A stretch of 64,000 nucleotides of DNA, from contig NZ_KB891263.1 in NCBI RefSeq assembly GCF_000373365.1, forward strand, positions 148,093-212,092, read 5' to 3'. The notes below the pieces were generated by a model that saw nothing but the letters and a program-made list of their open reading frames with translations, had not been told where the DNA came from and searched no databases. The translations under genes were made by a program, and so were the position numbers. Positions 1 through 64,000 of this stretch are shown one piece after another. The DNA comes from Parafrankia discariae (GTDB lineage: Bacteria; Actinomycetota; Actinomycetes; Frankiales; Frankiaceae). Every line of letters starts with the position of its first letter. The first letter of the stretch is position 1.

Positions 1-2
1 GA

Positions 3-1436
3 CTACGGCCGCCGGCCGCCGACACGGGCCGCGGCGACGGCGGCCGCGACCGCCCGCACCGCCCGGTCGACATCGGCCTCGGTCGTCGTCCAGTTGCAGA
101 CCGAGACCCGCATCGCCACCCGGCCGCGCCACACCGTGCCCGACATGAACGCCTCCCCGCCCGCGACCACCAGGTCCGTGGTCGCGGCGGTCGTCGCGTC
201 GTCGTCGTCCACCCGCACCAGCACCTGGTTGAGCTCGACCTCGTTGAGCACCGCGACGCCGTCCAGCGCGGCGAGGGACGTGGCGAAACGCCGCGCGTGC
301 GCGCAGCAACGGTCGACCAGCTCGGTCAGGCCCGACCGCCCGAGCGAGCGCAACGCGGCGTACAGGGCGAACCCGCGGGCCCGCCTGCTGAACTCCGGCG
401 TCCACTCCAGCGGGTCGAGCTCGCCGTCCGTGGCATGGACGAGGTAGTCGGCCCGGGTGGACATCGCCGCCCGGTGCGCCCGTTCGTCGGCGACGATCGC
501 GATCCCGCAGTCGTAGGCCACGTTGAGCCACTTGTGCCCGTCCGTGGCCCAGGAGTCGGCAGCCGCCATCCCCGCGACCAGGTCCCGGCGCCGGGCCGAC
601 GCGGACACGGCCGCCCACAGCCCGAAGGCGCCGTCCACATGCACCCACGCCCCGTGCGCGTGGCCGATCGCGCAGATCTCCGCGAGCGGGTCGAAGGCGC
701 CGGTGTTGATCTCGCCGGCCTGGGCCACCACGATCGCCGGGCCGGACCCGTCCGCGAGGGCCGCGCGCAGCGCGTCGGGCCGCATCCGCCCCGCCTCGTC
801 CGCGGCCACCACCGTCAGCCGGCGGGTGCCGAACCCCAGCAGGCGCAGCGCGACGTCCACCGTGGTGTGTCGGTCGGCGCCCACCAGGATCCGCACCGGC
901 GGGGCCCCGTGCAGGCCGTCGGCCTCCACATCCCAGCCGTGGCGGGCCAGCACCCGGTGCCGGGCGGCGCCCAGCGCGGTCACGTGCGCCATCTGGGTGC
1001 CGGTGGTGATCCCGACCGAGGCGGACGCGGGCAGTCCGAGCAGCTCCTTGACCCACGATCCGGCGACCGACTCGGCGGCGGCGGCCGCCGGGGCCAGGCT
1101 GGACAGGCCCGCGTTCTGGTCCCAGGCGACGGCCATCAGGTCGGCGGCCAGCGCCGCCGGCATGATCCCGCCGATCACGTACCCGAAGAAGCGTGGCGAC
1201 CCGGTGGCGGTGAGCCCGTCGGCCGCCGCGGCGGCGAGCGCGTCGACGACCTCGACGGGATCAGCGGGCCCTGCCGGCAGCGGCCCGCCGAGCTGGGCGC
1301 GGATCTTCTCGAATCCCGAGGTCGGGGCGACGGGCCGCTGCCGCAGGCCGTCCAGATAGCCCGCGACATGCTCGAAGGCCCGCAGCGTCGTCGCCCGCAC
1401 CGTCTCGGCCTGCGCTGCCGTGCCGTCGAGCGCCAC
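3..1436 (-). CDS. PLP-dependent group II decarboxylase (aromatic amino acid / glutamate decarboxylase-like)
   Basis: Complete 477-aa protein. The stop codon lies three bases from the window edge. The GTG start has GGAGGGG six bases upstream. It matches pyridoxal-dependent decarboxylases of group II: the PLP lysine is K302 in the motif TDGHKWLN, and the cofactor-ring aspartate lies in HVDGAFGLWA about 45 residues earlier. Such cytosolic enzymes decarboxylate aromatic L-amino acids, glutamate or related substrates to amines. The substrate cannot be told from the sequence. No neighbour on the same strand is close enough to form an operon inside the window. Confidence 0.9.
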   Translation of the reverse strand: MALDGTAAQAETVRATTLRAFEHVAGYLDGLRQRPVAPTSGFEKIRAQLGGPLPAGPADPVEVVDALAAAAADGLTATGSPRFFGYVIGGIMPAALAADLMAVAWDQNAGLSSLAPAAAAAESVAGSWVKELLGLPASASVGITTGTQMAHVTALGAARHRVLARHGWDVEADGLHGAPPVRILVGADRHTTVDVALRLLGFGTRRLTVVAADEAGRMRPDALRAALADGSGPAIVVAQAGEINTGAFDPLAEICAIGHAHGAWVHVDGAFGLWAAVSASARRRDLVAGMAAADSWATDGHKWLNVAYDCGIAIVADERAHRAAMSTRADYLVHATDGELDPLEWTPEFSRRARGFALYAALRSLGRSGLTELVDRCCAHARRFATSLAALDGVAVLNEVELNQVLVRVDDDDATTAATTDLVVAGGEAFMSGTVWRGRVAMRVSVCNWTTTEADVDRAVRAVAAAVAAARVGGRRP

Positions 1437-1789
1437 CGGTCACCCCTCCAGTCCTGGACGGTCCGCGCCGGCCGCCGAGCCGTCCGCTTCCGTCTTCCCG
1501 TCGGCCGTTGCGGCCCGTCCGCGAGCTGTGTCCCGAGAATGCCGGACGTCCCGGCCCACCCGCGCGCCGGCGTGACCCTCCCGACTGCCGGCCCGGCGGC
1601 GAGGAGTCGTCCGTGCTGGATGTGGCGTTACGCGGCCCGAGACGTCCGGAGTGAGCACATCGGGCCCGCTACCGGAGGCGGGTCGGGATCACTGTGACCG
1701 CGGACACCTGGTGCGTAAGGATGCAGGTCCACTCGATACCGTTTTGGTATCCAGTGTCGATTCGGCGCCTCTTCGGAAAGGTGTTGCGC
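1437..1789. other. Intergenic region with short palindrome
   Basis: This is the divergent gap between the decarboxylase and a possible small plus-strand ORF. Near 1735-1751 there is a short inverted repeat, GATACC-N5-GGTATC, which could be a repressor operator. I see no other gene here. Confidence 0.4.
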
Positions 1790-1966
1790 ATGGAGCAGGA
1801 CGAGTCGGTTGGCCCCGAGGTGGGGTCTGTGGTGCCAGGTCAGCGGGAGGTGGTCTCGGTGACGGCGGATGCCGCCGACCTCTCGGAGACGAGCACCGAG
1901 GGGCTCTCCTTCGGCCCGCTGGCGAACCCGAGGCGGCTACGACTGGGCGTGTCACCCTCGCTCTGA
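1790..1966 (+). CDS. Possible small protein, 58 aa, unknown
   Basis: The ATG is preceded by a purine-rich GGAAAGG. It encodes an acidic-to-basic 58-residue peptide with no recognised domain, no Cys, and a C-terminus ending in SPSL. Support comes from position: a short inverted repeat sits about 45 bp upstream and a strong hairpin at 2031-2070 ends the unit. The reading frame has ordinary local composition and could be fortuitous. I do not recognise any family. Confidence 0.3.
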   Translation: MEQDESVGPEVGSVVPGQREVVSVTADAADLSETSTEGLSFGPLANPRRLRLGVSPSL

Positions 1967-2030
1967 CCGCTGTCGGGTGATCCTCCGGAGGTCGCGACCC
2001 GCGACCGGTCCAGGAGGCCGAGGCGAAACC

Positions 2031-2070
2031 AACGGTGCCCCGGAACGCGGATGCGTTCCGGGGCACCGTT
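2031..2070. terminator. Strong hairpin, likely bidirectional terminator
   Basis: Perfect 18-bp inverted repeat (2031-2048 against 2053-2070) with a GGAT loop. It lies between the small plus-strand ORF and the end of the minus-strand DEAD-box helicase. There is no T-tract, which is usual for actinobacterial terminators. Confidence 0.75.
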
Positions 2071-2085
2071 CGTATGAGCGCCATC

Positions 2086-2119
2086 CTCAGGTCTGACCCG
2101 GCTTCGGGTCAGACCTGAG
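2086..2119. terminator. Second hairpin terminator, downstream of DEAD-box gene
   Basis: Perfect 15-bp stem (2086-2100 against 2105-2119) with a GCTT loop. It starts nine bases beyond the helicase stop codon on the minus strand. With the hairpin at 2031-2070 it forms a tandem terminator pair. Confidence 0.75.
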
Positions 2120-2127
2120 TCGATGGG

Positions 2128-3741
2128 TCAGGCTCCGGGAGCGGGGTGGGGGTCCACCCGCGGCGTGGGGCGGGTCTGGGCCGGGCCCCGGGCCGGGCGG
2201 CCCGGGCGGTGCGCGTCGCGGGCCGCCCCGGTGAAGGTGGAGCCGGCGGTACGGGCGCTCGGCCCGCCGCGCCGGTGGCCGCCCTCGCGCGGCGCGCCAT
2301 CGCGCCGGCCCGAGTCCCGGCGGCCGCCGCCGTCGCGTCGGCCGTCACCACGCCGGCCCTCGCTGCGCTGGCGGCGAGCCTGGATGGTGGCCGGGTCGAC
2401 CGGCGGCGCAGGCGGTCCGGCGAGCTCGATGACGATCGGGTCGTCGGGCAGCGTCGGGACCGGCTGGGTCGGGATGCCGACCGCCCGCAGCAGCGACCGG
2501 GCCTTGCCACGCTCGGCCGGCACGGTCACCAGGACGTCGGCGCCGTCAGCCCCGGCCCGGGCGGTACGCCCGCCGCGGTGCTGGTAGGTCTTGGCGTCCT
2601 CGGGCGGGCCCAGGTGCAGCACGAGGCTGATGCCGTCGACGTGGATGCCGCGGGCGGCGACGTCGGTGGCGACCAGCACCCGGTAGAACCCGTCGGTGAA
2701 CCCGGCGAGCGCCCGGGTGCGGGCGCCCTGCGGCATGCCGCCGTGCAGGGGCTCGGCCGGTACCCCGGCCTCGGTGAGCGACTGCGCGACACGGTCGGCG
2801 TCGCGCTGGGTGCGCACGAACACCAGGGTGCGGCCGGCGCCGCAGGCGAGCGAGGTGACCAGCCGGAGCTGGGCGTTGCGGTCGACGGACTCCATCGCGT
2901 GCCGGGCCAGGGTCGAGACCTGCGACACCTCCGGGTCGACGGCGACGAGGACCGGCTCGGGCAGGTAGCCCCGGACGAGGACCTCGACCTCGCGGTCCAG
3001 CGTGGCGCTGAACAGCAGCCGCTGGCTGTCGGACGGGGTCATGTCCAGCAGCGCCTTGACCGCCGGGAGGAAACCGAGGTCGCACATGAAGTCGGCTTCG
3101 TCCAGGACGGTGATCTCGATCTCGTCGAGGATGCAGGCGTCGCGCTCGATCAGGTCGGTGAGCCGGCCCGGGGTGGCGACGACGAGGTGCACACCCCGGC
3201 GCATGGCCGAGATCTGCCGGCTGATCGACGTTCCGCCGTAGACCGGGGTCATCCACAGCCCCAGCGCCCGGGTGAGCGGGGCCAGCACGTCGTTGACCTG
3301 CTGGGCCAGCTCGCGGGTCGGGACGAGGATCAGCCCGCGGGGCTGACGGGGGCGGGCGGCGCCGGTGGTGGCGAGCCGGGCGAGCAGCGGCAGGCCGAAC
3401 GCCAGGGTCTTGCCGGAGCCGGTGCGGGCCCGGCCGAGCACGTTCTCGCCGGCCAGCACGTCGGGCAACGTGGCGGCCTGGACCGGGAACGGCCCGTGGA
3501 TGCCCTTGTCCGCGAGCGCGGAGACCAGCCGCGGGGGCAGACCCGCCTCGGCGAAGGACTCGGCGGGCGGACGGGGGGAACGGGTGGCGAGCGCCGGGCG
3601 CGCCGCCGGGCGCTCACCGCCACGGAACGGGGCGGGACGAGGCCCGCCGCGGCCGTGTCCGGTGGGACGGGTACGGCTGCCCCGGGAGGGACGGGCCGGA
3701 CGGTGGGTGGGGGTGGGCTGGGTGCTGCGGGGCTGAGTCAG
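2128..3741 (-). CDS. DEAD-box ATP-dependent RNA helicase
   Basis: All helicase motifs are present in order: Q motif (phenylalanine plus GPFPVQ), I (ARTGSGKT), Ia (PTRELAQQ), II (LDEADF), III (SAT), IV (LVFVRTQ), V (ATDVAARGIHVDG) and VI (HRGGRTARAG), followed by an Arg/Gly-rich RNA-binding tail of about 90 residues. The first conventional start in frame is a TTG at 3466-3468, but it lies after the Q motif and would remove it. Extending to the in-frame stop at 3754-3756 leaves no ATG, GTG or TTG. The best full-length start is CTG at 3739-3741, with GGCGGA upstream, giving about 537 aa. Expected role: RNA duplex remodelling in ribosome assembly, mRNA decay or cold response. Terminated by the hairpin pair at 2031-2119. 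Confidence 0.88.
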   Translation of the reverse strand: MTQPRSTQPTPTHRPARPSRGSRTRPTGHGRGGPRPAPFRGGERPAARPALATRSPRPPAESFAEAGLPPRLVSALADKGIHGPFPVQAATLPDVLAGENVLGRARTGSGKTLAFGLPLLARLATTGAARPRQPRGLILVPTRELAQQVNDVLAPLTRALGLWMTPVYGGTSISRQISAMRRGVHLVVATPGRLTDLIERDACILDEIEITVLDEADFMCDLGFLPAVKALLDMTPSDSQRLLFSATLDREVEVLVRGYLPEPVLVAVDPEVSQVSTLARHAMESVDRNAQLRLVTSLACGAGRTLVFVRTQRDADRVAQSLTEAGVPAEPLHGGMPQGARTRALAGFTDGFYRVLVATDVAARGIHVDGISLVLHLGPPEDAKTYQHRGGRTARAGADGADVLVTVPAERGKARSLLRAVGIPTQPVPTLPDDPIVIELAGPPAPPVDPATIQARRQRSEGRRGDGRRDGGGRRDSGRRDGAPREGGHRRGGPSARTAGSTFTGAARDAHRPGRPARGPAQTRPTPRVDPHPAPGA

Positions 3742-4193
3742 GGGATCCGCCGATCAGGTCAGGGCCGACAGAACAACGCCACGTCGGTTCCACGCGCCAT
3801 GCGGCGTGGTCTACAAGCGCGGAAAGTGTCGTCCGGCGGCCAGGGGGGGCGGCCGGTTTTCACGCGACCGGACCCAACCGCGGTCTGAGACCGCCATGGC
3901 GCTCGCACCGACCTTCGGACACCCGGCCCGATTGGCCGGATGTCCCAGAGATCTTGTCTGCGCCTCGAGGTTGGTTGCCCTCGGTGACGCCGACATGAAG
4001 ACGTTACCTCGTACCGGGCCGTGATCGGGGGCCGTGAGGTGTGTGGTTAACCATGCGGGGAGGAGGTTCTACGTCACATCCGGTCCAGTGAAGCACCGAA
4101 CTGCGGTTCGGAGTCGGTTGGACGACATTTCCTCTTCAGATGACCTTGGAGACGTCAGCATACGCCGGAATGCCCATGCCTGGCGGGCATCTG
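3742..4193. other. Intergenic region, no gene seen
   Basis: A 450-bp gap upstream of the DEAD-box gene and downstream of the GT87 gene. It is less GC-rich than the flanks. It must contain the helicase promoter and 5' leader. I find no convincing ORF, repeat or RNA gene. Confidence 0.5.
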
Positions 4194-5804
4194 TTACTGG
4201 GGGTGCACCCGGCCCGTTCGGGTGCGCGGCGCGCCGGCGGCGGGCGTCGGCGCCTGCCACCGGACCCGGCGTCGGCGCGGGCCCGTCGGGCTTCCCGGGC
4301 CTCCCGAACCGAGCGGGCTTCCCGGGCCGAGCGGGTCGCGCGGGCCCACCGGACCAGGCCGTGCCGCCCCCCGGTCCCGGCTGGCGGCGACCGCCCAGGC
4401 CAGGAGGGCCAGCGTGCCCACGAGCGCCCCGTAGGCCCCGATGACCCGGGTGTCCTCGCCGCGGGCGCGGGCCGCCGTCCAGCACACCGCCCCGACCCCG
4501 CCGACCAGCGCGGCCACCAGGACGGCCCGTAGCGCCGCGACGGCCATCCGTGGTGCGGCCCACGGCGCGGACCCGGCCGGGCCGGGTACGGCGCTACCAG
4601 GCACCGCCACGGTGGACGTGGCGGGCGCGGGCCCGGCCCGCCGCCGGGCCGTGCGCACCAGCGGCAGGGCGACCAGGGGACCGAGGACGACGGCCGCCAC
4701 GAGCAGGTCGATCGGCGTGCTCAGGTGCGGGGTCACCAGGAGCCAGCTGCCGCCGGTGAACAGGGCGAGAGGCAGATCCGGGTCGCCCCCGGCGGCCGGA
4801 CGGCCCGGGCCGCCGTGGGTGATCGCCAGCAGTGGGGCCACCAGCAGGAGCAGATAGTGGCTCCACACGATCGGCGAGGCCACGAGCGCCGCCGCCACCA
4901 CGCCGGCGAACAGCAGCCCGTCGCCGCCGGGGCGCCCGCGGCCGCGGGCCAGCCACAGGCATCCGGCCAGCAGCAGGCCGGCGGTGGCCCGGGCGACCCA
5001 GGTGGCGGCGCCGAGGCCCAGCCCGACGTTCATCAGCAGCCCGGTGAGGCTCAGCCCGTCGGGCGCCTCCTCCCGGGCGAGGACCGACAGCATGTCGGCG
5101 TAGGTGCGCACCGCCACCGGGCTGTAGATCTCCCCGACGCCGAACAGCGCGGCCAGGGTGAGCAGGGCCACCGCTGTCGCGCGTGGCCGGCGGGTCAGCG
5201 CGAGCCAGAGCACGACGGGGACGAGGAAGAGCTTGCTGTACACGAGCACGGCGGTGAGGATCCCGGCCGCCACGGGGACGTCCCGCAGCCGCCACAGGGC
5301 CACCAGCCCGCAGAACAACAGCGCGTTGAGGGTGCCCATCTGCAGCCCGGTGATGGTGCAGGACGCGGTCAGCACCAGGGCGAACGTCCACCGGCCGGCG
5401 CCGGCGAGCCGGCAGGCGGCGAGCAGCGCGAGCACCGACAGCGCGATGAACAACTCAGCCGCGCCGGGGAGGGCCGAGAGCGGGACGAACGGCAGCGACA
5501 CCAGGTACGGGTAGACGAAGGCGAAACCGGAGTAGACCTCGGGTGTCCCGGGAGGGGGATAGGGGTCACGGCCGTCGGCGACCGCCGCGCCGGCGCGCAG
5601 GAAGACGTCGACGTCGAAGTGGCCGATCGGGGCCACGTAGCCCACCCAGATCAGGGCGAGGAGCCCGGCGATGACCAGCGGGCCAGCCGCGGCGGCGCCC
5701 CGGTGTCGTCGTGCGGTCATGCGGCCTGGTCCGCTCGGCGCTCCACCCAAACCCCCGGGGTCGTCGTGTGCTGCGGCGGCCATGTTCCCACCCGTCGTTC
5801 CCAC
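4194..5804 (-). CDS. GT87 (DUF2029) family polytopic mannosyltransferase
   Basis: 536-aa protein with about ten hydrophobic segments. An N-terminal loop with the pattern HFDVDVFLRAG...DPYPPP...FVYPY is typical of the GT-C glycosyltransferase family 87, which transfers mannose from polyprenyl-phosphate to cell-envelope lipids at the outer membrane face. The aspartate pair of this first loop is the expected catalytic site. The C-terminal 70 residues are Gly/Pro/Arg-rich and probably disordered. The start is either GTG at 5802-5804 or ATG at 5781-5783. It begins three bases after the stop of the DUF445 gene, so the two are probably one operon. Confidence 0.8.
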   Translation of the reverse strand: MGTTGGNMAAAAHDDPGGLGGAPSGPGRMTARRHRGAAAAGPLVIAGLLALIWVGYVAPIGHFDVDVFLRAGAAVADGRDPYPPPGTPEVYSGFAFVYPYLVSLPFVPLSALPGAAELFIALSVLALLAACRLAGAGRWTFALVLTASCTITGLQMGTLNALLFCGLVALWRLRDVPVAAGILTAVLVYSKLFLVPVVLWLALTRRPRATAVALLTLAALFGVGEIYSPVAVRTYADMLSVLAREEAPDGLSLTGLLMNVGLGLGAATWVARATAGLLLAGCLWLARGRGRPGGDGLLFAGVVAAALVASPIVWSHYLLLLVAPLLAITHGGPGRPAAGGDPDLPLALFTGGSWLLVTPHLSTPIDLLVAAVVLGPLVALPLVRTARRRAGPAPATSTVAVPGSAVPGPAGSAPWAAPRMAVAALRAVLVAALVGGVGAVCWTAARARGEDTRVIGAYGALVGTLALLAWAVAASRDRGAARPGPVGPRDPLGPGSPLGSGGPGSPTGPRRRRVRWQAPTPAAGAPRTRTGRVHPQ

Positions 5805-5807
5805 CGC

Positions 5808-7115
5808 TCAGAGCAGCAGCTCGGTGAGCAGGTGGATCACCAGCCCGGCGAGCGCGCCGACCACCGTCCCGTTGATGCGGATGAACTGCAGGTCCCGACC
5901 GACGTGCAGCTCGATCCGACGGGACGTGTCAGCCGGCTCCCAGCGGGCCACGGTGTCCCCGATGACGGCGGCGATGTCCTCGCGGTAGCGGCCGACGGCA
6001 CGGGTGGCGACGTCGGCGGCGGCCCGGTTCACGGTGGCGGCCAGCTCCGGCTCGGTGGCGAGACGGTTCCCGAAGGCGGCCAGCTCCGCGGTGGCCCGGG
6101 TGCGCGCGGTTCCGCCCGGGTCCGTGGTCAGATCGAGCAGCACGCCGCGGGCGGTCGCCCAGATCGCCGACACGGCCCGGTCGGTCTCCGGGTGGGCGAT
6201 GATCCGCCGTTTCAGCTCCTCCACCCGGTCGCCGAGCTCGTCGTCGGTGCGCAGCCGCTCGGCGAACGTGGTGAGGAAGGAGTCCAGCGCGCGGCGGACC
6301 CGGTGGTCGGGATCCGTCCGCAGATCGGTGGCGAACCGCAGCGCCTCGGCGTACGCCTTGGCGGCGACCGCCTCGTCGAGCCATTTCGGGGACCAGGCCG
6401 GCGCCTGCTCCCGGACCATCCGCACGACCGTGTCCGGGTTCTGCTTCAGCCAGTCGTCGATCTCGGTGACGAGCAGGTCGACCAGGTGGTGATGGGTGCC
6501 CTCCGCGACCACCCGGTCCAGGGCCACCCCGAGCACGCCCGCCCACCGTCGCTCCACGAGCCGGGGCAGGACGGTCTTCTCGACCAGCTCGCGGACAAGG
6601 TCGTCACTGATGCCGGAGATCAGCGAGGCCACCCGCGCCGAGACCTCGGAGGTGACCCGCTCGGCGTTCTCCCGGCGGCGCAGCCAGGCCCCGACCCGGC
6701 CGGCGACCCCGAGCTGGTCCAGCTTCTCGCGGACCACCTCCTCGGCGAGGAAATGCGTCCCGACGAAGTTCTGCAGGCCGCGGCCGAGGGCGTCCTTGCG
6801 GCGTGGGATGATCGCGGTGTGCGGGATCGGCAGCCCGAGCGGGTGCCGGAACAGCGCGGTGACCGCGAACCAGTCGGCCAGCGCGCCGACCGTGCCGGCC
6901 TCCGCCGCGGCCGCCACATAGCCGACCCAGCCCGGCCCGCCGGAGGCGTCCCACCGCCAGGCGACGACGTACACGGTGACCATGAAGGCGAGCAGCCCGG
7001 TCGCGATGGTGCGCATCCGGCGCAGCCCCTGGCGCATCCGGGCCTCGCTGAACGGGTCGCCGCCGAGATCGCGGGGGCCGCCGATGCCGGCCCCGTCCGT
7101 CGCTGTCAGTGTCAT
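5808..7115 (-). CDS. DUF445 family membrane protein
   Basis: 435 aa from the ATG at 7113-7115. It has an N-terminal hydrophobic segment (about residues 30-50), then the diagnostic DUF445 stretch ALADWFAVTALFRHPLG followed by IPHTAIIPRRKDALG, a long helical middle, and a C-terminal membrane helix (VVGALAGLVIHLL). DUF445 proteins are membrane-anchored with a large helical domain. Their biochemical role is unknown, with suggestions of an envelope function. It probably heads an operon with the GT87 gene (3-bp gap). An in-frame upstream extension of about 90 codons to 7394 is open but has atypical composition, so I left it out. Confidence 0.85.
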   Translation of the reverse strand: MTLTATDGAGIGGPRDLGGDPFSEARMRQGLRRMRTIATGLLAFMVTVYVVAWRWDASGGPGWVGYVAAAAEAGTVGALADWFAVTALFRHPLGLPIPHTAIIPRRKDALGRGLQNFVGTHFLAEEVVREKLDQLGVAGRVGAWLRRRENAERVTSEVSARVASLISGISDDLVRELVEKTVLPRLVERRWAGVLGVALDRVVAEGTHHHLVDLLVTEIDDWLKQNPDTVVRMVREQAPAWSPKWLDEAVAAKAYAEALRFATDLRTDPDHRVRRALDSFLTTFAERLRTDDELGDRVEELKRRIIAHPETDRAVSAIWATARGVLLDLTTDPGGTARTRATAELAAFGNRLATEPELAATVNRAAADVATRAVGRYREDIAAVIGDTVARWEPADTSRRIELHVGRDLQFIRINGTVVGALAGLVIHLLTELLL

Positions 7116-7179
7116 CCGCGCCCGCCCGCCCGCTGTCCGCCCGCCCGCCGACCCGCTCCGGCGGGGAGACAGCAACACC

Positions 7180-7503
7180 CTACGGGCGCGGGCCGCCGGC
7201 CCGGCGGCCCGCGCCCGCCCGGCGATGGATGACGACGAGGTCGACCAGCGCCGTGGCGGCGATGATCCCGAGGACGACGGCCGGCGCGGTTCGGCCGGCC
7301 ACCGCCAGCAACCCGCTGAAGACTCCGCAGAAGACCAGGCCGAACAGCGCCAGCGCCCGGCGCAGACCGAGGGCGCTGGCGGCCGGCGCGGCACCCGTCC
7401 GCGCGTCGCCGAGCGAGCCCAGCCGGCGCCACCACGGGGTACGCCACCACGGTGGGGGGTGCGCGGGGCGCTCGGTGCGCTGCCGGGGTACGGGACCGGT
7501 CAC
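7180..7503 (-). CDS. Small two-helix membrane protein (DUF6343-like)
   Basis: 107 aa from a GTG start. The N-terminus is Arg/Pro/Trp-rich. It is followed by two adjacent transmembrane helices (about residues 49-67 and 72-90) and a basic C-terminus. The arrangement and the pattern RTG...ALGLRRALALFGLVF resemble the small actinobacterial DUF6343 family; I assign this from memory with moderate certainty. It lies 64 bp upstream of the DUF445 start on the same strand. Confidence 0.6.
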   Translation of the reverse strand: MTGPVPRQRTERPAHPPPWWRTPWWRRLGSLGDARTGAAPAASALGLRRALALFGLVFCGVFSGLLAVAGRTAPAVVLGIIAATALVDLVVIHRRAGAGRRAGGPRP

Positions 7504-7748
7504 GACCTGCGGTGTGCCCGCGCGGGCGCGGACGAACCTGGGTCACCCCGACCGATCGCGCCGACCCGGCGCGAGCCGGGTCACCGAGGTTAATCATCAG
7601 ACATATAAAGGGCACCGAAAAGGTTTGGCAGGAAGTTGCCTGTTCGGCTGGCTGGCCCCCACTGATACTTCATCCCGTGATAAAGGCATTGAGGGGTCGG
7701 CTGGGGCGGTCGACGGCCGCCCTGACCGGCGAGCGGCCGGGCGAGCGA

Positions 7749-8735
7749 TTAGTGACCTGGCCCGGCCGGGGCGTCGCCGATCGCGTCGACGAGCACCTTC
7801 GTCGCGGTGAAATCGACCGGGACCTCGATGACCCGGACCCCGCCCGCGCCCAGCGCGGAAGCCAGGCGCTCGCGGTGGTCGGCGGCCGAGCGGAGCCCGC
7901 CCCGCTGGCCCCACACCTCGACAACCAGGTCGGCGTCCAGCTCCGAGGCCAGCCTGAGCAGGGTGGCGGTGGTGCCGGTCGGGGGCTGCTCGACGACCGC
8001 CACCCCCACCTGGCCCCGCCGCCAGGCCAGCAGGGCACCGGCCACGGCGACCCCGCCCCCGACGGCCGTGACGCGCACCTGCGCGCCGGAGGCGGGACCG
8101 GTGTGCTCCACCCACAGTCCTGCGGCACCGGGATCGGCCAGGATGATCCCGTTCGCCGGCAGCACCTCGGCGACGTCGGCGGTGGCGCGGGCCGGGTTGA
8201 GCGGCGCGTCGTCCCGGGGGAGGAGCGCCCCGACGACCTCGGACGCCGCCCCGGCGCCGGGGCCCGTCTCGGCAACCGTCTCCGCCGTCTCCGCGGGCGC
8301 GGGCGCGGTGCTGGGGGCGGGCGTGGGCGCGGGCGCGGGTCCGGGGGAGTCGAGGGGGAACCCCAGCCGCAGCCGGATCTCGGACGTGCCGCGGGCGCGG
8401 GCCGCCGCCAGGGCGGTGACCAGGGCGGCTGGTGCGGAGATCAGCTTCGCCTGGGTCGGCGGGGCCGACTGTGCCCCGCCGAGGGCGGCCACGCCCGGCC
8501 CGAGCGGCCGAGGCGGCCCGGGCCGGGTGGGCGGCGCGGTCAGCAGCGTGAGCACCTCGCCGTCCCAGATCGCGCCCGGCCCGTGGTCGAGCGCGCCGGC
8601 GGCCGTCGCCAGCAGGCGGGCGCAGGCCTCGTCCGGCGCGGGTAGTGGCGGGGGCGTGCCCGGGACCGTCGGCACGCCCGGCATTGTCACCAGCTGACGC
8701 ACTCCGACCGAGACGAGCCACTCCCCGACAGTCAT
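7749..8735 (-). CDS. Degenerate ThDP-enzyme-fold protein, unknown function
   Basis: 328 aa. The N-terminus (EWLVSVGVRQLVTMPG) resembles the start of the PYR domain of acetolactate-synthase-like enzymes. The C-terminal half (AVGGGVAVAGALLA, then RVIEVPVDFTATK) resembles the PP domain. The two halves are joined by a Pro/Ala linker around residues 125-160. The ThDP/metal motif GDG-N is not recognisable and the usual PYR-domain glutamate is not evident, so it is probably not a working decarboxylase or carboligase. The ATG start has AGGAG ten bases upstream. It stands alone between two long gene-free regions. Confidence 0.5.
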   Translation of the reverse strand: MTVGEWLVSVGVRQLVTMPGVPTVPGTPPPLPAPDEACARLLATAAGALDHGPGAIWDGEVLTLLTAPPTRPGPPRPLGPGVAALGGAQSAPPTQAKLISAPAALVTALAAARARGTSEIRLRLGFPLDSPGPAPAPTPAPSTAPAPAETAETVAETGPGAGAASEVVGALLPRDDAPLNPARATADVAEVLPANGIILADPGAAGLWVEHTGPASGAQVRVTAVGGGVAVAGALLAWRRGQVGVAVVEQPPTGTTATLLRLASELDADLVVEVWGQRGGLRSAADHRERLASALGAGGVRVIEVPVDFTATKVLVDAIGDAPAGPGH

Positions 8736-10018
8736 GGACCGAACGCTCCTTCTCCGGACGGATGGCGGGCGTCGGTGTGGATTCGGCTGTTCATGGTGGT
8801 CTGGCCGCGTCAGCCCCGTTGCGCCCCGGTGTCCCGCATGTCCACGGTGGCGTGCCAGGCGGCGGCGGGGAAAGTGTTGTGACCCGCGTCCACCGGACGG
8901 ACCTCGGTCGATCGCGCTGCGTGGCCCCGATCTGGCGCTGAGCCGTGACCCGCCGCGTGAGGTGACATCCCGGAAGTAAGCGCCTGCTCAGCGTTCGCCC
9001 ACTCGGCGTGCCTCATCCCGCCACACATCCGGATCCCGCCACACATCCGGGGACGAGGCTGGTGCGGAGGTCGGTGGCTGGCGGGGCGAACCGGGTGGTG
9101 GCGCGGTCGATGGTGGAACGACCTGGTTCACGGTGCTACGCGGAGAATCCCCCTTTTCAGGGAAATTCGCGGCGAGGTGGGATCCCGCCGACCTCGGCGG
9201 ATCGTGCCGGCCGATCTCACCCGGCCGTCTCACCTGGGCCTTCGTCTGGTTGTGCGCGGGATCGTCGTCGGGTGGCGCCGAGTCCGGCCGCCGCGCTGTG
9301 TCCGTCCGAGGTGCCGGCGGGGTGGTGTCGAGGCCGCGTGGCGGGTCGGCGCGGCGCTCCGGATCGCGAACTCAAACCCGACTTCAACCCAACAGTTGGC
9401 GGATTTGCTCATCTGCAGCGCTCCGCGTCCGCGGAGGATCTCGGGCCGGGCCGGGTCGCGCTCGGGCGCGGGGCGCGGTGGCCCGGGTGGCGGGCGAATG
9501 AGCCCCCGCGGGTCTCGGTCGGCCGCCACGGCTTCCCCGCTCGCTTCACGGTTCGCCGACGGTGATCGGTTCCCGTTTGCGAATGCGCAGGTAGTACGTC
9601 CGCTGACGGCTATCGGGACAGGATCTAGACCACAGGTGATGTGAGGTGCATCACCACTACCGTATGCATTCCTGTATATCAAAGGACGTCCGGCAAACAC
9701 TGACGCCAAGGCGGGGAGTGCTTACAGCCTGTGATTCGATGATTCCTGCCGGGAATACCCTTCCGTGAGCCAGTTGACAAAAGCCGCCCACTCTCGCCGT
9801 CCTGGTCGGTGTGCTGATGGGACGTGCTGAGGGGACTTGTAGGTCGGCTCGCTACAGTTGTCCGACGTCGGACGCTTTCAGGCGGGCGCGGGCCGGATGT
9901 CATCGATCGCGGCCCGCCCTTGTCGCGCGCCGTCCGTCGCGGACCAGGCATCGAAAGAGCGACTCGCTCACCCCGCACACGAGGCGCCCAACCCCGGGGC
10001 GTCGGACGAGAGGACTGG
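8736..10018. other. 1.28-kb gene-free region upstream of conservon
   Basis: Open frames here have poor codon bias. Near 9014-9048 the 17-mer TCCCGCCACACATCCGG occurs twice in tandem. The stretch around 9590-9700 is the most AT-rich of the area and holds an inverted repeat GGTGATG-N7-CATCACC (9635-9655), a reasonable place for the conservon promoter and operator. I see no RNA gene. Confidence 0.45.
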
Positions 10019-13000
10019 ATGCTCCGGAATTGGCCCATCCGCTCGAAGCTAGTGGTGATTCTGATCGTCCCGCTGGCCGCGCTGGCCGTGCTGAGCGCGA
10101 TACAGGTGCGCGGGGACGTCGACAACGTCCGGGCCGCGGACCGCATCGAGGCGCTCGCCGACTTCTCGATCAAAGGTAACAACCTGGTCCACGTGCTTCA
10201 GCGGGAGCGCTATGCGACCAACTCTTACGTTGGATCGAACTTCCTCATCCCGGTGCTGGGCCAGCAGGCTGTGGATGCCCGCAAGCCCGTGGACGACGCC
10301 CTCGCCATCTACCTGGCCGACGAGCAGGCACTGCCCGCGTCCGCGCGGGACGCCCTCGGCTCGACGCTGAGTTCCATCCGTACGCATCTCGACCAGCTCG
10401 GCGAGCACCGCAAGCAGATCGACGCGCACCAGACCGAGATCGCGTCGAACGGGGCCTTCTACAACGAGGCCGTGAACGAGCTGCTGCTGCTCAACGCGCG
10501 GATCGCGGCCGGTAGCTCGGACGCCAAGCTGGTCAACGGCTCTACCACGCTGGCCGGTATCGCCCAGGCCAAGGAACAGGCCTCCCAGCAGCGCGGCGCC
10601 GTCGCCCAGATGCTCTCCATGCACAACGCCACGCCGCAGATGCTGCGTGCTCTGCTGGCCTACGCCGGTGCCGAGACCGCCTGGACCGAGCAGTTCCGCT
10701 CCACGGCGACGCCGGCCGAGCTGGAGCTGTTCACGAACACGGTCGGGCGCTCCGCCACCGGCGTCAACCAGATGCGCGAAGACGTGGTCAACACGTTCAG
10801 CGGGCAGCCGGCTTCCGAGGTCACCCTCGACGCCTGGCGGACCGCCGCCGACGGCAAGATCACGCAGATGCACGACGTCGAGGTGCAGATCGCCACCGAC
10901 CTGGCGGCGACAAGCCGCGACATCGCCTCGACGGCCTCCCGGGACGCCCTGATCGGAAGCATCGGCGTCGCGATCATTCTCGTCCTGTCGGTCGTGATCT
11001 CGCTGCTCGTCGCCAGCCCCATGATCGGCCAGCTCCGCCGGCTGCGTGGCGGCGCGCTCGACGTCGCCAACGACCGGCTGCCCAGCGTCGTCGAGCGGCT
11101 GCACCGAGGTGAGCCCGTCGACATCGACGCGGAGTCCTTCCCGGTACCCGCGACCAGCAAGGACGAGATCGGCCAACTGGCGGAGGCGTTCGCCACGGTG
11201 CACGAGGTGGCGGTGCGCACCGCCGTCGAGCAGGCCGCGATGCGCAAGAGCATCGGGGACACCTTCCTCAACCTCGCCCGCCGCAGCCAGGCCCTGATCC
11301 ACCGCCAGCTGAAGATCATCGACGCGCTGGAGCGCAAGGAGACCGACCCGGACGAGCTCGAGGAGCTGTTCCGCCTCGACCACCTCGCGACCCGTATGCG
11401 CCGCCACGCCGAGGACCTCATCGTCCTCTCCGGCTCCAAGCCGGCCCGTGGCTGGCGCCGGCCGGTTCCGATCAAGGACGTCGTCCGCGGTGCCGTCGCC
11501 GAGGTCGAGGACTACACCCGGGTCAAGGTCCTGCCCATCACCGGTGGCGCCGTCTCCGGCCACGCCGTCGGTGACGTGATCCACATGTTCGCCGAGCTGA
11601 TCGAGAACGCGACCTCCTTCTCGCCCCCGCACACCCCGGTGCAGGTCTCCGGGCACCCGGTCTCCAACGGCTTCGTGGTCGAGATCGAGGACCGCGGGCT
11701 CGGGATGAACCAGGAGGAGATCGACGCGCTCAACAACCGGCTGGCCAACCCGCCGCCGTTCGACCTGTCGACCAGCGAGCGGCTGGGCCTGTTCGTGGTC
11801 AGCCGGCTCGCCGAGCGGCACGAGGTCCAGGTGCGGCTGCGGCCCTCGCCGTACGGCGGCACGATGGCGATCGTCCTGCTGCCCGCGACCCTGCTGCGCG
11901 CCTCCGACGACAAGGGCGAGGACAGCGGCCCGCGCGAGTTCGCCGCGGTCGGCGCGTCGAGCGCCGGTACGGAGGGCTCGGACCTGGCCGGCTCGCTCAA
12001 CGGCACCGGCGACCGGGTGAACGGGGCCGGCGGCGCCGGCTCGGAGAGCAACGGCCACTGGGCGGGGGACATCCCCGGGGGCACCCTGGACGCGGCGGCG
12101 CTGTCGACGGCCGGAGCCAACGGTGCCGGCCCCAACACCGACGAGACGCTGATCGACGACCTCCCGGTCTTCGCCACGGCGCGGTCGAGCTGGTTCGTCG
12201 CGGAGAAGCCCGGTGGCAGGAACCGGACAGAGGACGAGGGGGGCGACGACGGTCCGGTACCGCCGCGCCGTCCGGGCGAGCTGACCGGCCCGACGCGGCG
12301 GGCCGAGCTCCCGCCGTCCCGGGACGGCGCCGGTTACCCGGACGACGCGGGGGCCGGGATGAACACGGGCTGGTCCGACGGCCGGTCCGACCCGGCGGCC
12401 TCGCTGTTCGGTCCGCCGCCGGGAGGCGGCGAGTTCGGTGGCGGCTCGCTGTTCAGCGCTCCGCCCGACACCGGTCAGTTCAGCGGCTTCGGCCCGAACG
12501 GGTTCGGTGACGGCGCCGGCGGCGGCTACGGCGACGCGGGCTTCGGCGACGGCGGCAACGGGTCGAGCGGCAACGGAACGGGCGGCTTCGCCGACTCGGA
12601 CTACCACACCGCCGAGTTCAGTCGGTCCGGTTTCGGCTCCGGCGGCGGTTTCGGGAACGACGGTGGCTTCGGGAACGACGGTGGCTTCGGGAACGACGGT
12701 GGCTTCGGGAACGACGGTGGCTTCGGGAGCAACGGTGGCTTCGGGAGCAACGGTGGCTTCGGGAGCAACGGCGGTTTCGGCGGCGACGGCGGCTCGGGGC
12801 AGGAGACCGGCGACGGCTTCGGTCCGGCCGGCGGTTTCGGCTCGGGTGACGGTTTCGGTTCGGCCGACTCCCAGCCCGGGGCCGGGCTGCCGTCCCGTTC
12901 CAGAAACGGTCGAGGCTCGGGTGACTACGCCCGCGCCGACTACACGCCACCCGGCCAGCAGGGCCCGGCCGGGGACGGGACCGGCTACCGCGAGCCCTAC

Positions 13001-13456
13001 GCGGACCGCGGCCAGCAGTTCGGCCGTCCTGCCCGGGAAAACGGGTACGGCGGGGCGGAACAGGCCCAGGGTGGCGACGGCGGCCTCGGTGACGGCGCCT
13101 TCCGCCGCTCGCCCCGGTCGTCACGCCCGGGGCAGCCGACCGGTGGGGGCTCCGCCTACCCCGGGGCCAACCCGCCGCCGGCGGCGCCCCCGCTCGACCC
13201 GGGAGCCGCCGCGCCGGAGGAGCCCGGCGACGACGGTCTCGACGAGCTCGGCCTGCCCAAGCGGCGGCGCCGCGCGAACCTGGCGCCGCAGCTGCGCCGG
13301 GAGAACGCCGACGCGGGCCGTTCGGCGCTCGCCGCGGGCCCTCGTTCACCCGAGGAGATCCGCAGCATGATGTCGTCCTTCCAGGCCAACTTCGGCCGTG
13401 GGATCGAGGACGGAACGGTGTCCAATGACGGAGATGATGTGAGGAAGGTAACCTGA
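10019..13456 (+). CDS. cvnA: Conservon sensor histidine kinase-like ATPase with NIT domain
   Basis: 1,145 aa from ATG 10019, preceded by GAGAGGA. Order: TM1 (about residues 10-30), extracytoplasmic nitrate/nitrite-sensor-like helical domain (about 50-300), TM2 (about 320-345), HAMP-like linker, helical dimerisation region with the pattern LDHLATRMRRHAEDL, and an HATPase domain with N box (FAELIENATSFSPP) and G1 box (IEDRGLGM). No obvious phosphorylatable H-box His is present, as in other conservon CvnA proteins. A 500-residue Gly/Pro-rich C-terminal tail follows, including eight GGFGND-type repeats, and ends with a basic APQLR segment. CvnA proteins are proposed to control the small GTPase CvnD at the membrane. 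The stop overlaps the cvnB start by one base. Confidence 0.9.
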   Translation: MLRNWPIRSKLVVILIVPLAALAVLSAIQVRGDVDNVRAADRIEALADFSIKGNNLVHVLQRERYATNSYVGSNFLIPVLGQQAVDARKPVDDALAIYLADEQALPASARDALGSTLSSIRTHLDQLGEHRKQIDAHQTEIASNGAFYNEAVNELLLLNARIAAGSSDAKLVNGSTTLAGIAQAKEQASQQRGAVAQMLSMHNATPQMLRALLAYAGAETAWTEQFRSTATPAELELFTNTVGRSATGVNQMREDVVNTFSGQPASEVTLDAWRTAADGKITQMHDVEVQIATDLAATSRDIASTASRDALIGSIGVAIILVLSVVISLLVASPMIGQLRRLRGGALDVANDRLPSVVERLHRGEPVDIDAESFPVPATSKDEIGQLAEAFATVHEVAVRTAVEQAAMRKSIGDTFLNLARRSQALIHRQLKIIDALERKETDPDELEELFRLDHLATRMRRHAEDLIVLSGSKPARGWRRPVPIKDVVRGAVAEVEDYTRVKVLPITGGAVSGHAVGDVIHMFAELIENATSFSPPHTPVQVSGHPVSNGFVVEIEDRGLGMNQEEIDALNNRLANPPPFDLSTSERLGLFVVSRLAERHEVQVRLRPSPYGGTMAIVLLPATLLRASDDKGEDSGPREFAAVGASSAGTEGSDLAGSLNGTGDRVNGAGGAGSESNGHWAGDIPGGTLDAAALSTAGANGAGPNTDETLIDDLPVFATARSSWFVAEKPGGRNRTEDEGGDDGPVPPRRPGELTGPTRRAELPPSRDGAGYPDDAGAGMNTGWSDGRSDPAASLFGPPPGGGEFGGGSLFSAPPDTGQFSGFGPNGFGDGAGGGYGDAGFGDGGNGSSGNGTGGFADSDYHTAEFSRSGFGSGGGFGNDGGFGNDGGFGNDGGFGNDGGFGSNGGFGSNGGFGSNGGFGGDGGSGQETGDGFGPAGGFGSGDGFGSADSQPGAGLPSRSRNGRGSGDYARADYTPPGQQGPAGDGTGYREPYADRGQQFGRPARENGYGGAEQAQGGDGGLGDGAFRRSPRSSRPGQPTGGGSAYPGANPPPAAPPLDPGAAAPEEPGDDGLDELGLPKRRRRANLAPQLRRENADAGRSALAAGPRSPEEIRSMMSSFQANFGRGIEDGTVSNDGDDVRKVT
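12644..12787 (+). repeat. Eight tandem 18-bp units inside cvnA
   Basis: Units of GGNGGNTTCGGGAACGAC type encode GGFGND (first four), GGFGSN (next three) and GGFGGD (last). Units two to four are identical, as are units five to seven. This implies recent expansion by slippage or unequal exchange in the disordered tail of CvnA. Confidence 0.95.
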
Positions 13457-13875
13457 TGCGTCCGCTGGGGCCGTCGGAGAACATGAACTGGTTGCTCAAC
13501 AACCTGGTCAAGAAGGTCCCCGAGGTCACCTATGTGATCGTGCTTTCTTCGGACGGTCTGCTGCTCGCGACCTCGCGTGGAATGGACCGGGCCACCGCTG
13601 ACCAGCTCGCCGCGGTGGCCTCCGGATTCAACAGCCTCGCCCGGGGCGCCGGCCGGTTCTTCGGCGGCGGTAACGTCCGGCAGACCATCGTCGAGATGGA
13701 GGCGGGATTCCTGTTCGTCACCGCGGTCGGTGACGGCTCGTGTCTGGCTATTCTCAGCAGCCCGGGCGCGGACATCGGCCTCATCGCCTACGAGATGGCG
13801 CTGCTGGTGACGAGGGTGGGTGAGTTTCTGACGCCGGAGCTTCGCGCCGAGATGCAGTCGGCGCTGCCGATTTAG
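13456..13875 (+). CDS. cvnB: Roadblock/LC7 domain protein of conservon
   Basis: 139 aa. It is a single roadblock/LC7 fold, starting near NWLLNNLVKKVPEV and containing LSSDGLLLATSRGMDR, the strand-turn typical of bacterial roadblock proteins of the MglB/CvnB type. Such proteins dimerise and act as partners or GAP-like regulators of small GTPases, here presumably CvnD. The ATG overlaps the cvnA stop (TGATG). Confidence 0.93.
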   Translation: MRPLGPSENMNWLLNNLVKKVPEVTYVIVLSSDGLLLATSRGMDRATADQLAAVASGFNSLARGAGRFFGGGNVRQTIVEMEAGFLFVTAVGDGSCLAILSSPGADIGLIAYEMALLVTRVGEFLTPELRAEMQSALPI

Positions 13876-13893
13876 GACCTGTCCGAATGCACG

Positions 13894-13962
13894 CGCGGTG
13901 GCGCGTCACCGGTTTCCGGCCCGTCCCCCGACGGGCCGGAAACCGGTGACGCGCCCACCGCG
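13894..13962. promoter_or_regulatory. Large hairpin between cvnB and cvnC
   Basis: A perfect 25-bp stem (13901-13925 against 13930-13954) with a CCCC loop. It can be extended by about seven more pairs with one bulged base. It lies in the only real gap (119 bp) of an otherwise overlapping operon, ending about 20 bp before the cvnC ribosome-binding site. It may act as an internal terminator/attenuator or as an RNA stabiliser that sets unequal CvnAB and CvnCD levels. Confidence 0.8.
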
Positions 13963-13994
13963 GGCAAATGACGATCCCAGGCAGGAGGACCGCG

Positions 13995-14366
13995 GTGTCA
14001 GGGGATGAGGAATGGTTCGACGACGAGGCCGGGCCGGTGGTGCGGCCGTATGCCGTCACGGGGGGACGCACCCGTCCCAGTAACCGGACCCTGGATCTGG
14101 TGGCCCTGGTGTCCACCTCTCCGCAGGGACGGGCCATCGCGACCACGCTGGAACCGGAGCAGCGTGCCATAGCGCTGCTCTGCCAGCGACTCCAGTCCGT
14201 CGTTGAGATCTCCGCCCGACTCAACCTCCCAGTCGGCGTGGCACGTGTGCTCGTCGGCGACATGCTCGACGCCGGGCTGGTGAGTGTGCACCGGCCCGAA
14301 CGAACGTCGGACCGCCCCAGCGTGGCGATTATCGAAAAGGTGCTCAGTGGACTCCAGGCTCTCTAG
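13995..14366 (+). CDS. cvnC: DUF742 family protein of conservon
   Basis: 123 aa. The start is GTG 13995, because GCAGGAGG sits directly upstream; an in-frame ATG at 13968 lacks such a site. It has an N-terminal acidic segment, then VRPYAVTGGRTRP, which is diagnostic of DUF742, and a winged-helix-like C-terminal half (VVEISARLNLPVGVARVLVGDM). DUF742 proteins are the third member of conservons. Their precise role is unknown. The 3' end overlaps cvnD by 20 bp. Confidence 0.92.
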   Translation: MSGDEEWFDDEAGPVVRPYAVTGGRTRPSNRTLDLVALVSTSPQGRAIATTLEPEQRAIALLCQRLQSVVEISARLNLPVGVARVLVGDMLDAGLVSVHRPERTSDRPSVAIIEKVLSGLQAL

Positions 14367-14970
14367 GACCCGAGCGGCCGATACACCGGCGCCGCATCCG
14401 GTCAAGATCATCGTTGCCGGTGGTTTCGGAGTCGGGAAGACGACGTTCGTCGGCGCCGTGAGCGAGATTCCCCCGCTCACCACGGAGGCCGCGATGACGG
14501 CCGCGAGTATCGGTGTCGACGACACCAGCGCCGTCGCGTCCAAGACGACGACGACGGTGGCCATGGACTTCGGTCGGATCACCCTGGTCGACAGCGTGAT
14601 TCTCTACCTGTTCGGGACCCCCGGCCAGGACCGTTTCTGGTTCATGTGGGACGAGCTCGTCCTCGGTGCGATCGGCGCGGTCGTGCTCGTCGACACCCGC
14701 CGTCTCGCCGACTCGTTTCCCGCCATCGACTACTTCGAGGAACGTGACATCCCGTTCCTCATCGCCCTGAACCACTTCGAGGGCGCGCGCCATTACCGCA
14801 GCGAGGACATCCGCGCGGCGCTGGACCTCGACCCCCGCCGGCCGATGGTGCTGTGCGACGCCCGCCAGCGGGAGTCGGTGCGCCAGTCGCTCATCGCGCT
14901 GGTCCGCCACGCCCTGGAGGTGGTCTCGGCGGAGAGCCAGCGACCGGGGCTGCCGACCGGCTCCCGGTGA
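14347..14970 (+). CDS. cvnD: Small Ras-like GTPase of conservon
   Basis: 207 aa from GTG 14347, inside the end of cvnC. P-loop GGFGVGKTTF, a Thr-rich switch I (SKTTTTVAMDFG), G3 region LFGTPGQDRF, and G4-like position ALNHFEG, where the canonical NKxD is altered, as is usual in this family. CvnD is the GTP-binding output of the conservon complex, analogous to MglA-type switches. The stop overlaps the start of the downstream regulator (GTGA). Confidence 0.92.
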   Translation: MDSRLSRTRAADTPAPHPVKIIVAGGFGVGKTTFVGAVSEIPPLTTEAAMTAASIGVDDTSAVASKTTTTVAMDFGRITLVDSVILYLFGTPGQDRFWFMWDELVLGAIGAVVLVDTRRLADSFPAIDYFEERDIPFLIALNHFEGARHYRSEDIRAALDLDPRRPMVLCDARQRESVRQSLIALVRHALEVVSAESQRPGLPTGSR

Positions 14971-16031
14971 ACGACACCGCGCGTGCCACCCCAGCGCCCG
15001 CGGGCCATCCGATTCTACCTGGGAAGGGGATCTTGCTCGAGCTCCTCGGTCTCGACGACGTGACGCTGTCGGCCTACCGGTTGTGGCTGAGACATCCCGA
15101 CATGGATGTCAACGGGGTGGCCATCGCCGTGGGGCAGGCCAACGACACGATCCGCAGGTCCCGGGACCGGCTCGTCGAGCTGTCACTGCTGTTGCCCTCG
15201 ACCGAGCACCCCGGTCACCTGGTCGCCGTCCACCCGGAGGCCGGACTGGAGCATCTGCTCCAGGCTCAGCACGAGGCGCTCATCCGCCGCCACGAGCGGC
15301 TCGTCCGGGCCCGGGCGCAGGTGAGCACGTTCGTCTCGGAGTACCTGGACAACCGGCCCGGTGGGGACGGCGCGGAGGTCGAGCACATCGACAGCGCCGA
15401 CCAGGCCCGGGCCGAGCTGCTCACCCTGGTCGGCCGGGCCGAGAAGGAGGTGCTCGCGCTGCACACCCGGCGCGGCCGCCCACCGGCCCTGACCGCGGAG
15501 GTCCTCCCGGTCGAGCTGCGGGCGCTGCAACGCGGTGTGGCGATGCGCAGCGTCCTCCCACGCACGGTGAGTACCGACGAGACGGGGGTCGGGTATGTCC
15601 GCACCGTCGCCTCACACGGCCTGGAAGCCCGGCTCGCCGACGATCCGCGCATCGACGCGACGACGGTGGACGGCCGGGTCGGGCTGGTGCAGTTCGTGCA
15701 GCACGGCACCGACCCGCACGCTCTGATCGTGCGCTCGCCGGCGCTGGCGAACCTGGTCACGATGCTGTTCGAGCAGGTCTGGGACAGCGCCGAGCCGCTG
15801 GCCGTGGAGGCCGACGGTGACCTGGAGAGCCCCGCGGACGATCGACCGAACGACACCGAGCGGCTGCTGTTAAGGCTGCTCAGCCTGGGTGTGAAGGACG
15901 AGGCGGCGGCTCGTCACCTCGGGGTGTCCGTCCGCACGGTGCGGCGGATGGTCGCCGACCTCATGACCCGACTCGACGCCCGCAGCCGTTTTCAGGCCGG
16001 GACGGTCGCGGCCCGGCGCGGCTGGTTGTAG
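14967..16031 (+). CDS. LuxR-type transcriptional regulator coupled to conservon; contains a TTA codon
   Basis: 354 aa from GTG 14967, overlapping cvnD by four bases. An N-terminal winged-helix (TrmB-like) region (about residues 10-75, LLELLGLDDVTLSAYRLWL), a middle domain of unknown ligand, and a C-terminal LuxR/GerE helix-turn-helix (EAAARHLGVSVRTVRRMV). A TTA leucine codon at 15870-15872 lies just before the HTH. In Streptomyces, TTA codons make expression depend on the developmental tRNA bldA; whether that holds here is inference. Its location between conservon and PKS genes suggests it may transmit the conservon signal to the pigment genes downstream. Confidence 0.85.
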   Translation: MNDTARATPAPAGHPILPGKGILLELLGLDDVTLSAYRLWLRHPDMDVNGVAIAVGQANDTIRRSRDRLVELSLLLPSTEHPGHLVAVHPEAGLEHLLQAQHEALIRRHERLVRARAQVSTFVSEYLDNRPGGDGAEVEHIDSADQARAELLTLVGRAEKEVLALHTRRGRPPALTAEVLPVELRALQRGVAMRSVLPRTVSTDETGVGYVRTVASHGLEARLADDPRIDATTVDGRVGLVQFVQHGTDPHALIVRSPALANLVTMLFEQVWDSAEPLAVEADGDLESPADDRPNDTERLLLRLLSLGVKDEAAARHLGVSVRTVRRMVADLMTRLDARSRFQAGTVAARRGWL

Positions 16032-16363
16032 CCACGTTGTGATCAGTTGGTCGTTTTGTTGGCAGTAGATGGTCAGGGCAACTTCCTGCCACCCGGAATG
16101 CCGGACAGAAGTTCCGATGGGCCGCATGATTCCGATGAGCAACCGGAATTACGTATAGCTGGCGCGGACCACCACAGCAGGAACCGGCCAGGTGGCTTCG
16201 CCGACCGGCGAACGCGTGAGACCGGTCACTTGCGCGTGTCGGTGCTGAGCGCCTCCGATCCGGCCGGGGCCTTCGGGCCAGTCCGACCAGTCGATGGCGG
16301 TCAGCCGTGTCCGAACACGCGCGGCGCAGCCTGTTCATCGTGAACTCCGAAAGAGGAGATCGA
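16032..16363. other. Intergenic region, probable PKS operon promoter
   Basis: A 332-bp gap, notably AT-richer at 16030-16170 than its surroundings. It is the likeliest promoter for the polyketide genes. I could not assign a specific -10/-35 pair, and I see no gene. Confidence 0.45.
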
Positions 16364-16741
16364 GTGCCGACGGAATCCGGCTCGGTTCCGAACCAACGCA
16401 CGACCAGCCAGCGGACGCTGATTGTCGCCCGCATGAACCCCGAGGACGCCGGCGCGGTCGCCGACGTCTTCGCGGAGTCGGACGCCGGCGAGCTCCCACA
16501 TCTCGTCGGCGTCGCCCGGCGCGACCTTTTCCGTTTCCACGGGCTGTACTTCCACCTCATCGAGAGCCGGGCGGACATCAACGGCACGCTGCCGCCGGTT
16601 CGGGAGCACCCGCTGTTCGTCGATGTGAACAGCAAGCTCGAGAAGTACATCGCGGCGTACGACCCGCAGACCTGGCGCGGCCCGCGGGACGCGATGGCCG
16701 ACAGCTTCTACACCTGGGTGGCCGATCAGAGCGGTCCCTGA
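16364..16741 (+). CDS. TcmI-family type II polyketide cyclase
   Basis: 125 aa. GTG start with AAGAGGAGA about five bases upstream. It is a small ferredoxin-like alpha/beta protein with the family pattern LIVARMNPEDAGAVADVFAE and HLVGVARRDLFRFHGLYFHL. TcmI-type cyclases fold and dehydrate later rings of aromatic polyketides and are found in tetracenomycin and whiE-type spore pigment clusters. First gene of the PKS block. Confidence 0.9.
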   Translation: MPTESGSVPNQRTTSQRTLIVARMNPEDAGAVADVFAESDAGELPHLVGVARRDLFRFHGLYFHLIESRADINGTLPPVREHPLFVDVNSKLEKYIAAYDPQTWRGPRDAMADSFYTWVADQSGP

Positions 16742-17075
16742 GCCCCACGCCCGGCCGCTCGGCGCGGGGCCAGGTTCCGCGCCGGCGCCACGGGGGGCCA
16801 GCCCCCGCCCGGCCGACCGCCGCGGGGTGGACGGGCCGTCCCGGTCTTCGCAGCAGGCGCAGCCATCCGCTCCGTGCGGCTGGTTGCCCCGCCATGCCCG
16901 CGATGGCCCAGCCCCGAGGCCCGGACGTCGCCGTCCGGGCCGGGTTCGCGCGCCCCGGTTTCGGAACGCCTGGTCGCCGCGGTGCTGTCTTCCGAGCTTT
17001 CAGGATGCCCGAGTTCCAGAGATTGATGTCACAACCGTGTCCCGCGAACGCGGGAATGGTGAGAAGGGAACGCAG
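16742..17075. other. Intergenic gap within PKS block
   Basis: 334 bp with no credible ORF. A small inverted repeat CCCGCG-AA-CGCGGG (17041-17054) sits immediately before the ACP ribosome-binding site. A second promoter could lie here. Confidence 0.4.
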
Positions 17076-17333
17076 ATGCCCCTGCAGTGGACCGCCGACG
17101 AGCTTCTCGACTTCCTCGTGGAGCAGGCCGGCCTGCCGCCGGAGGACCGTCCGGCCGAACTCGGCGTGACGTTCACCGACATCGGCCTCGACTCGCTCGC
17201 CTACCTGCAGCTCCAGGCCGAGGTGCAGGAGCGGTTCGGCGTCGACCTCCCGAACGAGGCGCCGGAGGGATACACCCTCGCCGACATCCTCACCACCGTG
17301 AACAGCGCGCTCCTGCAGTCCGAGGTCGCCTGA
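17076..17333 (+). CDS. Acyl carrier protein, type II PKS
   Basis: 85 aa, ATG start with GAGAAGGGA upstream. Four-helix ACP with the phosphopantetheine serine S40 in DIGLDSLAYL. It carries the growing poly-beta-keto chain between KS-alpha/KS-beta, ketoreductase and cyclases. Length is normal for aromatic PKS ACPs. Confidence 0.95.
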   Translation: MPLQWTADELLDFLVEQAGLPPEDRPAELGVTFTDIGLDSLAYLQLQAEVQERFGVDLPNEAPEGYTLADILTTVNSALLQSEVA

Positions 17334-17383
17334 GACGCCCAGACCGAAACCATTCCCCTCCAGTGAGCGAACCGGAGAAACAC

Positions 17384-17878
17384 GTGAGCGGGCACACCGA
17401 CAACTCGATCTTCATCGATGCCGACATCGACCTCGTCTGGTCCATGACCAACGACCTGGAGTCCTGGCCGTCGTTGTTCACCGAGTACGCCTCGGTCGAG
17501 ATCCTCGAGAAGGCGGAGAACACCTTCAAGTTCCGCCTGACGATGCACCCCGACGAGAACGGGACGTCCTGGAGCTGGGTGTCCGAGCGCACCCTCGACC
17601 CGGTGAACCACAAGGTCCGTGCCTACCGGGTGGAGACCGGGCCGTTCGAGTACATGCACATCGAGTGGACGTACCTGCCCGAGGGCGCCGGCACCCGGAT
17701 GCGCTGGGTGCAGGACTTCCAGATGCGCCCGACGGCCCCGGTGACCACCGAGCAGATGACTCGGCGGATCAACACGAACACGCCGCGCGAGCAGGCGTCC
17801 ATCCGCGACAAGGTCGAGGCGGTGGCCCGCGCCGCCGCGCCGACGGCCGACCAGGTCCAGGTTCCCGAGCAGGTCTGA
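17384..17878 (+). CDS. Aromatase/cyclase, SRPBCC family (WhiE ORFVI-like)
   Basis: 164 aa. I chose GTG 17384 over GTG 17363 because GGAG sits six bases before it and the family begins with SGHTDN. START-like fold pattern: FIDADIDLVWSMTNDLESWP, then LFTEYASVEIL. It shapes and aromatises the first ring of the nascent polyketide. The single-domain form is the type seen in whiE and tcmN (N-terminal half) clusters. Ten bases separate it from the cupin gene. Confidence 0.93.
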   Translation: MSGHTDNSIFIDADIDLVWSMTNDLESWPSLFTEYASVEILEKAENTFKFRLTMHPDENGTSWSWVSERTLDPVNHKVRAYRVETGPFEYMHIEWTYLPEGAGTRMRWVQDFQMRPTAPVTTEQMTRRINTNTPREQASIRDKVEAVARAAAPTADQVQVPEQV

Positions 17879-17888
17879 GGAGATAACG

Positions 17889-18311
17889 GTGAGCATCGCG
17901 ACCCCCGCGCCCCTGACGGTCCCCAAGGTCCTCTCGATCCACGACGTGCCGGCCAACCGGCGCCGCGGCGGTGACATCCGCACGCTGCTGTCCCCGGCGA
18001 CCGTCGGGGCCAAGTCCGGGTTCCTGGGCACCCTCACCCTGCAGCCCGAAGAAGTGGTGACCGAGCACTGGCACCCCTACTCCGAGGAGTTCCTCTACTG
18101 CGTCAGCGGCGCGGTCACCGCCCGCCTCGACGGTGAGCACACCGCGCTGCCCGCCGAGCACGGCCTGCTCATCCCGATCGGCATGCGGCACCGGATCGTG
18201 AACACCGGCGACGAGGTGGCCTTCCTCGTGTTCCACCTCAGCCCGCTCGCCCCGCGGCCCGACCTCGGGCACGTGGACACCGAGCCGCTACCCGAGCAGT
18301 CGCAGCAGTGA
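17889..18311 (+). CDS. Cupin-domain protein of spore-pigment type (WhiE ORFII-like)
   Basis: 140 aa, GTG start preceded by GAGGAGA. One cupin beta-barrel with metal-binding pattern [16 protein letters not shown]...HRIVNTG. Such cupins are regular members of whiE/sch-type polyketide clusters and are thought to assist cyclisation or oxidation. The exact reaction is not settled. Overlaps the KS-alpha start by four bases. Confidence 0.9.
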
Positions 18312-19660
18312 ACAAACCCACGCAGCGGTCGCGGCCGGACGGCGCCCACGGGCCGGCGTCGCGGGATGGGGGTCCGCGCCGCACCGCGGTGACCGGGGTC
18401 GGCGTCGTCGCCCCCGGTGGCTCGAACCGCAAGGAGTTCTGGACCCTGCTCACGGATGGCCGCACCGCCACCCGCCGGCTGTCCTTCTTCGACCCGTCGC
18501 CGTTCCGGTCGCAGGTCGCGGCCGAATGCGACTTCGACCCGCTCGCCGCCGGCCTCACCCGCCAGGAGATCGCGCGCAACGACCGGTTCGTGCAGTTCGC
18601 CCTGGCAGCGGCCGCGGAGGCGGTGGCCGACAGCGGGCTGGACCTCGGCCTCGGCGTCGGCGGCGCCGAGCGCGGGCCGGGTGACGGGCCGGTCGTCGGG
18701 GTGAGCATGGGCAGCGCTGTCGGGGCGACCACCCGGCTCGAGAACGAGTACGTGGTCGTCAGCGACGGCGGGAAGCACTGGGAGGTCGACCCGCGCTACG
18801 CGAGCTCGTTCCTCTACCACGCGCTCGTGCCGAGCTCCCTGGCCACCGAGATCGCCTGCCGGTTCGGCGCGCACGGCCCGTCGTTCGTGGTCTCCACCGG
18901 GTGCACCTCCGGCATCGACGCGGTCGGCTACGGCCACCAGCTCATCGTCGACGGCGAGGCGGACATCGTGATCGCCGGCGCCTCCGACGCGCCGCTCTCG
19001 CCGATCTCCATCGCCTGCTTCGACGCGATCCGCGCCACCTCGGCCCGCAACGACGACCCCGAGCACGCCTCGCGGCCGTTCGACGCCAGCCGTGACGGCT
19101 TCGTGATGGGCGAGGGCAGCGCCGTCCTCATCCTCGAGGAGCTGGAGTCGGCGCGGGCCCGCGGCGCGCACATCTACTGCGAGGTCGGCGGGTACGCCTC
19201 GCGGTCCAACGCCTTCCACATGACCGGCCTGCGCCCGGACGGCGTCGAGATGGCCGAGGCCATCCGCATGGCCCTGGGCCAGGCGCGCCTCGACCCGTCC
19301 GCCGTCGACTACGTCAACGCCCACGGGTCGGGGACGAAGCAGAACGACCGGCACGAGACGGCCGCCTTCAAGCGGTCGCTGGGCGCCCACGCCCACGAGG
19401 TGCCGGTCAGCTCGATCAAGTCGATGGTCGGCCACTCCCTCGGCGCGATCGGCTCCATCGAGCTCGCGGCCTGCGCCCTGGCGATCGAGCACAACGTGGT
19501 GCCGCCGACGGCGAACTGGACGACCCGCGACCCCGAGTGCGACCTGGACTACGTCCCGAACACCGCGCGCGACCACACCGTGGACGCGGCGCTGTCGGTG
19601 GGCAGCGGGTTCGGCGGCTTCCAGTCAGCGATCGTCCTGGCCTCGGCGGACCGGACATGA
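18308..19660 (+). CDS. Type II PKS ketosynthase alpha
   Basis: 450 aa. Catalytic Cys199 in [10 protein letters not shown] and both histidines in [11 protein letters not shown] and [13 protein letters not shown] are present, so it should be an active condensing enzyme. The N-terminus has about 25 extra polar residues before [13 protein letters not shown]. It pairs with the downstream KS-beta to build the poly-beta-keto chain. GTGA overlap with the cupin gene and ATGA overlap with KS-beta indicate translational coupling and 1:1 production. Confidence 0.97.
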
Positions 19661-20946
19661 CCGTCCTGGACACCGCACCGGCCGAGGCGGCCGGGGCGGC
19701 CGGCCGCCCCGCGGCGGGCGCGGTGCGGCCGGTCGTCACCGGGCTCGGGGTCATCGCGCCCAGCGGGATCGGCCTCGACGCGTACTGGGCCTCGACGCTG
19801 CGCGGCGAACTGCGCGTCGCGCCGATCACCCGGTTCGACGCGAGCCGCTACGACACCCGGATCGCCGGCGAGGTCCCCGACTTCGCCGCCGAGGAGTACG
19901 TCGACCACCGCTACCTGGTGCAGACCGACCGCTGGACCTGGCTGGGCATGGCCGCGTCCAGGCTGGCGCTGGCCGACGCCGCCTACGACCCGGCCGAGCG
20001 CGACCCGTACGAGACGTCGGTGGTCTTCGGTGCCGGCTCCGGCGGCAACGACTTCGGCCAGCGGGAGCTGTCCCGGCTGTGGACGCGCGGGCGCACCGCG
20101 GTCAGCGTCTACCAGTCGATCGCCTGGTTCTACGCGGCGACGACCGGCCAGACCTCGATCCGGCACGGGCTCAAGGGCCCGTCGGGCGTCCTCGTCTCCG
20201 ACGGCGCCGGCGGTCTCGACAGCCTCGCCCAGGCCCGGCGCACCATCCGGCGCGGCACCCCCACGGTGCTCGCCGGCGGCGCCGAGTGCGGGCTGACGCC
20301 GTACGCGCTGACCTGCCACCTCAGCAGCGGCCGGGTCAGCTCCGCGGCGAGCCCCGCCGACGGCTACAAGCCGTTCGACGTCCGTGCCAACGGCTACCTG
20401 CCCGGCGAGGGCGGGGCGACCCTGCTCGTCGAGGACCCGGTCACCGCCGCCAGCCGTGGCGCCCGGGTCTACGGCGAGATCGCCGGCTACGCGGCCACCC
20501 ACGACGGCGCGCACCACGAGCAGGCGCCGGCGGACTCGCGCTGGCTGGCCGCGGCGATGCGCCGCGCGCTCGCCGACGCGAAGCTGACCCCCGCCGACGT
20601 CGACGTCGTGTTCGCCGACGGCGCCGGCTCGCCGGACCTCGACGCGCTGGAGGCGGCGGCGATCCGGGACGTCTTCGGCGCCGGGGCGGTACCCGTGACC
20701 GCCCCGCAGGGGCTCATCGGACGGCTGTGCGCCGGCGGTTCCGCCCTCGCCGCGGCGACCGCGCTGCTGTCGATCCGCGACGGGGTGATCCCCGCCGTGG
20801 GCAACCTCGACGAGCCCGACCCCGCCCACGGCCTCGACCTGGTGCGCTCGCCGCGCGAGGGCCGGGTCCGGGTCGCGCTGGTCAACGCGCGCGGCCACGG
20901 CGGGTTCAACAGCTCGCTCGTCCTGCGGGCGGTCGGCACCGACTGA
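19657..20946 (+). CDS. Type II PKS ketosynthase beta / chain length factor
   Basis: 429 aa from ATG 19657. Thiolase fold without an active-site Cys. The position that is normally Gln in chain length factors (EQAGGLD pattern) reads [10 protein letters not shown] here, giving Gly183, checked at the nucleotide level. The catalytic His motifs are also lost ([10 protein letters not shown]). CLFs set chain length and assist malonyl decarboxylation for priming. The missing Gln suggests altered or absent decarboxylase function, but an alignment is needed. Confidence 0.93.
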
Positions 20947-20950
20947 GGGT

Positions 20951-20984
20951 CGGCACCGACCGCGGGCCGGCACCGACCGCGGGC
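20951..20984. repeat. 17-bp tandem duplication after KS-beta gene
   Basis: Two exact copies of CGGCACCGACCGCGGGC directly after the KS-beta stop. The preceding coding end also contains the GTCGGCACCGAC core, so this looks like local duplication of the gene's 3' end. The units are near-palindromic and could form a small hairpin in the 152-bp gap before the ketoreductase gene. Confidence 0.85.
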
Positions 20985-21098
20985 CGGCCCGCCTCACCTG
21001 TCTCTCCGGCGCGCTGACGACGCCGTCGGCGCGCCGGGGGATCCGGGTGGCCGCGACCACCCGGGACATTCCGGACTCACCTTTCGAGAGGATCATCG

Positions 21099-21836
21099 AT
21101 GTTCCCAGACCTGGCCGGCAAGCGTGCCCTGGTCACCGGCGGCACGCGCGGTATCGGCCGGGCCGTCGTGCTCGGGCTCGCCCAGGCCGGCGCCACCGTC
21201 GTGGTCGGCCACCAGCGCCAGACCGAGGACGCGGAGAGCCTGCGCCGCGAGCTCAAGGACACCGGCAACGACCACCTGCTGGTGCAGGCCGACGTCGCCG
21301 ACCCGGCGCAGATCACCGAGCTGGTGTCGGCGGCCGGCACCCATCTGGGTGGCCTCGACATCGTCGTGAACAGCGTCGGGACGATCAGCCACATCCCGTA
21401 CGCCGAGCTGCCGCTGGACGCCTGGACGCAGGTGCTGACCACCAACCTGACCGCGACCCACCTCGTCACCCAGGGCGCGCTGCCGCTGCTCGGTGACTCG
21501 GGGACGGTCGTCAACATCGGCTCCGGCGCCGGGCTCGTCGGCGTGCCGCTGCGCGCCCACTACACGGCGGCCAAGACCGGCCTGATCGGCCTGACCCGCT
21601 CGCTGTCCAAGGAGCTCGGCTCCAAGGGCATCCGGGTGAACCTGGTCTCGCCGGGCGTCATCGAGACCGACCAGGCGGCCGGCATGCCCCCGGCGGCGCG
21701 CGCCGCGTACACCAACCGCATCCCGCTGGGCCGGCTCGGCGAGGCCCACGAGGTCGCCGCCGTCGTCCTGTTCCTCGCCAGCGACGTGTCCAGCTACGTC
21801 AACGGCGCCACCTTCACGGTCGACGGAGGAATCTGA
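21099..21836 (+). CDS. SDR-family ketoreductase
   Basis: 245 aa classical short-chain dehydrogenase: cofactor motif TGGTRGIG, NSVG in place of NNAG, catalytic Ser in NIGSGAG and YTAAK. The Arg after TGGT favours NADPH. FabG-like; in this context most likely a polyketide ketoreductase or a reductase of a cyclised intermediate. Spore-pigment (whiE) clusters usually lack one. ATGA overlap with the next gene. Confidence 0.9.
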   Translation: MFPDLAGKRALVTGGTRGIGRAVVLGLAQAGATVVVGHQRQTEDAESLRRELKDTGNDHLLVQADVADPAQITELVSAAGTHLGGLDIVVNSVGTISHIPYAELPLDAWTQVLTTNLTATHLVTQGALPLLGDSGTVVNIGSGAGLVGVPLRAHYTAAKTGLIGLTRSLSKELGSKGIRVNLVSPGVIETDQAAGMPPAARAAYTNRIPLGRLGEAHEVAAVVLFLASDVSSYVNGATFTVDGGI

Positions 21837-22159
21837 TGGGCCACCCCCAGCCGTTCCGCATCATGCTGACCATGCACATCCACCCGGGCCGCGAGCAGGA
21901 GTTCGAGCAGACCTGGCTGCGGATCGGCGACGGCGTGACCAGCCACCCGGCGAACCTCGGCCAGTGGCTGATCCGCTCCGAGGACGAGCCGAGCACGTAC
22001 TACATCATCAGCGACTGGGTGGACGAGCCGAAGTTCCGCGAGTTCGAGCTGAGCCCCGGGCACCTGGAGCATCGCAAGATCCTGCACCCGCTGCGGGCCA
22101 GCGGCTCGATGGTCACCGGGACGGTGCTCACCCACCTCGTCGGCGCGGCGGCCGAGTGA
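21836..22159 (+). CDS. ABM-domain (antibiotic biosynthesis monooxygenase) protein 1
   Basis: 107 aa, ATG overlapping the ketoreductase stop. Ferredoxin-like ABM fold with the pattern FRIMLTMHIHPGREQEFEQTW and YYIISDWVDEPKFREFELS. Members include cofactor-free quinone-forming oxygenases such as ActVA-Orf6 and TcmH, as well as non-catalytic relatives. The stop overlaps the start of the second ABM gene. Confidence 0.85.
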   Translation: MGHPQPFRIMLTMHIHPGREQEFEQTWLRIGDGVTSHPANLGQWLIRSEDEPSTYYIISDWVDEPKFREFELSPGHLEHRKILHPLRASGSMVTGTVLTHLVGAAAE

Positions 22160-22674
22160 TCCGCCGCAAGAAGAAGGCGGACGCCCCGCCGGAGACCGAC
22201 CCGCCGGAGACCGCCTCGGCCGAGGCGGTTCCGGGCGAGTCGGTTCCGGCCGAGTCAACCGCGGTGGACTCGGCCGCGGTGGATTCGGCTCGGGTTGAAG
22301 GATCGGCCGAAGCCGAAGCCGAAGCCGAGGCCGGTGCCGGGGGCCGGGTGCGGGTGATGCTGTGGGCGGTCGACCCGGCCGAGGACCAGGGCGCGGTCGA
22401 ACGGGCCTACCACGAGATCAGCTCCAAGCTGGTGGGCACGCCCGGCCTGCTCGGGAACCGCCTGCTGCGCTCCGCCGCCGAGCCGACGAAGTTCGCCGTC
22501 GTCAGCGAGTGGACGAGCATGGCCGAGTTCGTGACCTGGGAGCGCGGGGCGGATCACAAGCCGGCCACCTCGCCGCTGCGCCCGCTGCAGGACCCGGCGA
22601 TGCGCGCGACCATCTTCACCGAGGTCGCCGCCTACGGCCCGGACGGTCCCTTCACCGAACCTCAGGGGATCTAG
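22156..22674 (+). CDS. ABM-domain protein 2 with acidic N-terminal extension
   Basis: 172 aa from GTG 22156. It has a basic start (IRRKKK), then an Ala/Glu/Ser-rich low-complexity stretch of about 55 residues, then an ABM domain (about 65-165; LLRSAAEPTKFAVVSEWTSM). It probably works with the previous ABM protein, either as a heteromer or on a successive oxidation. Last gene of the PKS block; a hairpin follows. Confidence 0.8.
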   Translation: MIRRKKKADAPPETDPPETASAEAVPGESVPAESTAVDSAAVDSARVEGSAEAEAEAEAGAGGRVRVMLWAVDPAEDQGAVERAYHEISSKLVGTPGLLGNRLLRSAAEPTKFAVVSEWTSMAEFVTWERGADHKPATSPLRPLQDPAMRATIFTEVAAYGPDGPFTEPQGI

Positions 22675-22685
22675 CACGACTGTCT

Positions 22686-22720
22686 CGGCGGCGCGCAAGG
22701 ATCAGCCCGGCGCGCCGCCG
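22686..22720 (+). terminator. Hairpin terminator of PKS operon
   Basis: 11-bp GC stem (22686-22696 against 22710-22720) with a 13-nt loop, 11 bp after the last stop codon. No T-tract. Confidence 0.6.
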
Positions 22721-22961
22721 GGCCTCCGCCCCCGGGCTTTCACGGATGCCGCCGGATGGCCATCCCAGGTTGATCTTTAATTTCCAAGACCTGTTCTCGG
22801 CGAGCCGCCTGAACTTCTACCGTGCTAGGTCACCTGTCAGTTACTGCTTCGACGGGGTAGCGATTTCCCGCCGTTGGGTGACCCGATGGCGTAGTCGCAT
22901 ACAAGGTGCTCGGTCTACTTTCGATTCGTGTTCGGATCATGTTGATCAAAGAGTGGCACGA

Positions 22962-23530
22962 TCAAGCGGTCGGTGCCGCAGATGTTGGCTCGGCATCGGT
23001 CGTGTGCGGCCTGGACAGGTCAGTGGCCAGGGGAAGCCGCCCCTCGGACCACACCGCTGCCGTCCGTCCGCCCAGAGCCCGCTCGCCGGTCCCGTCCAGG
23101 GACAGGACGTGCAGCGACTGGTCGCCGCCGCCGCGGAACACGATCTGGGCGCCGTCCGGCGACCAGGACAGCTCGTACGCGTCGCGGGCGGTGCTGATCC
23201 GGCGGCGGCCGGAACCGTCGGCGTTGATTAGGAACATCCCGCCGATGTTGCGGGTGTACGCGACCGTGCGGCCGTCGGGGGAGAAGGCCGCGTGGTCCGA
23301 CGAGCCGTCCGGTTCGTCGGTGATCTGGCGGGAGTCGCCGCCGTCCGTCCGGACGCTGAGGATCTCGCCGTCGGGCCCGGTGAAGGCGACCCGGCTTGCG
23401 TCCGGGGCCAGGACCGGACGAGGTCCGCACCGTCAGGCCTGACTCGCGCAGCTGCTTGATGACCACGACGGTGTCCAGGCCGCGGTAGTCGGCGAGCGTG
23501 ATCGGCGTGCCGGGCCCGGCGCTGCCCGCG
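22962..23530 (-). pseudogene. Remnant of PASTA-like / TolB-type beta-propeller protein (frameshifted)
   Basis: The frame ending at 22962 can be read back to a stop near 23433. It encodes PD40/TolB-type repeats: AFSPDGRTVAYTR, then MFLINADGSG, then LSWSPDGAQIVFRG. Just upstream, in another frame (about 23430-23530), is a PASTA-like segment, ITLADYRGLDTVVVIKQLRE then SGLTVRT. The two would be continuous if one frameshift near 23425-23440 were repaired. No start codon or kinase/membrane portion remains. It looks like the 3' part of an extracytoplasmic sensor, perhaps from a Ser/Thr kinase, left after deletion. Confidence 0.65.
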
Positions 23531-24326
23531 GCCGTCCGGCTCGACCCGCCCGGAGCGGCGGCGTGGAGCCGGCTGTGGCGCGGGCGCTCGCCCAGAAGGC
23601 GTCGAACAGGGCGTCCGAGCGGTGTCGCGCCTCGTCGGCCCTGGTGGCGATCTCCGCGCGCAGGGCGGCGGCGTCGACGCCGTGTCCGCGCAGCCAGGGC
23701 TCGAGCCCCTGCTCCCGCCACCCGCGGACCCATCCCTCGAAGCTGGCCGGCGTGATCTCGGGATGGAACTGGACGCCCAGGTGCGGGCCCGAGCGGAAGG
23801 CCTGCGGCGCGTCCGCCGTCCAGGCGATCTCCTCGGCGCCCGGCGGGACGTCGAAGGTGTCGAAGTGGAACTCCAGCCACAGGCCCGCGGGGACGAGATC
23901 CGGCACCGCGGAGGTCACCGAGCGCCAGCCGAGTTCGGGGCGCGGCGCCCGTCGCACGAGGGCGCCGAGGGCGCGGGCGAGTAGCTGCCCTCCGAAGCAG
24001 ATGCCGAGGACCGGGGTCCCGGCCTCGATCGCCGCCCGCAGGTAGGACAGCTCGGACGGCAGCCACGGCACGGTGTCGTCGTAGGCGGACTTGTCCGACC
24101 CCATGACCACCACCAGGTCCAGTGTCCGCGGTGGGGGCGGCGGCGTGCCGGAGGTGACGAGGGCGACGTCGACGCCGTGGTGCCGCAGCCGGTCGCCGAT
24201 GCTGCCGGTCTCGGTCACGGCGGCACCGTTCGCGACGTCATGCACGATCACCACTGCCCGTGGCGGCGTGCCGGTCCGGATCGTCCCGTCCCGACCCACC
24301 GTGCTCTCGGCATCCACAGTGTCCAC
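23433..24326 (-). CDS. Class I glutamine amidotransferase-like protein with aberrant C-terminus
   Basis: 297 aa from GTG. The class I GATase domain spans about residues 25-245: nucleophile in GICFGGQLLARALG and the His-Glu pair in GVQFHPE. This matches GMP-synthase-like stand-alone amidotransferases that act on gamma-glutamyl or related amides. After SARAT (about residue 248) the last ~50 residues are Arg/Pro/Ser-rich. They are read out of frame through the neighbouring relic, which suggests that the original stop was lost in a deletion. 28 bp downstream of the DUF429 gene on the same strand. Confidence 0.75.
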   Translation of the reverse strand: MDTVDAESTVGRDGTIRTGTPPRAVVIVHDVANGAAVTETGSIGDRLRHHGVDVALVTSGTPPPPPRTLDLVVVMGSDKSAYDDTVPWLPSELSYLRAAIEAGTPVLGICFGGQLLARALGALVRRAPRPELGWRSVTSAVPDLVPAGLWLEFHFDTFDVPPGAEEIAWTADAPQAFRSGPHLGVQFHPEITPASFEGWVRGWREQGLEPWLRGHGVDAAALRAEIATRADEARHRSDALFDAFWASARATAGSTPPLRAGRAGRPRAAPGPARRSRSPTTAAWTPSWSSSSCASQA

Positions 24327-24354
24327 GACGGTACGCCGGGTGCTCGCGGACGGC

Positions 24355-25083
24355 TCAGAACCAGATCCCGGTCGGGACGCCCCGGTCGTCGAGCTGGCCC
24401 GACCCGGGGGCCGGCAGGCAGCCGGCGGCGCCGGTCGCGATGCGGTGCGCCGTCCAGGCGGCGGCCGCGGCGTCGAGGACGTCCACCGGTGGCACCGCGT
24501 TGGCCGGGCCGAGATCGTCCGGCAGCGCGATGCCGGCTGCCGCGAGCAGGGCCCGCCGGTGGGCCGCTCCCGCCCAGGTCGTCTTCGCGAAGGGGAGCGG
24601 CGCGCCGGCCATCGCGCCGAACGCCAGCTCGGGATGCACCTCGCGCAGCGCGTCGGGGTGGTCGGCGCGCAGCGCGTCGGCCTCGAGGACCTTCGGTCGC
24701 AGTCCCCACGCCTGGCGGGTCAGGCCGCCGCCGGTCATCGCCCGGCACAGCGCGTTGGCGTCCGCGAACTGTTCGACCGCCCACACCGGCCGCGGGGGAA
24801 CCAGGAAGACACTCGCCCGGCGTGGCCCGGCCGCGGCGCGCGCCGCCCGGTCGCACTCCCGCCAGCCGTCGGCAAGCAGCCCGAGGGGCATGTCGACGGC
24901 GATCATGTCGAAGGCCCGGCTCGCCGAAGCTGCTGTACTGCGGTCGGTGCGGTCGGTGAGGTCGCGCAGCGTGGCGGTGAAGCGGGCCCCGGCGAAGGCG
25001 CCGCCGCTCAGTTCGACGGCCACCCATCCGCCGGGGCAGGCGTCCACCCCCAGTACCCGCATCCGAGGACCCGTGACCGGCAT
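24355..25083 (-). CDS. DUF429 family protein (RNase H-like fold)
   Basis: 242 aa. It starts with the DUF429 signature VLGVDACPGGWVAVEL, followed by MIAVDMPLGL, then PRRASVFLVPPRP and DALREVHPELAF. DUF429 proteins are predicted RNase H-fold nucleases or NTP-dependent enzymes with no settled function. The acidic residues in the first two motifs are kept. It probably forms an operon with the downstream amidotransferase. Confidence 0.85.
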   Translation of the reverse strand: MPVTGPRMRVLGVDACPGGWVAVELSGGAFAGARFTATLRDLTDRTDRSTAASASRAFDMIAVDMPLGLLADGWRECDRAARAAAGPRRASVFLVPPRPVWAVEQFADANALCRAMTGGGLTRQAWGLRPKVLEADALRADHPDALREVHPELAFGAMAGAPLPFAKTTWAGAAHRRALLAAAGIALPDDLGPANAVPPVDVLDAAAAAWTAHRIATGAAGCLPAPGSGQLDDRGVPTGIWF

Positions 25084-25220
25084 GGACCCATCTCACCCTC
25101 CGGGCGGGCTGCCGGTGAGGGCGGGCCTGCGCCCGGCGGCCACCCGTGCCCGGCGGGGCGCGCCGTGCGACCGTCGGGACGGGTATGAGGCACTGATCTC
25201 TGGGAATGTCCCAGGCGCCC

Positions 25221-25254
25221 GCCGCCCCGCCGCCCGGGCGGGCGGCGGGGCGGC
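25221..25254. promoter_or_regulatory. GC hairpin between divergent genes
   Basis: 16-bp inverted repeat (25221-25236 against 25239-25254). It lies upstream of both the DUF429 gene and the flavin reductase gene, so it is not a terminator for either. It may be an insulator or a leader structure. Confidence 0.5.
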
Positions 25255-25293
25255 GGGGCGGCGTACCTGAGCGGGAGAGGAGCTGGGCGATCC

Positions 25294-25782
25294 ATGGTCG
25301 AGTCAGGCGCGTTCCACGGGGCGGTGAGCGCCGTCAGCTATCCGATGGCGATCGTGACCACCACGGCGGGCGGTGAGCGCAGCGGCTGCCTCGTCGGCTT
25401 CCACACCCAGTGCAGCATCGATCCGCCGCGTTACCTCATCTGTGTCTCACACGGCAACCACACGTTCGCCGTGGCCCGGCAGGCGACGCATCTGGCCGTG
25501 CACCTCCTCGACGTCGCCGACCGGGAGCTCTCCGAGCTGTTCGGGGAGCTCACCGGTGACGAGGTCGACAAGTTCGCCCGCTGTCAGTGGTCGGCGGGAC
25601 CGTTCGGGATGCCGGTGCTGGCGGGCCCGCGGGCCTGGTTCGCCGGTCCGGTGGTGAACGCCGTCGAGGTCGGCGACCACACGGCGTTCGTGATCGAACC
25701 GGCCGCCGGGGAGTTCCACGGCCCGCTGCGCCAGCTGGGATTCCAGGACGTGCGCGACATGGAACCGGGCCATCCCGCGTGA
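25294..25782 (+). CDS. Flavin reductase-like (DIM6/NTAB family) protein
   Basis: 162 aa, start preceded by GGGAGAGGAG. Split-barrel flavin reductase pattern: SYPMAIVTTTAGGERSGCLV, then CSIDPPRYLICVSHGNHTF. Such proteins bind FMN and supply reduced flavin to monooxygenases or act as flavin-dependent oxidoreductases. No obvious partner oxygenase is adjacent. Confidence 0.85.
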   Translation: MVESGAFHGAVSAVSYPMAIVTTTAGGERSGCLVGFHTQCSIDPPRYLICVSHGNHTFAVARQATHLAVHLLDVADRELSELFGELTGDEVDKFARCQWSAGPFGMPVLAGPRAWFAGPVVNAVEVGDHTAFVIEPAAGEFHGPLRQLGFQDVRDMEPGHPA

Positions 25783-25890
25783 CCGGGCCCAACTGACCGG
25801 GCCTGGCTGACCGGCCCCGCCTGATCGGTGCCACCTGCCACCGGGCCGGGGGCGCCCCGGCCCGTCCGGCTCACCCGCCGGCACCGGGTC

Positions 25891-26766
25891 TCAGGCGGGG
25901 TCGGCGGCCGATGCGATGTCGGGGGCGTCGGACGCGTCGGCGAAGAAGACGAAGCAGCGGGTGCCGACGAAGTCGTTGTCGCGCACGACCATGCTCGAGT
26001 AGACGGTCATCGGCAGGGTCGAGCGGTCGAGCCGGTGGATCGTGGTCGGGAAGTTGACGATCCCGCTCTGGCCGGTCATGGCCTCGCCCATCGCCACCAG
26101 GTCGGCCTCGACGGCGAAGATCGGGAGGAGGTTCTGGCCGACGAACCGCTCCGGCTCGTCCTCGCAGCCCAGGAACCGCAGGTGAACCTGGTTGGTCCGC
26201 CGCACCTCGGCGGTGCGGGCCATCGCGTGGACGGGGACGGGGAGCAGCTCGAAGAGGTCGTCGAGCTCCTTCGTCAGCGACTGGACGCCCGCCTCGTCCA
26301 GCCCCTCGACGAGCGGGGTGACGTCGGACTGGCTCCACCGGCGGTGCCACTCCCACGCGTCGGTGCCGTCGGGCCCCGGCAGGGACGCCACGAACGCCGG
26401 CCGGGTGACGATGCGGAGCAGGCCGCCGTCCGGCTCGCCGTTCACGTCAAGCAGGCAGTCCGCGGTCGAACCGTCGGGTCGCTTGATCGTGACCGGTTCG
26501 TTGTGGAGCGCGTGCCCGCGGGCCGCGGTCGCCGTCAGCCGCTCCCAGGTCGTGGCGTCCAGGAGGGCCCTGACCGACAGCTCGGGCGCGGACGAGCCCG
26601 CGTCAGGCCAGCCCACGATCCGGCGCTGGGCCCGGTTCGCCCGCCGCACGGTTCCGTCGAAGTCCGTGACCAGGATGCCGACGTTCGCGTTCTCGAACAG
26701 GTCGACGAGCTCGAGCAGGTAGTCGGTCGCGGAGAGGTCGGCGTGCTGCGACACATCGATGGGCAT
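25891..26766 (-). CDS. Two-PAS-domain protein without output domain
   Basis: 291 aa from ATG 26764-26766, with a GAAAGG site upstream. First PAS domain about residues 18-125 (LFENANVGILVTDFDGTVRR), second about 160-275 (LFELLPVPVHAMARTAEVRR; ends SSMVVRDNDFVG). No kinase, HTH or GGDEF domain follows, so it is a stand-alone sensor or a binding partner. Its upstream region carries the 11-bp-periodic CCGGTAGCG repeats also found before the DUF3050 operon, which ties it to the accessory locus. An in-frame extension to 27117 is open but covers that regulatory region. Confidence 0.8.
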   Translation of the reverse strand: MPIDVSQHADLSATDYLLELVDLFENANVGILVTDFDGTVRRANRAQRRIVGWPDAGSSAPELSVRALLDATTWERLTATAARGHALHNEPVTIKRPDGSTADCLLDVNGEPDGGLLRIVTRPAFVASLPGPDGTDAWEWHRRWSQSDVTPLVEGLDEAGVQSLTKELDDLFELLPVPVHAMARTAEVRRTNQVHLRFLGCEDEPERFVGQNLLPIFAVEADLVAMGEAMTGQSGIVNFPTTIHRLDRSTLPMTVYSSMVVRDNDFVGTRCFVFFADASDAPDIASAADPA

Positions 26767-27146
26767 GAACTGGAGCCTTTCTCTGGCGCGGGCCGGGTGG
26801 GCCGCGGGCTCTCGAAGCTGGCTGCCCGGGGATCGCGGGATCACCGGGACGGTCGATCGCCGGGCCGGGTGATCCCGGATGAGCCCGGGTGCGACGAGGG
26901 TCCCCGCTGCCGGTAGCGCGCGGCCAGCGCGCCGGTAGCGGCAGGCCGTCTCGGCGCGCCGGCCCCGTGGGCGGGGAGGTGACCCGCCGCGCCGGAGTGG
27001 TTCCAGAGAGGCATTTAACACGGAAGGAGCCCGGAGCTTAACTTCCGGTGAATCGCCGCGTGTGACTCTTGGAGTGCGTGACATCCGGTCGTGTGGGTAC
27101 CGGGTCGACCCATCCACGTCACGAAGGCGGGAGAGGTGGTATTCCC
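26767..27146. other. Divergent regulatory region
   Basis: 380 bp between the PAS gene (minus) and a small plus-strand gene. It contains the repeat cluster at 26910-26942, a 9-bp inverted repeat GGGATCACC (26837-26845 against 26868-26876), and an AT-richer stretch at 27000-27065. No gene seen. Confidence 0.6.
26910..26942. promoter_or_regulatory. 11-bp-periodic direct repeats, candidate SARP operator 1
   Basis: CCGGTAGCGCG at 26910-26920, a diverged unit CGGCCAGCGCG at 26921-26931, and CCGGTAGCG at 26932-26940: three abutting 11-bp units. SARP regulators recognise heptamer direct repeats spaced by 11 bp. It lies about 145 bp upstream of the PAS gene start. Confidence 0.5.
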
Positions 27147-27311
27147 ATGACTGACATCGTCAGGCTGGTCGAGTCGATCGATGATGTTCCCACTGTGGAG
27201 GAAACCGATGTGATCCTCGAGGAGCTGCGTCGGCTCCCGCGGACCCCGGAGAACATCAAACTGATGGACGACCTTCTTGAGTTTCGGTCACTACTCGGCG
27301 CGGCGGAATGA
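27147..27311 (+). CDS. Small acidic helical protein, 54 aa, unknown
   Basis: ATG with GGGAGAGG about eight bases upstream. The sequence is strongly acidic and predicted helical (VEETDVILEELRRLP, then NIKLMDDLLEFRSLLG), with no Cys, no membrane segment and no leader-cleavage motif that I recognise. Good codon usage and a clear ribosome-binding site support a real gene. It is divergent from the PAS gene and shares its regulatory region, so it may belong to the same regulon. Confidence 0.6.
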   Translation: MTDIVRLVESIDDVPTVEETDVILEELRRLPRTPENIKLMDDLLEFRSLLGAAE

Positions 27312-27481
27312 ACGCACGCGCCGAGTAGCGATCGAAGTCCGGGCGGGTGCCGGCTTACGTCACGTTCCCCCGGGATGTGCCGAGGCCGGACCGGCCGGGC
27401 ATTTCCTTACCATGGGGATTCGGACGGCTGGCGCTGCCGATCGCCCAGCTGCCCAGCGCCGAAATGCGCTGGGCAGTCCAT

Positions 27482-27751
27482 TCAGACGAACAGGCCGCCC
27501 TGGTTCGCCGCGACACCGGACAGCTCACGCAGGCGGTTCTCGACGTACCGCTCGCTGTGGTTCGTCTTGTCCGCGATACGGGCGACGAGATCGTTGATGT
27601 TGGTGGCGGCGTCGAGGTCCGCCGTGCTGACCTGGCCGAACTGGTCGAGGATGCGGTAGCGCAGCTGCTGCCAGTTCTGGCGCAGCTGCTGCTCCACCTG
27701 GCGCCGCTGCTGCTCCACCTGACGCTGCTCCTGCTGCTGCTGCTGGATCAT
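27482..27751 (-). CDS. Gln-rich, CsbD-like small helical protein
   Basis: 89 aa from ATG 27749-27751. The N-terminal 30 residues are a Gln/Glu/Arg-rich helix, probably coiled coil. The remainder (NWQQLRYRILDQFGQVSTAD, then INDLVARIADKTNHSERYVE) follows the pattern of CsbD-like stress proteins: Trp, amphipathic helix, Asp-rich turn, then the LV..I repeat. The role of CsbD proteins is unclear. The downstream gap to the neighbouring gene is non-coding. Confidence 0.6.
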   Translation of the reverse strand: MIQQQQQEQRQVEQQRRQVEQQLRQNWQQLRYRILDQFGQVSTADLDAATNINDLVARIADKTNHSERYVENRLRELSGVAANQGGLFV

Positions 27752-28080
27752 TTTCTTTGGATCCCCTTCTCGGTGGTCGTTTTCCTGACGCGCCTGAAGG
27801 CGCGCAGCGAACGCTACCCCAGCTGGTTCGGATGGCGTTGAAGCGCTGCCGGAATGGGAACTCAAGGCCGTGCTTGGGATGTCTGTCGCCGAATGGGCCG
27901 CGGAATCTGGAATGCGCCCCGATCGGGGATCGAAAAAGGTGTGCGAGGGAGTGAATAGCCGTCATCTCGGTCGCACCGGCGGCCGGGTGAAATGCGGGCG
28001 CCGCCGCCGGCCCTCCGGTTTCGCCCCGGCTGGCCGGAGCCGCCGGGCGTGCCGGAGCCGTCGCGCCTGTCGGAGCCGGG
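27752..28080. other. Intergenic region with short imperfect repeats
   Basis: 329 bp between the AraC gene and the CsbD-like gene, both minus strand. At 28033-28076 the word CGGAGCCG recurs three times at about 18-bp spacing. Plus-strand frames here are Arg-rich shadows. No gene seen. Confidence 0.4.
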
Positions 28081-28953
28081 TCAGGCCTGCTGCGCGGCCG
28101 GGGTGCGGGAAACGGTCAACGGCTGCGGCGCGGCGCTTATCCGCCGTTGGTAGGACGACGGGGTCTCCCCGCAGTACTGGGAGAACGCGCGGGCGAACGC
28201 GCTGCCGTTGTCGAAGCCGACGGCCGTCGAGACCTCCAGCACCGACTGCCCGGGCACGGCGAACAGCGCCATCGCGCGCAGCAGGCGGGCGTGCAGCAGG
28301 TAGCTGCGCCAGGACAGGCCGAGTGTCGAGCGGAACTGGCGGCGCAGCGTCCGTTCGGACACGCCGACGGCCCGACTGACCTCGGCGACCGTCACCGAGT
28401 CGAGGTGGTTCTGGGTGTAGGCCATGGCCGCGGACACCAGCGGGTCGGTCGAGGTCGGCAGGCTGAGCGGCGCCTCGTGGTCGAGCGCCTCGGAGACGAG
28501 ATGGCCGAGGGTGTGGAAGAAGCCGTCGGCCACCGGGTCGGGTTCAGTCCGGTCGATCGGCCACCGCAGGGCGTAGATCATCATCTCGCGGATGAGCGGG
28601 GCTACCGCGAGGATGCGGGCACGGTCCCCGGGATGCGGGACGAGCCGCGGGTCGAACATCACCGACACCGTCCGCACCGCGGTGTTCATGGTGGCCTGGT
28701 GTTCGAGGCCGGCCGGAATCCAGGCCGCCTGCTGCGGTGGCAGCAGGTAGTGGGCGGTGGCGGTCTCCACCTCGACCACACCCGCGACCGCGTACTCGAT
28801 CTGGTGCAGGTCGTGGGAGTGCCAGCCGGTGACGAGCCGCTCGCCCTCGTACAGGTAGCTGCCGCCGAGGGCCTGACCCCCTCGGCGCACGTCGACCAGG
28901 CTGGCCGTGGCCGTTTCCGGTGGCCTCCTGGCGGAATGTGCGGGGGCGGTCAT
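28081..28953 (-). CDS. AraC family regulator with N-terminal cupin domain
   Basis: 290 aa. Cupin-type sensing domain at about residues 25-130 (GWHSHDLHQIEYAVAGVVEV). Two helix-turn-helix motifs follow in the C-terminal 100 residues (VTVAEVSRAVGVSERTLRRQ, then VSTAVGFDNGSAFARAFSQY). This layout is typical of regulators that sense small molecules and control adjacent transport or catabolic genes. It is divergent from the exporter operon starting at 29236, which is its likely target. Confidence 0.92.
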   Translation of the reverse strand: MTAPAHSARRPPETATASLVDVRRGGQALGGSYLYEGERLVTGWHSHDLHQIEYAVAGVVEVETATAHYLLPPQQAAWIPAGLEHQATMNTAVRTVSVMFDPRLVPHPGDRARILAVAPLIREMMIYALRWPIDRTEPDPVADGFFHTLGHLVSEALDHEAPLSLPTSTDPLVSAAMAYTQNHLDSVTVAEVSRAVGVSERTLRRQFRSTLGLSWRSYLLHARLLRAMALFAVPGQSVLEVSTAVGFDNGSAFARAFSQYCGETPSSYQRRISAAPQPLTVSRTPAAQQA

Positions 28954-29235
28954 GGTCGAGAGTGTACAAACGGGGCCCGTTGTGGTCTACCGGTCATCGT
29001 CGCGCGCCGGAAAACGATCATCGCGGCCGACGGCCGCTCCGGAGGCGCAGGTCGGCCGCCTGCTTCCGGGCGCGATGTTGATGTTGGCCGTTTGGGTTGG
29101 TTATCTGGCCGTAGATGCAGAGACGGTCACGGCCGCAAAGCGTACAAGTATGGGGAAGTCGAAAGGCGCGATCACGGCTCCCGCTGATTCGACGCGCGCC
29201 GATGGCTTCCCGATTCGGCGGTCGAGGAGACAGAT
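28954..29235. promoter_or_regulatory. Divergent AraC/exporter control region
   Basis: 282 bp. It contains an imperfect palindrome at about 28967-28983 (ACAA-A-CGGG-G-CCCG-TTGT) thirteen bases from the AraC start, and an AT-richer stretch at 29085-29175 that is a plausible exporter promoter. No gene seen. Confidence 0.4.
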
Positions 29236-29412
29236 ATGAACATCGACGACCCGGTCCTGGGGGCCGTTACCGGCCCGGTGGCCGAGGCACCAGACCTGTT
29301 ACGGAGAAACCGGCAGGCCAAACAGGCCCGGCCGTATCCGCGGTGGCAGGAGGAAAGGGAACCCACACGCGGCGCACCGGTGATTCACACCGCCGGGCGG
29401 AATACGCCGTGA
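29236..29412 (+). CDS. 58-aa ORF translationally coupled to ABC exporter
   Basis: ATG with a strong GAGGAGA six bases upstream. The TGA overlaps the exporter GTG (CCGTGA), so coupling is near certain if the ORF is translated. The peptide begins MNIDDPVLGAVTGPVAEAPD, has no Cys, and has a basic, aromatic-containing core (KQARPYPRWQEERE). It contains one TTA codon (29299-29301), rare in such genomes and a possible bldA control point. It could be a secreted or modified peptide exported by the adjacent transporter, or a leader ORF that gates exporter translation. I recognise no family. Confidence 0.5.
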   Translation: MNIDDPVLGAVTGPVAEAPDLLRRNRQAKQARPYPRWQEEREPTRGAPVIHTAGRNTP

Positions 29413-31166
29413 ACGCGCCGGCGGTCTCCGATTCCACCGGTCAGACGCACACGGCCGCGTCGATCCTGCGGCGGGCGAGAAGGGGCCAGCTGCGCCATCT
29501 CGGCGGCTCGTCGTTCTTCCTGTCGTGCCACCAGGTCGCCGAGGCGCTCGTGCCGGTCTCGATCGGCCTCGCCGTCGACCGTGCCGTCGCGACCGGCGAC
29601 GGCGCGTCCATGCTGCGCTGGCTGGCGGCGGTCCTCGGGCTCTTCGTGGTGTTGACCTGCGCGATGAGGTGGGGTTTCCGGGCGAACCTGCGGGCCACCC
29701 AGGGGGCCGGTCACGACCTGCGGATGCTGTTGGCGGAGCGGGTTCTCGACCCACGCGGCTCCGCCGGGGCGGAGCGGATGCCCGGTGAGCTCGTCTCCCT
29801 GGCGACCGGCGACGCGCTGAAGGCCGGCATGCTCAACTACGCCACCGCGATGGCCATCTCCGGTTTCGCCGGGGTCGGCGTGGCGGTGGTCGCCCTCGCC
29901 CGGTTCTCCCTTCCGCTCACCGCCCTCGTGACCGCGGGCTCGGTGCTGCTGCTGGTGATCACACACGTGCTCGGCCGGCCGCTGGAGCAGCGCAGCGCGG
30001 CGGAACGCGCGAAGATGGCGGCGGCGACCGGCCTGGCCGCGGATCTGATCGCCGGCCTGCGGGTCCTCAAGGGCTTCGGTGGCGAACGTCCCGCCGTCCG
30101 GCGCTACCGGGCGGCCAGCCGGGAGGCGCTGGGGGCTACCCTGCGCTCGGCGGCCGTGGAGTCGACCGTACGGGCGGTGGCCGTCGTGCTGGCCGGTGGT
30201 CTGCTCGCCGCCGTGACCCTCGTGGCCGGGCGGCTGGCCGCCGGCGGGTCGATCAGCATCGGCGCGCTGATCACCGCGGTCGGCCTGGCGCAGTTCCTGG
30301 TCGATCCCCTCAACCGGATCACCGGCTTCGGTTCGCAGCGCGCGCAGTCACTGGCCTCGGCCGGCCGCATCGCCGCGATCCTCAACGCCCCCCACGCGGT
30401 CGGCGGCACCCGGCAGGCCACAGAGGCCACAGAGGCCGCGCAGGCCACCGGGGCCGCGGCGGCCACAGGGGGCCGGCCCGGGCGCCTGCGCTTCGAGGGC
30501 TTCTCGGCCGGCACCATCCACGGCCTCGACTTGGAGGTGGCGGCGGGCGAGTTCGTCGGCATCGTCGCCGCCGACCCGAAAGAGGCGGCGGCCCTGCTGG
30601 CCGTCCTGGCCCGCGACGCCGACCCCGAGACCGGAACCGTCCTGCTCGACGGCGAGTCCGTCGCGCGGCTGCATCCCGACGAGACCCGCTCCGTCGTCCT
30701 GGTGGCCCCGCACGACGCAGAGCTGTTCGAGGGGACGGTGGTCACCAACATCCGTTCCGCGGCGCCCGGGGTGGAGCTCGGCCCGGTGGTCACGGCGGCG
30801 GCGCTCGACGACCTGGAGGAGGTGCTCAGCGACGGCCTGGAGACGCGGCTCCTGCACGGTGGGGTGTCGCTGTCCGGCGGTCAGCGCCAGCGGGTCGCCC
30901 TCGCCCGCGCCCTGGCGGCGGACGCCCCCGTGCTGGTGCTGCACGAGCCGACGACCGCGGTGGACTCGCTCACCGAGCTGAGGATCACGCAGGGCGTCCG
31001 GCAGCTGCGCGACGGCGCGAGCACGGTCTGTGTGACCTCGAGCCCCGGCGTGCTGTCGTTCTGCGACCGCGTCGTGGTGCTCGACGGCGGTGTGATCACG
31101 ACCGAGGGGACCCATGAGGAACTCGTCGGATCGCACCCCCGCTACCGCGAGCTGGTCCTCGCATGA
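29409..31166 (+). CDS. ABC exporter half-transporter with degenerate ATP site (subunit A)
   Basis: 585 aa from GTG 29409. Type IV exporter transmembrane domain (about residues 20-320, six helices), then a nucleotide-binding domain. Walker A is lost (FVGIVAADPKEAAALL in place of GxxGxGKST). Walker B reads VLVLHEPTT, with His replacing the catalytic-region Asp/Glu pattern. The H-loop His is missing (VTSSPG). The signature LSGGQRQR is perfect. It can therefore contribute a signature but not hydrolyse ATP itself. It pairs with subunit B, whose start overlaps its stop (GCATGAG). Confidence 0.9.
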   Translation: MNAPAVSDSTGQTHTAASILRRARRGQLRHLGGSSFFLSCHQVAEALVPVSIGLAVDRAVATGDGASMLRWLAAVLGLFVVLTCAMRWGFRANLRATQGAGHDLRMLLAERVLDPRGSAGAERMPGELVSLATGDALKAGMLNYATAMAISGFAGVGVAVVALARFSLPLTALVTAGSVLLLVITHVLGRPLEQRSAAERAKMAAATGLAADLIAGLRVLKGFGGERPAVRRYRAASREALGATLRSAAVESTVRAVAVVLAGGLLAAVTLVAGRLAAGGSISIGALITAVGLAQFLVDPLNRITGFGSQRAQSLASAGRIAAILNAPHAVGGTRQATEATEAAQATGAAAATGGRPGRLRFEGFSAGTIHGLDLEVAAGEFVGIVAADPKEAAALLAVLARDADPETGTVLLDGESVARLHPDETRSVVLVAPHDAELFEGTVVTNIRSAAPGVELGPVVTAAALDDLEEVLSDGLETRLLHGGVSLSGGQRQRVALARALAADAPVLVLHEPTTAVDSLTELRITQGVRQLRDGASTVCVTSSPGVLSFCDRVVVLDGGVITTEGTHEELVGSHPRYRELVLA

Positions 31167-33013
31167 GGCGCCGGCCCGAGCGAAAGGACGGTAGGGCCAT
31201 CAGCGCCACACCCGGGCCCGACGACGGCCTCCTCCCGAAGGCGGGGGCGGGGGAGACCTGGCGCTACGCGCTGCGCCTGCTCCGACCGCGCTGGTATCTC
31301 GCGGTGCTCACGGTCCTGGCGCTGTCGGTCGGCGCGGCCGTCCAGCTGGTCACCCCGCGTGCCCTCGGGTGGGTGATCGACGCGGCGATCGAGGGTGACC
31401 GGGGGGCGATGGTCTGGCCGGTCCAGGTCCTGGTGCTGGTCGCGGTCGCCACGGGCGTCTTCCAGGTGCTGACCAGGACGCTGATCGCGTTCGTCGCCGA
31501 GCCCGTGCTGGCGACGCTGCGGGAGGAGGTGGTCGAGCGGGCGCTGCACCTGCCCTCGGGCGCGGTGGAGCGCAGCGGTGCCGGTGACCTCGTGGCCCGG
31601 ATCAGCGGCGACGTCGAGGTCGTGACGACGGCGATCCGCAACATCCTGCCGACGCTGGCCATGTCCGTGTTCCTGGTGTGGATGACGGCGGTCGGCCTGG
31701 CGGTCATCGACTGGCGCTTCGCCGTCGTCGCGCTGCTGGCCGTGCCGACGGACCTCTACGCGTTGCGGTGGTACCTGCGCAGATCGGGCCCGGTGTTCGC
31801 CGCCCAGCGGGTGGCCGAGGGCGCCCGCGCCCAGCAGCTGCTCGACTCGGTCGGCGGCGCGGACACCGTCCGGGCCTTCCGGCTCGGTCCCGACCACCTC
31901 CGGCTGATGGCCGGGCGCTCGGAGGAGGCGATGGACTGCGCCTTCCGGGCGATGCACTTCCGGACACGTTTCTGGGGCCGGATGCATCTGTCCGAGGCCA
32001 TCGGCGTGGCGGCCGTCCTGGTCGCCGGCTTCTACCTGGTCCGGGGCGGATCGGTGACCGTCGGCGCGGCCACGGCCGCGGCGTTCTACTTCAGCCGCCT
32101 GTTCGAACCGGTCAACATGGTGCTGATGATGATCGACATGGTGCAGGAGGCGGGCGCGGCGCTGTCCCGTCTGGTCGGTGTCGCCGGTGTGCCGCTGCCG
32201 GAGCAGCGGGAGGAGACGGTCCTCACCGAGCCGTCGATCGACCTGCGCGACGTCCGGTTCGCCTACGGGGCCGGCCACGAGGTGCTGCACGGCGTCGACC
32301 TCGCCGTCCCGGCCGGGGAACGCCTCGCGGTGGTCGGTGCCAGTGGCGCCGGCAAGACCACGCTCGCCAAGCTCGTCGCCGGGCTCCACCCGCCGGCGTC
32401 CGGCGAGCTGCGGCTCGGCGGCCAGCCGGTCGACCGCTTCGGCCCGGACGAGCTGCGCCGGTCGGTGGGCCTGATCACCCAGGAGGTCCATGTGTTCGCC
32501 GGGCCGCTGGTCGAGGATCTCCGGCTGGCCCGGCCGGAGGCCACCGAGGCGGAGCTCGAGGGGGCACTGGAGCGGGCGGGCGCGCTGGAGTGGGTCACCG
32601 CGCTGCCGTCCGGGATCCGGACCGTCGTGGGCAAGGGCGGGCACCGGCTCACCCCGACGCAGGCGCAGGAGCTCGCCCTCGCGCGCATCCTGCTCGTCGA
32701 CGCGCCGATCGTCATCCTCGACGAGGCCACCGCCGAGGCGGGCAGCGCCGGGGCCAGGCGGCTGGAGCTCGCCGCCGAGCGCTCGCTCAGCGGCCGCACC
32801 GTCCTGCTGGTCGCCCACCGGTTGACCCAGGCGGCGGCGGCCGACCGTGTCCTGGTCCTCGACCGGGGCCGGGTCGTGGAGAGCGGCTCGCACGACGACC
32901 TGGTGACCGCGGGTGGGCACTACGCGCGGATGTGGTCGGCCTGGTCGTCGAACGGCGGCCTGGCCGGTCGCGGCGCCCTCCCCGGCGTGGCCGGACAGGC
33001 CACGCCGGGGTGA
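31163..33013 (+). CDS. ABC exporter half-transporter with active ATP site (subunit B)
   Basis: 616 aa. N-terminal six-helix domain (about residues 40-330). NBD with intact Walker A (VGASGAGKTTLAKL), Walker B and catalytic Glu (VILDEATAE) and H-loop (VAHRLTQ), but a degenerate signature (LTPTQAQELALARI). Combined with subunit A this gives one complete composite ATP site and one dead site, the asymmetric arrangement known for heterodimeric exporters. The substrate is unknown; candidates are the product of the adjacent accessory genes or the 58-residue peptide. Tail-to-tail with the P450 gene, 21 bp apart. Confidence 0.92.
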   Translation: MRRRPERKDGRAISATPGPDDGLLPKAGAGETWRYALRLLRPRWYLAVLTVLALSVGAAVQLVTPRALGWVIDAAIEGDRGAMVWPVQVLVLVAVATGVFQVLTRTLIAFVAEPVLATLREEVVERALHLPSGAVERSGAGDLVARISGDVEVVTTAIRNILPTLAMSVFLVWMTAVGLAVIDWRFAVVALLAVPTDLYALRWYLRRSGPVFAAQRVAEGARAQQLLDSVGGADTVRAFRLGPDHLRLMAGRSEEAMDCAFRAMHFRTRFWGRMHLSEAIGVAAVLVAGFYLVRGGSVTVGAATAAAFYFSRLFEPVNMVLMMIDMVQEAGAALSRLVGVAGVPLPEQREETVLTEPSIDLRDVRFAYGAGHEVLHGVDLAVPAGERLAVVGASGAGKTTLAKLVAGLHPPASGELRLGGQPVDRFGPDELRRSVGLITQEVHVFAGPLVEDLRLARPEATEAELEGALERAGALEWVTALPSGIRTVVGKGGHRLTPTQAQELALARILLVDAPIVILDEATAEAGSAGARRLELAAERSLSGRTVLLVAHRLTQAAAADRVLVLDRGRVVESGSHDDLVTAGGHYARMWSAWSSNGGLAGRGALPGVAGQATPG

Positions 33014-33034
33014 GCCGGCGCGCCGGCGGGTGTG

Positions 33035-34276
33035 TCACCAGGCGACGGGCAGCGTCTCCGGCCGGCCGATCGGCGCGGCGAGCTCGTAGCGCAGCTCCGA
33101 CACCGGCACCGCCAGGCGCAGCGTGGGCACGATGTCGATCAGCGCGGAGAGCACCTCGGCCAGCTCGACCCGGGCCAGGTGCGCGCCGATGCAGTGGTGG
33201 GCGCCGTGACCGAAGGCCAGGTTCGCCACCGGCTGCCGGGTGAGGTCGAGCCGGTCGGGGTCGTCGTAGAGGTCCGGGTCGCGGTTGGTGGCCGCGAACG
33301 GGGCGATCGCGACCTCGCCGGCCCGCACCGTGAACTCACCGAGATCGACGTCCTCGGTCGCCACCCGGGGGAAGGTCATCGACAGCGGGTGATAGCGCAG
33401 CAGCTCCTCGACGGCGTTCGGCAGCAGGGCCGGGTCCGCGACCAGCGACTCCCACTGCGACCGGTCGGTCAGCAGTGTGGTGACCGCGTTGGTGATCACA
33501 CCCGCGGTGGTCTCGAAGCCGCCGATGAGCAGCGTCAGCGCCAGCGAACGCAGCTCGACCTCGTTCAGCCGGCCGTCGTCGGTGTCCTGGGTGGTGATCA
33601 GGATGTCGAACAGCTTCGTCGCGGGCTCGCCCGCGGCGAGCTGCGCCTGCCGTTCCCGCACCAGGCTGTCCATGTAGCCGTACAGGGCCTTCTGCCCGGC
33701 GGCGGCGGCCTCCCGGTTGGTGGCGAAGCGGAAGAGCGCCTCGCCCCACGTGCGGACGTTCTTCCGGTCGATCTCCGGAACGCCGAGGATCTGGCAGATG
33801 ACGTCGACCGGAAGTGCGGCGGCCAGGTCGGCGCGCAGGTCGGTCGGCGCGTCCTTGGCGGTCATCGCGGTGACCTGCCGGCGGGCGGTCTCGGCGATCC
33901 ACGGCCGGAGCTGTTCGATGCGGCGGTGGGCGAACCCGGTGGAGACCAGCCGTCGGATGCGGGTGTGGTCGGGCGGGTCGAGCCACAGCAGCGAGTTCGG
34001 GTCGGGAATCTGCGCCCCGGTCAGCGGGGGGCGGAATTCAAGCGTCTTCGTGCGGGAGAAGCGCGGGTCGCCAAGCATCGCCCGGGCCGGGGCATGCCGG
34101 ACGATAAGCCAGATCGGGATCTGGCCGGGACCGAAGCGAACCCGGATGGCGGGCGCGCGCCGGGCGATCTCGGCCAGCGTTTTCGACGGGAGCGGGCTGA
34201 AAGTGTCCGGAAAAGGAAAAGACGGAAGGTCCTTGTCCTGATTCTGGTCCTGGGGCACGGCCTCGGTAATTGACAT
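33035..34276 (-). CDS. Cytochrome P450
   Basis: 413 aa, soluble bacterial type. Heme-binding motif FGHGAHHCIG, ExxR in VEELLRYHP, and I-helix IGGFETTAG, where the usual AGxxT pattern is a variant GGFET, as in several CYP families of actinomycete secondary metabolism. It needs ferredoxin partners, which are not encoded nearby. ATG start with GAAAGGA about eleven bases upstream. Context (exporter, SARP locus) suggests tailoring of a natural product. The substrate is not deducible. Confidence 0.93.
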   Translation of the reverse strand: MSITEAVPQDQNQDKDLPSFPFPDTFSPLPSKTLAEIARRAPAIRVRFGPGQIPIWLIVRHAPARAMLGDPRFSRTKTLEFRPPLTGAQIPDPNSLLWLDPPDHTRIRRLVSTGFAHRRIEQLRPWIAETARRQVTAMTAKDAPTDLRADLAAALPVDVICQILGVPEIDRKNVRTWGEALFRFATNREAAAAGQKALYGYMDSLVRERQAQLAAGEPATKLFDILITTQDTDDGRLNEVELRSLALTLLIGGFETTAGVITNAVTTLLTDRSQWESLVADPALLPNAVEELLRYHPLSMTFPRVATEDVDLGEFTVRAGEVAIAPFAATNRDPDLYDDPDRLDLTRQPVANLAFGHGAHHCIGAHLARVELAEVLSALIDIVPTLRLAVPVSELRYELAAPIGRPETLPVAW

Positions 34277-34664
34277 GGGGAAAACGGATCCTTTCGTGGT
34301 CAGAGTCAGGAGAAGACGCGTCGTGGGCGGCCTTCAGGTGATCGGCGCGGGTGCTGTGCATGCGGGGCGCCGGCCGGGCGGATGGGGCGGGGCAGGGGCG
34401 CCCGTGCGCCGTCGCGCGGGGCGTGACGTCGTGGTACCGGCGGGCCCTCAGATCGACCGGGATGTGCTCATCCACGGTGGGTGTCGACCGCCGACCCGGA
34501 GGCCGGGTCGGCCCGGGTCCCTCACCGCACAAACCCCCTCGAACATGGGCAGTTGCGTCTAAATAACCCTAGCGATGGGATCATTGCGGAGAAGCAAAAC
34601 GGCTGTTTTGTCTCAGGTAAAAACCTGCCAGGGCCAGGGCCAGGGCCGGAGCGGCTGGCGGACC
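34277..34664. other. Intergenic region upstream of P450
   Basis: 388 bp. It includes an AT-rich stretch at about 34560-34625, and three copies of AGGGCC in tandem (34631-34648) near the amidohydrolase stop. The inverted repeat around 34494-34510 (GACCCGG/CCGGGTC type) may terminate or regulate. No credible ORF. Confidence 0.4.
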
Positions 34665-36173
34665 CTAGGGCGCCGTGTGGGCGAGCACTCCGTCGATGAT
34701 CGTGGCCGCGACGTGGGCGGCGTCGGGGTCGGCCAGCGCGTCGTCCAGCGGCGTTCGCAGCAGGCACAGGTCCGCGGGCAGACCCGGGTGCAGCCGGCGG
34801 GGGCGGGCCGGAGCGTCGGGGCGGCCGAGGAACAGATCGAGCGCGGTCCGCCCGTCGACCCGTTCCGCCGGTCCGAGCACCCGCCCGGACGCCGTCCGCC
34901 GCTCGCGGGCGGCCCGGACGGCCCGCCACGGGTCCGGATGGCCGAAGGGCGCGTCGGTACCGCCCGCCACCGCGATCCCCGCGGCCAACAGCGACCGGCA
35001 GGGATAGAGCCAGTCGAGGTCGTCCGGATCGACCTCGGCGAGATAGGCGTCCCCGCGCTCGGCGACGAAGTTCGGCTGGGTGACCACGGTCAGTCCGGCG
35101 GCGCCGATCAGCGCGGCCAGCTCCGGCGGGACGACCGCGCCGTGCTCGATCCGGTCGGTGCCGCCCGGCGGCGGCGGGCCGGCGGCGGCGATCGCGGCGA
35201 GGGCCACCACGAGCTGGACTCGGGTCACGCAGTGCACGGCGACCGGGATGCCGGCCCGGCGGGCTCGCCGGACCCGCCGCGCGAGCTCGTCCGGCGATGG
35301 CAGGTTCATGTCATCCAGCATGATCTTCGCCGGGCCGGGTGAGATCCGGTCCGGGAACGCGGCCCCGCCGGCCCCGCCGGGTTCGCCCGGTCCACCGGGT
35401 TCACCTGACCCGCCCGGTCCGTCGTCGAGGGGAAGCATCAGCGTCAGACGCTGCGGCAGCGCGCCCGAGGCGACGGCGTCGCCGAGCGCGGCGGCGTCGG
35501 ACGGCCGGCGTTGCGGCGTGGCGTCGGTGAAGCCGGTGACCCCGGTGGCGAGGGCGGCCCGGCCCACCGCGCCCAGATCGGCCGGCACCCGCGGGACCCG
35601 GCCGGCCAGCCAGCCGTCGAGCCGCCACAGCCGCCCCGTGGGAACCGCGTCGGGCGTGCGCTCGACGCCCGCGACATCGAGGAAGGACTCCGGGCCCAGG
35701 CCCAGCGCGCGCAGACCGGCCGAGTTGAGCACCCACAGCGCGCCGCCCCGGTGCTGCACCCTGGCCGGGACGTCGCCGGTCAGCGCGTCCAGCGCCACCC
35801 GGTCGAGGTCGCCGGCGACGGCCGGGTGGTAGCCGACCCCGCGCACCCAGCCGCCGGCCGTCCCGGTGCGCGCCGCGGCGGCCGCCGTCCGCAGCCGGCT
35901 CGCGAAATCCCGTGGGCCGCTGATCTCCGGCGGTCCCAGCACGACCGAGGCCGCGGCCGCGGCCAGCGACATCAGATGGATGTGGTGATCATGCAGGCCG
36001 GGGAGCAGGGCCCCGCCGGCGGCGTCGAGTTCGTCCTCGCCGCGCCGCCGGGCGAGGCGCCGCCCGGGCGGCCCGATCTCGGTGACGACCCCGCCGGTGA
36101 TCCGGACGTCCACCAGCCCGCCCGCCGGCGGCCCGTCGCGGCACAGGGCGGCCTCGGCGCGTCTGACCAGCAC
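34665..36173 (-). CDS. Amidohydrolase family 3 (YtcJ-like) protein
   Basis: 502 aa from GTG with AGAGGTGG upstream. Metal-dependent hydrolase: HxH in GLHDHHIHLMSLA, later His in PVAVHCVT and RIEHGAVV, and the catalytic Asp in VAGGTDAPFGHPDPW. The insertion at about residues 260-275 is a Gly/Pro-rich loop of GEPGG units. Family members hydrolyse amides, formamides or similar bonds. Head-to-head with the crotonase gene. Confidence 0.88.
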   Translation of the reverse strand: MLVRRAEAALCRDGPPAGGLVDVRITGGVVTEIGPPGRRLARRRGEDELDAAGGALLPGLHDHHIHLMSLAAAAASVVLGPPEISGPRDFASRLRTAAAAARTGTAGGWVRGVGYHPAVAGDLDRVALDALTGDVPARVQHRGGALWVLNSAGLRALGLGPESFLDVAGVERTPDAVPTGRLWRLDGWLAGRVPRVPADLGAVGRAALATGVTGFTDATPQRRPSDAAALGDAVASGALPQRLTLMLPLDDGPGGSGEPGGPGEPGGAGGAAFPDRISPGPAKIMLDDMNLPSPDELARRVRRARRAGIPVAVHCVTRVQLVVALAAIAAAGPPPPGGTDRIEHGAVVPPELAALIGAAGLTVVTQPNFVAERGDAYLAEVDPDDLDWLYPCRSLLAAGIAVAGGTDAPFGHPDPWRAVRAARERRTASGRVLGPAERVDGRTALDLFLGRPDAPARPRRLHPGLPADLCLLRTPLDDALADPDAAHVAATIIDGVLAHTAP

Positions 36174-36259
36174 GGGACCACCTCTGAGCGCGGGGGAGCG
36201 GCAGCCCGAGAGTACGGCGCGCGCCCGGGCCCGTCACGACGGCCCGGGTCGGGCCTAAC

Positions 36260-37441
36260 GTGTGCTCCGTGGATGTTCGTCAGGCGCAGACCGTCCCGGA
36301 TGTCGAGGTCCTGGAGCCGGAGGACGCGCTGCTCCTGCTGCGCACCGACCCGGAGATGTTCGCCGCGCACACCGGACGGCCGCTGCTGGCCGTGCGCGTG
36401 CGCGGCCCGCTGGCGGTCGAGGTCGGGGCGCTCGCCCGCTGGCTGCCGTGCGTGCTGGTGGGCGTCGCGCCGGACCTCTCCGACGTCCCCCCGGGCATCG
36501 GGTCGGCCGGTTACGACGTGCTGCTGACCGGCGAGGCCGCGCCGCCCGCCCCGTGGGTCGGCCCGCCGCGGCCGGGAGACGGGCCCGCGGCCGCCCTCGG
36601 CGCGATCGCCGCGATGACCCGCGCCGTCCCCGGCGCGTGCGTGGCCTTCACCCAGCTGGTGCGGTACTCGGCGGGGATCGACGTCCGCGACGCGGTGATC
36701 GCCGAGTCGTTCACCTACTCGACGTTGCAGGCCGGCCCCGAGTTCGCCGCCTGGCTCGCCGGGCACCGGGCCACCCGGGAGCGCCGCGCGGCCCGGACCG
36801 CCGCCGCGCCGCCCGTGCGCGCGGCGCGGGCTGAGCGGGCTGAGTCGACTCAGCCGGCCGACTCGGCCGAGCCGGCGGTTCTCGTCGAGCGGGACGGCGC
36901 CGAGCTGTGGGTCGTGCTGAACCGGCCGCGGGTGCACAACGCGGTGAGCCGCGACCTGCGGGACGGCCTCGCCGGCGCGTTCGCGCTGGCCGGGGCCGAC
37001 CCGACCGTCGCCGAGGTGCGGCTGCGGGGGGCGGGCCGTTCGTTCTGCAGCGGGGGCGACCTCGGCGAGTTCGGCACGCTGCCCGACCCGGCCTGCGCCC
37101 ACGCGGTGCGGACCACCCGCAGCATCCCGCTGTCGCTGCTGCGCTGCGCGCGCCCGGTCACCGCGTACGTGCACGGGACCTGTGTGGGGGCCGGAGTGGA
37201 GATCCCGGCCTTCGCCCGGCGGGTGGTCGCCGATCCGGCGACCACCTTCCGGCTGCCCGAGCTGGCGATGGGCCTGGTGCCCGGCGCTGGTGGGACGTCC
37301 AGTGTCGTGCGCAGGGTCGGTCGGGAGCGCACCGCCTTCCTGTCACTGACCGGCTGGCCGCTGGACGCCGCCACCGCGGCGGCCTGGGGCCTGGTCGACG
37401 AGGTCCGCCCGGTGCGCGGGGATGCCCGCCCTCCGGTCTGA
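36260..37441 (+). CDS. Double crotonase protein: degenerate N-half, enoyl-CoA hydratase/isomerase C-half
   Basis: 393 aa (start GTG 36260 or 36269). The C-terminal half (about residues 205-393) is a standard crotonase: LWVVLNRPRVHNAVSRDLRD, oxyanion-hole segments GRSFCSGGDLGEF and THGTCVGAG-like YVHGTCVGAGVEIPAF, and PELAMGLVPGAGGTSS. The N-terminal half (residues 20-175) looks like a second, decayed crotonase-type domain (PLLAVRVRGPLAVEVGALAR, later ACVAFTQLVRYSAGIDVRDA) without the oxyanion motif. An Ala/Arg-rich linker joins them. CoA-thioester hydration or isomerisation is expected. Confidence 0.75.
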   Translation: MCSVDVRQAQTVPDVEVLEPEDALLLLRTDPEMFAAHTGRPLLAVRVRGPLAVEVGALARWLPCVLVGVAPDLSDVPPGIGSAGYDVLLTGEAAPPAPWVGPPRPGDGPAAALGAIAAMTRAVPGACVAFTQLVRYSAGIDVRDAVIAESFTYSTLQAGPEFAAWLAGHRATRERRAARTAAAPPVRAARAERAESTQPADSAEPAVLVERDGAELWVVLNRPRVHNAVSRDLRDGLAGAFALAGADPTVAEVRLRGAGRSFCSGGDLGEFGTLPDPACAHAVRTTRSIPLSLLRCARPVTAYVHGTCVGAGVEIPAFARRVVADPATTFRLPELAMGLVPGAGGTSSVVRRVGRERTAFLSLTGWPLDAATAAAWGLVDEVRPVRGDARPPV

Positions 37442-37558
37442 CGGTCCGACCGCTCGGGCCGCGGCGCGCGGCGACCTCCCGTCCCGATTAACTCCGCCCC
37501 CGCGGGGCAGAGGTGGAGGCAGGTCTGACCCCACCGAAGCGGACGAAGGGCCCGGTCC

Positions 37559-37969
37559 ATGATCGTCGAACACCCCGTGGTGGACGTGGAGAACGCGAAC
37601 GTCGAGATCTTCTACCGGTGCCGCCGGTGCGGCCGTGCGTGGGAGCGCTCGTTCGGTGTCACCCGTTGGTTCGACGACGACGGCGGCCTCGTGGAGGTCT
37701 ACCGGCACAACGGGACGCCGGTGCCCGCGCCCCGCGGCGGTCCGCCGTGCGGCTTCTGCGGCAACCTCTCGGTCGCCTGGTCCGACACCCCGCTGCCGCC
37801 CGCGGTGGAGCCGCCGCCGGCCCCCGGCCGGCCACGGGCCGTGCACGCGGTGCCCTGGCCGTCCTGGCGGGCCTGGCCGGGCGACGAGTGGCCGCAGCGG
37901 CGCACCGCCTTCCCGTTCCTGCTGCCGCTGCGCCCCCAGCTGCACCCCCGCACCTTCCGCTTCCCCTGA
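37559..37969 (+). CDS. Putative zinc-ribbon protein, unknown
   Basis: 136 aa. Two CxxC pairs (YRCRRCGRAW near residue 20 and PCGFCGNLS near residue 64) form a probable zinc ribbon. The C-terminal half is rich in Pro, Trp and Arg. I recognise no family. Its end is 29 bp from the end of the convergent SARP gene. Confidence 0.6.
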   Translation: MIVEHPVVDVENANVEIFYRCRRCGRAWERSFGVTRWFDDDGGLVEVYRHNGTPVPAPRGGPPCGFCGNLSVAWSDTPLPPAVEPPPAPGRPRAVHAVPWPSWRAWPGDEWPQRRTAFPFLLPLRPQLHPRTFRFP

Positions 37970-37998
37970 GCCTCCGCCTCCGCCTCCCGAGAAGGACG

Positions 37999-40239
37999 TC
38001 AGGACGCCATCGCCACCGCCGCGTCGAGGTTCGCCATGCCCACCCGGACCTGCGTGGCGCGCGGGTCGGCGAGATCCTCGAAGATCCGCAGCGCTCTGCT
38101 CCACGCCTGGTGGGCGGCGGTCGCGTCGGGCAGCCGCAGGTAGATCTGCCCCAGCAGGGCCAGGACGCGCGCGCTGGTGTGGCGGTCGCCGATCTCGCAG
38201 CAGACGGCCAGCGATCGGCGGCATGAAGCGGCCGCGTCGTCGTGGCTGCCGCAGGCCAGGTAGTCCTCGGCCAGGCTGAGGTGCGCCAGCCCGACCCCCC
38301 ACAGGTCACCGAGCTCGGCCAGGATGGCCGCGCTGTTGTGGTGGCAGGCGACCGCCCGCGCGGGGTGGCGCAGCCGGCGCAGCGCCCGCCCCAGCTCGAT
38401 CTGGGCCAGGGCGTAGCCCCACAGGTTCCCGGCCTCGGTGAAGATCTTCTCTGCCCGGCGGTGGTGGACGATCATCAGCTCCGGCCGGTGCACCAGGCCC
38501 AGGCCGAGCAGGCTGCACGCCTCGCCCCACTGGTCCGCCGTCTCCCGCCGGATCGCCGTCGCCCGCTCGATCAGGTCGACGGAGCGGTCGAGCAGGCGCA
38601 GGTCACGGTAGGCGAGACCGGCACTGAGCAGCAGCGCGGCCTCGCCGGAGCGGTCGCCGAGGTGCCGGGCGGAGGCGAGGCCGATCTGGGTGGTCGTGAT
38701 CCAGTCCGTCCAGCGCTTGCTGAGATGGAGATAGCCGGTCAGCCCGGCCGCCAGCTGCCAGGCGACCGTGTGCTCGGTCGCGCAGGCGGCGACCCGGACC
38801 GCGGTCACGAGGTTCGCGTGCTCGGCGGTGAACCAGGCCGACGCGTCCCGGAAGCCGCCGAACTCCTCCCGCGGCAGCTCGGCCGGGCCGGTACCGGGGA
38901 CCTGGCGCCGGCCGTAGGGGTGCAGCACGTTCTCGGCCCGGACCGCGGTCTGCTGATACCACCCGAGGAGCCGGGCCAGTGCCTCCTGCCGCTCGGCGTC
39001 GGTGTGCCGGGCCGGGGCCACCGTGCGCCCGAACACCCGTACCGCGGCGGGCAGCCGGTACCGGCCGGGCGCGGGGTTCTCCAGGAGCCGCAGATCGGTC
39101 AGGACGCTCAGCTCGCGCCGCGTGATCTCGGCCGGACGGCCCAGCATCGCGCCGGCCGCTCCCAACGGCAGGTCGTCCCCCTCCCACCCGCTCAGCAGGC
39201 GCAGCGCCCGCGCCGGGTCCGGATCAGTGGGGTCCCGTGGTTCCGGCAGGCTCTCGTACCGGCCGGCGACGCCGTGCCGGGTCTCGGCCGACGGGACGAC
39301 CACGGCGGACAGGACGGGCGCCGCAGGCCGGGCGGGCGCCGCGGGCGTGGCCGGCGGCGGCGGGGTGCCGACCGGCGGGGTTCCGGCCGTGCCCGGTGAG
39401 GTCCCGGAGGTGCCCGGCCGGGCCAGGCGCGCGTGGATGTCCGCCGTGGGCAGCGGATGCGGGTCGTCGGCCAGCATCAGGCCGTGCAGGCGCCGGAGGC
39501 CGTGGCCGGGGTCCACCCCGAGCTCGTCGCGCAGGATCCGGCCCACCTGCCGGTATGCCTCGAACGCCTCGGCCTTGCGCCCGCAGCGGTACAGGGCGCT
39601 GATCAGCAGCTCCCAGGGGTGCTCCCGGATCCTGGTCTCCTCGACGAGCCGCCGCAGACCGGGCAGGGCGATGTGATGATCGCCCAGCATCACCTGGGCG
39701 GTCAGGGCCAGCTCCCGCAGCCGCAGCCGGGCCTCGGCCAGGTGCGGCGTCTGCTCGCACCGCAGCCGCTCCACCGGCACGTCACAGAACGGTTCCCCGC
39801 GCCAGAGCGCCAGCGCCTCCCGGGCGTCGCGCCCGGCGTGGGCCCAGTCCGCCCGGTCGGCGGACTCCTGCGCCCGTCCGGCGAGATCGGCCAGTCTGAC
39901 CAGGTCGACCTCCAGCCCGTCCCGGAGCTCGATCACGTAGCCGGGGGAGCGGGTGACGATGCGCCCGCCCACCGCCGGCCCCAGCAGCCGGCGCAGCCGG
40001 CTGAGATAGTTCTCCAGCGTCTTCTTGGCGGACGGCGGTGGTGCGCCGTCCCAGAGCAGGTCGGCTAATCGGTCCGTCGAGACGATGGTGCCCGCGTCGA
40101 CCAGCAGCGCGGCCAGCACACCGCGTTGCTTCGCGGCGGAGACCGGGATCAGACGGTCGTGCCCGTCCCGGACCTCGAGCGGGCCGAGCAGCTGGAACCG
40201 GGGGATCCCGCCGACCTGGTTCGTTCCGGCTGTCTTCAT
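37999..40239 (-). CDS. AfsR/SARP-type regulator lacking a recognisable NB-ARC domain
   Basis: 746 aa from ATG 40237-40239, with GGAGGA five bases upstream. OmpR-like winged-helix DNA-binding domain (about residues 12-105: RFQLLGPLEVRDG, then SRLRRLLGPAVGGRIVTRSPGYV), BTAD (about 110-260: FEAYRQVGRILRDELGVDPG), a Pro/Ala linker, a winged-helix-like domain (about 350-420), and TPR repeats to the C-terminus. AfsR-type proteins normally carry a P-loop NB-ARC ATPase between BTAD and WHD; I find no P-loop here, so it may be a deletion derivative. SARPs activate biosynthetic operons through 11-bp direct repeats; candidate sites are at 26910 and 46719. Confidence 0.88.
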   Translation of the reverse strand: MKTAGTNQVGGIPRFQLLGPLEVRDGHDRLIPVSAAKQRGVLAALLVDAGTIVSTDRLADLLWDGAPPPSAKKTLENYLSRLRRLLGPAVGGRIVTRSPGYVIELRDGLEVDLVRLADLAGRAQESADRADWAHAGRDAREALALWRGEPFCDVPVERLRCEQTPHLAEARLRLRELALTAQVMLGDHHIALPGLRRLVEETRIREHPWELLISALYRCGRKAEAFEAYRQVGRILRDELGVDPGHGLRRLHGLMLADDPHPLPTADIHARLARPGTSGTSPGTAGTPPVGTPPPPATPAAPARPAAPVLSAVVVPSAETRHGVAGRYESLPEPRDPTDPDPARALRLLSGWEGDDLPLGAAGAMLGRPAEITRRELSVLTDLRLLENPAPGRYRLPAAVRVFGRTVAPARHTDAERQEALARLLGWYQQTAVRAENVLHPYGRRQVPGTGPAELPREEFGGFRDASAWFTAEHANLVTAVRVAACATEHTVAWQLAAGLTGYLHLSKRWTDWITTTQIGLASARHLGDRSGEAALLLSAGLAYRDLRLLDRSVDLIERATAIRRETADQWGEACSLLGLGLVHRPELMIVHHRRAEKIFTEAGNLWGYALAQIELGRALRRLRHPARAVACHHNSAAILAELGDLWGVGLAHLSLAEDYLACGSHDDAAASCRRSLAVCCEIGDRHTSARVLALLGQIYLRLPDATAAHQAWSRALRIFEDLADPRATQVRVGMANLDAAVAMAS

Positions 40240-40307
40240 CGGTCCTCCAGGACGATCGGATGATCTGACCGGGATGGATGCCCTCGGCGCGTCCCGGAGC
40301 GCCGCCC

Positions 40308-41633
40308 TCAGCACGGCAGGGTCTGCCAGGCTCCGGTTCCCCGGTCCGGCCGGCGGCGGACGCCGGCCGGGTGGGCGTCCGCGGGGCCCCGGGTGGCTCG
40401 GGCGTCCGCGGCGGCCCGGGTGGCTCGGGCGGCCCAGGTGGCGAGGTCCAGGGCGAACGGGGCGTCCCCGGTGCCGGCGACCTGCCTGCTGGCGGTCAGC
40501 AGCACTTCCGCCCAGGCCACGTCCTCCGGGCCCGCCCGCCCGGAGCGGGACTCCGCCGCGCCGGCGCGCAGTCGGTGCGCCTCCAGCGCCAGCCGCATCC
40601 CGGCCGCGGTGTCGACGGGCAGGACGGCCGCGGCGAGCCGCGTCAGCACCCCGCCGACATCGGCCGGTCCGGTACTCACCGTGACGCCTTCGTACCAGGT
40701 CAGGATGGTCCGGTCGGCCCGTGCGCGGACCAGTGCCGCGCGCAGCGGTTCGACGGGCCGGTCGGTGTCACCACAGCGGGGCACCGCGCGCAGCGCGTCC
40801 TCCAGGCCCGTGGTGAGATCCGGCGGGTTCGTCGAGGAGATCCGCCGCTCCAGGACGGTCGCGGGAACCGCGGCTCCGAGGTTGGCGGCCGCGGCCGCCA
40901 GGCGGGTGGCCCGGCCCTCCTCGCCGCCCCCGCGGGCCTGCCGGATGACGGCCGCCACCCGGAGGGCCCGGGCCAGATAGCCCAGGTGGGGGGAGGCATG
41001 GGGCAGCCCGGAGGCATGGGGCAGTCCGGGGTCGCCCGGGCCGGTCAGGTGGGCCAGGCGGGCCAGGCCGACCGGGCCGAGGCAGGTCAGATAGCCGCGC
41101 ACGGCGCGGTCGGCGGCCGCGACCGCCAGGTCAGGGTCCCCGAACGCGCCGAGGACGTCGCTGCCGAGCGCGAGGACCCGGGCCCCGTCCGGGCCGTCGG
41201 CCCCGTCGAGCGGGGGGCGGGCGCGCAGCGCCGCCTGCACGTCCGCCAGCGCGGACGCGCCGTGGCCCCGCTGGGCGTGCAGGACGGCGCGCCGTACGCG
41301 TACGTCGGCGATCCACCCGCCGGCCGCCGGCACCTGCCCGGCCAGGGTCGCGTACGCCCGCTCGCTGTCCTCGAGCGCCCGGATGGCCGCGCCGTCGCTG
41401 CCGGCCCGATACAGCAGGGCCGCCAGGTCGTACAGGACGCCACCGAGCAGCTGGGCTCCACGCACGTCCCCGGGGGATTGTGTGTGGAGTACGCGGGCCA
41501 GCCGGCCGGCGCTGGACTGGAACGCGACCGCCAGGTGTATGTCACCGCCGTGCCGCGCGCGTCGGGCGTCCCGCAGGAGCGCCGTTATCTGCTTTTCCCG
41601 CGGCGCCCGTCTTCGTTGGTGGTTCCGGAACAA
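40308..41633 (-). CDS. Helical-repeat (TPR-like) protein, unknown
   Basis: 441 aa, possible TTG start with GAGGA upstream. Ala/Arg/Leu-rich helical hairpins (VLYDLAALLYRAGSDGAAIR, ALADVQAALRARP) look like TPR repeats. There is no recognisable catalytic domain. Actinobacterial proteins of this type often accompany regulators with N-terminal HTH domains; here only a short basic N-terminus remains (NHQRRRAPREKQIT). Same strand as the SARP gene, 68 bp upstream of it, so the two are probably co-transcribed. Confidence 0.55.
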   Translation of the reverse strand: MFRNHQRRRAPREKQITALLRDARRARHGGDIHLAVAFQSSAGRLARVLHTQSPGDVRGAQLLGGVLYDLAALLYRAGSDGAAIRALEDSERAYATLAGQVPAAGGWIADVRVRRAVLHAQRGHGASALADVQAALRARPPLDGADGPDGARVLALGSDVLGAFGDPDLAVAAADRAVRGYLTCLGPVGLARLAHLTGPGDPGLPHASGLPHASPHLGYLARALRVAAVIRQARGGGEEGRATRLAAAAANLGAAVPATVLERRISSTNPPDLTTGLEDALRAVPRCGDTDRPVEPLRAALVRARADRTILTWYEGVTVSTGPADVGGVLTRLAAAVLPVDTAAGMRLALEAHRLRAGAAESRSGRAGPEDVAWAEVLLTASRQVAGTGDAPFALDLATWAARATRAAADARATRGPADAHPAGVRRRPDRGTGAWQTLPC

Positions 41634-42073
41634 CCTGGTCTGTCCTCACGTCGCCAGTCAGGGCGGGGCTCTGGAATCCCGTGCCCGTGCCGCGGTGAGC
41701 GCCGTCCGCCGAAAGCGCCCACCGGCGGACAGGGCCGCCGACCGATCCGCCGCCGGGGCACACCTTTTCCGCCGCCATTGCCGGCCGATTCATTGCTGTC
41801 GCGAAAGGGTTTCCTCGTCAACTCGATAGGATTCGTTTAGGAGTTTGTATTGTGCGTGGAGACTTGTCAACACACTACGTTTGGTTACATTCAGACCGAG
41901 ATCTTCCGTGTTGCCTGTCGCCGTTCTTCGTCGAGATCGGCCTTGCTGTGTCCGGCTCGGCGGACGGGAACCGGGAAGAGCGGGTTTCTCACCTGCGCGA
42001 ACGGGTTCTCGCGGGAACCGTCGGTCGCCGGGAACGAATCCGGTTGTTCCGGCGGGCCCAGGGGTCCGGCGAA
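41634..42073. other. Intergenic region with AT-rich core, probable promoter
   Basis: 440 bp separating the TPR/SARP pair from the upstream biosynthetic genes. The segment about 41790-41930 is the least GC-rich of the neighbourhood. On the minus strand a TTGACA-like box (41865-41870) is followed after 15 bp by TACAAA (41844-41849), a possible but poorly spaced promoter. A 27-codon minus-strand frame ending at 41790 lacks a ribosome-binding site and I do not call it. Confidence 0.45.
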
Positions 42074-43030
42074 TCAGGCCGTCACGATCGGTCGCGGGCC
42101 CGGTCCCTGGGCGAGGCCGGCCGCGGCCGGAGCGAGGTCGGCCGGGTCGGGAGCCAGATCGGCCGCCGCCGGCGGGGGCAGCATCGTCGTCAGCGCGCGC
42201 CGCGCGGTGTCGACGAGATGCTCCGTTCCCGGGCGGCACCCGGCCAGCGACGTGTCCAGCAGGCCCAGATCCTTCAGCAGCAGCGCCTTGAGCGCCTCGA
42301 GGGGCGGGCCACCGGGCGCACCGATCGGGGGGCCGCCCGCGATCGGGAGCGATCCCGTGCCCGCGCTGCACTCCTGCAGCGCCAGGCGCACCCCGTCCGG
42401 ATCGAGGCCCAGCGCGTCCGCCGCCCGCAGCGCCTCGACCGCGGCGCTGCGGTGCACGACGAACAGCGCGTTGTTCAGCAGCTTCACCAGCTGGGCGCTG
42501 CCGACACCCCCCGTGTACAGCACGGTCTTCGCGAAGAGGCCGAACACCGGCGCGCACCGGTCCACGTCCCGTCGGTCGCCGCCGGCCAGGACCACCAGCT
42601 GAAGGCCGGACCCGGTCCGCGCGCCGTTGCTGACCGGGGCGTCGAGGACGGAGATGCCCCGCGCGTCGGCCTGGGCGGCGAGATCGGTGCAGGTCTGCGG
42701 CGAGCAGGTGCTGTGGATGACGATGAGGCCCCCCGGTCGCATCGTCTCCAGCAGTCCGCCCGGCCCGGCCACGACCGCCCGGACATCCTCGTCGGCGAAG
42801 ACGCACACACTCGCGACGGTGACGCGGCGGCCCAGCTCGGCCAGCGACCCCGCGACGCGCGCCCCGGCGGTGCGGAACAGTTCGGTCCGGTCCTGCCGTG
42901 TGTCGTAGACGACCAGGGGCCGGCCGCCACGGACACAGTGCTCGACTATCTGGGCACCCTGGTGTCCGAGGCCGACGAAGCCGTAGGTCTCTTTGTCGAC
43001 GGGTGCGTCTCCCTGCTGGGCGGCCGGCAT
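42074..43030 (-). CDS. Beta-hydroxyacid dehydrogenase (3-hydroxyisobutyrate dehydrogenase-like)
   Basis: 318 aa from ATG 43028-43030, AGGAGA upstream. N-terminal Rossmann domain with GFVGLGHQGAQIVEH, substrate-binding DAPVSNGARTG and catalytic Lys in SAQLVKLLNNALFV. The family oxidises beta-hydroxyacids or reduces the semialdehydes; glyoxylate/imine reductases also belong here. Last gene of a four-gene minus-strand operon (gaps of 44, 52 and 130 bp), whose other members activate and oxidise an acyl substrate. The Pro/Ala-rich tail of 35 residues is extra to the family. Confidence 0.88.
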   Translation of the reverse strand: MPAAQQGDAPVDKETYGFVGLGHQGAQIVEHCVRGGRPLVVYDTRQDRTELFRTAGARVAGSLAELGRRVTVASVCVFADEDVRAVVAGPGGLLETMRPGGLIVIHSTCSPQTCTDLAAQADARGISVLDAPVSNGARTGSGLQLVVLAGGDRRDVDRCAPVFGLFAKTVLYTGGVGSAQLVKLLNNALFVVHRSAAVEALRAADALGLDPDGVRLALQECSAGTGSLPIAGGPPIGAPGGPPLEALKALLLKDLGLLDTSLAGCRPGTEHLVDTARRALTTMLPPPAAADLAPDPADLAPAAAGLAQGPGPRPIVTA

Positions 43031-43074
43031 CGCGTGCGTTCTCCTCAGTGGTGGAAGGATTCGGTCGGCGGAGG

Positions 43075-43770
43075 TCAGCGGGACTCGGTGTGGGAGCCGG
43101 TGCCGGCCCCGGGGGCGGACCCGGCCTGGACGAGGACGTCCCGCAGCGCCTCGGTGGCCGGCCGGGGGAGGTGTCGGCCGACCTCGTCGAGGACGTCCCG
43201 CAGGTCCGCCGCCGAGAGGTCCGCGGAGTCGAGGGCCGAGCGGACATGGTGGCGCAGCGGGTGGACGGTCCCCATGACCGCGCAGGCGCCGATCGAGATC
43301 AGGCGCCGCTCCCGCACGGTCAGGTCGGGCCGCCGCCACACCTGCCCGAACACGAACCCGAGAATCCCGGCCTGGTTGAACGGGGTGTCCCGGGGCGGGG
43401 CCTCCCGCAGGTTCACCACGCCGAACATGTCCTCGCCCAGCCGCAGCCGGGTCTCCCAGCTCTCCGGGCCCAGCGCCGCGGTGTCGAGCCGCGGCCAGGG
43501 CTCTACCGGTTCGCCCCGCTCGGAACGCAGGCGCGCCCACTGGCGCCGGACGACGGCCTCGGTCTCCGAACCGCGCGGCCAGCCGGCGTACACGGCGCAC
43601 TGCAGCACGAACTCCAGCAGCTCGGTCAGGGTGATCTCGTCCTGGTCGAGCACCTCGTACACCCGCTCGGCGAGGGTGTCGGTACGGCCGACCGCGGCGA
43701 GGCACACCAGCTCGACCCAGCGGCGGTCCTTCGTGCCGAGGCCGGCGCGGTCCGTTCCCGTGATGGTCAT
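43075..43770 (-). CDS. Carboxymuconolactone decarboxylase-like (two-domain) protein
   Basis: 231 aa. Two CMD/AhpD-like helical domains: residues about 20-95 (RRWVELVCLAAVGRTDTLAE, FVLQCAVYAGWPRG) and 125-205 (RERRLISIGACAVMGTVHPL, then RHHVRSALDSAD). No CxxC redox pair, so gamma-carboxymuconolactone decarboxylase-type rather than AhpD-type chemistry. Duplicated CMD proteins occur in aromatic catabolism and in some natural product loci. 52 bp downstream of the acyl-activating enzyme gene. Confidence 0.82.
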   Translation of the reverse strand: MTITGTDRAGLGTKDRRWVELVCLAAVGRTDTLAERVYEVLDQDEITLTELLEFVLQCAVYAGWPRGSETEAVVRRQWARLRSERGEPVEPWPRLDTAALGPESWETRLRLGEDMFGVVNLREAPPRDTPFNQAGILGFVFGQVWRRPDLTVRERRLISIGACAVMGTVHPLRHHVRSALDSADLSAADLRDVLDEVGRHLPRPATEALRDVLVQAGSAPGAGTGSHTESR

Positions 43771-43822
43771 GTCCGTCCGTCCGCTTCTGTTCGACGACTC
43801 CGGGACGCCCGAGCCGGGCGGG

Positions 43823-45685
43823 CTAGGCGGACGCGGCGGTGACCAGCGGCGCCGGGCGGTCGGCGAGCTTCAGGGCGACGGGACGGTTCGCCTCCGGCAC
43901 CGGAGCCGGCTCGGTCCGCTCCCGGAAAGCCCGCTTGAGTGTCTTGCCGGTGACCCCGATCGGGAACTCGCTCCACGCCACGACCTGCACCGTCACCAGC
44001 TGCTGGGCCGGGGTCAGCAGCGCGTTCAGCTCCTCGCGCAGCTGCGGACCGCCGGTCGTGAACCCGGGCCGCAGCGCCACCGCCGCGGCGGGCAGCTGGC
44101 TCCCGTCGGGCTGGCGGGCCGCGTACACGCAGGCGTCGAAGACAGCCGGGTGCCGGTGGACCCGCTCCTCGATGAGCAGGCTGTACACCTCGCCGGCCCG
44201 GGTGCGGATGACGTCGACCTCCCGGTCCAGCTGGACGACGTGACCACCGGACCAGCGGGCGACGTCACCGGTGAAGAACCAGCCGTCGCGGACGGCCTCG
44301 TAGGTGAGCGAGTGGTTGTTCCAGTAGGCCTCGAACAGGGTCCGGCCGCGGACCTCCAGCCGGCCCACCTCCCCTCGCGGCACGGGGCGGCCGTCCCGGG
44401 CGACCCGGACCGCGGGCCCGAAGGGCGTGGAGTGCCGCCGGCCGATCCGGCGCTCGTAACGGCGGGTGAACCGGGTGTAGTAGCGCAGCACCGACGGCGT
44501 GCCGACCTCGCTCGAACCCTGCGCGTCGAGATAGACCGAGCCGCCGATCGGCAGGCCGAGCCGGCGGAACGTGCCGCCCACCCGGACGCACGGCCTGATC
44601 ATCTCCTCGTGCGCGGCGTCGGCGGTGCTGGCCCAGAAGCGCATGGCCCGCAGGTCGTGCGCCGCGAGCGGGACCTCCTTGAGCTGGGTGTAGGTGATCG
44701 GGAAGCCGAAGAAGCCGGTGTAACGCCCGTCGGCCAGCTCCTGGACGGCCCGCGGCGCGTCGAAGTCACGGCCGGTCGCCCGTGTCCAGTGGGTCCGCAC
44801 CCCCAGCAGGAGCAGGCTGTGGAAGGTCATGATGACGGCCTGGTGGTTGTTCGGGACGGCGAAGTAGCCCTTGTCCCGCCGCGGTGAGACGTGGACGTAG
44901 CACAGCCAGCCGCGGACGGCCCGCGCCTGCGGCCCGTTGCGCAGGATCACCGCCTTGGGGAACCCGGTGGTGCCGGAGGTGTGCACCAGGTAGAGCGGCT
45001 CCCGCCGGCCACGGCGGACGGCGGGGGCGGGTCCGTCGACGCCGGCGAGCAGCTCCTCGATCCAGTGGACGGCGGGCACCCCGGCCCGGTCCAGGGCGGC
45101 GGACAGCTCCCGGACGTCGCTCTCGGGGGTGTCACCGACCCGCCCGACCAGGACGACCGTCGCCACCCCGTCCGGAGCGCCGCCCTCGCGCAGCACCCGC
45201 AGCAGCGTCGGGACGTCGGCCAGCAGGATCCGGGCGTCGACGTTGAGCAGGTAGGGCGCGACCTTGTCGGCGGCGAACGCGCCGTTCATCGGGCAGGCGA
45301 CCCCGCCGGCGCGCACCACCGCGAGATGAAGGAGGTGAATGTCGAAGTGGTTCTGCTTGAGAACGGCGACCCGCTGCCCGTGGCGCAGGCCGAGGGCGCA
45401 CAGCGCGGCGGCGAGCCGGCCGGCCGTGGCCTGGACGTCCCGCGCGGTCCAGCTGTCCGGGCGGGGCGCGGGCGTGCCACCGGGTCGGGGTATCGACCAC
45501 GAGCACGGCTCGTCACTGGTGAACAGGACCCGGCCGCGGTGGCGGCGGGCCGCCCGGTCGGGTATCCGCTCCAGCGACATCGGCCCCAGCGCGAGCCACA
45601 GCCGTCGGGGCAGCGCCACCGACTGGCAGACGAACGCCGCGTAGGCGGCGGCTACTCCCAGGACCACGGCTAAGACGACGATCAT
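43823..45685 (-). CDS. Membrane-anchored acyl-CoA/AMP synthetase (FATP/very-long-chain type)
   Basis: 620 aa from ATG 45683-45685, AGGAG six bases before. One N-terminal transmembrane helix (IVVLAVVLGVAAAYAAFVC), then an ANL-superfamily adenylation domain: P-loop YLVHTSGTTGFPKAV, then LQGSSEVG-like DAQGSSEVGTPSVL, DGWFFTGDVARW, and the C-terminal catalytic Lys in GVTGKTLKRAF. The N-terminal anchor and motif spacing resemble FATP/FadD6-type enzymes that activate long-chain acids. It presumably activates a hydrophobic carboxylic acid for the neighbouring enzymes. No carrier protein is encoded nearby. Confidence 0.88.
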   Translation of the reverse strand: MIVVLAVVLGVAAAYAAFVCQSVALPRRLWLALGPMSLERIPDRAARRHRGRVLFTSDEPCSWSIPRPGGTPAPRPDSWTARDVQATAGRLAAALCALGLRHGQRVAVLKQNHFDIHLLHLAVVRAGGVACPMNGAFAADKVAPYLLNVDARILLADVPTLLRVLREGGAPDGVATVVLVGRVGDTPESDVRELSAALDRAGVPAVHWIEELLAGVDGPAPAVRRGRREPLYLVHTSGTTGFPKAVILRNGPQARAVRGWLCYVHVSPRRDKGYFAVPNNHQAVIMTFHSLLLLGVRTHWTRATGRDFDAPRAVQELADGRYTGFFGFPITYTQLKEVPLAAHDLRAMRFWASTADAAHEEMIRPCVRVGGTFRRLGLPIGGSVYLDAQGSSEVGTPSVLRYYTRFTRRYERRIGRRHSTPFGPAVRVARDGRPVPRGEVGRLEVRGRTLFEAYWNNHSLTYEAVRDGWFFTGDVARWSGGHVVQLDREVDVIRTRAGEVYSLLIEERVHRHPAVFDACVYAARQPDGSQLPAAAVALRPGFTTGGPQLREELNALLTPAQQLVTVQVVAWSEFPIGVTGKTLKRAFRERTEPAPVPEANRPVALKLADRPAPLVTAASA

Positions 45686-45815
45686 CGGCGCTCCTGACGG
45701 CCGGAGGGTGAGATGACGAAGCGGTGCTTGCGGTATTCGTGATGTCTGTGGTTCTCGCGGTGTTGTCCGCGGTGTCACCGGGCCTGTGCGGCCTGTGCGG
45801 CCTGTGTGGCGGAGG

Positions 45816-46619
45816 TCAGGAGACCCGCTGGACGGGGCGCCGCTCCGGGAGGGAGTCGGCGATGCCGTCCCACAGCGCCGCGCGGGCCCGCAGGCAGTCC
45901 CGCACCACGGTGGCGCACTCCCGCCACCGCTCCCGGTCGTCGCCGGCCAGCGCCACCAGCATCTCCATCGCCATCGGGGTGTGCTGCTCCCCGTCGACGG
46001 CCACATGCCGGGACAGGTAGTCCCGGAACGTCGAGAAGCCGACGTTTCCGCCGAGGACCTGGGTGAACATCTCCGGGATCAGGTCCTCGCGCCCGAAGGC
46101 GAACGCCGCGGCCAGGGCGTGCGGCGGCGCGGAGCTCAGCAGGTCCCAGGTCAGACGCACGAACCCGGCGGCCGGGGCCGGCACCTGGGCGCGGGTGATC
46201 GCCTCCGGAACCGGGGTACCGGCGGCCAGTTCGGCGAGGAACCGCTCGATCGGCCCGGTGTCCGCCCCGGCCTCCGCCATCGCCTGGAGATACAACTCGA
46301 AATGGCTGATGTAGGAGTCGCCGTATTCGTCGCTCTCCTCGACGAGGACGATCTCGTTGATCAGACGGCGGCAGTCCCGGTGCGGGGTCGGCATCCACGG
46401 CACGTCGACACAGGTCAGCCTGCGCTGCAGGGTCTTCAGCAGGGACATGAAGTCCCAGACCGCGAACACGTGGCTGGTCATGAAGGTCGTGACGTCGTCC
46501 GGGGTCACCAGGCGGCCGTACACGACATGCGTGAGGACGTCGTCCCGGGCGGGGGTTATCTCCTCCTGGAGCCACCGGACCGACGGATGGGCGCCACCCC
46601 AGGAATAACGACTCGGCAC
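45816..46619 (-). CDS. DUF3050 family protein, probable heme-oxygenase-like diiron oxidase
   Basis: 267 aa. DUF3050 signatures: TSHVFAVWDFMSLLKTLQ, then VDVPWMPTP and INEIVLVEESDEYGD. Helical, with a putative ligand set of Glu/His in EESDEYGDSYISHFELYL and Asp/His in HVAVDGEQHTPMAMEM, the layout expected of heme-oxygenase-like diiron oxidases (HDO; for example UndA and BesC). Such enzymes cleave C-C bonds or desaturate acyl or amino-acid substrates. First gene of the operon, with candidate SARP repeats about 100-130 bp upstream. Confidence 0.8.
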   Translation of the reverse strand: MPSRYSWGGAHPSVRWLQEEITPARDDVLTHVVYGRLVTPDDVTTFMTSHVFAVWDFMSLLKTLQRRLTCVDVPWMPTPHRDCRRLINEIVLVEESDEYGDSYISHFELYLQAMAEAGADTGPIERFLAELAAGTPVPEAITRAQVPAPAAGFVRLTWDLLSSAPPHALAAAFAFGREDLIPEMFTQVLGGNVGFSTFRDYLSRHVAVDGEQHTPMAMEMLVALAGDDRERWRECATVVRDCLRARAALWDGIADSLPERRPVQRVS

Positions 46620-46718
46620 GGGTCATCCACCTTTCGACGGCCTGAGGAACCGGCCATCCGCGGCTGTCCGGCGACCGGACGGCCCGTGCGGGACCGGGTG
46701 GGAGCAGGTTTCCCGTCT

Positions 46719-46750
46719 CCGGTAGCGCACCGGTAGCGCGCCGGCAGCTT
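46719..46750. promoter_or_regulatory. 11-bp-periodic direct repeats, candidate SARP operator 2
   Basis: CCGGTAGCGCA (46719-46729), CCGGTAGCGCG (46730-46740) and CCGGCAGCTTC (46741-46751): three abutting 11-bp units about 100-130 bp upstream of the DUF3050 start. The same word with the same period occurs at 26910-26942. A 6-bp inverted repeat CGGCAG-N4-CTGCCG overlaps the third unit. Confidence 0.55.
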
Positions 46751-46763
46751 CCTGCCGCTACTC

Positions 46764-46803
46764 GGCCTGGCCTGGCGGGACGGCCGGTGTGCCAGGCCAG
46801 GCC
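46764..46803. terminator. Hairpin between DUF3050 operon and small membrane gene
   Basis: Perfect 13-bp stem (46764-46776 against 46791-46803) with a 14-nt loop, 86 bp beyond the stop of the minus-strand small membrane gene at 46889. It probably insulates the accessory operon from upstream transcription. Confidence 0.6.
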
Positions 46804-46888
46804 GGGCGGCTGGCGTGCTGGCCCGGCCGGGGTGGCCGGGGCGGCCGGCGCGGGCGCCGCGCCGACCGCCCCGGATCGGGCGGCACTG

Positions 46889-47107
46889 TCAGGGCCGCTG
46901 CCGCGGGTTCTCGCCGGACGGCGGGTAGCCCTCGCGGTAGCGGCGCCCGTCCGGTGTGTAGCGGATGGGCGCGGCGAGCGCCGCCTCGCCGTAGCGCCGC
47001 CGGTCGGCCAGGTGGTCCCGGACGACGAAGACCAGCGGCACGGCGAACATGACGGCGAGCAGGACGACCGCGATCAGCAGGCGGCCCCATTCGAACTCGG
47101 GATTCAT
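46889..47107 (-). CDS. Small single-helix membrane protein, 72 aa
   Basis: ATG 47105-47107 with AGGAG six bases before. One transmembrane helix (LLIAVVLLAVMFAVPLVFVV) and a cytosolic tail rich in Arg, Tyr and Pro (RYTPDGRRYREGYPPS). I recognise no function. Real by start signal and codon use. Confidence 0.6.
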   Translation of the reverse strand: MNPEFEWGRLLIAVVLLAVMFAVPLVFVVRDHLADRRRYGEAALAAPIRYTPDGRRYREGYPPSGENPRQRP

Positions 47108-47327
47108 ACGGCTCCTGGAAGGTCCGGAGGAGCCGCTCCACGGTCCGGTGACACGGACGCGTAGCGGGACGCGTCGACCACGGCCTGCGCGCGGACCGGG
47201 GAGGGACCCGGATCCGGCGCCCGCGGCGCGGTGACCGACGGGTACGACGCGGCTGTTCGGTTCAGCGAGCCGCGACACGGATGTCAGCGGGGCGTGGAGT
47301 CCGCTCCCCTCGGGGCAGTCGGTCGGG

Positions 47328-47792
47328 TCACGCGCGGGCGGGCGACCGTGGTGGCGCGCGTGGCCCGGGGCCGCCGCGGCGCGCGGACCGGGCGCGCCCG
47401 GCGGAGCGCCGGCCCGGCGACAGCCAGGCGGCACCCACCGTGAGAACGCCCAGCGCGGTGCCCAGCGAGAGGAGCTGCTGATCGGAGCGCTGCTGCGGGC
47501 CGACCATCGGCGGCCTGCCGTCGAACCGGGCCCGCGCCAGATCCGTGGGGATCTGCGCGACCGCGGTCGAGGCGCTCGTCAGGGCGCCTGGGGAGGGCGG
47601 CCCGTCGAGAGCGGCCGGGGAGGCCGAGCCGTCAGTCGCCGCGGCCGCCGGTGCGACCGCGGCGACGCCGGTCGGCCAGCTCACCCCCGCCGCGGCCTGG
47701 CTCAGCGCGTTCGGCGTGGCGCCGACCAGCCCGAGCACCGCCAGCAACGCCGCCCAGAGCAGCGACGCGCGGACGGAACGGCGTGCCGGCAT
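47328..47792 (-). CDS. Secreted/membrane-anchored Ala-rich protein, unknown
   Basis: 154 aa from ATG 47790-47792. It has an N-terminal signal-like segment (SLLWAALLAVLGLVGATPNA), an Ala/Pro-rich extracytoplasmic part, a second hydrophobic helix (LLSLGTALGVLTVGAAWLS) and a strongly basic Arg/Gly/Pro C-terminus. No family recognised. An in-frame start at 47825 is also possible. Confidence 0.45.
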   Translation of the reverse strand: MPARRSVRASLLWAALLAVLGLVGATPNALSQAAAGVSWPTGVAAVAPAAAATDGSASPAALDGPPSPGALTSASTAVAQIPTDLARARFDGRPPMVGPQQRSDQQLLSLGTALGVLTVGAAWLSPGRRSAGRARSARRGGPGPRAPPRSPARA

Positions 47793-47892
47793 CACCCGAG
47801 GGTAGCCGCCGGCGTTCCCAACCAACCCCCGCTCCCAGCCAGCCCCCGCTCCCAGCCAGCCGCCGGCACCCCAGCCGACCCCGGTTCGGTGG

Positions 47893-50800
47893 TCATCCGT
47901 TCGCGGGCTCGGCGCGCAGCAGCCTGGTCACCGAGCCGTACCGCCGGGCGACCTCCGACTCCTCGGGGAAGTACTGCACGAGGCCCGTCCGGGTGCTCCC
48001 GCCGGGCCCGGCGGGAGCACCCGGACCGGTGCCGGTGCGGTCGGACACGTCGACCGGCTGGTCGCGGCGCCGGTCCGCGGCCCGCAGCACCGCCCGCGCC
48101 TCGCGTTCGGAGAGCCAGGTGATCCGGCGCCCGCCCGCGTTCGGACCTGGCCGCGGGCGCAGCAGCACGGCGGCCGCGGGCTGGGGCTCGACCTCACCAC
48201 CACCGGACCCCGACGACGCCGCGAGCTCCGGATGGGCGAGCAGGAGGTCGCACGGGTCGAGCGCGACGATGCGGGCCCGCCCGCCGGTCGCGCCGACCGG
48301 AACGTCCCGCGCGAGGGCCAGCGCGTCGAGCACGGCCGCGGCCTCCTCCGGCCGAACCCACCCGGCATGGCGGTATCCGGCCGGGACGGCGCTCCCCGCC
48401 CCGACCGACCTGAGGCCGGTGTGCGACGTCGGTTCCGCGCGCACCGGTCCGGTGCCGGTGGTCTCCCCGGGCGGCTCGGGCCGCTGGTAGGGCACCCCGG
48501 GCGGGACGCCCGGACCCGTCGGGCCGACCGGGGTGCCGGCGGTCGGCGGGATGTTGGCGGCCGGCGGGATGTTGGCGGTTGGTGGGGTGCCGGCGGTCGG
48601 CTGGGTGTCCGGCGCGATCCGCGCCGTCGGGACCGTCGGGGCGATCGGCGCCCATGGCACCCGCGGTGCCGGGTCCGGCGGCGTGGGGCTCACCGGTGCC
48701 GGGCGGATGCCCAGCTGGTCGAGACGCCGCCACAGCCCGTCGAGAGTGCGGGCGGGATGCCGGTAGAACTCCGAGCCCCTGATCCGCCAGAAGGTCCAGC
48801 CGAGCCGCTCGAGGACGCGCTGGCGGCGCAGGTCGGCCTCCCACTGCTCCGGGCCGTGGTAGCGGTCCCCGTCGCACTCGACGGCGATCCGGGCGCTCTC
48901 GCCCTCGATCACCAGGTCGATGCGGAAGCGCCCCACCGGATGCTGTGGGCGCACCCGGAATCCCCGGGCGAGGATCTCGCGCAGCACCGCCCGTTCGAAC
49001 TCGCTCTCGCACAGGTCCTGCAGCCGGGCCACCTCGCCGGGGGCCCGGGCGGCGTACATGTACTCGATGAGCTGGCGGCGCACATCGTCGTCGCGCAGCG
49101 TCTCCGGGGCCACGGTGTGGAAGACCCAGAGCTGGTCCCGGGCCCGGCTCGCGGCGACGTTGACCCGCTGCATGTCACGGCGCCGGGTGGCCGCCGAGCG
49201 GTTGTCGTCGGCGACCACGGAGACGAAGATGACGTCCCGTTCGTCCCCCTGGAACTGGTACGGGTCGCCCACCCGGATCCGGCGGCGGACGTACTCCTCC
49301 TCCCCGAGCTTCTCGACCAGGCTGTGCTCGATCAGCCGGGGCTGGCCGGCGCCGAGCAGGGTCACCACGCCGAACGTCATCCCGTCGTAGGCCGGGTCGG
49401 CACAGCAGTCGACGACCTGGTCGACGACGGCGGCCGCCTCCACCGCGTTGGCGTCGCCGAACCTGCCCGGTGCCCGCCCGCCGCCGGCCACCCGGACCGG
49501 GCGCAGCGGCGGACCGACCGTGACCTCGGGTGTCTCCCGCAGCGGCAGGATCTGGTGGTCGTAGAACCGGTTGGAGAAGCCGATGATCTCCGGCAGGCAG
49601 CGGAAGTGCTCCTTGAGCACCACGGTGCGCGGGAACACCCGTGTCGCGGTGTCGTAGAGGCTCGCCTCGACGTCGAGCAGCGAGCGGTGCGCGACGTCGG
49701 GCAGGTGATCCTCGATCAGCGCGAAGACCCGGTCGCGGGGGATACCGACGGCCGACGGGCTGGTCTGCTGGTCGTCACCCACGACGACCGCCTTGCGGCC
49801 CAGGCTGAGCACGCCGAGCGAGAGCACGTCGCACTGGCTGGACTCGTCGACGATCACGACGTCGAACGGGTCGTTCACCCGGGGGTCGAAGCTCTCCATC
49901 ACCCGGTGGATCGGCATGATCCAGATCGGGACGGCGCCCATCGCCGCCGTCATGTGCCCGCGCGCCTCGGCCCGCCAGCGGCCCGCGAACCGGCCCGTCC
50001 CCTTGCCGATGCGGCTCAGCGCCTGCACCCACCCGGTGAGGGCCTGCCGCTGCTCCGGCCCGAGATTGTTCGCCAGCGCGAGCCGGGCGGAACGGCGGGC
50101 GACCTCGAGGACGAGCCGGTGGACGCTCTCGGTGGCATCGTCGAGACGCCGCTGCAACGCCGGGACGTCGGCACCGGAGTGAAGGTCGTCGAGCCAGCTC
50201 TCGGCCTGCCGCCACCGCCACAGGCCGGTGAGCTGCCCGGGATCGCCGCAGGTGGAGGCATCGCCGAGATCGGCGAGGATCAGCCCGGCCCAGCGCGGGG
50301 CCACCGCGGCGAGTCGGTCCGCCAGCTCGGCGCGCCGGCGGACCGCCGGACGCAGCGCACACAGCCGCGCCGACTCCTCCAACACCCGGGCCCAGGCGTC
50401 GGGATCCCGGCTCCGCAGCGCCTCGGCCAGCTCCGACCACAGCACGCTCGCCTCAGGCGCGTGCCGGCCGATCCGCAGCAGCTCGGCCAGGCCGGCGAGC
50501 TCGGCCTCGGCGGCCCGCTGCGCGATCCGGGCCCCGGCGAGCTCGAGCAGCTCGGCGTGACCGAGCAGGTCCGCGGCGGTGGGGCGGTCGGGCAGCGCCG
50601 GGAAGACCGCGCGCAGCCGGCCGGCCAGCGCCGGGCCGGGGCCGCGATCCCAGTCGAGCGCGGCGGCCATCGCGGCGCTCACCGCGTCGAGGGCGGGCAG
50701 CGTGACGAACACCCCCGCCTCGCCGCCGCCGGGCCCCTCGGCCAGGGGCGGCGCGCCGAGCTGGACGGCGATGTCGGCCTGACGGGTGAGCGCCGCCGCG

Positions 50801-53064
50801 GACCGCACCCGCGCCTCGATCATCGCGGCCGCGATGTCGAGGTCGGCGACCGTCCTCGCCGGATAGCCGTCGACGATCAGCCGCTCGGCGAACTCCCGCA
50901 GCTCCCGACCACCGAACCGGGGCAGGCCGCGCCCGCCGGCGAGGCGTTCGCGCAGCTCGCCGAGCAGCCGGAGCTGGTCCCGGGGGTCGCCGCCCGGGAC
51001 CTGGGCGGTATGCCCGAACACCCGGCCGTGCAGGGCGTGCAGCGCGGTGACAGCCGCCGCGAGCTCCGCCGCCTGGCCGCGCCAGAAGTCGGCCAGGCGC
51101 GGCGAGGAGCCGCACTGGTCGCGCAGGGTCACCAGCCACGGCTCCTCGACCGCGCGCAGCGCCGCCGCGCCGGCCAGGGCCTCGGCGCGCAGCTGGGCGA
51201 GCCCGGCCTCGCCCAGCCGATCGACCGCGGTGGCGGTCAGCCCGGCGCGCTCCGCCTCGGCCACACCGGAGCCCAGCTCGGCCAACCGGTGGAACAGCGC
51301 GGACAGCGCGGTGGCGCCGGGCAGCGCGGTCGGATCCGGCAGCGACCGGCCCGCGGCCGCCGCCTCGTCGGGGGGGATCCGCCGGGCCAGCGTGACCAGG
51401 TCGGCCAGCTCGTCCGGCCGCAGGGGCACCGGCGCCGCCGGGTCGAGCCGGTCGGGGATGCGCCCGAGCTCGCGCTCGTTGCGCGCGAGCCACTCGGAGA
51501 CGTCCGCGGCCCGCGCCCGGCCGTGCGGCAGCTCGAACTCGCGTTCCTCGCCGCGCAGCAGCTCCACCAGCTCGAGCTCCAGCGCGCGGGTGCGGGAACG
51601 CGCCGCGTCCAGCTCGGCGGCGAGCCCGGCCACCTGACGGGTCTCGGTACGCAGGTCGACATCGGCGACGGCGGCCTGGATCTCCACCACCGAGGCACGC
51701 AGCTCCTCGATGTCGGCCTGGCTGGAACCGAGAACGGCGACGGAGAGATGCCGCAGCTCGGCGGGGATCTTCTCCCGCAGGACCACCAGCGCCTGCTCGT
51801 CCTGCGCGGTCACGAGCACCCGGCGCCCGTGCGCCACCAGGTGACACACCAGGTTGGCGATGGTGTGGCTCTTGCCCGTGCCCGGCGGGCCCTGCACGGT
51901 GACGCCGCGGGACGTCGCCAGCTGGGTCGCCACCCGCTCCTGGTCGTCGTTGGTGGGCAGTGGCATGAGCAGCCGGGCCCCGGTCGCCGCCCAGCCGTCG
52001 TCGGCGCCGCGGCCGATCGGATCCGGGTCCCCGGCGCCGGCAGGCCCGTGGCGGGCCTCGGCGAGCGCCTCGGTGACCAGCGCGTCCGGTGCGACGACGG
52101 CGGCGACCGCCTCGGGCAGGAAGTCGAGCTCGGCCATCGCCTCGCGCAGCTCGCTGTAGAAACGCGCGCCGGTGGCGGGCCGCGGCCGCAGGAACAACGC
52201 CCATGTGTCGACGACGCGGGCGTCCCGCCCCGGGGACGGCAGGTCAGGCCCGGGCAGGACGGCGGCGTCCAGCCCGAGCGGCGCGACCAGCTGGTCGTGG
52301 AGCTCGGCGAGCTCGGCCGGATCCCATACGTCCGGCGGGTCCGTGCGCAGCCGGTCGCGCAGGCCGGGCAGCGACCGGAGCTCCGGTGCCTCCAGGCCCC
52401 GCACCGGATCGGTCTCCAGTGTGGTCGAACCGTCCGGCGACACCCGGATGAGGCCGGTGTCCTGATCGACCTCGACCCGCACGGGAGTCAGCAGGAGGGG
52501 GTGCTCGACGATCACCTGCTCGGCACCGGCCGCCGCGGCCGGCTGCCAGCTCAGCACCGAGTGGCCCCAGACGAGCTGCAGCCCGGCGGTGTCGGCGGCG
52601 TGCCGCAACCGGAGGTCGAACAGCCGCTCGTAGAGGTGCCGGGCGGCGTGTGCCGCCCGGGCCGGCGCCGCCCAGGGCTGCCAGGAATCATGAACCCACC
52701 GGGCATGGGCGCGGGTGACGGCGGCGGGATCCTCACCGCGCCCGGCCGCCCGCTCGGGCAGATCGACCGGCAGCGCCGGCGGTGCCGCCGGCAGCACCGC
52801 CACCCCGCCGATGTAGGGATAAAGCTCCCGGGGGACCCGCGGTGGCTCCGGCACGGCGACCTTGCCGACCTCCAGCCAGCTGGCCCGCGTCTCGCCGGGC
52901 CCGAGCCGTACGGCCGCGTGCACCGGCACGTCACGCGGCAGCACCGGCACCGGCGAGTACTCGGCCAGGCGGCGGCGCGGCGCACCGCGCAGGTCGGTGG
53001 CGAGCGCGGCCAGATAGTCGAGCAGGCGGAGCGAACGGCTCTTGACCAGGTCGAGGGCGGACAT
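47893..53064 (-). CDS. Giant SF1 helicase with C-terminal MTES_1575/DUF559-like nuclease
   Basis: 1,723 aa. N-terminal ~350 residues unknown. SF1 (AAA_11/AAA_12, UPF1-like) core: Walker [18 protein letters not shown], a long helical insertion of ~600 residues, Walker [23 protein letters not shown], and UvrD-C-type motifs [14 protein letters not shown] and [13 protein letters not shown]. Then a restriction-endonuclease-fold domain with [10 protein letters not shown] and [11 protein letters not shown] (catalytic D...ExD-type residues). A Pro/Thr-rich repeat linker and a C-terminal ~110 residues of unknown fold follow. Helicase-nuclease proteins of this kind are frequent in antiphage islands, though no other defence gene is adjacent here. 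Likely DNA or RNA unwinding coupled to cleavage. Confidence 0.85.
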
Positions 53065-53273
53065 CGGACTCCTCCGGCGGGTGGGTCAGGTGGCGCGGAG
53101 CGCCCCGGCCGCCCGCACGGGCCGGGCTGGCGGGACACCGCGACGATACGGCGCCGCGCCGACAGAACCCTCGCGCAGCCCGCCGCCGGGTCGGGTGCGC
53201 ACGGCGACCTGCCCACATATGCTCCGCGGGTGCTCGCCCGCCTGATCGGCCTGATCGGCCCGGTCGCCGCCCG

Positions 53274-53900
53274 ATGACCGGCTACCTGCGCGACGCCGAC
53301 GAGATCTACCGCCTGTCGTTCGCGACGATCCGCGCCGAGGCGGACCTGACCGGCCTGCCCGCCGACCTCGCCCACGTCGTCGTACGAATGATCCACTCCT
53401 GCGGGATGGTCGACCTCGTGCGTGACGTCGAGTTCTCTCCCGGGGTGGCCGCCGCGGCGCGGTCGGCGCTCGCCGCCGGCGCGCCGGTGCTCTGCGACAC
53501 GGCGATGGTCGCCGCCGGGGTGATCCGCCGCCGGCTGCCCGCGGACAATCCCGTCGTCTGCACGCTCGCGGACCCCGGGGTGCCGGAGCTCGCGCGGCGC
53601 TCGGGAACCACCCGCACCGCCGCCGCGGTGGAGCTGTGGCGCGACCGTCTCGACGGGGCGGTGGTGGTCGTCGGCAACGCCCCGACCGCGCTGTTCCGCC
53701 TGCTCGAGCTGGTCGAGGACGGCGCCGGTCGCCCGGCCGCCGTCGTCGGGGCGCCGGTCGGCTTCGTCGGGGCGGCGGAGTCCAAGCAGGCCCTGGTCGC
53801 CCACCCGAGCGGGCTCGAGCACCTTGTGGTCCGGGGCCGGCGTGGCGGGAGCGCGATGGCCGCGGCGGCCGTGAACGCCCTCGCCCGCGACGAGGACTGA
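53274..53900 (+). CDS. cbiC: Precorrin-8X methylmutase
   Basis: 208 aa. CobH/CbiC family: [16 protein letters not shown], catalytic His in [10 protein letters not shown], and substrate-binding [13 protein letters not shown] plus [13 protein letters not shown]. It moves the C11 methyl group of precorrin-8X to C12, giving hydrogenobyrinate (or the cobalt form) in cobalamin synthesis. Eight bases separate it from cbiD, so the two form an operon. Divergent from the helicase gene. Confidence 0.95.
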
Positions 53901-53908
53901 CCGGACCG

Positions 53909-55135
53909 GTGGGGACGGAACCGGCCGCCGACCCGGCTCCCGTGGCTTCCACGGCTTCCGACCGGGAGCCCGTCGGCGGGCGGTCGGGCCGGCGGTCCGG
54001 TGCCGACCGCGGCACGCTCCGGTACGGCTGGACCACCGGCGCCTGTGCGACGGCGGCGGCGACGGCCGCGTACACCGCCCTGCTGACCGGCGAGTTCCCC
54101 GATCCGGTGACCATCACCCTGCCCGGCGGGGCCCGGCCGGCGTTCGCGCTGGCCCGGGAGTCGCTCGGGCCGTACTCGGCCACCGTGGCCGTGATCAAGG
54201 ATGCCGGGGACGACCCCGACGTCACCCACGGCGCCGTCGTGACGGCGTCGGTCCGTCGCGGGTCGCCGGGAACCGGAGTGGTGTTCCGGGCCGGCGCGGG
54301 AGTGGGCACGGTGACCAGGCCGGGCCTTCCGCTGGGGGTGGGGGAGCCTGCGATCAACCCGGTGCCCCGCCGGATGATGCGCGCCGCCGTCGCCGAGGTC
54401 GCCGCGGCCCACGGCATCGGTCTGGAGGCGGGTCCGGGGCCGGACGCCGTCGACATCGAGATCGAGATCGGTGTGGACGGCGGAGCGGAGCTCGCGACCC
54501 GCACCTGGAATCCGCGGCTGGGGATCCTCGGGGGGCTGTCGATCCTCGGCACCACCGGAATAGTCGTCCCCTATTCATGTTCCGCGTGGATAGACAGCAT
54601 TCGCCGTGGCATCGACGTGGCCCGTGCGGCGGGGCACCGGCATGTGGCCGCGTGCACCGGCAGCACCTCGGAACAGGTCGCCCGCGAGCGGTACGGCCTT
54701 CCCGACGACGCCCTGCTCGACATGGGTGACTTCGCCGGAGCCGTGCTGAAGTACCTGCGGCGGCACCCGATCCCGCGGCTGACGGTCGTCGGCGGGGTCG
54801 GCAAGCTGGCGAAACTCGCTGCCGGGCACCTCGACCTGCACTCGGGCCGCTCGCACGTCGACCTCGCCGGTCTCGCCGCGCTCGCCGGCTCCGCCGGAGC
54901 GGGCGCGGATCTTCAGGCCGCGGTCCTCGGGGCCAACACCGCCCTCGGAGCGCTGCGGGTCTGCGCCACCGCGGGGATAGCTCTCGGTGATCTCGTCGCC
55001 GCCGACGCCCACGGGACCGCCCGCGAGGTTCTGCGCGAGGCGCCGGTGACGGTCGACGTCCTCGTCATCGACCGGGCCGGAACGGTGGTGGGGTATTCGG
55101 ACGGGACCCGCGGACCGGGGTCGAAACCGGATTGA
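53909..55135 (+). CDS. cbiD: Cobalt-precorrin-5B C1-methyltransferase
   Basis: 408 aa from GTG 53909. CbiD family: RYGWTTGACATAAATAAYTA near residue 35, VVIKDAGDDPDVTHG-like AVIKDAGDDPDVTHGA, and GITVPYSC-like GIVVPYSCSAWIDSI. It methylates C1 of the corrin ring. The presence of CbiD implies the early-cobalt (anaerobic-type) route for this step. The first 30 residues are a non-conserved extension. Confidence 0.95.
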   Translation: MGTEPAADPAPVASTASDREPVGGRSGRRSGADRGTLRYGWTTGACATAAATAAYTALLTGEFPDPVTITLPGGARPAFALARESLGPYSATVAVIKDAGDDPDVTHGAVVTASVRRGSPGTGVVFRAGAGVGTVTRPGLPLGVGEPAINPVPRRMMRAAVAEVAAAHGIGLEAGPGPDAVDIEIEIGVDGGAELATRTWNPRLGILGGLSILGTTGIVVPYSCSAWIDSIRRGIDVARAAGHRHVAACTGSTSEQVARERYGLPDDALLDMGDFAGAVLKYLRRHPIPRLTVVGGVGKLAKLAAGHLDLHSGRSHVDLAGLAALAGSAGAGADLQAAVLGANTALGALRVCATAGIALGDLVAADAHGTAREVLREAPVTVDVLVIDRAGTVVGYSDGTRGPGSKPD

Positions 55136-55155
55136 CCGGCGTCGAAACCAGACCG

Positions 55156-55193
55156 CGGCCCGCGGCGAATTCCGCGGAATTCGCCGCGGGCCG
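55156..55193. terminator. 38-bp perfect palindrome between convergent genes
   Basis: Every base from 55156 to 55193 pairs (CGGCCCGCGGCGAATTCC half-site and its reverse complement). As RNA this is a 17-bp stem with a CGCG loop. It lies 20 bp after the cbiD stop and ahead of the convergent DUF6011 gene. Likely bidirectional terminator. Confidence 0.8.
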
Positions 55194-55305
55194 GTGGTGG
55201 GACCGTTGACCACGCGACCAGCCGACTACCGGGTGACCCGACCGCACGGCGACCCGGCCGAGTGATGATGCGGCCGCGTGATGATGCGGCTAAACGGTGA
55301 TGCGG

Positions 55306-55671
55306 CTACGCGGCGACGAGGTGAACGGCGGCCGCGTGATGGCAGGGCTTTCCGTGCAGCCCCGCGAGGCAGGTGCAGTGCCCGGTGACGGCGGTTCGAT
55401 AGGTGGCGCCGCGATGGCCGATGGTGAGCCACACCCGGCGGCCGCGCAGCGGGGTGAGGCCGCCGAGTTCGAGCAGTTCGAGAGCATCCTCGAGCTGCCG
55501 GTCGGAGTAGCCGGTGAGGGTCGGCGCGGTGTGGCGGATGTGGCGCGTGCACCCGGGCCCGAGCCCCACGGCGACGCTGAGCGGGCTGGTGAGCGCGCGG
55601 CCGCAACGCAGGCACAGGGTGGGCGTGGCTGAGATGGTGGGGGTGGAAGCGGTGGCGCTGGGGACGGTCAT
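55306..55671 (-). CDS. DUF6011 + SWIM zinc-finger protein
   Basis: 121 aa from ATG 55669-55671 with GAGGGGAG upstream. DUF6011 zinc motif CLRCGRALTSP...GLGPGC in the first third. The C-terminus has a SWIM-type finger pattern HCTCLAGLHGKPCHHAAAV (CxC...CxH). Both are metal-binding modules seen in nucleic-acid-linked actinobacterial and phage proteins. Three imperfect copies of a GTGATGATGCGGC repeat lie just after its stop (55262-55306). Confidence 0.7.
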   Translation of the reverse strand: MTVPSATASTPTISATPTLCLRCGRALTSPLSVAVGLGPGCTRHIRHTAPTLTGYSDRQLEDALELLELGGLTPLRGRRVWLTIGHRGATYRTAVTGHCTCLAGLHGKPCHHAAAVHLVAA

Positions 55672-56102
55672 GTCGGCTCCCCTCGGAGTGCGTATCCCAA
55701 TGATATCTTCCGGCCCGCCCTCCGGTGGGAATTCCCGGAACCGTCGACCATGATTTCCCAGCCCGTGCCGGCCGGCCGTCCGGCACGCCGGAAGAAGGTC
55801 GGACGGCGCGTCGGAAGAAGGGAAAGGAAGCGTGGTCGGGAGAAATTCCGCGGGCGCCACGCGAGTGATTGTCGGGCACCTCCAGCCCACCCGGTAATCC
55901 CGGCCCCGCACCGACCCGACAACCCTCCTCCACACCGCGAGCGGACCGGACGGGGTGGTGCGGCGATGCGAGTTGGCTCAGCCACTCCATACGCTGCTGC
56001 GACAACTCGCATCGGCTGAGGTGCCTGGGAACCGAGCGGCCGGGTGGGCGGGTGGGCGGGTGGGGTGCTGGCGGACTCCTGAGCGGTGAGGGGGCGGACA
56101 CG

Positions 56103-57170
56103 GTGGGGACCGGTGAACCGGGGGGCGGGGCCGGCGTGGTCACCGGCGGGCTGCTCGAGCTCGCCGGGGCGCTGGCCGACGTCCTGGCCGTGTACGACCT
56201 GGGGCCGGCCCCGTCGCCGACGCTGGTCAACGTCTCCGAGAACATGACGTACCGGATCGACGATGCGGCCGGCGGCCGCCGCTGGGCGCTGCGGCTGCAC
56301 CGGCCGGGCTATCACGATGCCGCCGAGATCGCCGCCGAGCTGGCCTGGGTGGCGGCGCTTCGGGCCGAGGAGGTGGTGGCCACGCCCCCGGTGGTGGCGA
56401 ACCGGTTCGGCTCGGTGGTGACCACCGTCCGGTCGGGGGACGCGCTCCGGCACGCGGTGCTGTTCGAATGGGTCGACGGGGACTCGCCCGAGCTCGGCGA
56501 CACCGCCGGGCTGATCTCCTCGTTCGGCCTCCTCGGGGACATCGCCGGCCGGATGCACGACCATGCCGCCCGCTGGTCCAGGCCCACCGGCTTCCGACGG
56601 TTCGCCTGGTCCTGGCATGCGACGCTCGGACCGGGGGCGCGGTGGGGGAACTGGCGCGCCGGGGTGGCGGCGGCGCTGCCCGGCGAGGCCGGGCGCCTGA
56701 TCGCGATGCTCGAGCCGGCCGCGGCGGAGGTGGAACGCGGCCTCGCCGCCTATGGCCGCGGGCCGGGCCGCTTCGGGTTGATCCACGCGGACATGCGCCT
56801 GGCCAACCTGCTCGTGGCCCACCCGGCCGCCGGGCGGTCCGATCCGGTGATCAACGTGATCGACTTCGATGACTGCGGCTTCGGCTGGTACCTCTACGAC
56901 CTCGCCGCGGCGTTGTCGTTCATCGAGCACAGTCCCGCCCTGCCGGCGCTGGCCGCGGCCTGGCTGGAGGCCTACCGGGCCCACCGCCCGCTCGGGCCGG
57001 AGGACCTCGCCGTCGTGCCGACGCTGGTCCTGCTGCGCCGGCTGCTGCTCGTCGCCTGGCTGGGCACCCATCCGCACTCCGACGCCGTCCCGGACGCCGC
57101 CGCGTACGCCCGGGACACCGCCGAGCTCGCGCACCGCTACCTGACCGGCACCCTGCTCCCGGATACCTGA
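56103..57170 (+). CDS. APH/SrkA-like phosphotransferase
   Basis: 355 aa from GTG 56103. Protein-kinase-like fold of the aminoglycoside phosphotransferase / homoserine-kinase II group: N-lobe [20 protein letters not shown], catalytic [10 protein letters not shown] and metal-binding [18 protein letters not shown]. Closest in layout to stress-response Ser/Thr kinase SrkA (YihE) and choline/ethanolamine-type kinases. The substrate is not clear. The stretch upstream to 55869 is open but has weak codon bias. Confidence 0.82.
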
Positions 57171-57598
57171 CCGGGGCCCTGCCCCGGGCCTCCCAAAGAT
57201 CCCGGGCCTTCCACACCCTCCCGCACCCTCCCGCCCGTAGTCCGGTCTGGTCCCCTCCGTTCCCGCCCCGGTGCAGCCCTGCTCTGGTCCGCCCGTCCCA
57301 CGGTGGTTATCGGGGCGTCGCGTCCTGGGTGGCGGGAATGGGTTGGGTGGGGACGGCGGGCCGGTCCGGAGGCCGCCTCGGGGACGTCCGCGAGATGTCG
57401 GTTGCGCACCATCCACCTTGCGTGGTGGTGATCGGACGGTGTCCGCCGCACGATGACCGGGTTGCCCGGCGGACGGCGACGGTGGGCGAGTCGTCCGGAC
57501 CGGTACGCTCGGTCCGAGAACCGGAAGGGAGCTGGGGCGATCGTGGTCCGATCCAGTCGGGCGTCGGGGGACCGCAGCGGTGTCGGAATCGGGGGGCC
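57171..57598. other. Intergenic region, no gene seen
   Basis: 428 bp between the phosphotransferase and 6-phosphofructokinase genes, both plus strand. The open plus-strand frame from 57329 is an upstream extension of the pfk frame with poor bias. A short CCTCCCGCAC direct repeat at about 57218-57236 is the only visible structure. A promoter for pfk is expected here. Confidence 0.4.
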
Positions 57599-58936
57599 GT
57601 GGACGAGCCGCTGACTGTCGACGGCGCCGAGCTGGATGTTCGCAGCCTCGGCCCGTGCCGGATCGACTCACCGCTGCTCCCGCTGCTCGGTGCGCGGCCG
57701 ACGACCCAGCACTACATCGACGAGGGCGACAAGGTCCTCTTCGACGACACCGTTTCGATGATCTCCGCGCGGAAGGTGCCGCTGGACGAGCTGCCGGGCT
57801 TCGAGCCCGCCGGCCCACGCCGCAAGATCTACTTCGACCCGTCCAAGACCCGGGTCGGAATCGTGACCTGCGGGGGGCTCTGCCCCGGCCTGAACAACGT
57901 CATCCGTGGGCTGGTGCTCGAGCTGACCAACCACTACGGCGTCAACCGGATCTTCGGCTTCCGGCACGGCTACCAGGGTTTCGTCGCCAAGTACGGGCAC
58001 AGCGTCGTCGACCTCACCCCGGAGCGGGTGGCGAACATCGACGAGGACGGCGGCACGATCCTCGGCACCTCCCGCGGTCAGCAGGACCCGGCCGAGATCG
58101 TCGACTGCCTGTCCCGGATGAACATCAACATCCTGTTCGTGATCGGTGGTGACGGCACCCTGCGCGGCGCGCGGGCGATCTCCCGCATCGTCACCGAGCG
58201 CGGCGAGAAGATCGCGGTCGTCGGCATCCCGAAGACGATCGACAACGACATCCCCTACATCGACCAGAGTTTCGGGTTCCAGACCGCGTTCGCGAAGGCC
58301 GCCGAGTCGATCCGCGCGGCGTACGCGGAGGCGACCTCGGCTCCCGGCGGGGTCGGCATAGTCCGGCTGATGGGTCGGCACTCCGGCTTCATCGCCTGTT
58401 ACGCGGTGCTGGCCAAGAGCGACGCGGACGTCGTGCTCATCCCGGAGCTGCCCTTCACCCTGGAGGGGGAGCGGGGCCTGTTGGCCTACATCCGCCGGCG
58501 GGTCGAGAAGCGGGGCCACGCCGTGGTCGTCGTGGCGGAGGGTGCCGGGCAGGATCTCGTGGCCGGCCTGCCCGAATCGTCCGACGCCTCGGGGAACCGC
58601 AAGCTCTACGACATCGGCCCGGAGCTCTCCCGGCGGATCACCGAGGACTTCGCCGCCCGCGGCGCCGAGCTCAACCTGAAGTACATCGATCCGAGCTACC
58701 ACATCCGCAGCGTGGCGGCGAACCCGTACGACAACGTCTACACGATCCGGCTGGCGCACGCGGCGGTGCACGCCGCGATGTCCGGGCGGACGGAGATGGT
58801 CGTCGGGCGCTGGCGCCGCCGGTTCATCCACATCCCGATCGCGCTCGCCGTCAGCCAGCGCAACCAGGTCGACCCGGCCGGTGACCTGTGGATGTCGGTC
58901 CTGGAGGCCACCGGCCAGCCCTACCGCTTCGGCTGA
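57599..58936 (+). CDS. ATP-dependent 6-phosphofructokinase (long, TP0108/plant-like group)
   Basis: 445 aa from GTG 57599. Group with a ~90-residue N-terminal extension, then the PFK core: GIVTCGGLCPGLNNVIRGL, GGDGTLRGARAIS, catalytic PKTIDNDIP, GRHSGFIAC, and NLKYIDPSYHIRS. The Gly after the second Asp in GGDGT indicates ATP rather than pyrophosphate as donor. Phosphorylates fructose 6-phosphate in glycolysis. Such genes occur in many actinobacteria beside a classical pfkA. Confidence 0.92.
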   Translation: MDEPLTVDGAELDVRSLGPCRIDSPLLPLLGARPTTQHYIDEGDKVLFDDTVSMISARKVPLDELPGFEPAGPRRKIYFDPSKTRVGIVTCGGLCPGLNNVIRGLVLELTNHYGVNRIFGFRHGYQGFVAKYGHSVVDLTPERVANIDEDGGTILGTSRGQQDPAEIVDCLSRMNINILFVIGGDGTLRGARAISRIVTERGEKIAVVGIPKTIDNDIPYIDQSFGFQTAFAKAAESIRAAYAEATSAPGGVGIVRLMGRHSGFIACYAVLAKSDADVVLIPELPFTLEGERGLLAYIRRRVEKRGHAVVVVAEGAGQDLVAGLPESSDASGNRKLYDIGPELSRRITEDFAARGAELNLKYIDPSYHIRSVAANPYDNVYTIRLAHAAVHAAMSGRTEMVVGRWRRRFIHIPIALAVSQRNQVDPAGDLWMSVLEATGQPYRFG

Positions 58937-58996
58937 CCGGCGTCGACCCCGCGCACCGCGACAGCGATATGGCGGCGCGGCGCGGCGCGGGGAGGC

Positions 58997-61012
58997 TCAG
59001 CTCAGCGTCGCGCGCATGACCTCGTCCAGGCCGCCCGGATCGCCGTCCGGCTCGGTCTTCTCCAGGAGCATGGTCGCGCCGCGGCCGTCCAGCACGAGGG
59101 TGGCGAGCTGGCTGTCGAACCACGGCCCGTGGGTCGTCTTCCAGCGCACGGGCTGTCCCCGTGTGCCCAGCAGGCGGGCGATCCGGCCGGCGGTGGTGGC
59201 GAGTGGGCGGCGGCGGGAGAGCGCGTCGATCCGGCGGATGCCGGGCCCGAGCGGGTTGCGGAAGGGCGAGCACACCGCCTGCCACACCGCCGACTCACCG
59301 TCCGTGCCGCCCGACTGGGCTGTGTCGTCGCCGCCGCTTCCGCTCCTGTCGCCGCCGGTTCCGGTGCGGTGGGTGCCGGTGTCGCCGGTCGTGGTGAGGT
59401 GGGTGCCGGCACCGAGGTCGGCGGGCAGCCGAGTCGCCGCGACCGGGTCGCGGGCCGGTTCGGCCCTGGCCAGATAGGCGTGGTGGACGTCCCCGGACAG
59501 CACCACGACACTCGCGGGAGCCGGGCCGTGCTCGCCGGTCGACACCTGGTGGAGCAACTGGGTCATCCGGACGAACGAGTCGCTGAACGCGGCCCAGTGC
59601 TCGAGGTCGAGCGCCTGGCGCAGCCGTTCCGCCCCGGCGGACGCGATCCGTCCGAAGCGGCCGGAGGCCAGTCGTTCGCTCACCGCCTCGACGTTGTGGA
59701 TCGTCGGGGTGAGTAGGTACGGCACGGACGTCCCGAGCAGCAGGTGATCGACCTCGCCGGTGTGCCGGGTCTGGTCCCGGACCCAGGACCAGTCGGCGTC
59801 GTGCACCATGGCGCGGGTCCCGTCGGGGGCCACGACCCGGGCGAAGCGGGAGTCGATGACGATCAGCCGGGTACGGCCGAGGTCCCAGCGGTAGCTCCAG
59901 CGCGGCGGGGTCGGCGGGCGCTCGCCGGCCAGCGTTCCGGTGCCCTGGCCGGTCCCGGTCCCGGCGCCGCCGTCGTCCTCGTCGTGGTCGGACGCGAGCG
60001 CTCCGAGATCCGGCATCCGGTCGACGCGCCGGGCGAAGGCGCGCAGCAGGTTCTCGCCGTCCTCGCCGCCGGCGGCCGTCGCGGTGACCGCGGTGAACAC
60101 CGGATCTGCGGCGAGCGTGCCCGGATCCAGGTTGCCCAGGTGCTGGTACAGCCAGTACGCCATGATCCCGCTGGTGATCCGGGTGTCCCACCACGGCTGC
60201 GACCGGATCTCGGCGCGCCAGGCGGCGGAGATGTTCCAGTCGTCGCGGATGTCGTGGTCGTCGGCGATCATCGCGGTCGGGACGGTCGAGAGCAGCCAGC
60301 GGATCTCCCGCTGTGACCAGGCCTCCTGGTAAAGCCAGGCGTACTCGGTGAAATCCGCGATCTCCTCGCCGGGCGGCACAGTGATGTCGCGCCGGGTCCG
60401 GATCCGGGCCGCGGTCGTCGGCGAGACGTGGTCCGCGTAGACCTGGTCGCCGAGCAGCAGCAGCGCGTCGGGCCAGGTGTGCGGCGGTGTCTCGGTCAGG
60501 CGCAGCGCCAGGGCGTGCAAAGCGTCGGTGCCCAGGCCGCGTGGGTCCTCGCCGGGGGACAGCGTGTACGGCCTCTCCTGCGGCGCGGTCACCCGGCACG
60601 AGCCGAACACCAGCCGGACGGGACGGCCGCCGCCCACCGGCCGCAGCAGGCTGGGCGGGCTGCCCGGCTCGGGCCAGACGCACACCGCCGGGTCGGCCGA
60701 TGGCTCACCCGTCGGGTCGGTCGATGGCCCACTCGCCGGGGTGAGCCAGACCTCGTACGGGTAGACGGTGCCCGGTTCGAGGCCGTCGACCACGACCAGC
60801 GCGTAGTGGTGCCCGGCGACGGCGAAGGTCGGCGCCGCCGCGCGCGGCCCGGGCGGTGGGCCGGCCTCGGCCTCGGGCCCGGAGCCGAGGCCGGCGTTGA
60901 AGCCGGGGCTGGACCGGACCTCGACGGTGCAGGGCTCGTCGGTCTCCACCCACACGGACACGTGGCGGTCGTCGGCATACCGGTGCATGGGTCCGAGGAG
61001 GAGGCTGGCCAT
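58997..61012 (-). CDS. PhoD-like metallophosphatase family protein
   Basis: 671 aa from ATG 61010-61012, AGGA site upstream. N-terminal Fn3/PhoD_N-like part (to about residue 130, VSVWVETDEPCTVEVRSS), then a PhoD catalytic domain: LLLGDQVYADHVS, MIADDHDIRDDWN, FSFRFWD-like RLIVIDSRFA and VVLSGDVHHAYL. No signal peptide or Tat motif is visible, unlike secreted PhoD enzymes, so it is likely cytoplasmic. The linker at about residues 585-600 is Gly/Ser/Thr-rich. Convergent with pfk. Confidence 0.88.
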   Translation of the reverse strand: MASLLLGPMHRYADDRHVSVWVETDEPCTVEVRSSPGFNAGLGSGPEAEAGPPPGPRAAAPTFAVAGHHYALVVVDGLEPGTVYPYEVWLTPASGPSTDPTGEPSADPAVCVWPEPGSPPSLLRPVGGGRPVRLVFGSCRVTAPQERPYTLSPGEDPRGLGTDALHALALRLTETPPHTWPDALLLLGDQVYADHVSPTTAARIRTRRDITVPPGEEIADFTEYAWLYQEAWSQREIRWLLSTVPTAMIADDHDIRDDWNISAAWRAEIRSQPWWDTRITSGIMAYWLYQHLGNLDPGTLAADPVFTAVTATAAGGEDGENLLRAFARRVDRMPDLGALASDHDEDDGGAGTGTGQGTGTLAGERPPTPPRWSYRWDLGRTRLIVIDSRFARVVAPDGTRAMVHDADWSWVRDQTRHTGEVDHLLLGTSVPYLLTPTIHNVEAVSERLASGRFGRIASAGAERLRQALDLEHWAAFSDSFVRMTQLLHQVSTGEHGPAPASVVVLSGDVHHAYLARAEPARDPVAATRLPADLGAGTHLTTTGDTGTHRTGTGGDRSGSGGDDTAQSGGTDGESAVWQAVCSPFRNPLGPGIRRIDALSRRRPLATTAGRIARLLGTRGQPVRWKTTHGPWFDSQLATLVLDGRGATMLLEKTEPDGDPGGLDEVMRATLS

Positions 61013-61247
61013 GCGTCCTACTCTCTCCGTGCCCAGGGGGAGGCGCCCATCGGGGGTGGCCCGGGCGGCGGGTGGGTGACCAGCCGTGGCGGACCGGATC
61101 ACCGGGGCGGAATCCCGGTCGCCCGCCGCGGCGATCCGGAGGGCCGTTCGGTTGGACAGCGCCCGGCGGTTACGTGAGGCTTTCATCTGTGTCCATACAG
61201 TCACGATCGTGGGTGGTTGCCGGTGCTCGTCCGCAGCGGAGCCGACG

Positions 61248-62162
61248 GTGATCCGCCCTGGGACGGAGCGGCGGACCGAGCGGCGGGCAGCGCGACCGCC
61301 GGCCGCCGAGCGGGCCCGTGAGCTGGCCGGGCGGGTTCCCGCGGCCAGGGCGCTCGTCGACCGCCTCGACCGGGCGGGGGCCGGTCCGGTGGACGCGCTC
61401 ACCCGCGCCGCGCAGGTCGCGGACGCCCGGGTGCTGGCGAGCATCGACCGGATTGGGGCCGTCGCGGCCGACGCCGAGACGGCGGCCGCCGCGACCGCCT
61501 CCTACCTGACCCTGCTCGACCTCGCCGACCGCGCCGGGATCGCCGACGACCTCGACATCAGCCTGCGGCTCGCGGCTGTCGGCCAGGCCGTACCCCGGGA
61601 CGGCGCGAAAATCGCCCACGGGAACGCCGCCGAGGTCTGTGCCCGCGCCCATGAGGTCGGCGCCACCGTCACGCTGGACACCGTCATGCTGGACAGCGCC
61701 GAACCGGCCGCGGTCGACGCGATGCTGGCGACCCTGGAGGAGCTGCGCCGGGACGTCCCGACGGCCGGTGCCCTGCTGCGGACCAGCCTGGCCCGCACCC
61801 TGGGGGACTGCCGGGACCTCGCCCGTCCGGGCTGCCGGGTCCGGTTGTGCCCGGGACCCGTCCGGGCCAGGCCGACGGCGACCGGCATACGCCGGTCGAG
61901 GCTCGACCGGCACGGCGCGTTCGCCGGCTGCCTGGGTGTCCTCATGGCCGGACCGGGCTATCCCATGGTCGCCACGGACGATCCGGGGCTGATCGCGCTC
62001 ACCGCCCGGCTGGCCCTGCACGTCGGCCGCCGCCGGGACAGCTTCGAGTTCCAGGCGCTGACGGGCACGCTCGGCCGTGAGCATCGACGGCTCGCCGCCG
62101 AGGGCTATCGGACCAGGGCGTACGTCGGGTACGGCTCGCCGCGGCCGGTTCGCCCGCGGTAG
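61248..62162 (+). CDS. Proline dehydrogenase-like protein, C-terminally truncated
   Basis: 304 aa if GTG 61248 is used; the frame is open up to 61086. TIM-barrel PRODH pattern: DISLRLAAVGQAVPRDG, ATVTLDTVMLDSAE, RVRLCPGPVRA, SFEFQALTGTL, and LAAEGYRTRAYVGYG. It then ends with SPRPVRPR. The family's next helix, with the YxxRR proline-carboxylate clamp, is absent. It may lack proline binding and act on another imino compound, or be inactive. Divergent from phoD. Confidence 0.7.
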   Translation: MIRPGTERRTERRAARPPAAERARELAGRVPAARALVDRLDRAGAGPVDALTRAAQVADARVLASIDRIGAVAADAETAAAATASYLTLLDLADRAGIADDLDISLRLAAVGQAVPRDGAKIAHGNAAEVCARAHEVGATVTLDTVMLDSAEPAAVDAMLATLEELRRDVPTAGALLRTSLARTLGDCRDLARPGCRVRLCPGPVRARPTATGIRRSRLDRHGAFAGCLGVLMAGPGYPMVATDDPGLIALTARLALHVGRRRDSFEFQALTGTLGREHRRLAAEGYRTRAYVGYGSPRPVRPR

Positions 62163-62207
62163 TCCGCGACCGAACCTGGCCGCAGCCGGCCGGGTGACGG
62201 AAGGGCG

Positions 62208-62564
62208 TCAGTGCCCGACGGGGACGGTCTCCCCGTCGGTCCGGGTGCCCGGGTGCAGCAGTGCCTCGGGGATCCGCAGGTCGGCGGGGGCCGAGCCGGA
62301 GCCGCGGCACGCCCGGCAACGGCGACGGTAGGTCGTGCGGCCGCTGCCGTAGAAGGCCCGGCCCTCACCCCGGCACTCCGGGCAGGTGCCGTCGCCCAGT
62401 CCCAACCGGCTGCCGGGCGCGTGCCGGCCGGCGAACCACGCGGCGCCGACGGAGATCAGTACGACGAGGGCGTAGCCCCACGTGGCGCCGCCCGCGCCGC
62501 CGACGAGGGCGGAGCCCACCCCCGCCGTGATGACGAAGACCGCCGCAGCGACAACCGTGCGCAT
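62208..62564 (-). CDS. Small membrane protein with DnaJ-type zinc finger repeats
   Basis: 118 aa from ATG 62562-62564. Two adjacent N-terminal membrane helices (residues 3-25 and 30-50), then CPECRGEGRAF and CRACRGSG, the CxxCxGxG repeat pair of a DnaJ-like zinc finger, on the cytoplasmic side. Function unknown. Confidence 0.7.
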   Translation of the reverse strand: MRTVVAAAVFVITAGVGSALVGGAGGATWGYALVVLISVGAAWFAGRHAPGSRLGLGDGTCPECRGEGRAFYGSGRTTYRRRCRACRGSGSAPADLRIPEALLHPGTRTDGETVPVGH

Positions 62565-62936
62565 GTCGCACCGTCCTTCCAAGGACGTGAAAGGTGGATT
62601 ACCGGACGGCGGCTCGGCTACTGCCGCTCTCGGGTCGAGAACGGGGCCGGGAAGCAGATTTCGTCCGTGTTGTAGGTATGCCCGACATGCGCCGGACTAC
62701 ACCAGCGGCGATGAATCGATGCGCCGAGGCGCGACCGGCCACTCATGCCACCGGCGGGCCACCGCTCCGGGCCGCCGGACGGCTTCGGTCCGTTTCGGTG
62801 ACGGCCGGACCACATCCGTGACCGGGCGGCCGCGGCGGCCCGTGCCGGCGGACCACCCGTCTGGGGGATGATGTCCTGCGCGGCCTGTCCACGCGGGCAC
62901 CGCGCTCCTCGTCCTGGCCCCGGGAGGTTCACCGCG
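62565..62936. other. Intergenic region, no gene seen
   Basis: 372 bp between divergent genes. It must hold promoters for the zinc-finger membrane protein and for the NUDIX-TerB gene. I see no repeats or ORF worth calling. Confidence 0.4.
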
Positions 62937-63935
62937 ATGTCCTCGCCCGCCTCGATACGGCTCGAGACCCGCCTGCTCGTCCGGATGGGTGGCGCTGTGC
63001 TGCTCGCCCGCCCGCCCGACGACACCTGGCACATGCTGCCGGGCGGCCCGGTGGAACCCGGGGAGAACACCGAGCAGGCGCTGGCCCGCCACGTGGCCGG
63101 TCTCGGCGGCCTCGGGGTCCTCGGCGCCGCCCCCGCCCACCGGCCGGCCGGGCGTCCCGGTGGGCCGGCCGCGGTGCGGCCGCCCGGCTGGCGTTTCGTC
63201 GGCGCGGCCGAGCACGCGGGCGGCGAGCTGGGCAACGCGGCCGACCTCGCGCGGGGCCACGCCCTGACGATCCTGTTCGCCGCCGAATGGCCCGCCGCGG
63301 TACCGGTCCCGTCCGGTTGGCAGGGGTACGACCTGGTTCCCGTCGAGTCCGATCTGCTCATCACCACCCGGATCCGGCCGCTGCCGGTCGCCACGGCGGT
63401 GCGCAGATGGGCCATCGAGGAATGGCCCGTCTGGCGGGGCATCGCGCCGGGCGCCGGTGAGGTCGGGCGGCTCGGGCGTCGGCTTTCCGTCGCGTCCCTG
63501 CGGGCGCAGCTCGCCGCGCGGCGGGAGGAACTTCGCGGCCACGCCTTCCGCGACGCCGCGGTGGCGATGTGCGCGCTGGTGACAGCCGCGGACGGCCGGG
63601 TGGACCCGGCGGAACGTGAGGGGCTGCGCGCGTTCGTGGCCAGCGACCCGGTCATGTCGCACTTCCCGCCGGACGATCTCGAGGCCCTCTTCGACGAGCA
63701 CCTGCGACGTCTCGTCACCGATCCGCAGGCCGGGCGGGCGGCCGCGTTCGCCGAGATCGCCAAGGTCCGCAACCGGCCCGCGGAGGCGGCGGCGGTGATC
63801 CATCTGGGCGAGGTCATCGGGCGGGTGGACGGCGAGTACGTCGCCAGCGAGCAGGCGGTCGTCCTTGAGGCCGTGCACGTGCTCAGGCTGGACGCCGCCG
63901 AGTTCGCGACGCACGCCGCCCGTCGCATCGCCTGA
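62937..63935 (+). CDS. Degenerate NUDIX domain fused to TerB-like domain
   Basis: 332 aa from ATG 62937, CGGGAGG upstream. Residues about 8-160 follow the NUDIX fold (LPGGPVEPGENTEQALARHV), but the Nudix box reads RHVAGLGG where REUxEExG is required, so the metal-binding glutamates are gone. Residues about 195-330 are a TerB-like helical domain (MCALVTAADGRVDPAEREGL, and HLGEVIGRVDGEYVASEQ), with the acidic residues of TerB kept. TerB proteins are linked to tellurite and stress responses. Possible regulatory nucleotide-sensing fusion. Confidence 0.8.
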   Translation: MSSPASIRLETRLLVRMGGAVLLARPPDDTWHMLPGGPVEPGENTEQALARHVAGLGGLGVLGAAPAHRPAGRPGGPAAVRPPGWRFVGAAEHAGGELGNAADLARGHALTILFAAEWPAAVPVPSGWQGYDLVPVESDLLITTRIRPLPVATAVRRWAIEEWPVWRGIAPGAGEVGRLGRRLSVASLRAQLAARREELRGHAFRDAAVAMCALVTAADGRVDPAEREGLRAFVASDPVMSHFPPDDLEALFDEHLRRLVTDPQAGRAAAFAEIAKVRNRPAEAAAVIHLGEVIGRVDGEYVASEQAVVLEAVHVLRLDAAEFATHAARRIA

Positions 63936-63965
63936 CCCGCCCCCGCCCCCGCCCCCGCCCCCGCC
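63936..63965. repeat. Five tandem CCCGCC hexamers
   Basis: Five exact 6-bp units directly after the NUDIX-TerB stop. The minus strand carries runs of G that could form a G-quadruplex. Simple-sequence repeat with no clear role. Confidence 0.85.
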
Positions 63966-64000
63966 GCCTGACCTGCCAGCCGCCCGGCCCGCCAGCCCGC

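Follow-up and report, generated by a model that had tools for sequence, protein, structure and literature searches.

A conserved Parafrankia gene cluster pairing a DUF3050/HamA-type protein with a predicted nitrite-activating ligase

Two groups of described enzymes bear on the gene cluster reported here. HamA, PvfA and MgoB share a family and fold with DUF3050 proteins, and the ham pathway, to which HamA belongs, makes diazeniumdiolates (fragin–valdiazen). PvfA-D are reported to share 39-53% identity with their Ham counterparts (PMC10194917), MgoB is reported to match DUF3050 (PMC3298696), and the ham, pvf and mgo operons, as described, carry an AurF-type N-oxygenase and an NRPS. The role of HamA and the origin of the second diazeniumdiolate nitrogen are presented as open questions (PMC11659414, PMC11705231): according to one report, HamA/PvfA is dispensable for making the hydroxylamine intermediates, while the diazeniumdiolate-forming enzymes ‘remain elusive’ (PMC11659414), while a review lists HDO proteins among N-N-forming enzymes and carries the hypothesis that HamA and HamE act at the N-N-forming step (PMC11705231). 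The second group comprises the nitrite-activating ANL enzymes CreM, AvaA6, CmaA6 and Tri17. Nitrite can be supplied by the ANS pathway, in which CreE is an aspartate monooxygenase and CreD a nitrosuccinate lyase; this pathway would fill the same slot that we consider below for DUF3050.

Within the window (the whole 64,000-nucleotide stretch of Parafrankia discariae DNA analysed), a first-pass annotation had described a compact set of four minus-strand genes, and all four ORFs are confirmed as positioned at 42074-46619, with intergenic gaps of 130, 52 and 44 bases. They encode a DUF3050/HamA-type diiron (HDO) protein of 267 aa with a GTG start (45816..46619), an ANL adenylating enzyme of 620 aa with a predicted N-terminal membrane helix and predicted nitrite activation as an N-N ligase (43823..45685), a two-repeat CMD-family protein of 231 aa (43075..43770) and a beta-hydroxyacid-dehydrogenase-like NAD(P) oxidoreductase of 318 aa (42074..43030). 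This set of four, gene order included, is found in five of the six genomes of the genus searched, the host's own counted (G000, G412, G413, G414 and G416, not G415), which places the arrangement above chance. The view that these four genes form the whole unit was too narrow, as they make up only one end of a conserved cluster that spans about 25.9-46.6 kb and includes PAS, AraC, ABC and SARP genes, the PAS, AraC and two ABC genes lying at 25.9-33.0 kb. The SARP-type regulator gene (BTAD and TPR domains; 37999..40314, minus strand), placed beside the operon at first pass, is separated from the dehydrogenase gene by a 441-aa ORF with no Pfam match (40308..41633, minus). This ORF is kept in Parafrankia clusters, as are an enoyl-CoA hydratase/isomerase-family gene (36260..37441, plus) and an amidohydrolase gene (Amidohydro_3; 34665..36173, minus). 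A cytochrome P450 gene (33035..34276, minus) is not part of the core and is matched at 95% in one other Parafrankia genome and at 30% in Frankia G400. Beyond it lie the genes for ABC transporter 2 (31163..33013, plus) and ABC transporter 1 (29115..31166, plus, start codon uncertain), whose counterparts in a Nocardia gene run are 61% and 57% identical respectively, an AraC-type regulator (28081..28953, minus; 49-50% identity at the Frankia G400 locus and the Nocardia locus) and a 291-aa PAS-domain protein without a recognised output domain (25891..26766, minus; 32-41% identity at two Frankia loci and the Nocardia locus). In contrast to the ham, pvf and mgo operons, a Pfam scan of 16 proteins from 25.3-46.6 kb found no AurF-type N-oxygenase or NRPS domain, and an ANL ligase, a CMD protein and a dehydrogenase are present instead. 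The earlier remark that no KS is present is true of the operon but not of the window, which holds a type II PKS at 16.3-22.2 kb. Our searches of the open-licence literature found no paper on this gene combination, in agreement with the earlier statement that no characterised pathway has it.

Some HDO enzymes are N-oxygenases; UndA is a fatty-acid decarboxylase. The Parafrankia DUF3050 protein matches Pfam PF11251 at 297.1 bits (cut-off 22.2) and Haem_oxygenas_2 at 32.9 bits. Its predicted diiron ligands (E94, H106, E178, H205, D209, H213) are conserved without exception across an alignment of 21 proteins, with a spacing equal to that given for CADD (PMC4520260), and the looser ligand motif E..H..E..HxxxDxxxH is found in 121 of 121 DUF3050 homologues among the matches listed. 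Judged by these residues, the protein has a diiron (HDO) signature, and the probable ligand set proposed at first pass stands. The top PDB match of its AlphaFold2 model (pLDDT 81.9) is HamA (9vwb; TM 0.73/0.79, E 1.5e-11, 35% identity); UndA, of the same HDO superfamily fold, ranks after it (TM 0.58, E 3.2e-4, 12-14% identity).

The ligase matches AMP-binding (124.3 bits) and AMP-binding_C (28.8 bits) in Pfam and has a predicted hydrophobic N-terminal helix at residues 2-22, in line with the membrane-anchored adenylation enzyme envisaged at first pass. A hydrophobic N-terminal stretch is present in 116 of 120 relatives among the matches listed, all at least 54% identical to the query, and was not seen in the six diazotase-type enzymes examined. 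The ANL residues within S237-K244, together with E393, D474, R488 and K581, are invariant in 31 of 31 sequences of the ligase family, preserving the catalytic set, and so are D356, A357 and H359 of a DAxHE-like motif that aligns with CmaA6 and Tri17; a strict regular expression recovers DAxHE in 86 of the 120 relatives among the matches listed. A GSSE.G-like motif is likewise common to the ligase and the CmaA6/Tri17 group. The top PDB sequence matches are 8ztz, 9xb8 and 8tf7/9bq0, and a profile of the 31 sequences ranks 8ztz (157 bits), 9xb8 (152.6 bits) and 8tf7 and 9bq0 (144 bits) ahead of FadD5 (127 bits). Entries 8ztz/9ijf are titled ‘ATP-dependent diazotase CmaA6’, 9xb8 was named FadD by its depositors, and 8TF7/9BQ0 are identified in a review (PMC11705231) as Tri17, an N-nitrosylase.

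A maximum-likelihood tree of 58 sequences (IQ-TREE, split-based test), which contained 8 generic ligases and left out CreM and bona fide FATP proteins, gave bootstrap values of 100 for the ligase family, for the diazotase-type clade containing CmaA6 and Tri17, and for both together against the 8 generic ligases. Rather than nesting within the diazotase clade, the ligase family stands as its sister, on a long branch of 1.25 substitutions per site. FastTree, after re-rooting, gave 1.0 for family plus diazotase clade and 0.131 for the ligase family; we put the latter down to labels being misplaced on re-rooting and rely on the split-based result instead. The separate position, the N-terminal stretch and a score of 143.2 bits against the AvaA6 model NF058622 set the ligase apart from described members. 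That score, far under the cut-off of 975, led us to reject an assignment as the AvaA6 3-aminoavenalumate diazotase equivalog. The generic model PRK06187 scores higher with the ligase (167 bits) and also gives 147-190 bits to three diazotase-type enzymes. In Foldseek searches with the ligase model (pLDDT 81.8), luciferases and other ligases outrank CmaA6, which is ninth by E-value yet leads the best 50 matches listed in TM to the query (0.73), so the modelled fold alone does not discriminate. Names in source records differ as well: a 66% identical relative (P0199) is called ‘3-aminoavenalumate diazotase’, and some others ‘long-chain acyl-CoA synthetase’. With CmaA6, 9xb8 and Tri17 as the nearest solved relatives and FadD5 behind them, a FATP-like long-chain acyl-CoA synthetase is disfavoured, and fatty acids are probably not what this ‘acyl-activating’ enzyme ligates.

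The first-pass annotation had proposed that a free lipophilic acid is activated and then oxidatively cleaved or desaturated, with DUF3050 acting as UndA does with lauric acid. An UndA-related fold (TM 0.58), the predicted hydrophobic helix, the match of the ligase to generic long-chain acyl-CoA ligase models (167 bits) and the enoyl-CoA-hydratase-like gene within the cluster are consistent with such a pathway. It is made improbable by the far closer match to HamA than to UndA (E 1.5e-11 versus 3.2e-4) and by the kinship of the ligase with the CmaA6/Tri17 group at bootstrap 100, which it leaves unexplained together with a Nocardia gene run. In that run, a ligase orthologue 63% identical to the Parafrankia enzyme sits on the same strand as genes for an amidohydrolase, two ABC proteins, a PAS protein, a CMD protein, a reductase and CreE-like and CreD-like nitrous-acid enzymes. 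The CreD-like protein scores 621.6 bits on the nitrosuccinate lyase model (cut-off 650; next model 398.8). This ligase occurs in one genome only of 301 in the family of the Nocardia organism, and this single locus provides the sole link to CreD/E within the family of the ligase itself. On the strength of the structural relatives, the diazotase-type clade and the Nocardia run, nitrogen chemistry fits the ligase better than carboxyl chemistry, and we regard the predicted ligase step taken alone, nitrosyl-AMP formation and nitrosation as in its relatives, as likely.

The pairing of ligase and DUF3050 is conserved. The ligase is present in 7 of 35 Frankiaceae genomes, and in all seven DUF3050 remains within 4.5 kb of it while other cluster genes are rearranged between genomes, which bears out the linkage asked about at first pass. 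A second, remote ligase clade shows the pairing too: within a single genus (g9), DUF3050 adjoins the ligase at 13 of the 15 orthologous loci. These two observations speak against an account in which the two proteins are chemically unlinked, serving different products or steps and sharing a location since biosynthesis genes gather. Such an account would draw on the many contexts of DUF3050, which has at least 7992 homologues and 13 copies in Frankiaceae, 6 of them apart from any such ligase, and on the two g9 genomes that keep the orthologous ligase and have no DUF3050 anywhere; we give it only a slight probability.

Two nitrite sources were sought in the cluster genomes. At E<=1e-80, nitrosuccinate lyase was not found in the Parafrankia genome, and CreD was accordingly rejected as its nitrite source; the same search was negative in six of the seven cluster genomes, the remaining one, G400, having a 522-bit match about 1 Mb from the cluster. 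NarG was not found at E<=1e-30 in any of the seven, our own included, in a search whose scope was the respiratory enzyme rather than assimilatory nitrate reductases, and respiratory nitrate reductase was rejected as the source. The Nocardia genome shows the reverse arrangement, with CreD/E-like genes and two NarG and no DUF3050. Across 55 ligase loci (47 diazotase-type, 7 Frankiaceae and 1 Nocardia, with CreE left out of the search in the seven Frankiaceae genomes), DUF3050 and CreD never occur together. The naive hypergeometric p is 0.033 for loci that are not independent and include only two DUF3050-linked lineages, so mutual exclusion is weakly suggested. Neither DUF3050 nor CreD/E is present at 28 of the 47 diazotase-type loci, 8 of these being further g9 loci.

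The main rival to nitrite supply by DUF3050 accepts an N-N-bond cluster and has DUF3050 acting on the substrate, for instance in amine N-oxidation or in oxidising an N-N intermediate so that it carries an N-nitrosohydroxylamine or diazo group, with nitrite coming from assimilatory nitrate reduction, the environment or a plant host. The N-oxygenase activity of some HDO enzymes is in its favour, and so is the reported placing of HDO proteins among N-N-forming enzymes, with HamA/HamE hypothesised at that step (PMC11705231). An outside supply is made plausible by the many loci that have no nitrite-gene partner, namely 72 of 134 ava-type clusters reported without nitrous-acid genes (PMC10777205) and the 28 diazotase-type loci above. 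This rival would leave the separation of DUF3050 and CreD in the 55 loci unexplained, weak as that pattern is, and the absence of NarG hits from all seven cluster genomes also tells against it; on balance we consider it somewhat unlikely.

The CMD protein gives a single Pfam CMD domain (45.5 bits). The duplication noted at first pass is evident from two complete halves in relatives, but in the Parafrankia protein, where Pfam sees one domain, the first half is without its first helix and the second without its end. CxxC is the active site of the AhpD-type CMD peroxidase; the Parafrankia protein has cysteines at positions 23, 58 and 163 only and no CxxC, and an AhpD-type peroxidase was rejected. 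Among the loci of the best 80 of 111 CMD relatives, DUF3050 was found at L016-L018 only and a ligase of the Parafrankia type (P0002) at these three and the Nocardia locus L077 only, a rarity that shows the CMD protein not to be specific to the four-gene set. At 17 of the 77 other CMD loci, relatives of the CMD protein and dehydrogenase lie near each other without that ligase or DUF3050, and the pair may therefore be a module of its own. The dehydrogenase assignment holds: NAD_binding_2 (109.2 bits) and NAD_binding_11 (33.7 bits) are both present, as are GxGxxG, DAPVS, K..NN and KDLGL, the motifs of beta-hydroxyacid dehydrogenases.

Our preferred reading, held tentatively at a little under even confidence, is that the cluster makes an N-N-bond product, with the ligase activating nitrite that DUF3050 likely supplies in place of CreE/CreD. 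It builds on which genes are present and how their linkage is conserved, on the diiron ligands in the sequence, on the kinship of ligase and DUF3050, and on the two nitrite sources sought and not found in this genome. In the least certain step, DUF3050 would oxidise an amine or amino acid and release nitrite or an equivalent; its fold differs from those of the ANS enzymes. The ligase, likely membrane-held, would then use ATP to convert nitrite to nitrosyl-AMP, as its relatives suggest, and with this nitrosate a nitrogen atom in a lipophilic substrate, which would be an amine, hydroxylamine or hydrazone. The dehydrogenase and CMD protein may tailor the product or a precursor; by family, the two ABC proteins would export the product, and the PAS, AraC and SARP proteins would regulate the cluster. 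A wider generalisation, which we regard as doubtful, would make nitrite formation (or nitroso donation) the diiron chemistry of DUF3050/HamA proteins as a group. A single protein would then replace CreE/CreD and give the second nitrogen both to actinobacterial adenylate-forming N-N ligases and to diazeniumdiolates, among them fragin, valdiazen and the signals of mgo/pvf; in Parafrankia, its partner would be a nitrite-activating ligase from a new, membrane-anchored family, and the outcome a lipophilic N-N natural product.

HamA-type proteins thus adjoin ligases of nitrite-activating type in two remote lineages, in genomes mostly without the known nitrite-making lyase, and this pairing reduces the matter to a simple question, namely whether DUF3050 makes nitrite. 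The cluster draws attention, too, to a ligase family about which little is known. Should the Parafrankia ligase act on nitrite, the label ‘long-chain acyl-CoA synthetase’ that some sources attach to its relatives would be a misannotation.

The four minus-strand genes, encoding a DUF3050 protein (45816-46619), a ligase (P0002, 43823-45685), a CMD protein (43075-43770) and a dehydrogenase (42074-43030), were recovered by Pfam and family models at the positions and with the family labels of the first-pass annotation. Pfam and generic models name the ligase merely as 'AMP-binding'. Against solved structures it best matches 8ztz, 9xb8 and 8tf7/9bq0; a profile built from 31 sequences of the family ranked these structures alike, followed by FadD5 at 127 bits. 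By its structure title 8ztz is the ATP-dependent diazotase CmaA6, and 8TF7 and 9BQ0 are identified as Tri17 in PMC11705231; 9xb8 is a FadD in the depositors' naming only, and its tree position is inside the clade of diazotase-type enzymes, the kin of nitrite-activating ligases. Of 93 sequences collected, 12 were removed for a missing A3 motif or for length, leaving 81 for FastTree, and a reduced set of 58 was used for IQ-TREE (LG+G4, 1000 ultrafast bootstraps). The latter gave a bootstrap of 100 to the ligase family (28 sequences), to the diazotase-type clade (22) and to both together versus eight generic ligases, a small outgroup that includes no proven FATP. Based on this sister relationship and the gene context, the ligase quite probably activates nitrite. 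It had been proposed that a free lipophilic acid is activated and then oxidatively cleaved or desaturated, an interpretation that probably fails given the grouping with CmaA6/Tri17-type enzymes versus the generic ligases. A hydrophobic N-terminal stretch, present in 116 of 120 listed ligase relatives and not seen in six diazotase-type enzymes examined, suggests that the substrate is lipophilic.

The conserved linkage expected from the first reading was borne out. Among 35 Frankiaceae genomes, including that of P. discariae (7.89 Mb, 194 contigs), DUF3050 occurs at 13 places in 10 genomes and the ligase (E<=1e-100) at seven places in seven, every one with DUF3050 at most 4.5 kb away (G000, the window's own genome, G412, G413, G414, G416, G400 and G401). 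The order DUF3050-ligase-CMD-dehydrogenase is complete in five of the seven, all of the window's genus; in the sixth member of that genus (G415) no ligase of this kind passes the threshold. The Frankia genome G400 has the order DUF3050-PAS-CMD-ligase with a dehydrogenase relative (34%) on the opposite side, and in G401 the contig, whose end falls near DUF3050, yielded neither CMD nor dehydrogenase. In a phylum sample of 396 genomes, DUF3050 appeared outside these only in G204 (two copies), and the ligase in no further genome, with the best three candidates scored per genome shown.

The unit extends beyond the four genes to PAS, AraC and both ABC transporter genes at 25.9-33.0 kb. Their identities to relatives in a Nocardia locus (L077) are 41% (PAS), 50% (AraC), and 57% and 61% (ABC transporters), and PAS and AraC relatives are also present in Frankia loci; in Parafrankia genomes the genes remain together despite changed order, which argues for a single unit. 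The window's P450 has a counterpart in one further Parafrankia genome (95%) and a weak one in G400 (30%). Between the PAS and AraC genes lie small ORFs at 27069-27311 (+) and 27482-27865 (-), whose identities to their P. soli counterparts are 77% and 95%, respectively, the second matching no Pfam family. A type II polyketide synthase set at 16307-22159 (+), with cyclases, a cupin, two KS, a ketoreductase and an ABM monooxygenase, accompanies the cluster in at least two more Parafrankia genomes (L110, L111) and was not seen in the G400 and Nocardia loci as far as read; it could be separate from the cluster or a substrate supplier. A histidine kinase with a nitrate/nitrite-sensing NIT domain lies within 9824-14970 (+), followed by three smaller genes that we take to resemble a conservon; its link to nitrite may be chance, since such kinases are widespread.

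The structure of the DUF3050 protein, predicted from 21 sequences (pLDDT 81.9), matches 9vwb ('HamA, a Heme-Oxygenase-Like Enzyme') first, followed by UndA, the comparison originally suggested, and other HDO proteins. The diiron ligand set proposed for it was upheld in sequence: E94, H106, E178, H205, D209 and H213 are invariant, with the same spacing as the CADD ligands given in PMC4520260. PMC11659414 describes HamA/PvfA as non-essential for hydroxylamine intermediates and the diazeniumdiolate-forming enzymes as still elusive. DUF3050 copies away from the cluster (L101 in G415, L102 in G413) have, by eye, aminodeoxychorismate/anthranilate-synthase-like, two other AMP-binding and methyltransferase-like neighbours, while another copy (44%; L097:8379-12197) lies by type III PKS-like and cupin-like genes, again by eye; the AMP-binding ligases at all three loci fall outside the N-N (nitrogen-nitrogen bond) clade.

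Two known nitrite sources were searched for in the seven cluster genomes. Nitrosuccinate lyase (E<=1e-80) was not found in six, G400 having a 522-bit match about 1 Mb from the cluster, and NarG (E<=1e-30) was found in none, with four of 14 control genomes positive. DUF3050 might supply the nitrite itself; assimilatory nitrate reductase or the environment may also do so.

Searching with the AvaA6 model (E<=1e-45) gave at least 12 places, spread over 11 of the 296 genomes sampled from the class, and at least 41 over 29 of the 200 from one order, lower bounds because only the best four to six candidates were scored in the genomes shown. With six places common to both searches, 47 distinct loci were fetched, with flanks of up to 10 kb per side, some ending at contig ends. 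DUF3050 is present in 13, the usual nitrite makers CreD and CreE in five, CreE alone in one and neither in 28; DUF3050 never occurs together with CreD/E. The 13 are orthologous and all from a single genus (g9), which, judging by how DUF3050 homologues are named, is probably Micromonospora; they belong to 15 g9 loci with a ligase at least 85% identical to that of locus L144. In the other two DUF3050 is absent genome-wide, and one (L188) retains the remainder of the locus by its gene list. Eight more g9 loci (L148, L201-L206, L211) have neither DUF3050 nor CreD/E. No lyase was found at E<=1e-60 in 12 of the 15 genomes; the 347-414-bit matches in three are possibly cycloisomerases, as the same threshold matches in three of 14 control genomes. 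These g9 loci (L144:4799-14938, L145 and 11 sister loci) form a separate candidate N-N cluster with, by eye, carrier-protein-like small ORFs and ketosynthase-like, VOC-like and PhyH-like genes, besides DUF3050 (in L144 immediately after the PhyH-like gene) and the diazotase-type ligase, which scores 506 bits with the AvaA6 model. Together with the window's ligase family (eight loci, seven with DUF3050 and one with CreD/E), 55 ligase loci comprise 20 with DUF3050, seven with CreD and/or CreE and none with both, CreE having been scored at the loci outside the seven Frankiaceae genomes. Treating loci as independent, the naive hypergeometric probability is 0.033; mutual exclusion is suggestive only, because independence does not hold for these loci and DUF3050 entered in just two lineages.

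The CreD/E-bearing member, from a Nocardia MAG (L077, 2280-15095 (+)), has nine consecutive same-strand genes: amidohydrolase, ligase, two ABC, PAS, CMD, thioester-reductase-like SDR, FAD-NAD(P)-binding protein and lyase. With the nitrosuccinate-lyase model the lyase reaches 621.6 bits (cut-off 650), against 398.8 for the runner-up model; the CreE-like FAD protein (PF13454) is 48-52% identical to FAD proteins adjoining CreD-like lyases in four diazotase-type loci. A search of this genome found no DUF3050 and two NarG. As a 301-genome sample of its family gave no second ligase-bearing genome, this link of the ligase family to CreE/CreD-like genes is one locus.

CMD and dehydrogenase are the least specific parts of the cluster. 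Among loci of the best 80 of 111 CMD relatives, 17 beyond the three Parafrankia loci (L020, L021, L022, L027, L028, L032-L035, L038, L040, L042, L047, L060, L063, L067, L079) carry a dehydrogenase relative (34-40%) on the fetched stretch and neither a P0002-type ligase nor DUF3050; the pair appears to occur more widely in its own right. In sequence, the dehydrogenase carries the usual motifs and the CMD protein no CxxC. Relatives of the CMD protein have two complete repeats, while in Parafrankia repeat 1 is without its first helix and repeat 2 without its final part, as though cut back to a repeat in a shifted frame.

The cluster product probably carries an N-N bond. We found no description of such a nitrite-dependent variant with a HamA-type protein in the open-licence literature searched. 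The Nocardia locus, its nitrite source being predictable, would be the easier target for testing the ligase. The reading we favour for the Parafrankia cluster is a new form of nitrite-dependent N-N biosynthesis, with a HamA-type diiron protein in the position next to the ligase that elsewhere belongs to CreE/CreD.
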